Positions 1 through 64,000 of a stretch of 64,000 bases of DNA are shown here, piece after piece. The notes under the pieces are model-generated. The model saw only the letters and a program-made list of their open reading frames with translations. It was not told where the DNA came from and did no database searches. Made by a program: the position numbers and the translations under genes. Each line of letters begins with the position of its first letter. Position 1 is the first letter of the stretch. Source of the DNA: Anastatus disparis (lineage: Eukaryota; Arthropoda; Insecta; Hymenoptera; Eupelmidae); assembly GCA_017163975.1 (NCBI GenBank), contig JAFFSR010000365.1, positions 868,001 to 932,000 on the forward strand, given 5' to 3'.

Positions 1-105
1 CATAGTGGAGGGACATTAAAACCAATTTATGGGTTTAATTATACAAGTACTGCAAAACCTAAAAGAAAAGCTTTGGCGGAATATCAAAAAAACAGGAAAC
101 CGTAA
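1..105 (+). CDS. C-terminal end of an unidentified ORF entering from the left edge
   Basis: Frame 1 is open from base 1 to a TAA at 103-105, giving 34 residues that end in a basic tail rich in Lys and Arg (ending NRKP). The start lies outside the window. It is followed by a purine-rich tract near 179-201 and a TATAAA at 301, an order seen at the 3' end of LTR retroelements (last ORF, polypurine tract, LTR). I do not recognise the peptide, and 34 open codons in AT-rich DNA is weak evidence on its own. Confidence 0.25.
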   Translation, partial: HSGGTLKPIYGFNYTSTAKPKRKALAEYQKNRKP

Positions 106-184
106 AGATAACGGCAAAAAGTAATTGCCAATAAACTTCGAGTTGACCTCTTTCTAGTCAACTGAAATTATGGTTTCCAGAAAA

Positions 185-700
185 AAACCACACAGGGAGG
201 GCCGACTGGCAACCAATCAGAATATCTGAACATCGTACGAATGGGCAGAAACATATACTGCCGCTAGCAACAACGAAGCTTGTAGAAGCTTGACTTAGAG
301 TATAAAAAGCTTGGAGCTTATAGGCGAAACGCTCTCTTCAGGTCGAATCACCAGCGGAGCAACGCCTTTCTTCGGATCGGAAGCCAGCAGAGCAACAGCT
401 CTAGGCCAGATTGGAGGGCAATGGAGCCCCCTCTCTTTCCCGACCAACTTCTTGCTGACCACGTCAAATCAGCCGAGCAGCCGACACGTCACCGGAACCT
501 GCAGCAACCAGCCACCGCCCTTCATTATAAGTCAACAGTCAACTACATCAGTCAACAGTCAACTATACCAGTCAACAGTCAACTAAACTAGTCAACCGTA
601 AAAGATATCAACCAGAGAACAAGGTGGAAGTGTGGAGAAGCGAAGACTTACACACCAGAACAAGAAAAAAAAAGAACAAGGTAGAGAGTCTTTCAATTTG
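185..700 (+). promoter_or_regulatory. Possible LTR-like promoter region with TATA box
   Basis: A TATAAAAAG box stands at 301-309, downstream of a purine-rich stretch ending in CAGGGAGGG (about 193-201). The region from 320 to 700 is much less AT-rich than its surroundings and carries a short direct repeat. This fits an LTR (U3, TATA, R/U5) after the ORF end at 105. No second LTR copy is present in the window and I cannot place TG/CA termini, so the call is tentative. The 91-codon open frame at 311-586 lies in this segment and reads through the repeat; I do not treat it as a protein. Confidence 0.25.
528..590. repeat. 20-bp direct tandem repeat, about three copies
   Basis: The word AGTCAACAGTCAACT recurs at 20-bp spacing three times, followed by a partial AGTCAACCGT. 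Each unit itself contains the doubled AGTCAAC. It lies in the possible LTR/leader region. Confidence 0.8.
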
Positions 701-1180
701 TTTTTTTTTATTGTGAATTTCAAGGGAAGAAAAAAAAAACATGTCACGGAAACGCGTTGCTTCTATTGCAAATTCGCGGAGTAAATGCTGAGCGTCGCAA
801 ATTGTTGAAAATTTAAATTTAAATTAGAAAGAAAGAAATTCAGAAATGAAATGCAAAGAAAATAAAAAGAAAAACTTGGTATGGGGTAACACGGTTTGCC
901 ATGAAGCGAAACAAATATAATAATAAAAAAAATTTAATTAACTATGTACGAAGCAAGGCTTCTTAGGTAAATTAAAGAGGGAAAAAGAAATAAATTGATA
1001 AAATTTTGACAATGACATGAGTTTTTTTTTATTGTTCTACCTATCCTTGCTGCATCTTTTTTTTTAAGACTTCCAACCCCGGAGACGTAGCGCTCGCGCG
1101 TTAGTCAAACGGAAGTCGATGGATGGCTGAAATACAGTCATCCATTACAAAAATTGTTTGACTTATATGCTGAACGTAAT
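600..1180. other. Stretch without recognisable gene
   Basis: Purine-rich DNA (to about 900) then T-rich DNA. A short ATG frame at 741 (18 codons) is too small to support. Nothing else is visible before the palindrome at 1182. Confidence 0.6.
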
Positions 1181-1181
1181 A

Positions 1182-2489
1182 TTTGTATAAAGAAGATTTG
1201 TGAAAAGTTTCAAATCGATTGATAAATAATTAAAAAAGATATAACAACATTTACAAGTAGCGCGCATGCGGTCGAGCGCTGCAATTTTCTTATAAGTTAG
1301 ATTCTTAGTGAATATTACGTCAACTGAATGACTCTTGGTAATATTATTTGGAAAAAACAATAATACAAATATAACAATATGATATTTATTAAAAGTAAAT
1401 AAACATATAAATAAACAAACAAATAAATAAATAAACAAAAATCTGTAATGTAATTATTTAATAATTAAATAATTACGTTACAGATTTTTGTTTAATACTG
1501 ATTTTTTTTATTGTTTCAAGGGATTTCTTTTTTATTTTGTCTCTTAAAATCTTTTTTACTTTCGCATTAGTAATATGAGTTTTCTAAAAACATAAAGTGC
1601 AATATTTTTAAACAGTATAATGTTGGGATTTATATTTATAAAAGTTAACATATATGCGTGTGTATGTTCACTCTTCTTCTATATAAACATTATTATGAAT
1701 TTTGTTCGTATATATATATGTATATATATACGATTTAGACAAGTGCTGTGGTCTTAACATATAGAAATATTTTGCTACCAGTCTTCTTTTGTTTAACGTT
1801 TAGACTTGTGAAACTGTACAGCACGGGGAATATTGGAATCCAAAAACGGTCAGAAAAGAACAGGAAATGAGACATCGTTCTTTTCTGACCGTTTTTTGAT
1901 TCCATTATAAGTATAAAATAAATTTAATTCCTCGTGCTGTACAATTTTACAAGTCTCATCGTTAAACAAAAGAAGACTGGTAGCAAAATATTCCTAAGAG
2001 TGAACATATACAAGCATATATGTTTACTTTTATAAATATAAATCCTAACATTATACTTTTTAAAAATATTTCACTTTATGTTTTTAGAAAACTTATATTA
2101 CTAATGCGAAAGTAAAAAAGATTTTACGAGACAAAATAAAAAAGAAATCCTTTAAAACAATAAAAAAAATCAGTATTAAACAAAAATCTGTAACGTAATT
2201 ATTTAATTATTAAATAATTACATTACAGATTTTTGTTTATTTATTTATTTGTTTGTTTATTTATATGTTTATTTACTTTTAATAAATATCATATTGTTAT
2301 ATTTGTATTATTGTTTTTTCCAAATAATATTACCAAGAGTCATTCAGTTGACGTAATATTCACTAAGAATCTAACTTATAAGAAAATTGCAGCGCTCGAC
2401 TGCATGCGCGCTACTTGTAAATGTTATTATATCTTTTTAAATTATTTATCAATCGATTTGAAACTTTTCACAAATCTTCTTTATACAAA
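1182..2489. mobile_element. Fold-back (palindromic) element, about 1.3 kb
   Basis: The sequence from 1182 reads, with few mismatches, as the reverse complement of the sequence ending at 2489. The outer ends are TTTGTATAAAG and CTTTATACAAA. The arms run to a loop at about 1862-1877, flanked by GGTCAGAAAAGAAC and GTTCTTTTCTGACC. Both arms carry the same apparent reading frame on opposite strands (1163-1438 minus, 2233-2589 plus), a by-product of the palindrome rather than two genes. The left arm has about 90 extra bases near 1676-1766 that the right arm lacks. A clear target-site duplication was not found. Confidence 0.85.
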
Positions 2490-2960
2490 AACCAAAAACT
2501 TTCTCGCTACAAGTTTCTTGTACTTGAAAGTTCCCTCGATACTTTTTTCTCGAGAACATTATAAACGCACAATTTGTAATTTGTATTAATTAATAAACAA
2601 TTGCGACTAACTATTTAAGAATTAACATTTTTTATAATTATCATAAGTTTCGCTATGATATTTAGAAAATATATTTCAAATTTCAGCGAAATCGGTTAAT
2701 ATTTACTCGAATTACAACGATTTAAGTTTAAAAAAGTATTGAAAGTTAATGTGAAAAATTTTCTTGTTTTCCATTTTTTTTTCTTGGAAAATAAAAACTT
2801 TATAAAAAAACTGTTAATATAAAAAAGATGCGGCATGATGAGTTTCACAACGTCAAATTTTTTGAAATTTATTTGAAGAAAATGAAATTTTTACTACTAA
2901 GTGACTTCAGTTTTACGTGCTCCGAGCGTAAATGCCCTTATTGCATCCGGGCTTTCAATT
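2490..2960. other. AT-rich DNA, no gene seen
   Basis: Runs of A and T with no coding signal. The copy of the apparent frame from the palindrome ends here at 2589. Confidence 0.6.
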
Positions 2961-3570
2961 ACATACTTCGAATATCTACTTCGAGTAAATACACTCAAGA
3001 ATAAGTACGTACTTTTTTGGAACATTTTAGTAGGTACTCTTTTGGAACATCTTAATGAGTACTTTTTTTGAAACATTTCAGTACGTACTTTTTTGGAAAA
3101 TTTTAGTAGGTAATTTTTTGGAACATTTTAGTAGGTAATTTTTTAGATTATTTTAATACGTACTTTTTTAGAAAAATATGCATTTTTCAAAAAGTACATT
3201 CTAAAGTTGAAAAAAAAATTACTCACTGTAGCTACAGTATATACTTTTATATGAAGGTACATATAAAAAAGGTATATACTTCTATATAAGTAAATACTTT
3301 TATTAAAATAGGGTACATACTTTTCAAGAAAGTGCTTAATTTTAAAATAAAAGTACACATGAAAATGTTTTTAAAAAGTACATGCTTTCAAAATAATACG
3401 TATTTTCTAATAAAGTACATATTTAAAAAAATATTATCTATCAAAATATACTTAAAAAGTACATACTTTCAATAAAAGAATCTACTGAAATGTTCCAAAA
3501 TAGTACTATTTAAGAAAAGTATATACTTGAAGTACATACTCAAAGTACATATTTGAAGTACGTACTTATT
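2960..3570. repeat. AGTACGTACTTTTTTGGAAC-type repeat block, copy 1
   Basis: Units of about 25-30 bp built on AGTACGTACTTTTTTGGAAC and TTTTAGTAGGTA recur from about 3000 to 3180. They are followed by a spacer with CACTGTAGCTACAGT, then units in the opposite sense (AAAAAGTACATACTT) to about 3565. The block as a whole is roughly inverted-repeat in design. No protein is encoded; the open frame on the minus strand at 3143-3358 is low-complexity Phe/Tyr/Lys. Confidence 0.75.
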
Positions 3571-3734
3571 TTCAACAGGGAGTTAAAGACAGAATTATTA
3601 GTCGATTCGAATAATTTTGTCAGTACTTACGTTTTTAACTGTTAATTGGAGTTTTTCTTAACTTTGCGATCCCTTATGCAAATTTCAGAGATGCAGATAT
3701 ATAAGGCTATAATATTTCGTATTTGTTTACAGTT

Positions 3735-4040
3735 GAAAATCAGTACATACTTCAATTATATACTTCGAGTATGTACTTCGAGTATATACACTTTAGATTA
3801 AGTACGTACTTTTTTTGAAATATTTTAGCAGGTACTTTTTTTTGAAACATTTTAGTACATACTTTTTTAGAAAAGTATGTACTTTTCAAAAAGTATATTC
3901 TAATGTTAAAAAAAATTACTCACTGTAGCTACAGTATATACTTTTATGTGAGGGTACACAATTTGTATAAAAAAGTATGTATGAAAATGTTCTAAAAAGT
4001 ATATACTTCTATATAAGTAAGTACTTTTATTAAAAGAGTA
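3735..4040. repeat. AGTACGTACT repeat block, copy 2
   Basis: A second, shorter copy of the 2960-3360 block in the same orientation. It includes the same TACTTCGAGTA entry, the same AAAAAATTACTCACTGTAG segment and the same TACTTCTATATAAGTAA exit. It ends directly against the TIR element that starts at 4042. Confidence 0.75.
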
Positions 4041-4041
4041 G

Positions 4042-5634
4042 GGTAAGGCGGGGCAGTAGCGGCACCCTAATTTTGATTAACGATTTCCACTATTAAAACT
4101 ATTTAATAATCTAAGCAATGGAAAACATAGCTAAACTCATCAAGAAATAATATATCTCTCTATACTATTAAAAATATATCGCCGCTGTCGACGCTGTCGC
4201 CGTCTGAAATACGCCGCTCATTTTTGGTTCCTAAATTTAGCTAAAATTCAGCTGAAATTCAGCTAAAATTCAGCTAAAATCAGCTAAAAGTCAGCTAAAA
4301 TTTTGATGAATTTAGCTATAATTTAGCTGAAAGCAAGCTAAAAGTCAGCAAAAAGTTACGTATAAGTTAGTTAGAAGTTAGCTAAAAGTTAGCTGAAAAT
4401 CAGCTAAAAGTTTGCTAAAATTTAGATATATATAGCTGTAATTTAGCTAAAAGCTAGCTATATCTCTCTATATTATAAACAGATTCCGCCGTCGCCGTTG
4501 CCGCTGTGTGTAAGAATTCGATTTGTCCTTGGTTAGCTAGAATTTAGCTAGAATCTAACTGAAATTTCGCTAAAATTTAGTTAAAAATTAGCTAAAAGGT
4601 AGCTAAAAGTTAGCTTAAAGTTAGCTGAAGTCAGATAAAATTAAATTAATGTTAGCTAGATTCAATCAAAAGTTAGCTACATTCAATCAAAAGTTAGCTA
4701 CATTCAATCAAAAGTTAGCTACATTCAATCAAAAGTTAGCTACATTCAATCAAAAGTTAGCTAAATCCTTTTAATGTTAAAAGTAGCTAAATTCATACAA
4801 AATTTAGTTGGAAATTAGCTGAAATTTAGCTAACAGTTATCTAAAATTTATAGTAATTTTAGGCAATTTCAGGTAAATATTGATTTGTTTTTAAGTGTAG
4901 TCAACTTGGTAATAGCTAATTTTAAGTTTTGTATACAACGATATATGATAACATATAAGTTTAAGATTTATAATAGATGAAAAATAGGTTACAATATATT
5001 TTTACAATTAGCTAACTATGTTGATGACGTCTGCTTCGCCGCCGCCGAATGTTCACTTTGCTTCATGTACCATCTGTACCCCGTCTGGGGTGCCACGCAT
5101 GCCCCATTTCGATGTCATTTCAATTAATTTATTAAATTATTTATAAACATTTATAAATAAAAAAAATGCAAGGATTTAAAGTTTAGGATTTCAACTATAT
5201 ATTATAATTAGTTTCTTAAAAAAAAATTATTATTTTGTACTTGCTTTGAGTTAAAAAAATATGAAGCCAACTTTTTTTCCTGATCCAAATTTTTAATCAG
5301 CTAAATTAAATTAATAAAAAATTTTTTGATAAGCCTAATCGTCTAAGAGAAAAGTACTAAAACCCATTTTAATTAACCTCTAGACCACCGGGGTTACGTC
5401 ATATGTTGTGCACCCCTGACTCGCACATATCCACCCTTGATAGGGTCCTACCTAGTAGGCCTCAAAACACTTTTCTATAGGGAAAATCGACTTTTCATTT
5501 TTTCAAAATCCCGGCAGTCTAAAGGTTAAAATTTCATTTATATTAAATTTTTAAAATGCACTAAAATTTAAATTTAAGGGGTACCAAACTTACCTGCCCT
5601 GCTCTTTATGCCCCGTATGCCCCGCCTTACCCTA
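4042..5634. mobile_element. TA-flanked TIR element, non-autonomous, about 1.6 kb
   Basis: The left end GGGTAAGGCGGGGCA is matched by TGCCCCGCCTTACCC at the right end. Each is bordered outside by TA, as expected of Tc1/mariner-type target duplication. No transposase frame is visible. The interior consists of short repeats: TTAGCTAAAATTCAGCT-like units from 4235 to 4460 and again 4525-4640, and a 21-bp tandem at 4659-4763. Two GC-rich segments (CGCCGCTGTCGACGCTGTCG near 4180 and a relative near 4486) each follow a TATATCTCTCTATA word. Superfamily assignment from the TA flank alone is inference. Confidence 0.7.
4659..4763. repeat. 21-bp tandem repeat, five copies
   Basis: The word ATTCAATCAAAAGTTAGCT occurs five times at 21-bp spacing, nearly identical, inside the TIR element. 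It looks like a recent expansion compared with the diverged AGCTAAAA units around it. Confidence 0.85.
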
Positions 5635-6867
5635 TATAAACGGCCTGCGCGCATGCGCACGGCACTATTTTTTTTCTTTACTTGAGGATGGGAAAAAGTT
5701 TTCAGAAGTTCAAATTCTTATCGCGTATGAAAATTAACAATATTTCAGCTAATTATGGTCCGATTGAGATGCTTTTTTTTAATCTAGGGTAGCGCGTGAA
5801 ATTAATAACAACCGACATATCAGTTTTCTAAAAGTCCTGTATACATTTGTTATAAATAATTATAATTGTAAATAATTATAATAATAAAAAAAAATTTTCA
5901 AGATATTTGCGGAATTATTAGTTTTATTGAAGAACTTTAAAGATAAAATTTGTTCCTTCAAAATAAAATAACTAATTTTGAGTAAATAGGTTTTTTAATG
6001 AAATAAATATTTTAGCTACTGAGTTGAAAATATTTACAAAAATAATAATTAAAAATATGTTAGTTATTTCTTATTAACTCTAGGATAGTAAATTTAATTA
6101 AATATCTACAAAATAAATACAATAATATAATTTATTATAAATTATATTTATTTTAATTTTCATAAGCTAGAATTTGTTAAGATGGCCTTTGGTGATAAAT
6201 CGAAAGGCCAATCAAAGAAGAAGAATTTGTTAAGCGTACTTTGTGCGTTTCTAAAACGTATTGTTGTTGAATCTTTTTTCAACCACTGTAAAATAATAAG
6301 TTGTTATAAATATAATTTGTATAGATTTATCTAAATAAAATCGTTAATAATTAATAAAAAAAAATGTGCATTAACTTGTAATCTAATATAGAATTTTTTT
6401 TTTTAAATCATTATTTTTTGAATATCTTTAAAAATTGAATTTACATATTTTTAATAAAATATATTTACAATAATTAACACTATATTGTAAATATTTTCAA
6501 CTTAGTAGCTAAAATATTTATTTTATTAGAAAATCTATTTACTAAAAATTAGTTGTTTTTTTTTTGAAGAAACAAAATTTATTCTTTAATGAAACTAGTA
6601 ATTCCGTAAATATATAGAAAAAATTTTTTTATTAACAATTATAATTATTTATAACAAATGTATATAGGATTTTTAGAAAACTGATATGACAGTTATTAAT
6701 TTCACGCGCTACTCTAGATTATAAAAAAACATCTCATTCGGACCATAATTAGCTGAAATATTGTTAATTCTCATACGTGATGAGAATTTGAACTTTTGAA
6801 AACTTTTTGCCATCCTCCAGTAAAGAGAAAAATAGTGCCGTGAGGATGCGCGCAGGCCTTTTATATG
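5634..6867. mobile_element. Fold-back element, about 1.2 kb, abutting the TIR element
   Basis: The left arm starts ATATAAACGGCCTGCGCGCAT and the right arm ends in its approximate complement (ATGCGCGCAGGCCTTTTATAT). Further matching pairs include TCAGCTAATTATGGTCCGAT against ATTCGGACCATAATTAGCTG, and the CGCGTGAAATTAATAAC segment. The arms meet around 6180-6260, where a small hairpin (GGCCTTT...AAAGGCC) sits. The right arm carries extra AT-rich DNA near 6310-6470. No coding sequence. Its left end shares the TATA at the right end of the 4042-5634 element. Confidence 0.8.
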
Positions 6868-9240
6868 CTATGTCAGCTTACATTCGTATTGAATGTATTG
6901 CGTAAAAAAATTTACAAATGATGATATGTATTAAAAGCAGTTTGTATTGCGATGTGAGAATTTAGTTATACTTAAATTTCAATAAACAAATTATTAAATA
7001 AGTTAATATAACCTTGCCCGTCCCCGCATGCAAAGTTCGGTCTGTCGAAAAGAAAGAATCTTTAATTTATTGAGAGCGCCAGACAGGCCTCCGGCTTACT
7101 CGTCGGCAGCATGAATCTCGGGCTGTCTTGGCTGGGAGGTGGGTGACCTCTGGTGTTAAAATTTATTAAGTTGAAGTTGGGAGAGGTATTGCACACAAAA
7201 AAAAATGAATTTTTCTAGGTCAAATTGTAACACTTTAATTCTTAATTTAAGTTTAATTATCTACAACAAAAGAAAATATCAATTTGCTATGAAACTCTCT
7301 ATTGCTTTAATCTATAACTTTATTTAATTAATTCGCGCACACTCATGTCCCATACATCCCGGTCACTATAAATTTAATTTTATTTTACGCTTTTATTGAA
7401 ATAACAATCAAATATTCTAATCGTAGCAATAATAAGAAAAAAATGAATTTTACGGTCTGGTCGACGTAAGCGACCTCGCTCTTCTTTCCTTCAACAATAT
7501 GGCTACCAAGAGCCCGCGCACTTATCTCTCTCTTTCTTTCTCTCACACACACACACTAATCCCACGTGTCTACCAATTTGTTTAATTACCGGTCAATGAA
7601 AAAAAACATTACTAATTATTTAAACTCTCATGCGTATTACCAATTTAATTTAATTTTATTTAATTGCACGGTCAACGAAACCGTTAGACACGTGGTCAGA
7701 TTTTTACTCCCGCACTCTCGAAAATTTGATATATCTAAGAAACAATTGTTAATTTTTAATTCTCATGTATTACAACATTCAATTTTAGTTTATTTTAATT
7801 CCTTATTCGACGCAGAATAGATGAGAAAATCTAAGTTACAAATTGGCTGCTAAGGCCCGCGTCATGAATTGCGTTACGTAACACACCACGATGTCCACCG
7901 ATCTCACTTTTTCTTATTCCGGTCAATCGAGCGAATTATTGTTAAACCTTATTTAGTATAATTAAATTACAGAGAATTACCCGGTCAACGAAATCGTTGA
8001 ACACGTGGTCGAACTTTAATTTCACTTTATCGGTCTACAATTTAAACTTTTACAATCAAATTTTACGAATTTATAACTACGCCTCGCAACAATTAATTTT
8101 TCTAATTTTACTCTTTAACGTTGTCACAATCACTTTAATTTTATTTTATACGCCCGCACTGAATTTACACTTTTTAGTCGGCGAGAGCCGTTAGTTCACA
8201 ATAATCTTTATTAATTTGGACTACAGTCCACTCACCATTATAGAAGTCGTTGACGAGACGAAGGGAAGCTGGTCGACGATGTCGGCAATGGCGGTTAGAC
8301 TGGCTCGCTTTTTCTCTTTCTCTCTCTCTCTCTCTCTGTGTCTGGTCAGCTAGTCGACGCCGGCTGCAAGGAACCGCAAAGGAATCAGGTCGATGAAATC
8401 TCCCTCTGGAAATCTCTATCGTCACAGTCGACTCTGCTATTCTCTCAGCACGCTCCAGGTCTCTGTACAGCTCCAAGACAACGCACGAAAAATTTCCAGA
8501 CTGGAATATCCTTCAAGTGACTAAAGAGAGCTCCGACATGGCACGAGGACAGCAACCGAGTCAGTTGCACGATGGCCGCTTTCTTCGTTTCAAGTCCTCT
8601 TCCTTCTTCTTTACTATCTTCTGTCTTCTTTTATGTTCTTCTTATCCAATCAATAAATTTTAGTCTAATTTCTTGCCTTTTAATTGGTTGATCTTGTTTT
8701 CCGGTCTTCAAACGCAAGTCTTTGACATGCGCGCCACCTTTAACAAGAGAGATTCAAGTCTCTTTGTATGCTCTTGCTTCGCTTCCTCTTTATCTCTTTC
8801 GTGTATATAAGTTTTGAGAGAGAGAGTACATTCATGTAAAGGCGATCCGTATATATAGATATACTATATATATATAGATATGTATGTCTACCGCGTGCTT
8901 CTTTAAGCAAAGAGAAAGAACTGGTGACATCCCCTCTCTACGTTCTTCTCATCTCTCTCTATTATCTCTTGTCTCTTTCTTTGTGCTGTGCGCGAGAAGA
9001 CAGCGCGCCATCATTTCTAATTTATTCTTCTAGCATGCTGATCTTCCTATCTCTTTTCTTCTTCTTGTCTCTTGAGTCTCCTTCTCTTTCTACATCTTCA
9101 CTTTACTTGCGGTCTACGTTAGCAGTATTATAGCTCACACACACGGTCTGCGAATGTGTGCGTAATGGCTGTTGCGTGTCGTTCTCCTCGTGTGCCGGGA
9201 ATTTTAAACAAACAAAAAAATCTCTCTATTAATAATTTTA
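6868..9240. other. CT-rich to AT-rich region, no supported gene
   Basis: From about 7000 the composition is unlike the flanks: CT-rich tracts on the plus strand, CACACACAC at 7545-7556, and mixed GC words. The motif CGGTCAACGAAAYCGTT...ACACGTGGTC appears at 7671 and 7981, with a diverged relative near 7591, so older repeats underlie it. Open frames here (7566-7820, 7997-8194, 8174-8476 minus, 8924-9133) are short, start inside simple sequence and match nothing I know. A retroelement leader or LTR is possible but unproven. Confidence 0.4.
8307..8340. repeat. (TC)n microsatellite
   Basis: A run of TC dinucleotides with few interruptions. On the complementary strand it produces an Arg-Glu repeat in an open frame (8174-8476), which is the reason that frame should be ignored. 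Confidence 0.9.
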
Positions 9241-11142
9241 TTTATTTTATTAAAGATGCGTCCGGGTCGGTGAGTGCACCGCTGGTGTGCCTGAGTATGC
9301 TTGCGTAGTAGTAAAAAAATTTTAATTGTTACAAAAAAATTTTTATTGGAACGAACCACGTCACAGTATATAAAAATGATTTTTCACCAATAAATAATCT
9401 ATATCATAAACTGGCTGCTAAGCTTTCAAATGAATTGAAATGTTTAAAAACAATGGCGTAATTGTTAGTCAAAATAAAAGCCTTGTTACTTTTATGATTT
9501 TTATAATATGATAATTTTGAATAATTCAAATTAAAGGTCTTGAAAAGACCTTTCTTTTTCATTTTATAAAATTGAAAAATATTAAAAATTGACTGAGTTA
9601 TATGAATTTATTTATAAAGGTTAGAATTGTAAAAACGCTAAAAAATACTGCAAAATAATGAGAGTTTCTGATTTTTACAATTGATTATGATAACGATCCT
9701 ACCTTAACATGTTCAAGAAGTTTCACATATTTGCATTGATTATTGTGGACTTGGCACCAATTTACAAGATACAGCATTTTTAAGTCAAACTGCCTATTTT
9801 ATTTGGACACAAAAAGCACTTGGTGCCCTTATCACAAGTTAAGCTGCCTGTCGATGAAGTAGAATCATCACTCTTTCTACCACTTCCCACCATAATAGAA
9901 ATATCACTATGCAAATTATAAATATAATAAGAGAGGAATAAAAATAGCAGTTCCTATAAAGCAAGTTGAGTGTGATATACGCACACAATTAAATACAAAT
10001 ACTATAAGTTTAAAGAACACAGTGCACTCAATATGCACTCAAAGAACAAAGCTTGTATGATGATACCAAAAGAAACACGTGGCAACTATGATAGTTCAAG
10101 TTAGCTCTTGAGTTAAAGTAAAAATCAGCACATTTCGCCAATCAACAGCAAATATAATGATAAATTTTAGTTCTTATAATATTATAAAACTTTTTTCCAT
10201 CTTAAATATATATTAAATCTTAGACTTTTGTCCATGAATAATTTAATAAAATCTCATATGATGCTTGAAATCTTCCTCTTTGGTCAAAGCCTTGACTTTA
10301 TTTATTTTGGTGGTGCAAGCTTCCTCAGTCAATTTTCAACAAATTTACTTCAACAAATTTCTAGAGATCTTCAATTTATATATCTTTACAAAACAATAGT
10401 ACTGGAAATTTGATAAGATTAATTCAAATGAATATTTAACTAAAATCAAGTGTTCAATCAAAGAAAAGGATCAAACATCAGATGAGATTTTTTTAATCTA
10501 CACGGAAAAGGTTTTGAATCATAAACGATAGTGCGCTTATAAAATGCGCCACAAGGTGGCTCGCATTAACGATAAATGTCTAAACATGCATGAAGTTTTT
10601 CGATGCGGCATCACCTCGCGTGGTGTATTTTGACTTATGCACGAGAAAAAGGCGCCACCTTAAAAAGGATGAAATATGCACTCGAACATCGACGCAAACG
10701 ACCGAGCGCGCGGTACACAGCAAAAAGTGGGGATGGCAAGCGAGAGGAGAGGAAATAAACACACGAAACACGCGACTTCCAGTGACGTTGGTAAACTTAC
10801 GGCAAGCCTGATTTAGCTCGTTTTTGCCGCGATGCGTTATACCTTTATTTCAATGTGATTAACCGCCCTGACAATTTATTGATGAATTACATATTTTTAT
10901 TTCAAATATAAATATATTTTTTTGATGATGAAAATCGTTAAAATAATAAATCAAATAATAATAAATAAAATCTGTTATAGCACTGTGTGAGCTAAGTTTT
11001 CTACAGCCTTTAGCGGGAGCTAGATACAGCATTTTTAAACTGTGTAAAAAAGTATTATCGTAAGAAATCACGCACTCTATTTCACTGTTCAAAAAAGTAT
11101 TCATACTAAAATCACACGTCACAATCACTCTTTGTACGCATA
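9241..11142. other. No supported gene
   Basis: Mostly AT-rich single-copy-looking DNA. A GC-richer patch at 10540-10830 carries overlapping open frames on both strands (10580-10771 minus, 10590-10811 plus) of no recognisable family. A short minus-strand frame near 9800-9893 contains a CxxC pair but stops after about 30 codons. Confidence 0.5.
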
Positions 11143-11418
11143 TTAAGATGAGACCGTATAGCTCTGTCCTTGTCTAATCTAAATTTTCGTTATTATTAAT
11201 AAATTTAATATTATTATACAAAAGTAAGGGCATAGTCCAATAGATTTCAAGACGAGCAAACGATCCTATTCTATGAAACAATTTTCATATGATGGGACCG
11301 TTTACTCGATCTGAAATCTATTGGGCTATGCCCTTACCTTTGGATAATAATATCAAATTTATTAATAATAACGAAAATTTAGGTTAGACAAGGACACAGC
11401 TATATGGCCTCCTCTTAA
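11143..11418. mobile_element. TTAA-flanked fold-back MITE, copy A
   Basis: The ends are TTAA-GATGAGACCGTATAGC and the complement GCTATATGGCCTCCTC-TTAA. The inverted arms continue through CTGTCCTTGTCTAATCTAAA and AAGGGCATAGTCCAATAGAT up to a centre near 11270-11300. No coding sequence. The terminal 50-60 bp of each arm are nearly the same as those of the element at 51282-51678, so the two form one family. TTAA at both borders is the target site of piggyBac-type transposases; dependence on such an enzyme is inference. Confidence 0.8.
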
Positions 11419-11699
11419 TACGTAGAAATATCTTCTTCCTCATAATAATACTTTGAAAATCAACCAAAAAATATAAATACTTCAATAAAGTATTAAAAAC
11501 AAAGAAATAAAAACTATAGTTAATAGTTTATTGCTGTGCCGTGAGTTGTTGAAACATGTAGCGAAGCGCAACTAAATGCTTTACTCTTTGTCTCGCTCAT
11601 GTATAAATAAATCTTAATAATGGACAACTTTTTTGTATTTAATTAATAAAATACTTATATAGATACTTATATAATTTCACATGCTAAGAATAATTTTAA

Positions 11700-11935
11700 A
11701 TCGTTTTTGCTTTTTTTTATTTTCCGAGGATTTAGTTTTGATAATATATATATAGTTTTCACTTTTTTTCGAATTATCATTCGCGGCGTATATAGTTTTG
11801 TTGATCATAGCATCCCTTTTTTTTACGAGTTATCATTCTCGCAGTGCATAGTTTTGTTGGCGTATAGCATTTGTTTTTATTTACGAATTATCTTTCGCAT
11901 AGTGTATAGTTTTTATGTATATTATTTATAGTTAA
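11700..11935. repeat. Imperfect tandem repeat, about 55-bp unit, three copies
   Basis: The pattern TTTTTTACGAATTATCATTCGC...GTATAGTTTTGTTG recurs three times, at about 11763, 11817 and 11875, with moderate divergence. The open frame through it (11707-11931) is a by-product of the repeat. Confidence 0.65.
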
Positions 11936-12102
11936 TATGAATTTTCTAGAGTACAGATTATGTGTGCCGGATTTATCTCACACGTGCTATAAAATAATAT
12001 ACGATACGTGTTCTCGACGTGGTCCTATTAAACGACAAGCTTAACACCCACGCTTCACTTGGGTGCTAACTTGGGGCATGCCGTGTAAGAAAGGATCACT
12101 CC

Positions 12103-12767
12103 GGAGAACACCCCATCTCCAGGAAACAGACTCGACTGAAACTGCAGGATATGATTTTTTCATGAAAAAAAATGAACCCGTGTTTTCTCTTTTTGTCGAA
12201 TAGGCCCTCTACACAAGAATATAGACATTTTTTTAAAAATATGGTAAATAAAAGCATTTATAAGAATTTAAATAACCAAAGAACTAAGACTCTTACAAAA
12301 AAATGCATGATAATTAAAGCACGAATTAAATGCTTTAATTTAAGCTTTGTTACATCAAAAAATCTTCAGTGACTCAAAAGTTACAGGCGATTAAAATATG
12401 TTAATGAAATAACGTGAAAAATTGATCATATTTTATATGCTTAAAATATCAAGTAAATACGTGTGGTAATATTTAATTGAGAATAACTTTCGAAAAAAAA
12501 GCTTTTTTAATGCAGCAAAGCTTAAATTAAAGCATTTAATTCGTGCTTCATTTTATCTTTTATGCATTTTTTTTGTAAGAGTCCTAGTTCTTTGGTTATT
12601 AAAGTTCTTATAAAGGCTCTTATTCACCATATTTTGAAAAAAATGTCTATATCTTTGTCTAGGGGGCCTATTCGACGAAAAGAAAAAACATGGGTTCATT
12701 TTTTTCATCAAAAAATCATATCCTGCAGTTTCAGCTAAATCCGTTTCCCGGAGATGGGGTGCTCTCC
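12103..12767. mobile_element. Fold-back element, about 0.67 kb
   Basis: The left arm begins GGAGAACACCCCATCTCC and the right arm ends GGAGATGGGGTGCTCTCC. The arms pair through ACTGCAGGATATGATTTTTT, the TCGAATAGGCCC segment and AAGCACGAATTAAATGCTTT. The unpaired centre is about 12365-12490. The open frame at 12172-12372 lies in the left arm and is a by-product. No transposase is visible. Confidence 0.85.
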
Positions 12768-14150
12768 TTGTTAGAGCACGTATACCGTAATGTACTATTA
12801 GGGGACGATGAATATATGTAACTTTTTATACTATTCGACTAAGGTGTACGGTGGCCGTGGTCACTAAGTTTTTACGCACCTCAACTCTAATACTAATTTT
12901 ACCAAGTTCAAACCTGATGTTTTACCTTTTTTTTCTTGTTCTCTTTTTAAATATTATATTTTCATTATGAATTTAAAAAAAATTTTTTAAATCATTTTTA
13001 TTTTTCAAAAAAAGGACTTTTTATAAATTTATATTAATGTATGATAACATTTTTAACTCATTTAATAAAAATAAAAAAAAAAAATATTAATAAATCTAAT
13101 TTTATTAAGTAAAAGTAAAATAATAAATGTACCTGAAAAAATACATAATCTTACGAATTAAAACTTCATTAAAGCGCATTATTAACGAAAATTACATTAA
13201 ATATCACGAATTTTTTTATAAATTAGATTTTTTCATCTTTCTTTTATTAAATATCATATTTTTATATCATCAATTTTTATTTCTAAAACAAAAAAAATTG
13301 ATGATTCTCTTTAACGAACGTAATAATCTTCAGTTCTTCCTAAACAAAATTTTGACTAAACTTTAAATACTTATTTTTGTCCATTAAAAAGTGACATTTT
13401 CTAAACTTAGATCAAGGCATAATAACATTCTTTTTAATTAATTTATTTAAAATAAAATTTTATTTTAATATTTGCAATATATAAAAGACGAAAAATCTCT
13501 ATTTTTCAAAAATTACATAAACGGTTTTAAAATTGACGCTACATAGAGTTTAATTATTTAAGAAAAATTAAATATTCTTTCAGAAAAATAACTAATTTGC
13601 ATCTTATCTGACTGCTTGTTCTGAATTACATTTTTTGTAATAAAATAACTATAACAAATTTAAGATTTCTTTTATACGAATTAGTATTCAAATAATTGTA
13701 AGGGTGGGTTCTATTTGGGAGATTATAAAAATATAAAATTAAATAAGAGATGAAAGTTAGCTTACAACCCCCAAATCCTGAGATTTCCCAACTTACAAAA
13801 ATAATAATAATCAATATAAGGGAATTAAATACTCTAACTCTAATACAATTATCAATTATTAATTTGAATAAATTCAATTTAGTGAATAAATTAACAAACT
13901 CTCTGTTATACCAGGGTGAAATCAATTAAATAAATTTTAAATAGATTAATTAAAAGAAGTTAATCTTAAACTGTATAAATTTCTCTACCAAGCAAGTTCT
14001 TCAAGTACTTATAGGTTATTCTATTTAATAAATTAATTAACTTTGAATTTAATTACAAAATTATGAAATATAAAAGACAATCACTTTTAAAATATTACGT
14101 ATTAATATTAATCTAATTTTAACTCAATAAAAATTAAAAATTGAGCAACG
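12768..14150. other. AT-rich DNA, no gene seen
   Basis: Long A/T runs. The open frames at 13127-13366 and 13626-13925 (minus) are Ile/Leu/Phe/Asn/Lys-rich, as random AT-rich sequence gives. Confidence 0.6.
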
Positions 14151-15600
14151 ACTGCAACACGTGCTCAGGAGATTTCAGGTTATGTGCAGGCGGGGGTTCG
14201 AATAGCCGTGCGTATCTCAGATTACACAATCTTCCAGTTGGCGGCGCTAGTGTCGTATTTCTTCTTAGAGTTACTCTGAGCCTCACTATCTAGCTCGTTC
14301 CAATGAATTTTATATATATGAGATGGATCTTGAGAGGCTTTTCACCACTATTTCAATTATTCACTTTACTATTTATTCAAATTATAAAATCACTAACGCG
14401 GAAGAAAGAGTGACTTCGCTACCACGTACTGTTTCTCCTTTTTTTTAAATCTTTCACCAAAAAAAAAAAAAAGAATAAGTAGATTATATCTTGTACTGTA
14501 CGCTGCTATAACCCGAATCAGCCATCTCAACTTAGACCCTCAGGAAACAGAACAAAAAGAAAAGAAAACTCCAAAAGACGCTAACTGTCCCCTAAAATGT
14601 TCGGCAACTTGTTATAAATGACCCTTCGAAAAGATGGCTGTTGGCTACTTTGAAGCGGTGTTGGCGCGCGCAAAAAAATCCCGCGAAATAAAATTAACAA
14701 AAACAAAAAATTCAGTAACAGTCACAACAAGATAAAGTATTCAACAGTAATAAATATGGTAATCTCTAACAACAGCAAAATTCAACGGAAATAAGTAACA
14801 ATTCAATATAAAACTTTAATAAATTAGCACGAAGAAAAGTATCTATTTGTAGTAAGAATAACGCGACTGTGTAGTACGGCTATCGAAATGACAATGAAGC
14901 ACGTAGAATAAGGAAGCGAACGATGAACATCGGTTGCTTCTTCTTCACTATTGCTCTCTTTATTACTCTCATTACGTCTTATCTACTATCTTTTTCTACC
15001 TCGCGACTTTCTAATCAAATCAAGTTCTTTTCATCATTTTGTTTTATCTATACTAGTGTAGTTTTACTACTCGTTAATCAAATTTACATTTTATTTCCTT
15101 TACTAGTGTAATATTTTCTTATTTTGACTGTTACGCCCTCTGCGCGCGTGCTTTAATTAAATAAAAATGACGTATTGAATATTAATTAATTATCTATCTA
15201 TCAAAAATATTATTTCTAATAGACTTTAATTTTTAATTAATTATTTGATCGGATTATTTAAATTATTTTTACCTCATTGATAGTTAATTAATTCACGCTA
15301 TTACAAATCTTTATATAAAAAAAAATATTCTTTACAGTACAGCAACGCCACTTGCAAAAGAAAACAGTTTTAAAAAGAAATTTATTATTTGACTTTGCGT
15401 TCGAATCTTATTAATACGTGAGCGCCCTCTAAATTATATCTACGTCTACACTATGCTATACGTAATTAATTTCTACCTTCTTTTATAATTAAGTTTTTTA
15501 TCTATCTAATATCTTTTTACCATACGCGCGTTAATATCCTTCTTTGTCGACTTCTCTCATTACATTAGTATTTTTCTGTTTCTCTCTCTCTCTCATTCTT
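14151..15600. other. Mixed-composition region, no supported gene
   Basis: Less AT-rich patches (14150-14300, 14500-14700) and CT-rich tracts resemble in composition the 7000-9200 region. Nothing coding can be supported. The 62-codon frame at 14923-15111 is hydrophobic but lacks any other support. Part of this may be the outer portion of the Gypsy 3' LTR that begins at 16067 on the minus strand; its far end cannot be placed. Confidence 0.4.
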
Positions 15601-16067
15601 TCTTTTGACTATACTACGCAAGCGCCACAGTGATTGATTTGCGCGAGCACGTGTTCATTTTTTTTGCGTCGTTGAAACCGCTCTGCTGCTTCCTAGACGT
15701 GATATGGTTATCTTCTGCTAGCAGGTATCGGTCGCACTACTTGCTGATTGTATGATTGCAACGGTAAGTGCGTATATGCATAGTTGTTTCTCTTTCAGTG
15801 CCGTTAGCCGGTAGTCCAACCACACATGGCTACTTAGCAATGAGCCATATGATTAGCTATGTACAGGGCTCATTACCGAAAACAAGAAATAACAACAGAA
15901 TTATTTCTCTGTTTGTTTCTCACGGTGGCCCTGGCTGCTGTCACGAGTGTGATGATTGTGATTTTAGGAATTATGTATGATTTTTCTTTGATAGGTTTTT
16001 AATAGAAAATTATTTTAAATTAATAAAAACGAAAAAATTTATGAAGGCGTGGAAATACCACGTCACA
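15600..16067 (-). mobile_element. Candidate start of Gypsy 3' LTR (far end not defined)
   Basis: On the minus strand a polypurine tract is followed at 16067 by TGTGACGTGGTATTTCCACG, a typical opening (TG) of an insect Gypsy LTR. It lies about 800 bp downstream of the integrase C-terminus on the same strand, where a 3' LTR is expected. The first bases contain a short palindrome, CGTGGTATTTCCACG. I did not find the matching 5' LTR beyond the gag end at 20144, so the length cannot be fixed; the end given here is arbitrary. Confidence 0.4.
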
Positions 16068-16068
16068 A

Positions 16069-16084
16069 ACTACCCCCCTAAATC
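16069..16084 (-). other. Polypurine tract of the Gypsy element
   Basis: On the minus strand the sequence reads GATTTAGGGGGGTAGT immediately before the TGTGACG of the candidate LTR. A G-rich purine run touching the LTR is the plus-strand primer site in LTR retroelements. Confidence 0.45.
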
Positions 16085-16861
16085 GGAACATCATCGATGG
16101 ACCGTTTTATATACCACCACAAACGCTAGCAGCCAAAGCTGCGCTTGAACAACTTTATAAATAATATCTTATTGGACAACACATATGTATTACTTCCAAC
16201 ACCATGAATCAACTAATTTTCCAACATATAAATAATTCAATTAAAATCTTTTATCAATCTTCTTTTTCTTAGGTGATAAATCCTTCGGTGCTCTGTACAG
16301 TCACGTGTGTTTCCCTTTATCTTGGCTGATATCGACCTTAAGGTCGGAGAGAGACCTGTTGCGTGATTCTTGAACTGCGCTACTTCTTGTTTTACGGTTA
16401 TGATCTTCTCTCTTTCGCTAATTTGGCTTTGAGAGCAGCGGTTGGGTTCTAGACCTGTTTCCAGCACCACTCCGGGAACTATATTTTATACTTCCACAGA
16501 GGGGCTCTGGAATCAATCCATTAACCACACCGCTTTCTCAAACCATTTCGCTAAGCAGGACCATTTGGAAAGAGGGCTCAGAGATCTAACCATGCCACCG
16601 AAGTAAATCGGGGTTGGGACGTTCGTACGCCCTATCTCAATTTTCCATTAAATTTTCTTCTTTAGATTTCTTCTTCAATTTTCTTGAATCTTCTCATAAC
16701 TTTTATTTTTCCTACCTATTTCTAACCTATAATTATACATAACTCTCATTCATCAAAATTCATTCATCATCTTTCTTTCAATCATTATCAATTATTATTA
16801 GTTAATGCATTCATACTTTTTCTATTTAGGGGCGGGGGTAACGCGGTGGAAGATACCTATT

Positions 16862-17160
16862 TCATTGCGACACGTGTGCTTTTGCGTATTGCTTGTTCGA
16901 TCCGACTTCGATTTCGTAAACGCATGGAGAAAGAACCGACACAATTTCATACAGACCGTCGTACTTGGGAGCGAGCTTCGCTGAGAATCGTTGCGCCGCA
17001 TTTGATAGAGGGTGCGTTCTTCGGATTACCTCATCGCCAACGCTAATTGAATATCTCTTCTTCCTTTATTATATATTCTTCCTTGTTTTTCTTTCGCTTC
17101 GTCGATAAATTTCGCTACTAGGTCTCTTAATGTATCAAGTCTCTTTATTCTATCTAGTCA
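16862..17160 (-). pseudogene. Gypsy integrase C-terminal region, frameshifted
   Basis: On the minus strand one frame from 17041 to the stop at 16862 reads VGDEVIRRTHPLSNAAQRF and continues with a KYDGLYEI motif of the GPY/F type that ends Ty3/Gypsy integrases and fixes integration. The piece just upstream (17160-17041) is in another frame and carries the basic stretch usually found between the catalytic core and this module. The plus-strand frame at 16846-17046 is only its shadow. It follows the integrase core at 17150-17616 in the correct order. Confidence 0.8.
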
Positions 17161-17616
17161 TGCTTCTGGGTCTACCTTATGTATTAGACCCGTTTCTTCG
17201 ACTTTTCTTCTAAGACTTTTTACTGGTCGAGGATGTTTACTATAATTAAGAAAAGTTGGTGATACCTTGGTTGATGCTTGGGTAGCAGTGTTTACCGCAT
17301 GGCGATATTCATGTATATGCTGGTCCCAATCTCTATGGTCTTGTTTCATAAAGGTGGCAGTCATAGTCTTCAATTTCTATTACTTCTCTCTACTGGATTA
17401 GCTTGTGGATGGTATAGCAGTGTTGTAACATATTTTACTCCATATTCTGTTAATACCTTGTCTAAGAACTTATTATCGAATTCCTTTCCATTATCTGTTA
17501 AAAATAGTCTAGAGTCTCCCATCTACGTAGAATAAGTTCTTTAAATGCTGTTGCTACCGCTTTACCATCTGCATTCCGTATGGGTTTTAATTCAATCCAC
17601 CTTGTGAATAGATCTT
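17150..17616 (-). pseudogene. Ty3/Gypsy integrase catalytic core, broken
   Basis: Reading on the minus strand the order is DLFTRWIEL (first catalytic Asp, 17613-17590), a frameshift near 17530, TDNGKEFDN (second Asp, about 17500-17475), YHPQANPVERSNRN (catalytic Glu), a stop, then the conserved WDQHIHEYRHAVNTATQAST and VSPTFLNY segment (17373-17158). The order and spacing match the DDE core of Gypsy integrases, which insert the cDNA copy into host DNA. At least one frameshift and one stop make it non-functional. The upstream end is fused directly to gag-type sequence: no protease, RT or RNase H lies between. Confidence 0.85.
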
Positions 17617-17624
17617 AACAACTG

Positions 17625-18411
17625 TTAGATCTCTTATAATTAGATGTTCGTTGCCTAGACTGTGGTGGGCATCTTGGATCCTGTGATCCGTTATAATCAC
17701 CATTTCTTGGTAGATTCCATCTAACTCGACCTTGATTTCCGTGATTTGGCCTCCTCTCGTAACTATTATCTTGTTATGATTGTTCTCCATGATTGTCGTT
17801 GGTAGTTCCTTTAGTCTCATAATTATCATTTTTATTTTGTTCTAAGCTTTCTTTATTGATATCTACAACCGCCGCTATAACTTGATTTCCTCTTTTCTCG
17901 CTAGTTGCCTCTACTTCATTCTGCTTACTTTTTTTATTCTTCTTATTTCTTTTCCTTTTATTACTCTTCTCGCTAGGATGATTTTCACTATCTTCTGAGT
18001 ATACTTCCTCGACCGCTGCTATCTTAGCTTTTATATAACGACCAGTATAGTCAGCTGTTGGTAATCTCATCTTTTCTTTTGGAGGTGGTGGTACGTATCG
18101 GCTGTCTAAATCCTTTTGACGTTTCCAGCGTCGACCATACCGTTCAATATCATCCAACGAATTTATTTCCTTATCCACCATTGCTCTTCTATATTCTGGT
18201 AATAAATTTTTAAATACCATATCTACTAGTTCTATTGATGATGGAGGAGATCTAAAATGTTTGATGACATATCTGAGACACGATAGATAGTTGGATATTC
18301 TCTCACCCTTAGCTTGGGTTCTCTATCTCAGTTCATCTATTAGATCTTCTCTGTATAACTCACCAATGAATTAATGGCAAAAAGCTTTTTTAAAGTGTGA
18401 CCAGGACGATA
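17625..18411 (-). pseudogene. Gypsy Gag: capsid (retrotrans_gag) region and basic tail
   Basis: Minus strand. Starting with SSWSHFKKAF (about 18411-18382), the frame runs through EDLIDELR, TQAKGERISNYLSCLRYVIK and FKNLLPEYRRAMVDKEINSL, the pattern of the retrotrans_gag capsid domain that assembles the particle. Two stops fall in the first part (near 18373 and 18325). From the Met at 18220 it is open for 148 codons, then a Lys/Asn-rich tail. After the stop at 17774 another frame continues with basic, Asn/Arg-rich nucleic-acid-binding sequence to about 17617. No CCHC knuckle is visible. Strong similarity to family; decayed. Confidence 0.8.
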
Positions 18412-18599
18412 TTTTTTCTTTTCTTGTGAGATACCATACGTTTGCTGCTCCAGTCAGCACTCCAGATATAGTTTTGATGATATCCTTTTCTTTGTAATTA
18501 TTGTTTTTTTAAAAATCATCTAACTAAGTTAGAAAATGTTCGGACCCTTCTTTACCATCACCAGAGAATTATAAGTTCCAAGTTCGTAGGACTTTCATA

Positions 18600-18990
18600 A
18601 CCCTTGTTACTTCGGCAGACCTTCTCCTTTTCTTAGATATTCTTTTATGAGTTTTTAATCTATGGCTGGGTAACACCTCTCCACTATTTTTGCTATCATT
18701 ACTGTAAGTATCATCGTCGCTACCGTCATCTTCGCTATAAGAATCTTCTTCATCTGACCCTTTTTTTCTATGCTTTTGGTCGTCCTCTTTACCTACGAAC
18801 AGCTCCTTATTCTTTTATTTTTTTTTTCTATTTTGTTTTTTTTCTTATCCTTGCTAGGTTTATCCTTTTTACTACTTCTTTCATCACTAATTCTCAACGA
18901 CTGATCACCATTATTAGAAAAATTCAATCTTTTCACCTTGGTTGGCTTGCTTACTTTCAGAGTAGAGCGTAGTCCAAGGTTCCTATCATC
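18600..18990 (-). pseudogene. Gag linker, frame-broken lysine-rich segment
   Basis: Between the two Gag parts the minus strand has short charged, Lys/Ser/Asp-rich pieces in alternating frames, with several stops and T-rich (A-rich on the sense strand) runs. Composition and position suggest the low-complexity linker of the same Gag protein after several small indels. No fold can be recognised. Confidence 0.45.
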
Positions 18991-19260
18991 TCAGTCCTCT
19001 AAATATGGGTTTGTTAGTAACGGGTTACTCTGCTTCATTTCCTTCCTTTTTCTTCCTCCTGTCAAAGTTTGAATCAGATTTTGATAAGTTTGATTAACGA
19101 TTTGGTTATTTCCCATCTCATCTTCACTATTAGAGTCTTCAGAGGTACCATTTCCACTACTAGAACTATTCAGAGCGTCCTTGGAGTTGTTAATTTCCCT
19201 TATCTTCACATTTCCCATATTATTTGTTATACTTGCAGTTCCTTCTATTCCTCTATCCAT
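18991..19260 (-). pseudogene. Gag N-terminal half, acidic Ser/Asn-rich piece
   Basis: Minus strand, 89 codons. The middle is Ser/Asn/Gly/Glu-rich (SSSSGNGTSEDSNSEDEMGN). The end resembles coding sequence rather than noise because its composition differs from the surrounding AT-rich DNA. It lies between the 19335-19829 frame and the capsid, in the same orientation, so I read it as part of the same broken Gag. Confidence 0.5.
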
Positions 19261-19334
19261 TGTAGATACAGTAGAATCTGGGGATGCTACGATTATCGGT
19301 CCAAATTTAATAAAGGTCTCACTATATGTAGGTT

Positions 19335-19829
19335 TTAAATTATTTGTACCTCTTCATCTGCACGGAGTTCTGAGTTTCTCTTTAGTATTTCTTCAATTTC
19401 TGGAGAAAGAAGCACTGATATCCTTTTCCGTTGTGGTCCTAGAGGTGGTAATATCAGATTACTCCAGATAGGTAATCCTGATACTTCTGTTAATTTATTT
19501 ATCTGTTTTTTTTGTTGGAGTATAGAATGATTAGTCCTCGCTAATAACGTCGTCAATTGTGATTTTAAAGTTTCTCGTGTAGAAGGCGGTGCTTTATCCT
19601 TTTCTACATCCGTATCCTTATCTGTGGTGTCTGTTTCTGTTGCTATAATCTCTGGTGCTTCCGATCGGTCTCCGGTTTCCGTTGATATTTTGTCCAAGTC
19701 GTCTGCTATTTCATCGGTTGCATACCAAGGGACATCCTTATCTGGTTCAGTATCCATGATATATGCCCTTAGTAATCTATTTTGTATAGCTAACACTGGA
19801 CCTTGCGAGTTTAGATTTCCCTCCTTCAA
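19335..19829 (-). pseudogene. Gag N-terminal region, longest open piece
   Basis: Minus strand, 164 codons, acidic at first (repeated Asp/Glu/Thr), then a probable coiled-coil stretch around residues 90-115, then a segment with LPIWSNLILPPLGPQ. It ends with a TAA shortly before the next frame at 19260. No conserved enzyme motif. The assignment rests on position (upstream of the Gypsy capsid, same strand) and codon-like composition. A different gene placed here by chance cannot be excluded. Confidence 0.5.
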
Positions 19830-20144
19830 CCTAGTTTAATCTTCTTGTGGATCTAATCGCTTAAGGCGACCTCGGAACTTAGATTAGGTTTCATTTCTTA
19901 GTTTACAAATCATACTTTTGATACATGAAATTTTTCAGATTTTTTAATTTTCTACCATTTTTTGATACCCATAGAATGGTGGAAAACTTATAAATCCAAA
20001 AAATTTTACAAAATAAAAGTTTAATTTGTAAACTACGAAGTAAAAATTTAGCCTAACCTCCGTAGTCACCTTTATAGTTCTCGCTAACTTTTTAAATTCT
20101 TTGTTCTTCTTCAATTTATCCATTTTTATCTTGTGGTCCGACAT

Positions 20145-20487
20145 CTTGATCCACTAAGTGCTTTAACAATCTGCGGTCTCTTCAAACAAGTACGCAGAAA
20201 TCTTCTTACAATACTTCAGCGGATTAATTGAAATGTCTACTATGACAAAAACTACTTCTGAATTTGAACAAGGGCAGGTATCACTATTTAAGCGCCAAAA
20301 AAAAGAAAAATTTTCTCAAACGTAAACCGCGCTGACGAAAGCACACGTATGCAATAGAAGTATCAAGATAGGGTAAAACAAGTAAAACATTGCTTGTTTT
20401 AAGTTTGGGGATACAAAAAGGGGTCGCTACTCTACAATACCGATCGAGTGCCAATATAAGTAAATATGTATAAACAAGTATGTATAA

Positions 20488-20526
<39 letters not shown>

Positions 20527-21115
20527 AATTATGTTACTCTGGAGATTACCGTAACTTTTACTTTTTATTTTACCTAGAAGATTAAAAAAAAATTTTTTGT
20601 GCAAATTTTATTTGCAAAATTGTTTTTCTCTTCCTTAAGATCTTCTTAGAGTTTCTTGAGTAAATTATTTTGAATTTATCTTGATATTTTATTTTTCTTC
20701 GCTATACGCAATTTTTCTTGAGTGCGTAATAAGAGATTTAACTTAATTTTTTTTTCGCTATTCGCAAATATCTTCTTAAGCTTGCAGATAAAAAGGTTTA
20801 ATTTAATTTCTTCTTGTTGAAATTTAAATAAGAGAATTTAGACGCGAGAAAAAAATGTATCTTCTTGAATCTCTTGATATGATTATCAGCAATTTTTAAT
20901 TTCGCAAAAGAAGTAAAAAAAATTCAATAACAATCAAAAATAAGAAAAATTTAATGATACTCTTGAGTAATTATTTTTTTGAGTTTTTTTTTAATTTCTT
21001 GAATAAATAAATAAATATTATTTTTCTTTTGAATTTTTCAATTTTTCTTGTTATAATATTTTTCAAAAAGACCTTCCTGAAAATTGTAACATACGCAACA
21101 AAAAAACGCTACAAA

Positions 21116-21192
<77 letters not shown>

Positions 21193-21305
21193 CATATGAT
21201 TTGGCACTCTACGGATTAAATAATGTCGTAAAAATCAGTTTTATTTTAGGTAGGAGGGCTCATTTAATATATAAAAGAAGGATATTCCCAATTCTTTCTA
21301 CACAA

Positions 21306-21345
<40 letters not shown>

Positions 21346-21372
21346 TATATTCTTTTATATATGTCATATGTA
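20145..21372. other. AT-rich region with TTCTTGA words and (TA)n tracts, no gene
   Basis: The words ATCTTCTTGA/TTTCTTGAGT recur loosely from 20630 to 21060. (TA)n runs stand at about 20491-20519, 21123-21187 and 21308-21338. The frames at 20284-20604 (minus) and 21201-21401 run through these microsatellites and are not proteins. Confidence 0.65.
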
Positions 21373-22680
21373 TATGGGACGTTTCACGTCAACTCACCTA
21401 ACAAAAAAATAGAATTCGTCGAAAATCTGTAAAAATGTTCTATTTAATACCCAAAATATACAAAAAAATTTTTAGAGGTCCAGGTCAAAGGGGTCAGGAT
21501 TTAAACGTGATGGAATTTTTCGAATTTTCCAAATTTTTTGCTAAATAAATATTTTAATGAATTTTTTCCTCAAAAACTATCAATTTTTCGTTAAAACTTA
21601 ATGGAATACTTTTTCTTGGAAATAAGATGTGAAATTCACCTGAATTTTTGCAAATTATAATATACTGATTTTTATGCTTACTTGATCGATTTAAACATAC
21701 AATTTAGTATATCTAAAAATCGAGCAGGTTAAATTGGCTTTTTAAAGTCTTATTTTTTTTTGTTTTTTTAGGAGGAAAAAATATACGAAGCCTCCAGTTG
21801 GGCAGCCTTCTCAAAGTTACTTAATTGTGCAAAAATGTCTGTAAAAATCGTTATTTTGGATCAATGATGAGATTCATGATTGTTTTTCTGAAAAAGTATT
21901 GATTTTTGGGACAAATGTATAAAAATGTTTTTTATTGGAAATCATGTGTAGAATATGAACATATTTTTACAAATTGTAATTTAAGACATTATGAACCATA
22001 TATACTAAAAATTTAACAAAAAATAAATTTTAAAATTTCAAAATTTCATTTATAATTTGTGATGTTTAGCAAATAATGGTTTACAAAAATTTACATACAT
22101 TTTACATACAATTTCCAATAAAAAACATTTTCATACATTTGTCTCAAAAATCAATACTTTTTCAGAAAAACAATCACGAATCTCATCATTGATCCAAAAT
22201 AACGATTTTTACAGATATTTTTGCACAATTAAGTAACTTTGAGAAGGCTGCCCAACTGGAGGCTTCGTATATTTTTTCCTCCTAAAAAAACAAAAAAAAA
22301 TAAGACTTTAAAAAGCCAATTTAACCTGCTCGATTTTTAGATATACTAAATGGTATGTTTGAATCGATCAAGTAAGCATAAAAATCAGTATATTATAATT
22401 TGCAAAAATTCAGGTGAATTCTACATCTAATTTCCAAGAAAAAGTATTACATTAAGTTTTAACGAAAAATTGATAGTTTTTGAGGAAAAAATTCATTAAA
22501 ATATTTATTTAGCAAAAAATTTGGAAAATTCGAAAAATTCCATCACGTTTAAATCCTGACCCCTTTGACCTGGACCTCTAAAATTTTTTTTGTATATTTT
22601 GGGTATCAAATAGAACATTTTCACAGATTTTCGACGAATTCTATTTTTTTGTTAGGTGAGTTGACGTGAAACGTCCCATA
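21373..22680. mobile_element. TA-flanked fold-back element, about 1.3 kb
   Basis: The left end TGGGACGTTTCACGTCAACT is the exact complement of the right end, and TA borders both sides, as in Tc1/mariner-type insertions. The arms are about 560-580 bp and almost identical (for example AGGTCCAGGTCAAAGGGGTC against GACCCCTTTGACCTGGACCT). The centre is about 21945-22110. No open frame of note. The high arm identity suggests recent origin or homogenisation between arms. Confidence 0.9.
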
Positions 22681-22892
22681 CATATTATGAACATACACGC
22701 ACGTATATCGAACTTTAATAATTTTAATTTTTGTTTTAATAATTAATTAAATTATGTTGAATTCAATTTGAATATTAGTTCTATAATTTATAAAGAGTGT
22801 TTTATGATATGGTTTGTATTTAAATCCTTAAATTTGTCACATTCGATTTGAGTGACATTGTTATGTATTTTACGCCGGTCACACACTCTATC

Positions 22893-23310
22893 TATCACAT
22901 GTAGTTCGACTGCTATGTGTAACCTACGTCATTGGCGGTTCGTTCTGTTACACGCGTTTGCGCGACATTACGCTGCGTGCACACTATAGCCGTGTCAAAG
23001 AATATAGACGTATATAGAAGAGCAGACGCGTACAAAATTTTGAGGCAAGTCATCACCCCAGCTTTTACATTGTTAGTATATCTATATATCAGTACTATAT
23101 GAATATATAGAGGCTGTGTATAAACTGAGGTGATGTATCCCTAAAATTGCCTCACTCTTCCTATTTGCTCTGCGCTTCTATGCATGTCTATATTCGTTGG
23201 CAGTGTTACATATAGTTCGACAGTTGTGTGTAACCTATGTCATTGGCCGTTCGTTCTGTTACTCGCGCTTGTTGCGCCGTGCGCACTCTATAGCTGTGTT
23301 GCATTTAGTA
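22893..23310. repeat. Direct repeat of about 110 bp, two copies 310 bp apart
   Basis: TAGTTCGACTGCTATGTGTA...CGGTTCGTTCTGTTAC...CACTATAGCCGTGT near 22900-23000 reappears with substitutions at about 23214-23302. The segment between is unrelated AT-rich DNA with ATATATAG words. The frame at 23197-23382 is inside the second copy. Confidence 0.75.
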
Positions 23311-24230
23311 CGGCTACTCTGTATAATTAATGTTAGCGTGCCTTTGGCCATTCAGTTATACACGTTAAAATTTTTAGTATGAATTAATTTGATGAAGAAT
23401 GAACTTAAAATATTTTTCTATTCTCAAGGAAATTGTGCGTGTATATTTATGTCTAATTACGTATATATATATATATATATATATATGGGATATTCTTTGT
23501 GAATCGGTACCCCCCCCCCCTTCTCCAAAATTGAAGTGGACTAAAAAAATTGTATGACGGCTCAAAATCTTTCTTTTATCATCTAGTTTCAGATGCAGAG
23601 TGGCGTTTTTGAAAATTCATTATGGTGGCTCCTATATAGTGGCCAAAACTTGGGAAGTTCGTAAAATTTTTTCGAAATTTCATGACAACTCGCTCAGTTT
23701 AAAATTTTTCGTTTTTCACTCACTAAAAATGGATAGAGCACAAAATTTTACATAGAAATATGGTATTATAGTTAAGGTCAAACCACTTTTTGAAGGTTAT
23801 TTTTTGCAATCCTTATTTTGAATTGCTTGGCTATTATTTCGGCTGAAAATGGATCTTGAAACAGTAAGCTCTCACATTCTTGAGATTGCCGCTTACTATC
23901 CTCATGCCCATACGATTTCAGCATGTTTCGGTTAAGGTCAAATGGAAGTCAAACACCTCAATTCAAATAATATAATTTTTTTTTACTCTATTTTTTTTCA
24001 CTTACAATGCATATGCGGAAATTTAAGATTTGCGTTTTTATAATATTAAACATCTCATAAATGGTATTCTTCTTTGTTAAAATTTTAACCCCGCTCTTCT
24101 ATATTTTTTTCTTTGTTTAAATAATTTTTTTACTTACAATGTTTACGCGAAAACTTTAGATCCTCGTTTTTATAATATTAAACATTTTACAAATTTATTT
24201 TATTCGTTGTAATATTATATTTTACACAGC
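23311..24230. other. No gene seen; (TA)n and poly-C tracts
   Basis: A (TA)n run lies at 23461-23486 and a run of ten C at about 23511-23520. The rest is AT-rich DNA without coding signal. Two similar T-rich segments with TTACAATG...TTATAATATTAAACAT occur near 24000-24060 and 24130-24190, a short direct repeat. Confidence 0.6.
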
Positions 24231-24330
24231 GTGCGGGAATTTTCTTTTCCGCACGCTTTTTTCCGTGTGGGAATTTTTTTTCGCCATTCTAACCCTAAAA
24301 TCTCAACTTCGTTACTCTTTTTTTTTATCT

Positions 24331-24616
24331 CATGGCGAAAAATACGAGATGAATTAGATTCTTCCTCATTGCAGGTAGCTGTATCTGCTCTAGAGGGCGT
24401 ACTATCTGGCAGGCTTGACACAATACTGAATTCTTTTGATCGACTTTTGGCTTTTGAGAGCTGAGTTAAAAATTTTGACAAAGGCCTGCGGGATATTGTG
24501 TCCAAAATTGAAACACAGAATGAATTTATTAAAAAATTAGAAATTAAGCAGATGCAGCTGTTAGAGGAAAATCGCAAACTTAGGGAAATAATAGTCATTT
24601 CGAAAAAAGAGACATA
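24331..24616 (+). pseudogene. LINE ORF1 N-terminal coiled-coil piece
   Basis: From about 24340 the frame reads as an amphipathic, Leu/Glu/Lys-rich stretch (RLDTILNSFDRLLAFES, stop TGA at 24462, then KIETQNEFIKKLEIKQMQLL and EENRKLREII), typical of the coiled coil that trimerises LINE ORF1 proteins. It is followed by about 170 bp of A-rich and C-rich sequence that interrupts the ORF. The minus-strand frame at 24215-24598 is its shadow. Confidence 0.6.
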
Positions 24617-24867
24617 AAAAAAAAAAAAAAAAAAAAAACCAACAGAAATTTCTTGTCCACTCTAAATAATAAAATTAAAACGTACAATAACACAAACAAC
24701 CCACCCCCCAACAAACAAAAAAAAAATTAAAACTTTAAAAAAAAACAAAAAAAAAAAAAAAAAAAAAAAAACAAATATCTAAAATAACAAAAACCACACC
24801 CCAGGACACCGCCCCAACCACAAAACAAAAAAACCGAATAACTAATACAAAATATCTAATTAGTTGT

Positions 24868-25785
24868 AAATTTGATAACATTCAAACTTTTCTTAATAAT
24901 GAGTTTTACGGAGTGGAGAAGGGTTTCTTCGACCTTACAACCGGGGTAGCTGGCGTGGCACAGTCCGTCGTAGATCTCACGAGAACGGATGAGCATACAT
25001 TGCACACATCTAAATTTGTAGAAATGCTACAAACACCACATGCTCATACTGTAATTAGTGATGAGGCACCTCGACAAGTTGAGAAGGAGTGTGGCTCTGA
25101 GAGTGGTACATTGGTGGTCTCTAGCAAGTTTGACTGTTCAGCAGTTAATGTTGGGCTGGGTGATTACGCCTGTGTCGTTCTTGGTACCATTCTCCCGACA
25201 ATCAAGCGTACAAATGTAATTTCAGTTAAGAAAATCGCTAAACATGATGTAAATGGAGTGTCTACAGATCGTGGTATCAGTGGCGGCCCGAGTTAGACTT
25301 TCTGAAGAGGACCTGGTGCAAAAGGTGTTTGAAGCTAAACGACAATTCACAGGTTTTTCGACAACGGATCTTAATCTCTCCCTCCTTGGCAGTCTTCCAG
25401 CCATCAAACGCCACGGCTTGATATTTACTAATGAATTTTCGCCTAAAGAAAAATATGTTAATTTAAAAAAAAATAAAAGCATGCCAAAAAAAAAGGCTTT
25501 AAATTTGTTTGGCATAGACATGGCAAATTTCTGGTGAGGAGGGAGAGAGAGGAGAGAGCTCACAATTTTTTTAATGAAAATGACTTAGATAATTTACTGA
25601 CAGATAGTAAGAAATTAGAAGACGGTGTAAATGTAATTAATGAAAATTCTGAAACTTCATCGAATATTAAGTACAATAATAATATATGTGATAATAATGA
25701 AGCCTCTGAACATCAACGAAATATGTCGACAAATCAATTATTAAGTACAAATAATGGAGTAACTTCGAGTGTGGCCTCTCCCCAA
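24868..25785 (+). pseudogene. LINE ORF1 body with FP-like C-terminal domain
   Basis: Three frames joined by small shifts. 24913-25293: Val/Thr/Ser-rich linker. 25253-25490: DLVQKVFEAKRQFTGFSTTD and RHGLIFTNEFSPKEKYVNLK, the segment before the C-terminal nucleic-acid domain. After a shift in the A-run at about 25485-25500: KFVWHRHGKFLVRRE, the hallmark of the FP25-like C-terminal domain found in ORF1 of many insect LINEs. The protein then ends in an acidic, Asn/Ser-rich tail with a TGA at 25786-25788. ORF1 protein binds the element's RNA. The overlapping minus-strand frame at 25222-25563 is a shadow. Confidence 0.75.
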
Positions 25786-25819
25786 TGACTGCACCGGGCC
25801 TCCTCTGAGAGTTGTACAG

Positions 25820-26009
25820 GGAGGAGGGATGAACTGCGAGCGTGTTTTCTGAATGTGACTTCGCTGAGGGCTCACATTGAGCAGGTACGTGAGTTTCTAA
25901 GTGATGGTCCTTCTTGCGACATATTTGGAGTGGCTGAGACCTGGCTGGGTCCGTCTGTTTTGGATGACGTCATTCGGGTCAAGGGGTATAAAGTATTCAG
26001 ACATGACAG
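25820..26009 (+). pseudogene. LINE ORF2 endonuclease, 5' part
   Basis: Open frame with LNVTSLRAHIEQVREFLSD (first Asn of the APE-type endonuclease) and IFGVAETWLG (catalytic Glu), then the RVKGYKVFRHD strand, where it is cut by the fold-back at 26010. This domain nicks target DNA to prime reverse transcription. It begins about 35 bp after the ORF1 stop, the usual spacing. Confidence 0.85.
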
Positions 26010-26848
26010 CCCTACTGAAAAATATATATGAGATCTCATATGAGATCTCATTTATATTTTACATTTTCAACCCCACTAAAAAATATATATGAGATCTCAT
26101 ATGAGATCTCACATGCGATCTCAAATGAGATCCCACATGAGATCTCATATGCAATCTCATATCAGATCTCATATGAGATCCCGTATGAGATCTCATATAT
26201 ATTTTCTATTTTCAACCCTACTGAGAAATATAAATGAGATCTCATATGAGATCTCACATGCGATCTCATATGAGTTCTCGCATGAGATCTCATATTACAA
26301 TCTCATATATACTTTATATTTTCAACCCCGACTGAAAAATCTATATGAGATCTCATATGAGATCTCATATGCGATCTCATATGAGATCTCATATAGATAT
26401 TTCAGTAGGGGTTGAAAATATAAAGTATATATGAGAACTCATACGAGATCTCATATGAGATCTCATATGAGATTGTAATGTGTGGTCTCATGCGAGAACT
26501 CATATGAGATCGCATGTGAGATCTCATATGAGATCTCATATATATTTCTTTGTAGGGTTGAAAATAGAAAATATATATGAGATCTCATACGGGATCTCAT
26601 ATGAGATCTGATATGAGATCGCATATGAGATCGCATGCGAGATCTCATTTGAGATCGCATGTGAGATCTCATATGAGATCTCATATATATTTTTTAGTAG
26701 GGTTGAAAATGTAAAATATAAATGAGATCTCATATGAGTTCTCGTGCCAAAATCTCATATGAGATCGCATGTGAGATCTCATATGAGATCTCATATGAGA
26801 TCCCATGTGAGATCTCATATGAGATCTCATATATATTTTTCAGTAGGG
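26010..26848. mobile_element. Fold-back made of ATGAGATCTCAT-like words, inserted in LINE endonuclease
   Basis: The ends are CCCTACTGAAAAATATATAT and its complement (ATATATATTTTTCAGTAGGG). Between them are dozens of GAGATCTCAT/GAGATCGCAT words, themselves near-palindromic, organised as two inverted halves meeting near 26400. The halves share AACCCTACTGAAAAAT-type internal boundaries, so the element may be several nested or amplified units. The flanking LINE sequence has AG on each side. Removing the element and one AG keeps the endonuclease reading frame, which supports a clean insertion with a 2-bp target duplication. The apparent frames at 26028-26733 (both strands, MRSHMRSH repeats) are artefacts. 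Confidence 0.9.
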
Positions 26849-27202
26849 AGAAACTTGCGTGGTGGAGAAGTTGCTTTGTATATTAAAAACAATTTACAGT
26901 GCACTATTTTGGCTACTTCAGATACTCAAACTAATCATAGTTAAGGTAAACCGGAGGTACCTGAGTATATTTTTTGTTCCGTGCAATTGGGCAGCTCCGA
27001 CACCGTGTTAATTTCTGTTATTTATCAACCTCCTGCAATTTCCTTTCTTAGGAATAACGATTTTTTGGATAACTTGAGAAATTTTGCCTCTGAATACTCT
27101 CATAAAATTATAATGGGAGACCTGAATGCCGATCTCCTGCGCGAGAGCAGTGATGCCAAAATTAATAAATTGTCAGCTGAGCTTTCGTTACAGTTAGTTT
27201 AA
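26849..27202 (+). pseudogene. LINE ORF2 endonuclease, 3' part
   Basis: The frame resumes with RGGEVALYIKNNLQC, has one in-frame TAA at 26942, then FCSVQLGSSDTVLISVIYQP and HKIIMGDLNADLL, the conserved SVYQPP and GDLN (catalytic Asp) motifs of the endonuclease. It stops at 27200. The final SDH motif is not recognisable in the decayed sequence after it (27200-27420). Confidence 0.85.
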
Positions 27203-27559
27203 CACGGTGCCACGCATCACACTCTAACGTCTCACACATGGATTGTCCTAATTCCTGTGGACGATAATGACACAGTACTTGACGTATGCAACTTACTGGC
27301 GAATTTTCACAGTCGGCACAACTTAATTGATGTAATCATATCAAGACAGATAGTATAATAATTAAGTATATGAATTATAAAGATATCTGTCCAAACTTAT
27401 TTGTACATAGTTTGGCCGGCTGTGTTTAGACGCGTTTTACAGTTGGTACAATTGATCCGAAATCTGCACTTGGCTGCCTCTGTGACGACTTTACGGCAGC
27501 AATACAAAATCTGGCGCTACTAAAAACACTTAAAATTGGTAAAGATAAATTTCCTTGAA

Positions 27560-28473
27560 TAGATAAAGAGTTGTCGCAGATGCGGCATAAGTGAGTTGCC
27601 ACGTATCATAGATTTAAACGGACGAAGGAGGAGCGATATCTCTACAAATTTTCACAACTGCATAAAACAATAGACGAACAGACGGAACAAGCTAAAAAAA
27701 ATTATTATCATAATAGACTGTTCGATGCTCTTGCTAGAGGTAATGTCTGGAAGGAGTTAAAAGACCTAGGACTCCTGTCCGGACCTCAAGGGGACTTAAA
27801 TGGATTCACTCCAGATGAGCTTAATGTGCATTTTGCAGGGGTGCCAGTCTCGCCACACGATGATACTGCGGAACGTAAAAGGATTCTTCCTGAGTGTAGT
27901 GAAAGTGGCTTTGCCTTTAAGCCAATTAATATTAATGATGTAATCCTTGCGATTTCGCATTTTTCATCACAGGCTTGTGGCGAGAATGGCATTCCGCAGA
28001 GTGTGAAACTTAAAGCACTACTGGTTATTGGAGAGTATTTTGTGACTCTGTTCAATTCCTCTTTGGTGCGGGGGGTCTTCCCTTGCCTTTGGAAGTGTGC
28101 ATGCATTGTGCCTTTAAAGAAGTGCCCTGCACCTAAGATGCCTAAAGATTTTAGGCCTGTAGCAATATTATGTTTTCTTTTAAAGGTTCTCGAAAAGATT
28201 GCCCATGACCAAATGCAAGTTATGACACAAAAAATACTTGACTCTTTGCAGACTGGCTTCAGAAAGCATCATTCTATGCAGATTGCCATACTTAAACTTA
28301 TAGACGACATAAGATCAGGTCTTGACAAGAAACTTGCCACGATACTACTTCTATTTGACTTTAGTCAGGCATTCGACACGATCTCCCCTTTCAAATTGCG
28401 TGCGAGGCTTAGACTGGAAGAAATTCCTTTCAAGTTCAAGATGCGCATTTTTGGAACTCCCTGCCTGCTGATA
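27560..28473 (+). pseudogene. LINE ORF2 reverse transcriptase, N-terminal half, truncated
   Basis: Open from the TGA at about 27589 to 28473. The linker region (FSQLHKTIDEQTEQAKKNYY) is followed by RT motifs: DFRPVAILCFLLKVLEKIAH (motif 1), DSLQTGFRKHHSMQIAILKL (motif 2) and TILLLFDFSQAFDTI (motif A, catalytic Asp). Shortly after, the sequence jumps to the C-terminal tail, so motifs B (PQG), C (FADD) and the thumb are deleted. The RT would copy the element's RNA at the nicked site; here it cannot. Confidence 0.9.
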
Positions 28474-28541
28474 TAAAAAATCTTCCATCACTCGGCAGGT
28501 TCAAGTCGGCTTTGAGGAGATACTTACTTGACCTTGAATGA
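28425..28541 (+). pseudogene. LINE ORF2 C-terminal tail
   Basis: In the frame shifted against the RT piece, FWNSLPADIKNLPSLGRFKS and ALRRYLLDLE-stop match the conserved end of Jockey/CR1-group ORF2 proteins. Its position directly after RT motif A shows the internal deletion. Confidence 0.75.
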
Positions 28542-28560
28542 GCTTAATTTTAAATATTTT

Positions 28561-30044
28561 AATTTTTATGTTAATTTATTTTGTTTCGTCCTATATATAG
28601 ATTTAAGGTGCGAATGTTTTTATTAACGTGAATGATGGATGAATGAATGCGGAAAGAATGAGTGGTCTGTTTTTATTAGAAGTCATGACATAAACGTTCG
28701 TGATCGTACTTTTCAGTGAGGTCTGAAGCAATGCTGTTCGTATATAAAGGTTTGTACAGAATTTGTGTATTCACAAATTGAGTTACTTATTTCATATCAT
28801 AGATGATATCATGTATACGAGGCTCGGGGTCAGTCCACTGATTAATGACAGTTTTTCTAATCAATAGGTAGTGTCGTGCTATGACGCATGCTGCATCTCG
28901 TTTAGATTTACGGCATAACACATCTTACCAATTGTTACACAATTTGCATGTCGCCGTAAAAACAGTTACAACTTTATTTATGTCTTGTAACATTATTACA
29001 AACTACCTTCAATGATCTGACAGTGACTTAGTACTTAATATCTTTTTTTTATTAGACTGATAAATTATTTTTACATATCATTTACAATTGCATCATATAG
29101 ATTTAAATAATATAGATTTTTATAACTCAAGAATTATTGATTTTACTTCTATTTTAGAGTATTATCGCAATCTTATTGCTTGTTTTCCTAATTCAGTCGT
29201 GAATCTAACGTTATTTGAAAAATTTTAAAATCGTGCTTGAATACAATTTCAAACCATGCTATATAATTATATTCATACGGACTATTCACATAGATTTTAT
29301 AATAAGAATTATATTTGTATGCAATGTAAGTCTAAACGTTGAAAGTAAGGTAATACACATATTTTATCATTATATTTTGCATGTTAAAAGTCAGTTTTAG
29401 ACGAGGTTTTAGACATTTTTTACTGATCGAAAGTAGTGAAAGAAGAAATTTCGTTTATTTTTAATAAAAATATATATCAGAATTGCTTTCACCTGTAAAT
29501 ATCTATTCATTTTAACAAATGAGAAACGGAAGCGAGTAAATTTGTTAAAATTCAAAGAACAAGCCAAAAAAAATAAATAAAAACGAAATATCTTTTTTAG
29601 CTTTTTTCGAACGGTAAAGTTAGTCAAAAGCTGATCCTCAATTGGAAAGTGACGCCATGAAATACAATGCAAATTGAATAAAGTAGCCAAAATAAGAACT
29701 ACTGACCTCGGGCAAGATGCATGGGGTCTTATGGCTTCATTAAATTTATTGATTATGATGATGTTCTAGTGTTCGAATACGTATTTATAATATTAGTGTG
29801 ATTAAATACATTAAGGGCATGATGAAGCTTCCCTTTTTGATAGTATTTCTGATCCAAGTTTATGAGTAAATAGAGAATTTAATCGGGTTTTTTCACTTCA
29901 AGAGAAAAAGTTGTAGGATTCAAATTTAGTGCGGACAACTAAAGAAATCTACCGAAATCTTATACTTGACAAGTTATATACAAGTTTTCGATTAATAGTA
30001 TTTTGAGGTTAGGTTTGTCAACTTTGATATCTAATTTGCGATCT
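28561..30044. other. AT-rich DNA, no gene seen
   Basis: No coding signal. A short GAATGATGGATGAATGAATG tract lies at about 28632-28651. The small frames at 29215-29400 and 29409-29690 (minus) are unconvincing. Confidence 0.6.
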
Positions 30045-31027
30045 ACACAGTAAAATATTTGTAATTCCAACACACATAAGCGTTACAAATGAAACACAAA
30101 TTTTTTTGTGTTAAAGTTAACAAATTTTTTATGTGTAATTTTTGAAGTTTAAATTTTAACATAAAAATTCATGAATAATACAAAATTTTGAATCGTAAAA
30201 TTTGTAAATTCTACAAATTTATTTTTGTTAAAATATAATGATTGAAATGATTAAATAATAAATAATGACTTTCTCGTTATTCTTTCTGTTAATGTATTTA
30301 CAAAAAGGGAGATAAAGAAATATAAGAAAAAGGATAAAATGATGGATGTTGGAGTGGATCAATAAAATCATACTAAACTAAACTCATTTGACAATATTAC
30401 ATTGTCGTTAAAGGCGAACGTAAACGAATGATTACGAAAAAAGCCGATCATTTTTTAATACGAATATATCATTTATAAGTATAGAAATAGAGCCGGTTAG
30501 TGGCTCAGTCAGTAGAGCGTTGGATTCGTAATCTCGGAGTTCTGAGTTGGAATCCCGCTCTCAGCAACCGATTGATAGAAGCACCATTGTAAGTTATATA
30601 TGCTTTGTTCACAAACACACTTACGAGCTCCGTCGCTGGTTAGCATCATAAAGAGCATAAATATAGCGACGTTCAAGAAGGAAAAAAAAGTATACAAATT
30701 TTTGAACTGAGCAGAAATTAATATTTGCAAACTAAATTTTACCCTGCATTTATGGCGTTTTTATTGCATATAATAATAATAATGCTAATATTTAATTGTC
30801 AAAAGTATGAGATTATTTGAATAACTTAGTACACTCATATTTGTAAAAATAACAAACTCCGTGTGTTAATTTTACAAAAATTTTTGTCTTGATTTTAAAA
30901 GTACACAGAAATTTTTAAATTACAAAAACTTTTATGTTGATCTTACAAAGATGTTTGTAAAATTTTAACACCAAAATTTTTGTAAAAAAAAAAAATTTGA
31001 CGAATTAAACAAAATATTTTACTATGT
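30045..31027. mobile_element. Probable TIR element, about 1 kb, carrying a tRNA-like sequence
   Basis: CACAGTAAAATATTTG at 30045 is complemented by CAAAATATTTTACTATG at the right end (31010-31026), with mismatches. Sub-terminal regions on both sides are built from ACAAAAATTTTTGTRTT-type self-complementary words (30090-30240 and 30850-31000). The middle holds the tRNA-like sequence at 30492. No transposase. Boundaries are approximate. Confidence 0.5.
30492..30569 (+). tRNA. tRNA-like sequence (tRNA pseudogene or SINE head)
   Basis: GCTCAGTCAGTAGAGC (504-519 of this kb) forms a perfect D-arm with the A-box, and GAGTTGGAATCCCGCTC carries a B-box-like T-arm (GTTGGAATCC). The anticodon loop would read TTCGTAA (CGT, Thr-type), but the anticodon stem is mismatched. 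The acceptor ends (GCCGGTT / AGCAACC) pair poorly, so this is not a functional tRNA. It may be the 5' head of a tRNA-derived SINE, or a tRNA captured in the surrounding TIR element. Confidence 0.6.
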
Positions 31028-31129
31028 AAGTTCATGAAAAAATAACAGCTCCAAAGGATTTTTTATTTTAACTAAAATGATTGTTCTAATATAGCTAATG
31101 TCAAAATTTGTCAAAATTTAAAGAACAAG

Positions 31130-31690
31130 ACAAAGAAAATTAAAAGTAATAAATATCTTTTTCAAATTTTTTAAATTGAATAAATTATATAACAGATCCC
31201 ATGTGATATCACATATGAGATCGCATACGAGATTGCATATGAGATGTCACATGAAATCGCCTATGAGATCGCATATGAAATCGAATGTATATTCGTTAAA
31301 TTTTCAAAATAAAATAAATATATGTGCGATCTGACATGAGATCTCACATATATTTATTTTATTTTCAAATTTCAACGAATATATATGAGATTTCATAGGC
31401 GATTTCATATGAGATCTCACATGAGAGCTCATACAAAATTTTCAGTAAGAATGATTTTTCTTGGCTTGTTCTTGAAATTCATACATTGTTACACTCTTCC
31501 GATTCTCATATATTTAAAATAAGTTCATACCTATAAGTAGAATCGGTGGTAGTGCAGGGGCTAAGGCTCTTGGCTCATGCTGTAGTAGACTGGAGTTTAA
31601 TCCCCGGGAAAATTTGAAAAAATATTTCTGAATTTTTCTCTGTGAAATAGAACTAGGAGATCAGGAAAAACCAATTAAAAATTCTCTCTG
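31130..31690. repeat. Duplicated block, copy 1: GATC palindromes plus tRNA-like SINE
   Basis: This block recurs in the same orientation at 32890-33430 with few changes. It contains an inverted pair of ATGAGATCGCAT-type words centred on an ATTCGTTAAATTTTCAAAAT/ATTTTCAAATTTCAACGAAT pair (31196-31440), the landmark TTTCTTGGCTTGTTCTTGAAA, and then the tRNA-like head at 31541. The GATC words are of the same kind as the fold-back at 26010-26848 but the ends differ (CAAAATTTTCAGTAAG). Confidence 0.85.
31541..31690 (+). mobile_element. tRNA-derived SINE, copy 1
   Basis: AATCGGTGGTAGTGCAGGGG followed by CTAAGGCTCTTGG resembles an A-box/D-arm, and GGAGTTTAATCCCCGGG resembles a B-box/T-arm, with a body of about 80 bp (AGGAGATCAGGAAAAACCAA, then CTCTCTGGCCAAT). 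The same arrangement is at 33267. Internal Pol III promoter elements in this order are typical of SINEs; the parent tRNA cannot be named. Confidence 0.5.
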
Positions 31691-31794
31691 GCCAATAAAA
31701 ATTACAGGTCTCAGTTCACAGCGATCAAGAGACCCATTGTCAATAAAATAGAGGAGAAGATGATATCTCCCATCCCTAAATATAAAATGTGCAT

Positions 31795-32400
31795 TACTGT
31801 TTGAAATAGTTTAAAATTATTCAAAACTTAATAATGTTTAAAACTGTTTAAAACTGTTTAAAACTGTTCAAAATAGTTTATGAGTGTGAAATTTCTGATA
31901 TTTAAAACAGTTATAAAAAGTTTTCAACATTTTTGAACAGTTTTGAACAATACAGAATAATTTGAAACTAAAGTGAACATTTTCTCGTATATATTATATA
32001 AATTTTAATATATATAAGAAAATTTTTACAAACACAAAATTATGAAACACTGAAATCATTTTGAAATTTTTTAAACTTTTTAAAACTGTTTAAAACGGCT
32101 TTTAGGTGTTGAAAACTTTTTAAAACCGTTCAAAACTGTTCAAGTTAATAAAAAATAATTCATATTGATTTAAAATTATTTTGAAATATTTTGAATATTT
32201 AAAATAATTTATATCTTTTAAACATAAAAAATTAAAAACTATTAAACACCGTTTGAAATCATTTTCGAAATTTTCAAAACTTTTTGAAAGTGTCTGAAAA
32301 TGTTCAAAACTGTTCATAATTGTTTTAAATGTCCTAAATTTCGCCCTTATAAACAGTTTTAAACAGTTTCGAATAGTTTTAAACATTTTTAAACATTTTA
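31795..32400. repeat. AAAACTGTTT-type degenerate repeat, inverted halves
   Basis: Units of about 11 bp, GTTTAAAACT / AGTTTTAAAC, recur densely: first mostly in one sense (31800-31880, 32080-32140), later mostly in the opposite sense (32340-32400). A frame on the minus strand (32120-32425) runs through them and is an artefact. Confidence 0.7.
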
Positions 32401-32889
32401 TATTCCTGCTAGGAATTACAAACAATTCTGATATTTATTCATATGAAAAAAAAGAAATTTGTTTTTAAACTATATTTGATCGATAAAGTATAGGTCTACA
32501 GAAATCCTTAAAAATTTTGTTTTATAATAGGTCATTTATTTTTGTCCTTCTCTAATCTTAATTTCGACTTCATTATATATTGTGTCATGAAATGAATTTT
32601 TAAATTAGTGTTATTCAAAAACTAAATAGTAATAATAAAATATTATTTTTTTATAAATTATTGATTTTTTCAATAATAAAGCATAAAAGAAAGAAATAAT
32701 TTGACATTAGTGAGTAATAAAATAATCAATGATTGTTAATCACAAACATGTATTATTTGTAAGATATTAAAAGAAAATAGGCGCGTTTGTTCTAAGTTTA
32801 TCCTAGAGCAGGTCGCTCATCTTTGTCCTTTTATATTAAAGGAATGAAATTTCATTTTTAACTGCAGAATGTCTAAAAAAAGTTCTTTT
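32401..32889. other. AT-rich DNA, no gene seen
   Basis: Unremarkable AT-rich sequence between two repeat blocks. Confidence 0.6.
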
Positions 32890-33430
32890 TTTCAAATTTA
32901 TTAAATTTTTTTAATTGAATAAAATATATAAGAGATCCTATGTGAGATCACGTATGAGATCGCACACGAGATTGCATATGAGATGTCACATCAAATCGCC
33001 TATGAAATCGAATGTATATTCGTTAAATTTTTAAAATAAAATAAATATATGTGCGATCTGACATGAGATCTCACATATATTTATTTTATTTTCAAATTTC
33101 AACGAATATATATGAGATTCCATCGGTGATTTCATATGAGACCTCACATGAGAGCTCATACAAAATTTTCAGTAGGAATGATTTTTCTTGGCTTGTTCTT
33201 GAAATTCATACATTGTTACACTCTTCCGATTCTCATTTATTTAAAATAAGCTCATACCCATAAGTAGAATCGGTGGTAGCACAGGGGCTAAGGCTCTTGG
33301 TTCATGCTGTAGTAGACCAAAGTTTAATCCCTGAGAAAATTTTGCAAAAATTTTTCTGAATTTTTCCCTATGAAATAGAATTAGGAGACCAGGAAAAACC
33401 AATTAAAAATTCTCCCTGGTCAATATTTGT
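32890..33430. repeat. Duplicated block, copy 2: GATC palindromes plus tRNA-like SINE
   Basis: Direct copy of 31130-31690, lacking about 20 bp of the ATGAGATCGC words near 33000. It includes the second tRNA-like SINE head at 33267-33345 (AATCGGTGGTAGCACAGGGG, AGTTTAATCC). Confidence 0.85.
33267..33420 (+). mobile_element. tRNA-derived SINE, copy 2
   Basis: Second copy of the SINE described at 31541, with the same body (GGAGACCAGGAAAAACCAAT, CTCCCTGGTCAATA). The B-box is intact enough to recognise. The copy appears to have been duplicated together with its flank rather than inserted independently. Confidence 0.5.
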
Positions 33431-33792
33431 TACGAAGAAATTAATTAATTTGATTAAAATTACATCAAGAGGTGCGGTAGCGCCTCGGCGGCGAATTAAG
33501 GTACGAATATGAAAACGTCGAGGCGTTACTCTTATACTTTGAATTAGAGTGTTTAAAATTTTAAAATAGAATCTTATCAAAATGCAATCATTTTTATTTT
33601 ATCTTTAATTTAAAAAAAGTTTTATTACATTGTTTTCAGTCCTTAAATTTTTGTTTTTAGCCTATTACGTCACACTTTCGCATTTTAAGAGAGCTACAAA
33701 CGTCTTTTTTGTCTGCTATGGTATAGTGAGATCGTATATCAGTATATTGTATATATTCGGTGTCGTAACACATCTTGACTTGAGCTTGTTAT

Positions 33793-33796
<4 letters not shown>

Positions 33797-33857
<61 letters not shown>
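33797..33857. repeat. (TA)n microsatellite
   Basis: An uninterrupted run of TA of about 60 bp. The frame 33630-33890 translates it as alternating Tyr-Ile. Confidence 0.95.
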
Positions 33858-33862
<5 letters not shown>

Positions 33863-34144
33863 TTATTTTATACATACTTATTTCGTATAAACGTGTATGT
33901 TAGTAGTTTATTCGGTGTCGTGATGATAAATATGAATATAGTAAAATAAAAAAATAGATTATAAAATTTGACTTTAACTATTTGTGTTATTATATTACAT
34001 GTTTTCAACTATGTTTTTATTATATTAAATAATGATGATTATTATTTAAAAATTTCTTATTGAATAATATCTTGTACAACTTTTGAAAATCAATATGCTA
34101 TTATTCAAGTGATAAATAGTTTTGGAGATATGATGATGGATATT
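33858..34144. other. AT-rich DNA, no gene seen
   Basis: Nothing recognisable between the microsatellite and the first gene fragment. No terminal repeat was found that would mark the left edge of the fragment cluster. Confidence 0.5.
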
Positions 34145-34502
34145 ATTTAGTTGTTCAGGAGAAAATGATGTTTGCAAAATGCTTAGTCTTTCTTGAGAGA
34201 GCTCCAAGCTCATTTGTTTGCATAAACTATAAAAGCGTATGTTGTCTTTACTGCAAAATTTCGACCAACATCTATAGGAGAATCAGAATATATTACTTGT
34301 ACGTGCAAATGCTGTTAATATTATGTTGTATGCTAGCAACCAAATGCAACATAGTCGCATAGATCAAGAACTAAGGAATATTCTCTTTCAAAGTTATTCA
34401 ACACAGAAGCTAGATAACCGTTATATAAGAATGAGGGATGCCTCTCGTGGTGTACATTTGGGATTTGTTATTAAGCACTTACTATCTGCTACTAATTCAT
34501 AA
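34145..34502 (+). pseudogene. Unidentified decayed coding fragment
   Basis: One frame holds from about 34145 to a TAA at 34500, with three internal stops (after SLS, HKL and DQHL). The last 67 codons are uninterrupted: RANAVNIMLYASNQMQHSRI, then QELRNILFQSYSTQKLDN and RYIRMRDASRGVHLGFVIKH. Composition is clearly protein-like, Gln/Leu/Arg-rich and helical, against an AT-rich background. I cannot name the family. Its decay, strand and closeness to the APC1 fragment (40 bp downstream) suggest it belongs to the same cluster of captured gene pieces. Confidence 0.6.
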
Positions 34503-34542
34503 AACTTAAAATTTTATAAAAACAACCTTCATCTGTAAAGAA

Positions 34543-35430
34543 ATGAGTTTATCTGATCTTAAAAAGGTAATTATATATTTATATTTTCACAGTATTAATA
34601 TACTTTTTTTCAATTATTTAAAAATTTTTATTTTTGATAAAAAAATATGTTGTTTTAAAATAATCTATCAAATATCAAACATATTAGATTTTTATGTCTA
34701 TTAGATGATACAAATCAACAGTAATACTTATGTTTATTAAGATTATTAAATTTTTTTTATTTTCAGTATCTTACAAAAGAAGCAGCGGAAGATGACATAA
34801 GTAAAATATTATAACATATTGATGTACCAACAAATATGGATCCATGGCCACTATTTCACGATGGAGTTGCTACTGCATTACGTATTCATGTTGATTCAAC
34901 ATGGATTGTTTACAACAAACAACAGCAAAGTGAATTTAATATCGAATATTCAGGTTTTCTCATGGCTTTGAGACTTAATTGTCATCTTAAAAATCTCGCA
35001 CTATTTAGTATGTAGGAATATTTAGTTGAATTTCATGAAGCTACTAGCATTGGTTTATTACTAGGATTATTAGCTACGCATAGAGCATCAATGGATGTTT
35101 CCAGGTTAAAATTATTATCACTTCACGCAGAAAGTTCAATACCTCCAATCAGTGTAGAGTTGGATGTTCTACAAAATGTTGAAGTAGCCCCACTTATGGG
35201 TGTTGGATTAGTTTTTATGTTCAGGAAGAGGCTCAGATTTAGCAAATTTCCAGACACAGTTTATTATTATATAATAGAAGGTGATACTGGATCTTTTTGT
35301 GCAGCTCAGAAAGATAAATATAAATTACCCAGTTATCGAATAACAGAAGGTGAATTTATAAATATGATGTAGCTAGTGCTAGAGCAACCATGGCATTGGG
35401 CTTGATGTATCATAAAAAAATGTTTAAGTG
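34543..35430 (+). pseudogene. APC1 (anaphase-promoting complex subunit 1) gene fragment, with intron
   Basis: APC1 is the large scaffold subunit of the cyclosome ubiquitin ligase, with proteasome/cyclosome (PC) repeats. The match starts after an intron at HIDVPTNMDPWPLFHDGVAT, goes on with DSTWIVYNKQQQSEF and EYSGFLMALRLNCHLKNLAL, then ATSIGLLLGLLATHRASMDV and SVELDVLQNVEVAPLMGVGL, the most conserved part of the PC region. After GVGLVF about 70 residues are missing and it resumes at QKDKYKLPSYRITEGEF. A frameshift near 35365 leads into YDVASARATMALGLMYHKK. Two in-frame stops (34812 TAA, 35013 TAG), one deletion and one frameshift make it a pseudogene. Identification is from memory of the family pattern. 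Confidence 0.85.
34567..34766 (+). other. Retained intron inside the APC1 fragment
   Basis: After the exon end CTTAAAAAG stands GTAATTATAT, and after 200 bp of AT-rich DNA a T-rich tract ends in TTTATTTTCAG before TATCTTACAAAAGAAGC. Both splice sites fit the consensus, and the frame is open across the join (phase 0). A retained intron argues that this piece was copied from DNA, not from a spliced mRNA. Confidence 0.65.
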
Positions 35431-35444
35431 AATAATTTAAGTAA

Positions 35445-36143
35445 GAATTAGCTCAATTTTTAAAAACAGTTACAATTAAAATTGCTAGGGTTAGAGAACA
35501 TATTAAAGCAAATGACCCAATTTACAGGTATATTGAACGTTTAACTGTGTCACAATGTGTTAAATTTATTCATACATGTAAGGAAAAATTGAACCAGGCA
35601 CTGCAGTTAGTGTTTTAGCTTAACAAAGTATTTGAGAACCTGATACTCAAATGACATATGAACATTACTCGAGATGTAATTCTTATTAAGGAAATTATTT
35701 GCTAATCCAAAAATCAGTACTCCAATTGTTACAGTTCATTTAGAAGATGATACTGATCCTGAAAGTTTTTAGGACTTGAGGTTGCTAGAACAACTATTAT
35801 GACTGAAATTAAATGAGTTATGGAAAATCATGGAGTGAGTATTGATCATTGACATCCAATGCTTGTTGCTGATTTTATGACTAGCAGAGGAGAAGTCTTA
35901 GGTATAACAAGACCAGGTTTAGCAAAAATGAAAGAATCGGTGGTAAATTTAGCTTCTTTTGAAAAAACTGTTGATTATGGTCAAAAAGATGCTGTTAGTG
36001 GAGTATCAGAATACGTTATCCTGGGCATAGCATTTCCAGTTGGAACAGGGATTTTTAAATTATTTTATGAAGCAGAAAAAGACTCTCTAAAAACAAGAAC
36101 TTTATTATTTAATAATGCAAATCATAAGAAAGTGAATACGTAG
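35445..36143 (+). pseudogene. RNA polymerase III largest subunit (RPC1/POLR3A) C-terminal fragment
   Basis: RPC1 is the catalytic largest subunit of Pol III. The fragment reads KANDPIYRYIERLTVSQ and FIHTCKEK, then after a shift EPGTAVSVLA-stop-QSI and EPDTQMT (the EPGTQMT trigger-loop-region motif), then MNITRDVILIKEII and STPIVTVHLEDDTDPE. Here roughly 110 residues are missing. It continues with [78 protein letters not shown] and [16 protein letters not shown], matching the end of RPC1. The last 95 codons (35859-36143) are uninterrupted. Several stops and frameshifts lie upstream. It follows the APC1 piece by only about 15 bp, so two unrelated genes are joined. Confidence 0.88.
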
Positions 36144-36323
36144 CATTTAAATTTATATTTGAATCATATAAATAAATTTTTCAAACTCATATATTTTTTT
36201 TTATAAATACTTTATAAAAAGTATTCAAATATTTCTTAAAATTATTTCTCTTTCTGGTGTTTAAAATAAAAAAAGAGGAGCAAAATTTTTTTTTTTAAAT
36301 GTAAAGTAGTTTAATAAGTACAA

Positions 36324-36838
36324 CAAGAATTTAATACGCAAAGAGGTGATAGTAGATGGATGAGACAAAATGCCGCTCAAAAGCAACATGCTCATTCACA
36401 ACAAGTGAATGGTTATACTATATTCTTCCAAATGTTGCCTATTCTATTACTGATAGTTTTAACATTTATTTATAGCTTACATCATAGTTCCAAATATTCA
36501 CATAGAAATATTGGTATATAATATTTATAATCTATTGATTAGAAAAACTGTCGTCATAAATATTCGTACATAGAACAATTTAAAAGCTTAAAACTCCATA
36601 TTATGTAAAAGATAACTTTCATACAGAATATGATGGTAACATGAGAAGGCTTAAACACTCAGTTGGAGAAAAATACATGAATTTTTTGAGACATTCATGT
36701 TATAGGAAAAGAAATTATAGAGATTTAATGTTTTATCAAGCAACAAGTTGTGGCGATCATGAACAGATTCAACAGGCCAGAAATATAGAAAAACTTTTGT
36801 GTAAAAATCTTCAAGAGTTTAATTATACGTGTTATTAA
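36324..36838 (+). pseudogene. DNAJB12/DNAJB14-type J-protein, C-terminal fragment
   Basis: DNAJB12/14 are ER-membrane Hsp40 proteins. Part 1 (36324-36521): QEFNTQRGDSRWMRQNAAQK, then a membrane segment FFQMLPILLLIVLTFIYSL, then SSKYSHRNIGI-stop. Part 2 (about 36587-36838), in another frame: TPYYVKDNFHTEYDGNMRRL, then EKYMNFLRHSCYRKRNYRDL and QIQQARNIEKLLCKNLQEF. Both match the DUF1977-type end of the family in order. The J domain is absent. The gap between the parts holds a short indel region. About 180 bp separates it from the RPC1 piece. Confidence 0.75.
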
Positions 36839-37313
36839 GAGACTTTTGATAACAATTTGTAATTTTAGATAAATTTTCAAATTTCATTTAAATGTGCAAA
36901 ATGATTAAAAAATAGGTTTAATATAGAGATTCATTAGAATGTTTGAAAAAAAATATTTATAGGAAACTTATTCTGTTTCAAGCTGCTCTGTCGAAAACTA
37001 TTTTGTATTTTAATCTTGCCTTATCAGAATATTAAAATTTTCTTATTACGTAAATGTCATAAATAATACCACATTAAAATGAATACTTCAAAAATTTAGT
37101 TTGATGATTTGAAAATTTTTATGTTTAAGCTATATTGCAGTTAAAATAATAGATTGAAATTGCCTTATTTGTTCAGTTTTTTTGTAATATGTAAAATTAG
37201 TGCTATAGTAATGTTGCAAGAAACACTGTAAATAAGGTTCACAAATTATAATTTCAACGTAACTACTAATCAATTGAATATGATTTCGATAATACAATTT
37301 AGTCATTGGTGAA
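36839..37313. other. AT-rich DNA, no gene seen
   Basis: No coding signal, and no repeat that mirrors the left flank of the gene-fragment cluster. Confidence 0.55.
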
Positions 37314-37557
37314 ACCTTCGAGCATATACTACTGGAGGAAGCCTCCCAGCTATTAATTGCGTTACAAGGCGAAGAGAGAAAAAGCCTCTATTTTGGTACG
37401 TGCTATCTCTCTCTCACTTTCTTAGTGGGGAACAGAAGCAGCCAATCAAATCAGGCTAGAGAGAGACAGCACGTACCAAAATAGAGGCTTTCTCTCTCTT
37501 CGCCTTGTAACGCTTGCTGCAATTCGAAGGCTTCCTCCAGTAGTATATGCTCGAAGG
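37314..37557. mobile_element. Short fold-back MITE, about 245 bp
   Basis: The ends CCTTCGAGCATATACTACTG and CAGTAGTATATGCTCGAAGG are exact complements. The arms run about 105 bp each through GTTACAAGGCGAAGAGAGA and CCTCTATTTTGGTACGTGCT to a centre around 37420-37450. No coding sequence. Target duplication not clear. Confidence 0.9.
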
Positions 37558-38260
37558 GTAAAACAATTTTTTTTGTACATACCCTGGTAGAAAATAGACC
37601 ATTCAAAAATGGCCATCAGTCATTTATTAGTCATTTTTTATGACTAATTTTTTAATAACAAAATGACTAGAATATGGTGAAGTTGCTAATATATATAGAT
37701 ATATACTTCATGCAAATAAATTTATAGATATATTTCTTTTTTTTAACAGAAAGAATTTCTTTATAAAAATGAACTTGCTAATACGGTAAAGTTAAAACGG
37801 ATCACAAAAGGCCTAAAAATGATGTTACAACATGGTAAAAATGGCAGAGACTTTAAATAAATATTTTAGAGATTTAAGGTTAGTTCTCAGGCTGCCATGA
37901 CTCTGTTTTAACCTTACCTTGCACGTACGCTAAAAGAGAGTGAGAGAGAAAGAGAAAACGAGGAAGAGAGAGAAAAAGCGTTAGAGGCCAAAACTTGAGA
38001 GAACTGCAAAACAGACTCAAATTAATAAAGTAGTTCATTTTTTGAAAATTATGGAGTCTTCAAATGCTGGATCAGTGGATGAAAATGTTCAAATGTTCTA
38101 TTAATAGAGTATTTATTGTTTTTACTTAATACACAAAATACAAGAATAAGGTTTAATTTAGCAATGATATAAAAAACACTCTCAAGTTTAATGATCAGTT
38201 ATTTTAAGATACAGTGAATATTTATCGGTCCTTAAGGCACCACGGTTGATAAAAGAGTGA
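37558..38260. other. No gene seen; GA-rich tract
   Basis: AT-rich DNA with a GA-rich tract at 37930-37985 (GAGAGTGAGAGAGAAAGAGA). No supported frame. Confidence 0.6.
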
Positions 38261-38361
38261 TGTAGGGGGGATCAGACGCGAGGTGGACAGAGCACGTGAA
38301 TATAATAAAAGGTGGCGCTCTAGTATCTCCTTTACTTTTTGTTGCAGTGCCTTGCCTCAAC
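38261..38361 (-). mobile_element. Candidate 101-bp LTR of the copia element (3' copy)
   Basis: On the minus strand the segment runs from GTTGAGGCAAGGCACTGC (directly after a GGAGGGAGGGAGG purine tract at 38362-38374) to CCCCCCTACA at 38261. A 102-bp close relative stands at 51086-51187 with ends TGTTAAGGCAAGGC...CCTCTACA, that is TG...CA. It contains TTTTATTATATTCAC, a possible TATA element, and CTCTGTCCACCTCGCG. Position downstream of the copia RNase H and against a polypurine tract fits an LTR. A different short repeat cannot be excluded. Confidence 0.45.
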
Positions 38362-38374
38362 CCTCCCTCCCTCC
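38362..38374 (-). other. Polypurine tract of the copia element
   Basis: Minus-strand GGAGGGAGGGAGG, about 180 bp after the RNase H stop and touching the candidate LTR; the expected plus-strand primer site. Confidence 0.45.
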
Positions 38375-38551
38375 AACAAACTCTTTTCTACTCCGTTTTC
38401 TCTTTACATCTATCTGAAAAATAAAACAGAAATTGACGTATTTATTACCTGTGACATCTAAGAACAATGTTATTTAACTTCTAACTTCTAAATGTACAGT
38501 TTTTGTCAATGTGTATATTAAATTATATCAAGACTGTGTGTTTAAATTTGA

Positions 38552-39073
38552 TTAGATTAGATTTAATATTTTGTCTCTTAAGTATATATGTTTGTCTCTT
38601 GCGACGGGTTTTGTCATAATATCTGCTTTATTTTCATTTGTAGAGATCCATCCCACTATGACTTTACCATCTAAAACGCATGATTTTATATAGTCACCGT
38701 GTGTTGTTGCCATATGACTTTTACTGCCTGTCTGTTCTCTGACTTCTAATCTCTGTTTTATGGTAGATACATCTTCATCGAAATTTTTCAATCTGTGACA
38801 ACCATCCATCTGTGTACAATCACCAGCTGATTTGTTATCGCACCAAATGGTTACTGGATACAGAGTTTTACCAGTGATGTCACGTGAGGCTTTGTCAATT
38901 GACACAAGTTCTTGACAAGCATCGCTCATGGCTCGATACTCTGCCTGGCATGTCGAGAGAGTTATATATTTTTGTTTGCGGCTTCTCCAAGCAATGGTGT
39001 CACCAAATAACTTGATTACAAACCTTCTGGTTGAAGATGAGTCTTGCCAGTCTCCAAAGCCGGCGTCGGTCAT
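38552..39073 (-). pseudogene. Copia RNase H domain and pol C-terminus
   Basis: Minus strand, 173 open codons. TDAGFGDWQ (first Asp), AWRSRKQKYITLSTCQAEYR (catalytic Glu), TIWCDNKSAG (Asp) and the end NENKADIMTKPVARDKH are the standard RNase H and terminal motifs of Ty1/copia Pol, which removes the RNA strand during cDNA synthesis. The plus-strand frame at 38928-39203 is a shadow. The domain is the best preserved of the element. Confidence 0.92.
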
Positions 39074-39184
39074 AGCTTCTAATTTTTCTCCCTTTCCGAT
39101 GTATGTTAGTCCTAAGTTGACAGTACCTCTGAGATATCTATATATCCTTTTAATTTCTTTTCAGACGTCTTTTGTGGGATGCGT

Positions 39185-39691
39185 TTATTTCCTTGATAAA
39201 TAGTTGACTGCATAGGAGATATCTGGTTTTGTAGTCCCAGCTAGATACAATAGACTTCCTATGGCTTCTCTAAATGGTACATTCTTCTTTAATTCGTCCA
39301 TGCATATATCTTCTTGTTTTCTGACTTCTCGACTTTTGACTTGTCTGGTGATCATGGAAGTAGAATGAGTGTTGCATTCTTTCATGTTGAATCTATCTAG
39401 TATTTTCTCGGTGTATTTAGTTTGCTTGAGTTTTATGCATCTATTAGGCCTATCTCGGAATATGTTTATTTCTAGGAAACATCTTGGTTCTCCCAAATTT
39501 TTTATCTTGAACACTGAGCTGAGTTTTGTCTCTACTTCTTGCTTAATTCTGCAATTTCCTGCTAGAATGACATCGTCAAAGTATAGTATTATGAATACTA
39601 CTTTTCCTCATTTTTTCCGTGTGAAAAGATAAGGTTCATTTATATCTTTTTCTAGTCCTAGCTTTAGAGTTTCTTCAGAGGACCTCTTATT
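39185..39691 (-). pseudogene. Copia reverse transcriptase, C-terminal half
   Basis: Minus strand. From 39691: a stop (TGA) in a basic stretch, then IILYFDDVILAGN (the YVDD catalytic box as YFDD), then KIKNLGEPRCFLEINIFRD, KQTKYTEKILDRFNMKEC and REAIGSLLYLAGTTKPDISY, which is the conserved AIGSLMYL...RPDI end of copia RT. The Met-initiated frame starts at 39514, but the domain extends upstream past the catalytic box. One in-frame stop is visible. Confidence 0.9.
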
Positions 39692-40177
39692 TCATCTTTT
39701 AGGACTTATTTTTAGTGCATATAGTGACTTCTGGACTTTACAGACTTTATTATCGTGTACATTTTCTTCGTATTCTAGTCCGTCTGGCATTTTCATATAT
39801 ATATCTTCTTCTAAGGTTCCATGCAAGAAGGCTGTTTTTACATCTAATTGTATGGCGTCTAAGTCAAATTCATTAATGATGCTAAAAGCTGACCTAATCA
39901 GAGACATTCTTGTTTTCTTTCTGAAAACCCATCTAGAGTCTATGAAATTCATTTTCTTGTCTTTTGTTTTGCAGCTTGCCACATCCACTATTGTCCAGAC
40001 TTTGTTTTCCAGCAATGATTTCAGTTCCTCTTTCACGGCTACTTTCCATTGTTCTCTTTCTGTGGATGCCATAGTTCCTTGGTATGACACTGGGTCATCG
40101 TTGATTTCAACTAGTAATGCATGATGTTTTTCATCTTCCAGTACTGTTTCAGCACACTGCTCCTCTGCAGCTCTCAC
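39692..40177 (-). pseudogene. Copia reverse transcriptase, N-terminal half
   Basis: Minus strand. REQWKVAVKEELKSLLENKV and NFIDSRWVFRKK are the WxxAm.eEi.sl...kWVfkiK entry of copia RT. About 60 residues are then missing before EFDLDAIQLDVKTAFLHGTL and EEDIYMKMPDGLEYE, with the catalytic Asp in QLDVKTAFLHG. It ends at CKVQKSLYALKISPKR. The deletion and a stop after ISPKR disable it. Confidence 0.9.
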
Positions 40178-40597
40178 GTTCAGTCTCCATTTGGATTTAG
40201 CTGTTCTTTCTGGCTGTTTAACTTTCTTTTTGGGTGGTTCTTCAAAGGTCTGTGACTTTCTTTTCTTGGGTCTTCCTCTTTTTGGTCTTTCATTTACTTC
40301 TTTTACGTCTGATGTCTCCGAGAGTGTGATTTGATCTCCTTTATCTACATCTAGTTCTTTCTTGTCATCTACAATTTCGTTATTTTCAACATTTTCGAAT
40401 TCTAGTGTTTCCCGAGTTTGTTTGTATACGTCTTTATATACTAACTTCTCATTACATCTTACGTCCCTGGAGTTGATAAACTTCCTGGTTTTGGGGTGTC
40501 ATAATATATAGCCTGTGGTTGTGTAACCCACTAGAACTGCTTTTATTGCTCTTGCTTCAAATTTTGATTTGGCATCTGTTATTCTTGCATATGCTAT
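40178..40597 (-). pseudogene. Copia linker between integrase and RT
   Basis: Minus strand. A copia-typical AIKAVLVGYTTTGYI, a stop, then HPKTRKFINSRDVRCNEKLV is followed by a long charged linker with EVNERPKRGRPKKRKSQTF. One stop (at about 40500). This marks the integrase C-terminus and the connection to RT. Confidence 0.75.
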
Positions 40598-41085
40598 TCA
40601 ACCAAATCTTCTGATTTTTTCTTGATGATGTTTCTTTCCTGGGAGCATTACTTCTATTAGTGTTTTATATTTAAGTACGCTGTGTGGCGTCCTGTTGTAT
40701 ATGTGCACAGCTGCTTCTAATGCCAGAATCCACATACTTGCTGATAGACCTGAGTCAATCATCATAGTCCCTATTTTTCCTTGTATCGTCTTGTTGAATC
40801 TTTCCGCGGTTCCATTATGTTGCGGTGTATGTGGTGGTCCAAAGTTATTCTCAATTTTTTCTTTTGTAATTATCTCTGTAAATTTACCTCCAGTAAACTC
40901 TGTCCCATTATCTGCTCTTATATAGCATACCTTTACATCTTCTCTTAACATGTTCCTAGACTTCTTGAGGAATTTTTCCAAGCAATCTCCTGTTTCATTT
41001 TTATGTTTCATGGAGTATGCTTTGGCAAACCTAGAGTAGTCATCTATAAAAACTTCTATAAATCTGTTGCCTCATGGATACGATG
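40598..41085 (-). pseudogene. Copia integrase core
   Basis: Minus strand. EVFIDDYSRFAKAYSMKHKN (first Asp), CYIRADNGTEFTGGKF (second Asp), PHTPQHNGTAERFNKTIQGK (Glu) and NRTPHSVLKYKT are all present and in order, so the DDE triad is complete. It is open for more than 150 codons to 40598, where the frame ends near KIRRFG. Integrase joins the cDNA to host DNA. The plus-strand frame at 40695-40925 is a shadow. Confidence 0.92.
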
Positions 41086-41600
41086 CTGGTTAGATTGGTC
41101 CCATTTCGTCTGGTTACCTTATCTCTGATTTCCTTGAATGGGAGATTTTCTATTTTTTCCCATTTTGCAAGATTCTAGTATATTTCCTCTTAATTTGATT
41201 TTCTTTAGAAAGTCTAAGTTTTGTTGTAGGTATTTTAGGTATCTTAAAGACATGTGTCCTAACCTTAAATGCCACAACATTCCCACGTCTAACTGGTCTT
41301 TTGTGACTTTTGGATTTTTTTCACTTGTTAGTAGACCATCAAGCATTAGTACATCTTTAACATTGTTTATGTCTATAATTTTGTCTTTTAGTGAGATTTC
41401 CTCGTCATTTTTGCTTTCTGGGACTTCATGTTTTTCATTCTCCCTCCCAATCTCAGACGGTGTGGCTGTACTTCCTTGAGGTTCTATATTCTCCGATTGA
41501 GATTCTTGTATGAAGTCTTCTAGTGAAACCAGTCTTGCTTCATATTGATATTCTTCATAGTCTTCTGTTGTTGAGTTGTGGTTACTTCTTATAACTTCTA
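41086..41600 (-). pseudogene. Copia pre-integrase (zinc-binding) domain and upstream linker
   Basis: Minus strand. The frame from about 41600 carries EDYEEYQYEARLVSLEDF and an acidic linker. GMLWHLRLGHMSLRYLKYLQ with the HxxxGH motif follows, then SCKMGKNRKSPI (single remaining Cys of the CxxC pair), the gag_pre-integs domain. Upstream it ends abruptly at about 41600, where unrelated sequence and the TIR element at 41668 begin. Confidence 0.85.
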
Positions 41601-41667
41601 ATGTAACGAACCATCAACGCTACCTATTACGCTACGGTACGCTTGTTACGAACACTGATCATTTCTT

Positions 41668-43431
41668 ATTTATATGGGTGATTCTATTCGAACGGGTCAA
41701 ATTCAAATTTTGAAATAATAGAAAATAAAGGTGTTAATTTTAAAAATTTTACTCAGGTTTTTTTATGGTTATATCTAATAGAGCAATATCTCAAAGTAGC
41801 CAAGCTGTCTATAGGTTATTCCCAGAAAAACTGATAGATAAAAAATATGCTGATACAGAGGAATTACTTTTATTCCAGGAGAATTACTTTTTTATTACCA
41901 TCACTTGATATACTTGATATATATTCTCTAATAATATTTATGTTGAACAAAGATTCTAAAGTATCTGAAATACTTTAGGATTAGCTATTACCATACATGG
42001 ATGAATTTTTAAAAATAAAAAACGACGAGTTACAGCAAAAATATGTATTTTTAAACATTATTATTAGAAAGTTAAAGAACAAATATATCCATACTTGAGA
42101 AAGTTTGCTTTTTTAAAATATATAATATTATTTTTGTGTTTGGGAGTGGAGTTAAGTGTACTTGATGATAAAGGATTAGTAGGAAGTTCGCCACGTCCAC
42201 GTGTAGAAACCATTTTATTACCAATACAATCTAAAATATTATATTATCAATTTATAGATTTTCCAATTCAGATTTTTCAAAGACTTTCATTTAAATTCAA
42301 ATAATTATATACTTACTTTGATATCAACGAAAAAACCCTTCATCAAGGCTAATGACAAACTTATATTTTTATTTTCTGAATACTGCGATGTAACCTTTGA
42401 TTTCGCTTTATTTATTTGTAGTATATAAGTAGTATATAGTGTAGTATGTAAATATGACTACAGTGATTGTTTACAAAAGGATTTGAGAATGTGCTTACTC
42501 GGAAATTCTCCACAAATATATATATATTCGATTTTGAATATATAAAAATTATAAGCAGTATAATATGTATTAAATTTCAAGTGTACAAATTTAACACTTT
42601 ATGGTATTAAATTCATGAATAAAATTGTTGAAAACTATTAGAATTTTGTGAGTACATCTCAAAAAAGGCAGGGGAATTATATGCCAGGGGAGATTACCTG
42701 ATAATTTGAATGAAATTTTTACCGAGTAAACGGTCTCCAACATTCACTGCTATACAAACTTTTTTAGTTGTACATTACTACTTTCTGAAACGTCTATTAC
42801 GTATTTGAATATGCGCTTATATCATCTGTGACAGTTAAATGTTTAGAGCCAGGGGAATCATCGTAGAAAAGGTAACTTAGCTTTCATAAGTGAAATAATG
42901 TTTGCACGTAAACAAAAATGTATTCTATGATCAACAAACCAATTTTTTAGCAAAATAAACATATAATAACAATATTTCCATGTGATAGGAATAGCTTATA
43001 TTTTCATAAGATTTAAATATAACATTTTTCATTATTATTGCTTTTTATCTATGAAAAAATATACATTTTTTTTTATAATAACAGAGGGTCAAAGAAAATA
43101 TTTTTTTTTCAACCATTCTGCCGAAATGTATGTACGGATGGAAAAAAATATTTTTTGATCTTTCAGCAGTATTAATTCATCTATCCTGTATCTCTACAAC
43201 GTTACAAAAAAATTTTATATATGATTACAGACAGGGGAGATTACTTTTTATACTTTCTAAGGGTCCCTACAAAAGCTACATTGAAATTAGCGATTAAAAA
43301 GTCAACAGATCATAAAGTTACAAGCTGAAAGTATATGAAAAATTTGTGGTTAATAATATTTGAACCTTGTATTGATAGTTTATTAAACGATTACATGTGA
43401 TTACCCGTTAGAATAGAATCACCCATATAGT
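41668..43431. mobile_element. TA-flanked TIR element, non-autonomous, about 1.76 kb
   Basis: The left end TGGGTGATTCTATTCGAACG is complemented by CGTTAGAATAGAATCACCCA on the right (one or two mismatches), with TA outside both. No transposase. The word CAGGGGAATTAT/CAGGGGAGATTAC recurs (42670-42700, 42850, 43232). The frame at 42095-42304 (MRKFAF...) begins with a hydrophobic stretch but has no other support. The element lies between the copia pol and gag parts. Confidence 0.8.
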
Positions 43432-43859
43432 TTATGAAACATAAACTTTGTCTTTTATATTTTTTTCAGCATTTGTAAAATTAAATGAAACAGTTAATTA
43501 ATAGTAAGTTATTAATAATTATTAAAAATAATTAGAGGTCAGTATAATAATTTTTTTGTATTAAAAAATTAATTCTTTTATACAACTGAAAATATTTTGT
43601 GAAAATAATATCTAATTAATTTACTTAATTATTAATACTTCAATTATCCTACGGAATAAATCTAATTTTTTTACTGCAAAAAACAGTTTTATATAATTTT
43701 TCATTGAAAAAATTATTAATAATTTATTGCGCATTTCTAAATTATTTTTCTTGTATAAAAAAAAAAGTTTTTAGTTAGAAAATTTTGTATTATAAAACTA
43801 ATTATCAATCAATCTATTATTTACATCAATGTTTATTAATTATTTAAAACCACATAAAA
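43432..43859. other. AT-rich DNA, no gene seen
   Basis: Long A/T runs between two mobile elements. No copia protease or gag sequence can be recognised here. Confidence 0.6.
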
Positions 43860-46615
43860 AGAAGATTAAAAATGTCTACTTTACCGACATTTCCTTTTCT
43901 GTTCCGAGAAATATCCCATAAAATGTTATTGAAAAGTAACGTATACCTTTTTCGGAAGCTAACTGGAAACTTTTTGTGTTACCTAACTGATGAACCTTAC
44001 AGGAAGCTTACAGATATGTTATATGCAAGATTTAATTAACATTTTGTGGAATATTCCTTAAACATTTACATGAAGCTTTCACGAAAGCTTCCCGAAAGTG
44101 TTCTTAGTTAGCTTACTAGTGAATCTTTCAGGAAGCTTACTGCAATCTTTCTAGTTAGTTTACTTGAAACCTTTGTTAATCCATTTATTAAGACTTTTGC
44201 GTAAGGTTACAGGAAGATAGCAAAAAGATCCCACGGAATATTACTTGTAAGTATTTAGGAAGCATTTTTTGGGCTTATATTATGCTTACTGTAAGCTTAT
44301 GTTAATTTTCGAAAAGGTGAATGGAAGCTTCCTCTGTAATATTATATAAAAGTTTCATGAGAAGCTTTCTTGTAAGCTTTTTTGCTATGTGGGTGGCCTT
44401 CGCATGAATCTTTAATGAAAGGTTCCATTAATGTTTCATGAAAGATTACGTGAAAGCTTTTGTTAACCTTTCTCGGAAGATTTCCGAAAGCTTTCGACGT
44501 AACCTTACTAATGAATCTTTCAGTAAGCTTGCAGTTATCTTCTATGAAAGATTCTATTTAAAGTAAGCGAAATATTCCATGAAAGAAGGCATGAATCTTT
44601 TTAGAAAGCTTCCTGAAAGCTTCCACGATTAGCTAACTGATGAATTTTTCGGGAAGCTTACAGTAATCTTTTTCAATATCTTTCATGTAACCTTTGCGTA
44701 TTCATCTATGGAAGATTTTCTGTAAGGTCACTTTAAGATTCCATAAAGATTTTAGGAAATATTGCACGTTAGCATTCAGTAAACTTCTTTTTAGATTACA
44801 TTTAGCTTACTGTAAGCTTTCATGGAATCTTTCAGTTGAGTTTTTCCGTAACATTTATTGAAAAAGTTTTTATTCACAGTTGTTAAATATCTTTCAGGAA
44901 TCTTCCATCGATTCTTACATTAATTTTCAATGAAAGGTTCCATTAATGTTCCATGAAAGATTACGTAAAAGCATTCATTAACCTTTCTCGTAAGATGCCC
45001 GAAAGCTTTCGACATAACCTTACTAATGAATCTTTCAATAAGCTTGCAATTATCTTTTATGAAATATTTTATTTAAAGTAAGCGGAATATTCTATTAAAG
45101 AAAGCATAAATCTTTTTAGAAAGCTTCCTGTAGGCTTCCACGATTACCTAACTGATGAATCTTTGAGGAAGCTTACAGTAATCTTTCTCAATATCTTCCA
45201 TGTAACCTTTGCGTATTTATCCATGGAAGCTTTTCTGTAAGGTTACTATAAGATTGCAAAAAAATTGAAGGAAACATTGCACGTAAGCTTTTATTATTAC
45301 TTATTTATGCTAACTTTTAGTTTACTTTTAGATTACATGAAATATTACAATGAAATATTAATGAAAGATTCAGTAATCAGTTCTTGATCATCGAATAATA
45401 TATTCCTTTTTTCAACACGGAATGCGGCTTTCTCTTTTGTTTGTCAAAATTAATAGTTTAGAAAAAAATCAATCCTTTGATTACAAAAGTACAGATAATA
45501 CGACTTGTTTTTAACAGTTGTAGAAATTCTTCAAGTAATCTTCCATCGTTACATACATTAATTTTGTATGAAATTTTTTTTTATGTTCCTTAAAAGATTA
45601 TGTGAAAGTTTTTATTAATTTCTTTTGAAAAATTTCCGAAGGCTTCTGGCGAAAGCTTACTAATGAAACTTTCGGGAAGCTTGCAGTTATCTTTCGTGAA
45701 AGATTGTATTAAACGTTAGCGGAATATTCTATGAAAGATGACACGAATTTTTTCAGTAAGCTTCCTGTAAGCCTTCACGATTACCTAACCGATAAATCTT
45801 TTGGAAAGCTTACAGTAATCTTTCTTACTATCTTACATGTAACCTTTCTGAATACATTCATGGAAGATTTGCTGGAAGGTAAGATTGTAAAAGCATTTCA
45901 AGGAATCTTGCACGTAATTATTTAGTAACCTTTTTTCTAGATTATATTTAGCTAACTGTAAACTTTCATGAAATCTTCTAGTGGAATCTTCCTGTAAGGC
46001 TTCCTAGAAAGCTTATATTCACGGTGGTGAAAATTCTTTCTGTAATCTTCCATCTCTATTTACATTAATCTTTCATTAAATCTTCCATTTACGTTTCGTG
46101 AAAGATTACGTGAAAGCTTTTATCAACCTTTTTTGAAAGATTCAGAAAAGCTTCTGGCAAAAGTTTACAAATGAATCTTTCGGGAAGCTTGTAGTTATCT
46201 TTTATAAAAGATTGTATTAAACGTTAGCGTAATATTCTATGAAAGATGACACGAATCTTTTCAGTAAGCTTCCTGTAAGCTTTCACGATTACCTAACCGA
46301 TGAATCTTTTGGGAAGCTTACAGTAATCTTTCTCACTATCTTACATGTAACTATTCTGGATCCATTCATGGAAGCTTGGCTGGAAGGTTACTGTAAGATT
46401 TTAAAAAGATTTTGTGGAATATTTCACATAAGCTTTCATTAGCCATTTATTCATGCTTACGTTTAGCTTACTTTTAGATTACATGAAATATTACAATGCA
46501 ATATTAATGAAAGATTCAGTAAGCTTAGAGAAAAGCTAATAGAAGCTTCCCCTGGAATATTACGTGAAAGTTTCATGGGAAACTTCCTTGGAAGCTTTCG
46601 TGCTATGTGGGTATT
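43860..46615. mobile_element. Repeat-rich element of GGAAGCTTNC / GAAAGATT words with ~0.5-kb tandem units
   Basis: The whole segment is made of short, half-palindromic words such as GGAAGCTTAC, GAAAGATTCC and TGGAAGCTT. A larger unit repeats at least four times, seen by the landmark ATGAAAGAAGGCATGAATCT near 44577, 45094, 45731 and 46239 (last spacing 508 bp). The last two units yield nearly the same apparent frames (45731-45925 and 46239-46442), which are artefacts. Both the end at 46613 and an internal point at 44391 read GCTATGTGGGT, the same terminus as the element at 60528-62493. The left end at about 43860 is uncertain. Confidence 0.7.
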
Positions 46616-46618
46616 ACT

Positions 46619-47150
46619 GTTACTTTGATCGTCGTTTTCTAAAAAATTTAATAAATTCAAAGATCTTAATTCCGATTGCAAACTATCCAGCCAGAGGTGT
46701 ATGCCTGTTTTTCGAGTGATTTCGTAGTCTCTTTTGTGTATTAATTTTTGGTTGTTGTTAGTTACTTCTAATGATTTGAAAAGTCTTTAATGTGTTGAAA
46801 AGTCTCATTTAGGTTAGTTAATACATCTGATTGCAAGTTGTTGGTGTTATTGTTCCTTCTAATGGGGGTGGATGTATCTATTAGGTTAGATGTGTTAGTT
46901 TGGGTATTCGAAAGTGTCACCTCAGCACTTCTATTTTTCTTTCTCTCTAAATCGAGGGGATTTTGAGCGGCCTTGAGAAGAGTCTCTGCGACCTCTTTTA
47001 TTTGCGCGTTTTGCGCCTCCATTTCTCTCATCATATCGGTTTTAATTTCTTCAACTTGTCTGAAGTCCTCTAAGAGGTCCCTTTTGATCCTTTCTGAGGG
47101 TGGAACCCGGACAAAGGAAGGTGTGTAGCTCCTTTCAGCGTCTGATGCTC
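46619..47150 (-). pseudogene. Copia-type Gag remnant
   Basis: Minus strand. One frame from about 47150 to 46768 includes PPSERIKRDLLEDFRQVEEI, MMREMEAQNAQIKEVAETLL (coiled coil) and an Asn/Thr-rich part. After a stop, another frame reads KRDYEITRKTGIHLWLDSLQ and SELRSLNLLNFLENDD, the opening of the copia UBN2-type Gag (DYEI...W...L..EL). It is cut at about 46616 by the repeat-rich element. Same strand as, and in correct order with, the copia pol at 41600-38552. Family assignment is good for the second part, inferred for the first. Confidence 0.65.
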
Positions 47151-47310
47151 CTGTATTTCGAACTATTTTTTATTTGTTTATTTTGGTTTTTATTTGGTTC
47201 TACAACGTCTATAGATATTACAAATATGAATCTACTATCTAACTTCTATGTATTTAATTGTTCAATAAAATACAGAGGGCATATATGAGAGAAGAAAGAA
47301 TAAACAATAC

Positions 47311-47370
47311 CTGTGTCATCAGTTCTTTCATTTGCGTTTGGTTTCTCAAGGGGGTCTTTTCTGGGCTCAT
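47311..47370 (-). other. Possible 5' exon upstream of the Gag remnant
   Basis: On the minus strand, after TATTTCTCTATTTCAG, an ATG opens 20 codons (MSPEKTPLRNQTQMKELMTQ) ending at CAG and followed by GTATTG, a consensus donor. A consensus acceptor (AAATACAG) stands at 47151. But the exon length is a multiple of three while the Gag frame after the acceptor needs one extra base, so the join is not in frame as it stands. The exon may belong to the element (copia RNAs can be spliced) or may be chance. Confidence 0.3.
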
Positions 47371-47993
47371 CTTAGCTCGACTTCTGAAATAGAGAAATAA
47401 TTTTTATACATAGTATTAACACTTGTGTATGGCTGTACAACAAGTTTACAAAGTGTAATACATGTATTAAAAGGAAATAAGATATTTTTATTTCGTTTGT
47501 TCTCATGCGCAACAGTTATTCTATATGCACACAACCGTACCACAAGTTCCGTGCAATAGAATTAAATAATTTTAATGAAATATAATTTTATCAACAAACT
47601 TTTATGTATCAGACGTCGTATACGCACATTCTCTCGCGATAGGGTAACGAACGCAATTATACTGTTAGTGCAAGAAAGGTGATCACGTGCACGCACGCAG
47701 CATCCTTTTATATGTCAGATATATTGATAAAGAACTCGTATTAAACTCTCTTTTGTTTGTTAAATTTATTAGTAATTTACCGTACTTGATAAGATGTTTT
47801 GATAATTCCGGATTTTTACTTTCTTATGACAAAACCGTTTAATCGTTCTATCACTTCTAATAGAACGACCCTGGTAGATTATTGCTTTCAGTCAAAAGCT
47901 ACTATACATCTATATTCACGTATGTATATACATACCGATACATACTGCGACGATGCTATTTCAAGCATCGCGCTTAAACCGGGTTCCACGCTC
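47371..47993. other. No gene seen
   Basis: AT-rich then mixed DNA. A GATGCTATTTCAAGCATC hairpin lies at about 47953-47970, next to the palindrome boundary. The expected 5' LTR of the copia element was not found here. Confidence 0.5.
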
Positions 47994-50381
47994 AACCGCT
48001 ACGAGGCGTTACTCCCGCAATGGGAATAGCGCGCTCCAGAGCATATAAGTCGGCAAGACGCCCGGCTAAAACAGACTCTCTCCCCTCTCCCTATGTAGAG
48101 AAGTTATGCTTTACATAGTGAGAGCTCACCTACGTGTTTCAATGTGTATAAGGGGGATTCCTATACACATTGCAGACCGTTCTTACCTGGGCTTAGCTTG
48201 ACTAAGTTTTTCATCTATTCCCAGTAACTATGCATAAGGGGGTTTCCTATGCATAGTTTCCTATCTCTTACCTCCACCTTTTTCGAGGTCGAGGTAGTTC
48301 CTCCGCCAGTCGATGGGGTTTCCACGACTAGCGCATCTTCTCTTTGTCTACCCTGAGGCTTGGAGGTAGCATTATCATGTCTTCCTGCGACACTGACCTA
48401 CTTCCAGCCTATACCGGGTGTCATCGAGATACTGCTCGTATTATCCATCGCCGGTAAAGTAGATTCCGACCGTAACCGCCGTCGATAATACTGAAACCTG
48501 TAAATAGTTTATTTTCTTTTATCCTAGTTTGTAACCGATACCGTTCGGAATTTATTCTTAAGTATAATTTTGTTAAACCGCATTACTGGTAAAAATAATA
48601 CCGACCGCCTAAAGATATAATTTGATCCTAGTATTATTTGATTATTCATATTTTTGCGTGCCGCCGTTTCCGGCTATTCTCCTGAGATTATTAACTGATT
48701 AATTCAACCTTGTATTAGTTATAAGTTCAACTCAATAAATGCAAAGGAATATTTATTGTGAAAAATATAATTGCACGACTCATACTCATTTACCAGTTCC
48801 GCTAAACCTGTCCTGTAAATCTACCCCGTCATTTACCGCTTTAGTTTTAAGATTTGTTATTTCATCAATTGAATTATTATTTAAACGCAATAGTAAATTT
48901 CTTTTTTCTTTAATTACAGTTAACTTTTCATTCTTAAACTCATTTTTATTTTTATTATTAAATTCAGTAATTTCAATTTAGTTTATAAGTTTTGAACTTT
49001 GGCTTATTCGAACCACCGACCGACCATCTTCCAGCATCAACCCTCAGGTAAAAGTAAAAGTCTGATGCCGCCGACGTCAACGAGTTGTCTAAAGCAACCG
49101 CCCGAAAAGCCAAACGTTACAATACATCTACATATTCATTTTCGTGTCCATATCTCTATATACGTACTTTTTGTGTATATACTTGGCTATGTTTCAAGTA
49201 TCTTTTCTTTTTGTGTATCTATATGTATGTATATGTATATATATGTATATATGTTTCTTCGTTTCAAGTCACGTGTATTAATAAAAACGAGTTTAATGAA
49301 AAGTTAGCTGTAATAAAAGAAATGTAAAAAAATTTAACTGTAATTAATATTAAAGGAAAAGAAATTTACTATTGCGTTTGAATAATATTTAAATTGCTGA
49401 AATAACAAATCTTAAAACTAAAGCGGTAAATGACGGGGCGGATTTACAGGACAGGTTTAGTGGAACTGGTAAATGAGTATGAGTCGTGCATTTTATATTT
49501 TCCACAATAAATATTCTTTGCGTTTATTGAGTTGATCTTAAAACTAATACAAGGTTGATCAATTAAATGATAATCTCGGAAAAATTGGCCGGAAACGGCG
49601 GTACGCAAAAATATGAATAATCAAAATAATACTAAAATTAAATTATATCTTTTAGGCGGTCGGTATTAGTTTTTACCAGTAATGCGGTTTAGCAAAATTA
49701 TGTTTATCAATAATTCCGAACGGTATTGGTTACAAATTAAAAAGAAAGATAGACTATTTACAGGTTACGAGATATAATTGATCTCTTTCTGGCGATCGGT
49801 ATTTATTTTTACCGGTGACGCGGTTTTTAACAATCTTATAATTAATAAATTCCGAACGGTATCGGTTACAAACTAAGATGAAGGAAAGATAATAAACTAT
49901 GTACAGGCTACAATATTATCGACGGTTAGCACGGTTGGAATCTACTTTACCGGCGGCGGATAATGTGAGCGGTGTCTCCGTGACATTCGGTACAGGCTTA
50001 AGGTACAGGCTGGTGTCAGAGGGAGACAGGAAAGGTTACCTCCAAGACTTAACGTAGACGTGGAGGGGATGTACTAGTCGTGCGTACTCGCATCGACTAG
50101 CGAAAGACCTACCCCGACCGAAAAGGTGGTGGTAGTTGTCAGGAATCAGTGTCGGGCAACCCCACCCTTACACTGACAGAGAGGTCGGAGGCTAACGTAG
50201 GGCAACCCCACCCTTACGTAGCTTAAGACAGGAATACGGGTAAAGGTAACTCCCACTGTGTCTAGCAATCCCACTCTTACACAATGGAAGGGGAGAAGAG
50301 TCCAAACGCTGGCTCGGCGGCTTGCTTATATATGCTATGGAGCTCGCTATTCCCGTTGCGGGAGTAACACCGCGTAGCGGC
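47994..50381. mobile_element. Large fold-back element, about 2.4 kb
   Basis: The left arm starts ACCGCTACGAGGCGTTACTC and the right arm ends with its near-complement (GAGTAACACCGCGTAGCGG). The arms pair through CCGTTCGGAATT/AATTCCGAACGG, AACCTGTCCTGTAAAT/ATTTACAGGACAGGTT and TACCGGTAAAGTAGATTCC. The arms are about 1.1 kb each and diverged. The loop is about 48960-49280 and holds ATATGTATGTATATGTATAT. GC content is higher than the flanks. No transposase. The frames at 48739-49327 lie in the arms and loop and have no family resemblance. Confidence 0.8.
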
Positions 50382-51085
50382 TAAGCATATGAACTATGTC
50401 TAGCGCGATTTTTGAATCGTCGCAACGGCTAACGATAGAATTTACCTGTTTCTCCCAATTTAGAGTCTGGTTGATCCATACACCCAGACTTTTGACCTCT
50501 CTAGAGAACGGAATAGATTGACCGCAGACAACGATGGATGAAACCAATGAAGAATTAAGCCTATTAACAAACTGTTCACTTCCCAGCAAAATCGTTTGAG
50601 TTTTCAGCGCATTAAGCTTGAGCCTATTGCGATCAGCCCATCCCACGATCGCTTCAACATCACAATTGATATCAGCGATTTCTTTATCAATGTCAGAAGC
50701 AAAAAAGGATCTGTAAATTTGCAAATCATCAGCAAACAAAATATGTTTAGAAAACCTGAGAACATCGGGTAGATCGTTGATATAAAGTGAAAAGAGCAGT
50801 GGGCCCAGCACACTACCCTGAGGTACACCAGTATCAACACCCAACCAAAACTCGGTAGAATCACCGTCCATCATTTCAATCGACTGCGTACGACCCTGCA
50901 AGTACCAAGCAAACCACTTAATGACATCATCAGAGCAATTCAGACTCCGAAGTTAAGTTTACGAAGGAGACGATGATGCGGCACAGTGTCAGAAGCCTTC
51001 GAAAAATCAAAAAGCAAGAGTGCTGTAACCTTTCTCTTATCAATAGCAACTCTGACGTCCTCCAGAATGTTGAGAAGCGCAACGA
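50382..51085 (-). pseudogene. LINE reverse transcriptase fragment (Jockey/CR1 group)
   Basis: Minus strand. From 51085: LYIVALLNILEDVRVAIDKR, then TALLLFDFSKASDTVPHHRL (motif A; the usual AFDT is ASDT), a frameshift at about 50940, then [33 protein letters not shown] (motif B, PQG), [11 protein letters not shown] (motif C, FADD), [20 protein letters not shown] and [18 protein letters not shown] motifs A to E are therefore present; it is of the same clade as the LINE at 24231-28560 and covers the very part deleted there. It is cut on one side by the palindrome at 50381 and on the other by the LTR-like repeat at 51086. Confidence 0.92.
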
Positions 51086-51187
51086 TGTAGAGGGAATGAG
51101 ACGCGAGGTGGACAGAGCGCGTGAATATAATAAAAGGTGGCGGTCTTGTATCTTCTTTGCTTTCTGATGGAGCGCCTTGCCTTAACA
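51086..51187 (-). mobile_element. 102-bp LTR-like repeat (solo), relative of 38261-38361
   Basis: On the minus strand it begins TGTTAAGGCAAGGCGCTCC and ends CATTCCCTCTACA, so it has TG...CA termini. It matches the repeat at 38261-38361 over its whole length with scattered differences, including TTTTATTATATTCACGYGCT and GTCCACCTCGCG. It joins the LINE RT fragment without a gap. Flanking 5-bp duplications were not seen. A solo LTR of the copia family is the favoured reading. Confidence 0.45.
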
Positions 51188-51281
51188 TCAAATAAGAAAA
51201 GAAAATTTACTTGAAAATTACACTTACATTAAAAATAGTCAAACAGCTATCTAAAGAGGGGCACATGTACCAGGGTAGGCT

Positions 51282-51678
51282 TAAGAGGCGGCCGTATAGT
51301 TCTGTCCTTGTCTAATCTAAATTTTCTTTATTATTAATAAATTAAATATTTTCATGGAAAAGTAAGACAACCGCCCAATAGAGCAAAAGACAAGCAAACG
51401 ATTCTTTTTTATAAAAAAATATGAAATTTTGATTATTTTTTGAGTAAAGTCTGAAACGGAAAAACAGTTGAATCAACTCAATCAAGTTCGATTGTTTTTC
51501 CGTTTCAGACTTCACTTGAAAAATAATCAAAATTTCATATTTTTTCATAAAAAAGAATCGTTTGCTTGTCTTTTGCTCTATTGGGCGGTTGTCTTTCTTT
51601 TCTATGAAAATATTTAATTTATTAATAATAAAGAAAATTTAGATTAGACAAGGACAGAATGATACGGCCTCCTCTTAA
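51282..51678. mobile_element. TTAA-flanked fold-back MITE, copy B
   Basis: TTAA-GAGGCGGCCGTATAG at the left, TACGGCCTCCTC-TTAA at the right. Arms of about 180 bp pair almost perfectly through CTGTCCTTGTCTAATCTAAA, ACCGCCCAATAGAGCAAAAG and GTCTGAAACGGAAAAACA to a short centre near 51470-51485. The outer 50-60 bp match the element at 11143-11418; the inner arms differ. The frame at 51342-51548 is a by-product. Confidence 0.9.
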
Positions 51679-51910
51679 ACTGTTGTTTTTACCATATTCA
51701 TCATGCTCAGGAAATTTGAGAATGATCAAAAAAATGGTACTTTTTTGATAGTTCAAGAAACACACGTAGAAAAATATAAAAAAAAGTATAATTTTTGACG
51801 TATAAAATTATGTACCGTAAATACCAATTTTCCAATCGATACCAAAATTTAATTACATATTCTACTACAAGAAACGAGTAACTTAAACCCTTATTGAAGT
51901 GTGAACTGCC
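51679..51910. other. Lead-in to satellite array, no gene
   Basis: AT-rich DNA. The minus-strand frame at 51707-51913 has no family resemblance. Confidence 0.5.
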
Positions 51911-54900
51911 CACTCCAGAAACTTGTATTATAGACTTTTCAATTGTTGTCAGGTCGAGATCTCAAAATTAAAAAGTTCCAGAGATATCCCCACATACATC
52001 ATATAATTTTTTTAATTTTAACTCTTGAAAGTGCTGAAATGAATTGAATAATTATCATAAAGTTTATACTTTTTACTTGATTTATCTATAGTTTGCTTAA
52101 GAAAGTTTTGAAATCAATTAAGCATTCGTAGATAAGCAAAATGATAAGCCACTCCAGAAACTTGTATTATAGACTTTTCAATTGTTGTCAGGTCGAGATC
52201 TCAAAATTAAAAAGTTCCAGAGATATACCCACATACATCATATAATTTTTTTAATTTTAACTCTTGAAAGTGCTGAAATGAATTGAATAATTATCATAAA
52301 GTTTATACTTTTTACTTGATTTATCTATAGTTTGCTTAAGAAAGTTTTGAAATCAATTAAGCAATCGTAGATAAGCAAAATGATAAGCCATTCCAGAAAC
52401 TTGTATTATAGACTTTTCAATTGTTGTCAGGTCGAGATCTCAAAATTAAAAAGTTCCAGAGATATCCCCGCATACATCATATAATTTTTTTAATTTTAAC
52501 TCTTGAAAGTGCTGAAATGAATTGAATAATTATCATAAAGTTTATACTTTTTACTTGATTTATCTGTAGTTTGCTTAAGAAAGTTTTGAAATCAATTAAG
52601 CAATCGTAGATAAGCAAAATGATAAGCCACTCCAGAAACTTGTATTATAGACTTTTCAATTGTTGTCAGGTCGACATCTCAAAATTAAAAAGTTCCAGAG
52701 ATATCCCCACATACATCATATAATTTTTTTAATTTTAACTCTTGAAAGTGCTGAAATGAATTGAATAATTATCATAAAGTTTATACTTTTTACTTGATTT
52801 ATCTATAGTTTGCTTAAGAAAGTTTTGAAATCAATTAAGCATTCGTAGATAAGCAAAATGATAAGCCACTCCAGAAACTTGTATTATAGACTTTTCAATT
52901 GTTGTCAGGTCGAGATCTCAAAATTAAAAAGTTCCAGAGATATCCCCACATACATCATATAATTTTTTTAATTTTAACTCTTGAAAGTGCTGAAATGAAT
53001 TGAATAATTATCATAAAGTTTATACTTTTTACTTGATTTATCTATAGTTTGCTTAAGAAAGTTTTGAAATCAATTAAGCAATCGTAGATAAGCAAAATGA
53101 TAAGCCATTCCAGAAACTTGTATTATAGACTTTTCAATTGTTGTCAGGTCGAGATCTCAAAATTAAAAAGTTCCAGAGATATCCCCGCATACATCATATA
53201 ATTTTTTTAATTTTAACTCTTGAAAGTGCTGAAATGAATTGAATAATTATCATAAAGTTTATACTTTTTACTTGATTTATCTGTAGTTTGCTTAAGAAAG
53301 TTTTGAAATCAATTAAGCAATCGTAGATAAGCAAAATGATAAGCCACTCCAGAAACTTGTATTATAGACTTTTCAATTGTTGTCAGGTCGACATCTCAAA
53401 ATTAAAAAGTTCCAGAGATATCCCCACATACATCATATAATTTTTTTAATTTTAACTCTTCAAAGTGCTGAAATGAATTGAATAATTATCATAAAGTTTA
53501 TACTTTTTACTTGATTTATCTATAGTTTGCTTAAGAAAGTTTTGAAATCAATTAAGCAATCGTAGATAAGCAAAATGATAAGCCACTCCAGAAACTTGTA
53601 TTATAGACTTTTCAATTGTTGTCAGGTCGAGATCTCAAAATTAAAAAGTTCCAGAGATATCCCCGCATACATCATATAATTTTTTTAATTTTAACTCTTG
53701 AAAGTGCTGAAATGAATTGAATAGTTATCATAAAGTTTATACTTTTTACTTGATTTATCTATAGTTTGCTTAAGAAAGTTTTGAAATCAATTAAGCAATC
53801 GTAGATAAGCAAAATGATAAGCCACTCCAGAAACTTGTATTATAGACTTTTCAATTGTTGTCAGGTCGACATCTCAAAATTAAAAAGTTCCAGAGATATC
53901 CCCACATACATCATATAATTTTTTTAATTTTAACTCTTCAAAGTGCTGAAATGAATTGAATAATTATCATAAAGTTTATACTTTTTACTTGATTTATCTA
54001 TAGTTTGCTTAAGAAAGTTTTGAAATCAATTAAGCAATCGTAGATAAGCAAAATGATAAGCCACTCCAGAAACTTGTATTATAGACTTTTCAATTGTTGT
54101 CAGGTCGAGATCTCAAAATTAAAAAGTTCCAGAGATATCCCCGCATACATCATATAATTTTTTTAATTTTAACTCTTGAAAGTGCTGAAATGAATTGAAT
54201 AATTATCATAAAGTTTATACTTTTTACTTGATTTATCTATAGTTTGCTTAAGAAAGTTTTGAAATCAATTAAGCAATCGTAGATAAGCAAAATGATAAGC
54301 CACTCTAGAAACTTGTATTATAGACTTTTCAATTGTTGTCAGGTCGAGATCTCAAAATTAAAAAGTTCCAGAGATATCCCCACATACATCATATAATTTT
54401 TTTAATTTTAACTCTTGAAAGTGCTGAAATGAATTGAATAATTATCATAAAGTTTATACTTTTTACTTGATTTATCTATAGTTTGCTTAAGAAAGTTTTG
54501 AAATCAATTAAGCAATCGTAGATAAGCAAAATGATAAGCCACTCCAGAAACTTGTATTATAGACTTTTCAATTGTTGTCAGGTCGAGATCTCAAAATTAA
54601 AAAGTTCCAGAGATATCCCCGCATACATCATATAATTTTTTTAATTTTAACTCTTGAAAGTGCTGAAATGAATTGAATAGTTATCATAAAGTTTATACTT
54701 TTTACTTGATTTATCTATAGTTTGCTTAAGAAAGTTTTGAAATCGATTAAGCAATCGTAGATAAGCAAAATGATAAGCCACTCCAGAAACTTGTATTATA
54801 GACTTTTTAATTGTTGTCAGGTCGATATCTCAAAATTAAAAAGTTCCAGAGATATCCCCACATACATCATATAATTTTTTTAATTTTAACTCTTTGAAAG

Positions 54901-55012
54901 TGCTAAAATGAATTGAGTAATTATCATAAAGTTTATACTTTTTACTTGATTTATCTATAGTTTGCTTAAGAAAGTTTTGAAATCAATTAAGCAATGGTAG
55001 ATAAGCAAAATG
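51911..55012. repeat. Satellite array, 239-bp unit, 13 copies
   Basis: The landmark CACTCCAGAAACTTGTATTA recurs at 51911, 52150, 52389, 52628, 52867, 53106, 53345, 53584, 53823, 54062, 54301, 54540 and 54779, always 239 bp apart. The units differ by only a few bases; the last is a little shorter and more diverged, as at an array edge. Diagnostic variants (CATTCC, CGACATC, CCCCGCAT, ATCTGTAG, CTTCAAAG, AGTTATC) show higher-order structure: copies 1-3 resemble copies 4-6, and copies 7-8 resemble 9-10. No long open frame. Confidence 0.97.
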
Positions 55013-56254
55013 TAATCAATTAGATTGAAATTTTCTATAGAATCAAAAAAAAAGGAAAAAAAGTAATTTTTTGTAAGACTTATTTAAATGCAATTGGCAA
55101 ATCGTGTCAACGAAGGTTCCTAATTATAAATTAATTAATTTGCTTTATGAAAATCTGATTTAATCTAGCTGTTAGCATATAGGATATAAGACAAGATCAG
55201 AGAAGTTTTTTTTCTTTTATTACACGAAATTAAGTAAAATTGAAGTCATACTAGTAAATATTGTAGAATAAAGAAAAGAAAATTTAGGATGTCATTGAGT
55301 AAATTATTATTTGACTATTGTTAGTTAATAAAACATGGTAATATTTACATATTTTATATCAAACCAATAATTTGTTAAAATTTGTATATTGTTGATTGAT
55401 GGAGAGAATTATACAAAGATATGATTTAGGCATCAAGAAATTACTCTTTAACATAATTTAAAACAAAAAGGAATTCTGGAAGAGAAAATCATAATTTTTA
55501 CACAATTGATTTTCATTAAAATTTACAATAAATAATTAAATCTAACTTTTATTATACTAGATTTAATAATGTTTTAATTTAAAAATTTAATTTAAATATA
55601 TTATATTTTGCAATAATTATTTAAATGAATATTTATTTTATATGACTGCCTTATGTATGTATAGATGAAAGTATATATATACGTATATATGCAGTGTTAG
55701 ATTTCATAAAAAAAAGGAATTATTTTTATTGGGACATTAATTATAGATGCAGCAGGTTATGCTATTAAGAGTTAAACTCTGACTGAAATTCATTGTCTGT
55801 TTCTATTTACATCCAAGTTGAGAAATTGATGAAGATACATTTATTTTACTAATAAAATATTATTTCCTAGTTAATTAAATAAGGTGATTAAAATTAAATT
55901 CAAAATATATGGCCATAACTTTAGTACGGTCACATCCTTTGTAGTGTTAATAAAATAAGAAATGTTGACGATGAAGTGTTAGTCTTAAGAGTGTAATATT
56001 TTAATCATAGGAGAGGGAAAAATTATTTTTATCCTATGTTTAACCTATGTTTAACCCTTTGTTTATACCCATAAGTAGTAATTATGTATACCTCACATAC
56101 AAAAATTTTATATTTATTAGTATAATATTAGTATCTTATCAGAAATAGAAAAAAATTATTTTAGTAAAAATGTTAGGGATTATAAAAAAAATTTCACGTT
56201 ATCCAGAATAAAATCCATGCTAAAGAGATTGTTATATATTCTTAAAACATAATT
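55013..56254. other. AT-rich DNA, no gene seen
   Basis: Unremarkable AT-rich sequence after the satellite. A TATATATATACGTATATATG stretch lies at about 55671-55690. Confidence 0.6.
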
Positions 56255-56550
56255 TTAAATAAAATTAGACGTTTTAAAATTACGAAATAATAATAATCCA
56301 AAATCGAAATAATAAATCCAAAAGAAAATAAAATTATGCAGTTTGAGATTTAACATATAAATAAAAGATAAGTAAATGAATGAGATGGCTATTCTCCAGT
56401 TACGGGCCATATAATTGATGTTGCATTTTACAAATGAGATGTATGGTAGTATTTTTGTTAATCCTGTTAGTGATTGGCGAGTTTTTAATACCTTTCTGTA
56501 TTTTTTCTTACCTTGCATCTCTAGAGACTCTACTTCGTTGATGTTTTTCC
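56255..56550 (-). other. Possible continuation of the interrupted frame, with splice-donor-like site
   Basis: On the minus strand, beyond the fold-back, AAAACATCAACGAAGTAGAG and ATGCAAGGTAAGAAA follow; GCAAG|GTAAG is a strong donor-like sequence at about 56507. An 87-codon frame (56518-56255) continues past it, turning hydrophobic and AT-driven, as intron sequence would. This may be the end of an exon of the gene whose other part is at 57229-57717. Confidence 0.3.
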
Positions 56551-57213
56551 TTAAGGGAGCCAGGTATTATTAAAAGCTGAAATATATTGCTGAGATATAT
56601 TGATATAAATTGCTGATGTTTAAAAATAACTAATTTCATATAAAAATACATTCAATTTCAAACATGTTTTGGTTTAAAATATTTTCTATATCTTGAGAAT
56701 TGGAGTGGTGGTGCTCGTTGAAGGTCTGAAACAAAAAACCCTTTACCGCAAGGTTTCTTCATAAATTTTCATTGGATTTACTTGAAATTTTATGGAGATA
56801 TTCAAAATTATGGTAGAATCCATATAAGTGTAAAACATTCATAAAAAATTCAAATAATTAAAAAATTTTTTATTAATTATTATAAATAATAAGTTGATAA
56901 ATAAATAGAAATAAATTAATTCCAAATCTGCTCTACTTATATGGATTCTACTATAATTTTGAATATCTCCATAAAATTTCAAGTGAATCCAATGAAAACT
57001 CATGAAGAAACCTTGCGGTAAAGGGTTTTTTGTTCCAGACTTTCAAGGAGCACCATCACTTCAATTCTCAAGATATAGAAAATGTTTAAAACCAAAAAAT
57101 GTTTGAAATTGAATGTATTATTATATGAAATTAGTTATTTTTAAACATCGGCAATTTATATCAATATATCTCAGCAATATATTTCAACTTCTAATAGTAT
57201 CTGGCCCCCTTAA
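56551..57213. mobile_element. TTAA-flanked fold-back element, about 0.66 kb
   Basis: TTAA-GGGAGCCAGGTATTATTA at the left and TAATAGTATCTGGCCCCC-TTAA at the right. Arms of about 300 bp pair through ATATATTGCTGAGATATATT, ACCCTTTACCGCAAGGTTTC and ATTTTATGGAGATATTCAAA to a centre near 56840-56930. No coding sequence. Its termini differ from the 11143/51282 family, so it is a second TTAA-type family. It lies within the minus-strand frame described at 57229. Confidence 0.9.
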
Positions 57214-57228
57214 AAAGAAAGAAGTATT

Positions 57229-57717
57229 TTATTGAGGGTTTTCCAAATGTATAATACTGTTTGTTTCTCTCGACGTCAGGTAAAGCTTGTATTTTATCTT
57301 GTTGTCTGTTAAATCGATGAAGGGAAGTTGATAGTTATTCCATTCGGAGTGTTCAATTTCGCATTCTACACCTTCCCTCTCAGGTTTTTGGTACAATCCT
57401 AGATAGTTTTTAAAACTATTTTTTCGACTCATTTAAGAAAATTTTGATTCTTTGTGATCTGAATTTGATGTTACCAAGGAATCTGCTGATCTTTCAGAGG
57501 CCGTGGGTTCGGCTTGACCGGACCTGGTACATTTTTTCTTATAGACTGTTTTAGAACTCACGTCATTGATTCTTCGGTCCTTGAGTGAATTCTTTAATTT
57601 TAGTAAATTTAACCGACAATTAATTATATTGCACTTATGAGCATGTTTTGATCTAGTTTTAATTTTATTACTAGCGAAAAATACCTCGCTTCTAACGTCG
57701 CTCGGTTGAATTTTCAT
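57229..57717 (-). pseudogene. Unidentified minus-strand reading frame with one stop
   Basis: Minus strand. 94 codons from an ATG at 57717 to a TAA at 57433, followed in the same frame, with no gap, by 67 more codons to a TAA at 57229. The composition (Lys, Ser, Asn, Glu, with GQAEPTASERSADS and WNNYQLPFIDLTDNKIKY) is more protein-like than neighbouring frames. I do not recognise a family and cannot exclude chance. It continues toward the region at 56508-56550 across a TTAA-flanked insertion. A copy of its first about 80 bp is at 58598-58680. Confidence 0.45.
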
Positions 57718-58685
57718 ATATTATATTATTATGTATAAATTAGCCAATTTTAAAATAAAAAAGAATCGACGCAACTTATGAATTGTGATATTGTAGTTTT
57801 GTACTAAATTAAATTTTTCTATTTTTATAAAAAAGAATAATTAAAGTTACAATGTGCATAAAAATTGTTTAAATACAAATTATATCATGATGAATTAAGA
57901 ATTTGTTCTACTAAATTGCATTTGAATCAATGAAAAAATATAATAGGAATTTTTTCTTTTTAATTACTTGTTTCAATCACGAACCATGAAATAGTCGAAA
58001 ACAGTATTTGACGTTTACTAGAACAAACAACTGCACGGAGAAAAGAAAGTATTGTTAAAATAGGTTCTAAATCAAGTATATCTAATTTATGTATTAAGGT
58101 ACTTAAAAAAAAAGTGACGATATAATTTCAATTAGTATTATAGCTTGAATTTCAGGGACCAATGTTGGTACTATTATATTATGAAGTAAGAGCATAAATT
58201 TGCGATGCTTACTGCCTTTTTTTTATATTAAGACTGATCTTTCACTTACTCGATTCAAGGGCAATATTTCGCAGAAAATGCAATTATTAACCTCTTTTCG
58301 TGCGGCTTTTCCTGTTACTAAAATTGAAAATGATTAAATATAGAATTATTTATATAATATATAACTCTTTAAAATTACTAATGATAAATATTTAAATTCG
58401 TGATATTCAAGGATTAAAACGATACATGTTTATCTTCCATATTCCGTTTTAAAATAATTACTTTTGAGTTTTAAATTAATGATTAGAAATTTAAAATTGA
58501 TATATATATATTATATGATTTACATTATATTTATCAACTGTTGAAAATCGTTACACAATTTATTGGGTTTTACGTTAACAGGTATTAATTGTATTGAAGT
58601 TTTTCGCTGCTAACGTCGCTTAGTTGAATTTTCTTTTATTATATTATTATGTATAAATGACTAATTTTAAGTAAATAAGAATTAA
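57660..58685. repeat. Direct repeat of about 80 bp, two copies 930 bp apart
   Basis: CTAACGTCGCTCGGTTGAATTTTC with the following TATTATATTATTATGTATAA at 57690-57737 recurs at 58610-58656 (CTAACGTCGCTTAGTTGAAT, then the same TATTATATTATTATGTATAA), with the flanks alike for about 80 bp. It spans the first codons and upstream side of the minus-strand frame at 57717. Confidence 0.75.
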
Positions 58686-60527
58686 TTAATTGAATTTTGA
58701 GTACTGAATAAAATTGAAAATAATTTGATGAAACATAATATAAAAATATATGTACACATGTGCTCAAAGTAAAAAAGCGTATAATTTATTTGAAGTGACT
58801 ATTTCTCACTCTACTGCCATTAGAAAAACAAAGATAGTACGATATTTGATGTAAATAAACTGGGTACTGAGTTACAACTATAATTTCCAGACCTCAATAT
58901 ATGACCATGAATTTGAATTATGAAATTAATTTATAAGTGAAACATGCTTAAAAGAAATTCGTGTTGATTTCTAATAAAAATATCTTCACAAATGTATTTT
59001 ATATATATGAAATACGAAATTTAAATAGAAAAAATTATAAGAGTGAAATACAACATTTTAGTTAATTTTAAATTCGAATATTTCGGAATAAAAAAATAAC
59101 TATTTGCAATTACTTAACAATCCTTTTTTCATCTAATATAAAAATTTAATGAGATACAAATATTACGAAGTGTATGTATCACAAGTAAGGTTTGCATATC
59201 ATAAATATTATAATTTTTAGAAAATTCTTGATATTAATAGATTACTAATTTGGAAAATTAAATATTTTTTATTGATGACAAGTAACTTTTCAAAAATAGT
59301 TAAAATAATACTATAAATGTCAATCAAATAACATTTTCATCAAAATAAATTTCAACGCTATAATTATTAAAATAAACATTTTTATTTAACTAGAATCTAT
59401 TGTAATAATTATTTTTTTAATATATATATATATTTAAAAAATAATAATTTTATTTGATGAACAGTTATATAAATATTATATATTTATAATTGTATAACTA
59501 AATTTATTAAATTAAAATTGTATTCAGTTATCATTCAGAGAATGAGGTATTTAAATTAGTTTTCATGAAAATATATTATTTAAAAAGTTCCTTGCTAACA
59601 ATTTTTTATAAATAACATATATTGAACCTTAATTACATTTTCATTAGTACACGTGTTTATATTTAAATGAATTGTGATTCATATAAAAATTATTAGCAAT
59701 TCATTTCATTGAAGCAATAATATTTTTAATAAGAGAAACATTAATTTTTAAAAAATATCAAATTACCTCATTTAAAAAATTATAATTACATGATATAAAA
59801 ATATTTTTTTTAATATCGTTTGAACATAAATTTTATGAAATACAATTTTAAAAAATTATTTATTAGATATTAAATTTTTTTAATAGTCAATCATAAAGAT
59901 AAGACAATATATAAAATATGAATAAATGTTTCTGATTATGTCTATAATTATGCATTTATATGTATGAACTGTCTAGATAGAAGTCGAATTCCCCCTAAAA
60001 AAGTAAACATTTTAAAAGAAAATTTACTTATTATTTGCGAAACATTTATTATGAATGCGGAAAAAAATAATATTCTGTAATGTCACTCTATAATTTGTAT
60101 TAAATATGATACAAATCATTGAAAGTACAATTATTTCATTATGTTAAATTTGTTGTCAAAGTTTGATTATATTTTACTATAAGAAGATAAAAAAATTAAC
60201 TGTCTTTCCATTCTATTGCTGAATTTCCATACCATTATTCAAAATTATTAAAAAGTTATTTATAAAAAGTATTCCCATATCAAAATTACAAAATTATACC
60301 AATTTAATTTTTTATTCTTTACATTAGAGAATTAGTTTTTATGTTGAAATTTTTTTGTGAAATGAAACATATATATATTATCTTATAGTAAAATATTTTA
60401 TCACCTTGTATGAAAATTATTTTGTAAAAGTAGAATAATGCTGCGAATAAACAAATGATTATAAGAAAATATTGAAAACTGTAAATAACAATGAAAAAGC
60501 ATTAGGCTAGAAATAAATAATGGTTCT
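58686..60527. other. AT-rich DNA, no gene seen
   Basis: Very A/T-rich with short (TA)n runs (59420-59433). No coding, RNA or repeat structure was recognised. Confidence 0.6.
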
Positions 60528-62493
60528 CACATAGCATGGAAGATTTCACTGAAACATTTCGAATTATTCCACTGCAATATTTCAATGGAACCTTTCATGC
60601 AGATTATTGAAAGTCTTCACGGAATATTTCAGAATATTCCACTGGAATCTTCCATTGGAAGCTTCCAGGAATATTTCAGAAATATTTCAAAGGAATGTGC
60701 GAAAACTTTTTCGGAATATTCCATGTAATATTCACAAAATATTTCTGAAATATTTCATAAAATATTCCATGTAATGTTTATGAATATTCCAGTAAAATAT
60801 TTCATGGAAGATTCCAGAAAGATTCCATAAACATTACGCTGGAAGATTCCGATAAACTTTAAAATCGTACAGCGGATAATTGCATAAATCTTTCAGAACT
60901 GGTCAACTAAATATTCCACAGAACGATTTAAGTAATTTTCCAGTGGAATATTTCATGAAAGATTCCATAAACATTTCACTGGAAGATTTAAAAAAACTTT
61001 GAAATCGTACAGCGAAATATTAGATAAATCTTCTATAAATATTCCACGAAACATTTCGCAGGAAGATTAAAGTAATCTTCCGATGAAATATTTCATAAAA
61101 GATTTCAGGAAGATTCCGATAAACATTAAAATCGTACAGCGGAATATTACATAAATCTTTCATAAATATTTCACGAAATGTTCCACAGAAATATTTAAGT
61201 AACCTTCCAGTGGAATATTTTATGAAAGATTTCAGAAAGATTTCATAAACATTTCACTGGAAGATTCCAAAAAACTTTCAGATCGTACAGTGGAATATAA
61301 CATAAATCTTCCATAAATAGTCAACGAAATATTCCACAAAAAGATTTAAGTAATCTTCCAGTGGAATATTATTAAAGATTTCATTAAAGATTTCAGAAAG
61401 ATTCCAGAAACATTTCACTGGAAGATTTCTAAAAACTTTTAAATCGTACAGCAAAATATTACATAAATCTTCCGTAAATATTCCACGAAATATTTTACGC
61501 AAAGATTACAGTAATCTTCCAGTAGAATATTGCTTAAAAGATTCCAGAATGATTCCATAAAGTTTTCGTTGGAAGATTGCGCGGAACGTTACGGGAGGTT
61601 TCCTGTGACGCCTAAGAGGGGATGTTTGTTAAATGGGAGTTTTATCCCCAAGCGGTTGAAAGTTACCTCACTTACAATAAAAGCGAAAGGGTATCAGCAC
61701 TTTGATGTGCACAGTCGAAGCGAATATTTAAAAGCGATTTCATAACTAAATGTTTATGTATGCGTATATGTATTGATGTATAAGTGTAATGTGTTATTAT
61801 ATAATATATATACCATCCCCCTCACAGCATTGCACATTTTCCAAAAATCTTCCAGGAACATTTCATGAAAGATAAGAGATTACCCAAACCTTCCATTTTT
61901 ATATTCTTGAAATCTCTCAAGAGTATTCCATGGATTATTCCAATGTAGGAAGAATCAAGGACATACGAATATTACAGAAATATTTCACGGAAGATTTCTG
62001 AAATATTCCAAATCTTCCGTGCAAATATTCTGCAAATCTTCTATAAATATTCCACGAAATATTTGACGATAGATTTCTAAAATCTTCCAGAAATATTTCA
62101 TGGAATATTTCATGAAAAATTCTTTAAATCTTTCGTGTATATTCCATAAAAGATTCTTTAGATCTTTCGTTTATATTCCATGAAAGGTCCATAAAATGTT
62201 TCAAATCTACCGTTCCCATATTTCCGAAATTTTCAATGAATGTTCCAACGGAATATTTCATGAAATATTCCTGCAAGATTCCTGAAATATTTCAATAAAA
62301 GATCTGAGATGTCCTAGATCTTCCAATGAAATATTCTTAGAATCTTCCAGCAATATTCAATGGAATATTTCAATGTAGGAAGAATCAAGGACATACGAAT
62401 ATTACAGGAACATTCCATGGAAGATTCCTAAAATATTTCAAATCTTCGCTGACAATGTTCCAGGAAGCTTCCATAAATATTTCATGCTGTGTG
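60528..62493. mobile_element. Repeat-rich TIR element of GGAATATTTC / GGAAGATTCC words
   Basis: The left end CACATAGCATGGAAGATTTC is complemented by GAAGCTTCCA...ATGCTGTGTG at the right. The interior is a mass of half-palindromic words (GGAATATTTCA, GGAAGATTCC, TTCCACGAAATATT) with a unit of about 125 bp repeating from 60840 to 61520, marked by AATCGTACAGCGGAATATTA. Near 61580-61800 is an unrelated insert-like segment; the frame 61530-61745 spans it without support. Another pair of about 430-bp spacing is marked by AATGTAGGAAGAATCAAGGA at about 61944 and 62373. Confidence 0.75.
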
Positions 62494-62640
62494 GGTTGTT
62501 TATTATCATTTATACATTATTTAAATGTAGATACTGCAAATAACCATAAATAACTGCAAAAAAATTGAAGAGTACAATTATTAAAAATAATTCAAAATAA
62601 TTTTGATTTTAGTTCTTTTTACAACTAACTTTTTTTAATG

Positions 62641-62644
<4 letters not shown>

Positions 62645-62695
<51 letters not shown>
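62645..62695. repeat. (TA)n microsatellite
   Basis: About 50 bp of alternating A and T. It is followed by CTCCGTTTCTCCGGTTCTCC, a short CTCCGGTT tandem. Confidence 0.95.
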
Positions 62696-62697
<2 letters not shown>

Positions 62698-62761
62698 AAA
62701 TTATATTAAAGTGAAACCACTTTTTTCTCCGTTTCTCCGGTTCTCCGGTTCTCCGCATTTT

Positions 62762-63812
62762 TTGAATGTGTCTTTCTTGGGCCTTTTATTTTCTTGGGCC
62801 TTATATTTTCTTGGGCATTATAATTTTCTTGGGCCTTGTAATTTTTTGGACTCAATATTTTTTTGGGCCTAATATTTTTTTGGACTCAATATTTTTTTGG
62901 GTCCAATATTTTTTCGGTCTCTATATTTTTTGGGCCTTATATTTTATTGAGCCTTATATTTTCTTGGGCCTTATAATTTTTTGGACTCAATATTTTTTGG
63001 GCCTTATTTTTTTTGAGCCTTATATTTTCTTGGGCCTTATAATTTTTCGGACTCAATATTTTTTTGGGCCAATATTTTTTCAATCTCTATATTTTTGGGC
63101 CTTATTTTTTTTGAGCCTTATATTTTATTGAGCCTTATATTTTCTTGGGCCTTATATTTTTTTGGGCCTCATATTTTATCGAGCCTTATACTTTCTTGGG
63201 CCTTATATTTTTTTGGGCCTTATAATTTTTTGGACTCAATATTTTTTTGGGCCCAATATTTTTTCGGTCTCTATATTTTTTGGGCCTTATATTTTATTGA
63301 GCCTAATACTTTCTTGGGCCTTATATTTTTTTGGGCCTTATAATTTTTTGGACTCAATATTTTTTGGGCCCAATATTTTTTTGGTCTCTATATATTTTAG
63401 GCCTTATATTTTATTGAGCCAAATACTTTTTTGGGCCTTATAATTTTTTGAACTTAATATTTTTTTGGGCCCAATATTTTTTCAGTCTCTATATTTTTTG
63501 GGCCTTATATTTTATCGAGCCTTATACTTTCTTGGGCCTCATACTTTCTTGGGCCTTATATTTTTTTGGGCCTTATAATTTTTTGGACTCAATATTTTTT
63601 TGGGCCCAATATTTTTTCGGTCTCTATATTTGTTGGGCCTTATATTTTCTTGAGCCCTAATTTTTTTTGGGCCCAATATTTTTTCGGTCTCTATATTTTT
63701 TGGGCCTTATATTTTCTTGAGCCTTAATTTTTTTTGGGCCCTATATTTTATCGAGCCTAATACTTTCTTTGGCCTTATATTTTCTTGGGCTATATATTTT
63801 TTTATTCCTACA
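62762..63812. repeat. Tandem array of GGGCCTTATATTTTNTT-type 17-18-bp units
   Basis: About sixty short units, variants of TTGGGCCTTATATTTTCTT, TGGACTCAATATTTTTTTGG, GGGCCCAATATTTTTTCGG and TCTCTATATTTTTTGGGCC. The variants follow each other in a repeated order, so a longer unit of roughly 100-140 bp is superimposed (GGACTCAAT near 62849, 62882, 62972, 63231, 63348, 63585). All forward frames stay open over long parts (62766-63660) and give Phe/Leu/Tyr/Trp-rich peptides, because the unit contains no stop in some phases. There is no reason to think it is translated. Confidence 0.9.
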
Positions 63813-64000
63813 TTTTTTTGGTCAATATGTTTTCTAACGTTGCTTTTCATCCAAGCCTGTATACTTTTACATTGGATTCTTTAGTGCAGCATATTTTTAT
63901 AATGTTTTATACAGGCTCCGCTCCAGATGCTATAATATTTTTTTTTATTTTAAATGCAATGTTTTAACGTCTCATTCTTACACTAGACATTGCAAATCGA
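63813..64000. other. Right edge, no gene seen
   Basis: The repeat stops and AT-rich, possibly unique DNA continues to the edge. The short frame at 63785-63967 is not convincing. Confidence 0.5.

Follow-up and report, generated by a model that had tools for sequence, protein, structure and literature searches.

Fragments of four host genes in the Anastatus disparis genome are most likely cargo of a Helitron-like transposon

The window analyzed here, a 64,000-nucleotide stretch of the Anastatus disparis genome (contig JAFFSR010000365.1, positions 868,001 to 932,000), harbors fragments of four host genes, all on the + strand, as had been proposed in a preliminary description and as is confirmed by domain and structure searches and by alignment to the parent genes. 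The first consists of an NUP205 exon fragment (34194..34566; 84% identical to the parent on contig C354, locus L046), a shortened NUP205 intron with GT...AG kept (34567..34766; its 3' part 80% identical to the parent intron), and the start of the next NUP205 exon (34767..34805, placed by alignment to the parent). It is followed by an internal APC1 fragment with a deletion of ~135 bp (34808..35416; 86–87% identical to the intact parent on C248, L045), a 3' fragment of RPC1 (POLR3A) that includes the stop codon and the first AATAAA (35421..36176; parent on C240, L052), a spacer (36177..36319; compared with copies L021 and L023), and an intronless DNAJB12-type fragment with its 3' UTR (36320..37314; aligned to the parent on C11, L050+L051). 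The gaps between the pieces, put earlier at about 40, 15 and 180 bp, shrink to ~2, 4 and 143 bp when the DNA is aligned to the parents. The parents lie on four different contigs and are neither neighbors in the assembly nor arranged in the order of the fragments. Moreover, the pieces are decayed, as previously noted: the majority sequence of the genomic copies still holds stops and frameshifts, which implies that the breakage of the pieces preceded the spread of the copies.

The identities assigned earlier to APC1 and RPC1 (POLR3A) were borne out by PDB matches (E=8e-42 and E=1e-38, respectively), and that of the fourth piece held at the level of the DNAJB12/14 type through a match to DUF1977 (E=1e-14), the C-terminal domain of DNAJB12/14-type proteins; the gene name DNAJB12 is taken from this domain. 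The first fragment had been left without a gene name. Comparison of the window's own fragment with Pfam and PDB yielded nothing useful, and the name NUP205 came via homologues and the parent exon pair, which matched Nup205 over residues 53–206 (whole-sequence E=4e-4; domain E 0.01); Pfam gave these parent exons no name. The parent on C354 comprises an exon with an open 158-aa frame followed by an intron of ~0.5 kb. NUP205 exon pieces are abundant genome-wide (at least 150 matches among 292 candidates), and many contain stops. The APC1 and RPC1 parents have open frames of 1,577 and 1,383 aa, respectively, so that large parts of these genes (C248, L045; C240:4083990) contain few introns, if any; 2.4 kb of the RPC1 frame were inspected in the alignment.

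A DNA-level search across the 399 contigs (939 Mb) of the genome to which the window belongs revealed at least 95 stretches matching the block, the window's own included, with the best 40 of 851 candidates scored. Since the block is multicopy, it cannot as a whole be a one-off repair patch of ectopic DNA, a possibility considered earlier. Twenty loci of 10 kb each were fetched for comparison of the copies. The fetched copies are collinear from 33464 onward and share the unusual joins of the window copy: the RPC1 deletion recurs in 13 of the 20 loci, the NUP205/APC1 and APC1/RPC1 joins in nine each, and the APC1 deletion in eight, the remaining loci being truncated, interrupted or members of another group. 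This recurrence implies that each join arose once, before spreading. The 14 longest rows of the alignment differ from the majority sequence by 2.9–7.7%, and two related loci, L027 and L028, by 10–11%. The loci L019 and L020 overlap on C298, where two copies are only 0.1% apart.

The window copy of the Helitron-like element extends over 33465..37590 (+ strand) and is collinear with genomic copies from 33464/33465 to 37314; the interval 34145..36838 delimited earlier was therefore short at both ends. Its 3' part is broken by a later MITE insertion (37315..37565, no strand assigned), recognizable by its inverted arms with the terminal inverted repeat CCTTCGAGCATATACTACTGGAGGAAGCC and absent from seven of nine displayed copies, which run on, the other two ending earlier; ~25 bases of the element (37566–37590, recognized by reading) remain beyond it. 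No boundary had been found before, and the carrier had been thought possibly undescribed or lost. The left end can now be placed and the kind of carrier named. The left border is sharp at 33464/33465, where a host A meets TCAAGAGG..., and sequences to the left of 33464 are immediately unrelated among the copies. The conserved 5' terminal region (33465..33628), which begins TCAAGAGGTGCGGTAGCGCC..., follows the host A at 33464, and the A/TC junction is present in all 15 fetched copies that keep the 5' end, the window included. Seven of these (window included) were obtained via the gene block and eight via a search with the 5' end (best 40 of 949 candidates scored), the latter providing a biased test of the A, with which the query began; L009, in which the first 46 bases are missing, does not enter the border count. 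Among the 40-base flanks of the 15 copies, no pair agrees at more than 19 positions. The 5' motif occurs once in the window, with 0 expected.

An empty site was recognized by eye for one sister copy on C385 (copy A), which contains none of the four genes: a nearby inverted paralogue reads CTCTATA/TTTTATTTTCG, corresponding to the filled CTCTATA/TCAAGAGG...TTCTAAAG/TTTTATTTTCG. By this one paralogous empty site, the insertion of copy A separated an A from a T and duplicated no target bases. Copy A ends in CTAAAG, not CTRR, its last bases being a 7-bp hairpin (TTTAGAA-6 nt-TTCTAAA) followed by G. The same hairpin also occurs inside copies, and the end of copy A is possibly premature, at an internal hairpin. 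The comparison of copies suggested earlier as a way to find the borders thus delivered many copies and a sharp left border, but not the right end of the gene-carrying subfamily: tandem arrays and nested insertions defeated the attempt to place this 3' end by comparison of downstream flanks. Terminal inverted repeats were not seen, the 200-bp 5' end being present in one orientation only at each locus that has it (L001–L044). The genome contains at least 150 Rep matches to Helitron_like_N (all 150 scored, of 5,095 candidates, exceeded the cut-off), eight of the 150 with open frames of at least 1,400 aa; none of them is tied to the 5' end of the element, and no match was found in the 14 control genomes (0/14). 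The 5' border, the empty site without duplication and the Rep-rich genome together indicate that the carrier is most likely Helitron-like. The gene-capturing transposon considered previously is supported by these results, and the Helitron type was among the carriers then named.

Several further features were observed in the window and in a sister copy. A 239-bp satellite array (window 51910–55012) contains ~130 bp that are 79–80% identical to the right-hand part of copy A; the satellite may derive from arrays of the element, or the reverse. A sister copy on C44 (L036+L042+L044) includes a 2.9-kb palindromic stretch that is 95% like its own reverse complement. Frames at window positions 38555–41613, 25253–28473 and 16240–19850 resemble, from reading of their translations, Copia, non-LTR and Gypsy-like elements, respectively. 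Window positions 31158–31697 and 32888–33425 hold two copies, 1.73 kb apart and ~90% alike over matched stretches, of a repeat that may include a tRNA-like SINE, a label given by reading. Rfam and tRNA scans gave nothing. Neither the block searched against phage records nor the 5' motif searched against viral contigs found a match, and a viral carrier accordingly has no support.

The captured pieces differ in how they relate to their parents. The NUP205 intron and its splice sites are kept in the window copy and its relatives, and L025 retains sequence of both NUP205 introns, its match to the parent beginning 44 bases upstream of the exon; with its introns kept, NUP205 was taken up as genomic DNA. 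The APC1 and RPC1 pieces are uninformative on splicing because both lie within the long open frames of their parents. The RPC1 piece aligns in two parts (35421–35763 and 35768–36176; 77% and 87% identical to the parent) that flank an internal deletion of ~0.47 kb at 35763/35768, where the alignment shows a short TGAA overlap, and the APC1 deletion at 35205/35214 has a microhomology overlap of 9–10 bp; with short overlaps at both, the deletions would fit end joining. L021 and L023 hold ~190 bp of RPC1 3' flank at the left edge of the spacer, absent from the window copy. In these two copies the RPC1 sequence follows the 3' flank of the parent beyond the positions of two AATAAA motifs, and in this respect it looks like genomic DNA.

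The DNAJB12-type piece appears, by contrast with NUP205, to be derived from a spliced copy, since three parental introns are exactly absent. The parent on C11 has introns of 67, 70 and 81 bp within the captured stretch, and its exon ends at 439, 622 and 856 meet the starts at 507, 693 and 938 with zero bases missing, at 36401/36402, 36490/36491 and 36719/36720 of the window copy. The introns are missing wherever an alignment spans these joins (12, 9 and 9 of the 20 loci, respectively). Positions 36508–36557 of the window's piece are absent from aligned copies. In the five furthest-reaching copies, the DNAJB12 stretch stops near parent position 1710–1724, and no poly-A was seen at this end. Another intronless decayed DNAJB12-type copy on C51 aligns without introns over 36320–36891, which indicates that retropseudogenes of this gene exist and makes one of them the simplest source; the source was thus probably a processed retropseudogene. 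Alternatively, DNAJB12 mRNA or cDNA could have served as filler or as a switch template during repair of the replicating Helitron, with no retropseudogene stage, a route that we regard as unlikely. Two candidates were discarded in this part of the analysis: a J domain seen on reading the translated C51 copy, for which Pfam gives no confirmation, and C54 as an intron-bearing DNAJB12 parent, which turned out to be an element copy with an insert.

Relatives that carry only part of the cargo form a graded series. In seven sister copies that retain the 5' end, no piece of any of the four genes is present (1.2–7 kb fetched); L039, with the same 5' end, has of the four NUP205 only (1.2 kb fetched); and L027 and L028 contain NUP205 and APC1, match neither RPC1 nor DNAJB12 at E 1e-6, and lack the 5' end within the 10 kb fetched. 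Their APC1 piece is fuller, that of L028 measuring 818 bp and being free of the deletion, and in L028 an extra exon-like piece of 56 aa with an apparent 3' splice site lies between NUP205 and APC1 (~5030–5170, oriented); no name was obtained for this piece from searches that included Pfam. These partly assembled relatives suggest stepwise capture. The order is read from one genome and could partly reflect loss; loss alone fits less well, because L027 and L028 hold the fuller APC1. Simple addition is also not the whole story, since L039 has its NUP205 pieces in a scrambled arrangement, and L013 and L022 carry them in duplicate.

Taken together, the block very likely represents cargo carried by a non-autonomous Helitron-like rolling-circle transposon, which would have been filled stepwise and then spread. 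The block could instead have begun as a chimeric retrocopy, made by a LINE reverse transcriptase switching among NUP205, APC1, RPC1 and DNAJB12 transcripts, with the fusion being multiplied later. Three-part chimeras formed by template switching are on record in the portion of the literature covered (PMC2104539), and the sense orientation of all four pieces, their near-direct joins and the exactly spliced DNAJB12 piece agree with such an origin. It is nevertheless very improbable in view of the retained NUP205 introns, the passage of RPC1 in L021 and L023 beyond two parental AATAAA positions, the end of DNAJB12 without visible poly-A, the Helitron-like 5' border common to the copies and the partly assembled relatives. 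The combination of traits expected of a LINE-made processed chimera (intronless, poly-A, target duplications) was not found, the duplications being checked by eye. Likewise, the possibility raised earlier that each fragment was an independent old insertion gained nothing from an inspection of the joins by eye, not systematic, in which no poly-A or target duplication was seen around single pieces.

Two explanations invoke other modes of dispersal. The absence of an inverted second 5' end in L001–L044 and the one empty site without target duplication make capture of the Pack-TIR or Pack-MULE type exceedingly unlikely, even though such elements are described as fusing host gene pieces too (PMC8277862). 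Segmental duplication or satellite-like dispersal, with no transposon involved, can draw on the nearly identical C298 copies, which show that local duplication happens, and on the tandem arrays to the right of related copies. It is barely plausible, however, as an account of copies that are found on many contigs with one exact left border and unrelated flanks.

Under the Helitron-like reading we infer rolling-circle movement, the succession of events, uptake of gene pieces during break repair and an outside supply of helper proteins. The element would have taken up genomic NUP205 DNA (an exon with adjoining introns) and an APC1 piece, and the RPC1 3' piece and the DNAJB12 piece would have come later. 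Little filler, if any, would have been added at the joins, which most likely formed during break repair or by template switching within the element. Once complete, the chimera would then have spread, probably relying on Rep/helicase from other Helitrons in the genome.

As far as the cited accounts go, stepwise capture of multiple gene fragments is described for maize Helitrons (PMC3288121), silkworm Helitrons contain one to six gene fragments per element (PMC3789558), and stepwise acquisition in Hel1 of Spodoptera frugiperda is explained by filler DNA (PMC6544945). The present element may be counted as a further example of this known kind, to which the multi-fragment Helitrons of maize and silkworm belong. 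It resembles these in that a single element combines pieces of several host genes, and differs from them, in those accounts, in that no CTRR 3' end was found here and that intronless cargo stands beside intron-bearing cargo. With insect Hel1 it shares a 5' TC, an A/T insertion site that is not duplicated, an important 5' end and, apparently, stepwise acquisition (PMC6544945). Hel1 consensus lengths of 162–257 bp are given (PMC6544945), whereas the present element spans several kb with four coding pieces; the likeness drawn here is one of structural features. The fusion of pieces from several transcripts recalls the tripartite LINE template-switch retrogenes, but the chimera described there is flanked by 14-bp direct repeats (PMC2104539), whereas none were seen here and NUP205 introns are kept. 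Within the parts of the literature covered by a limited search, no clear case of retrogene capture by Helitrons and no statement on mixed intron-bearing and intronless Helitron cargo was found.

Two features are distinctive in A. disparis: a base-level series with identified parents, and cargo of mixed intron state. The series (5' end only; NUP205; NUP205 and APC1; all four), with its exact joins in one animal genome, allows models of Helitron gene capture to be tested at the level of single bases. The mixed cargo raises the question of whether spliced sequence enters Helitrons via retropseudogenes or directly; direct uptake of a transcript, if true, would mean that one Helitron carries both DNA-copied and RNA-copied cargo.
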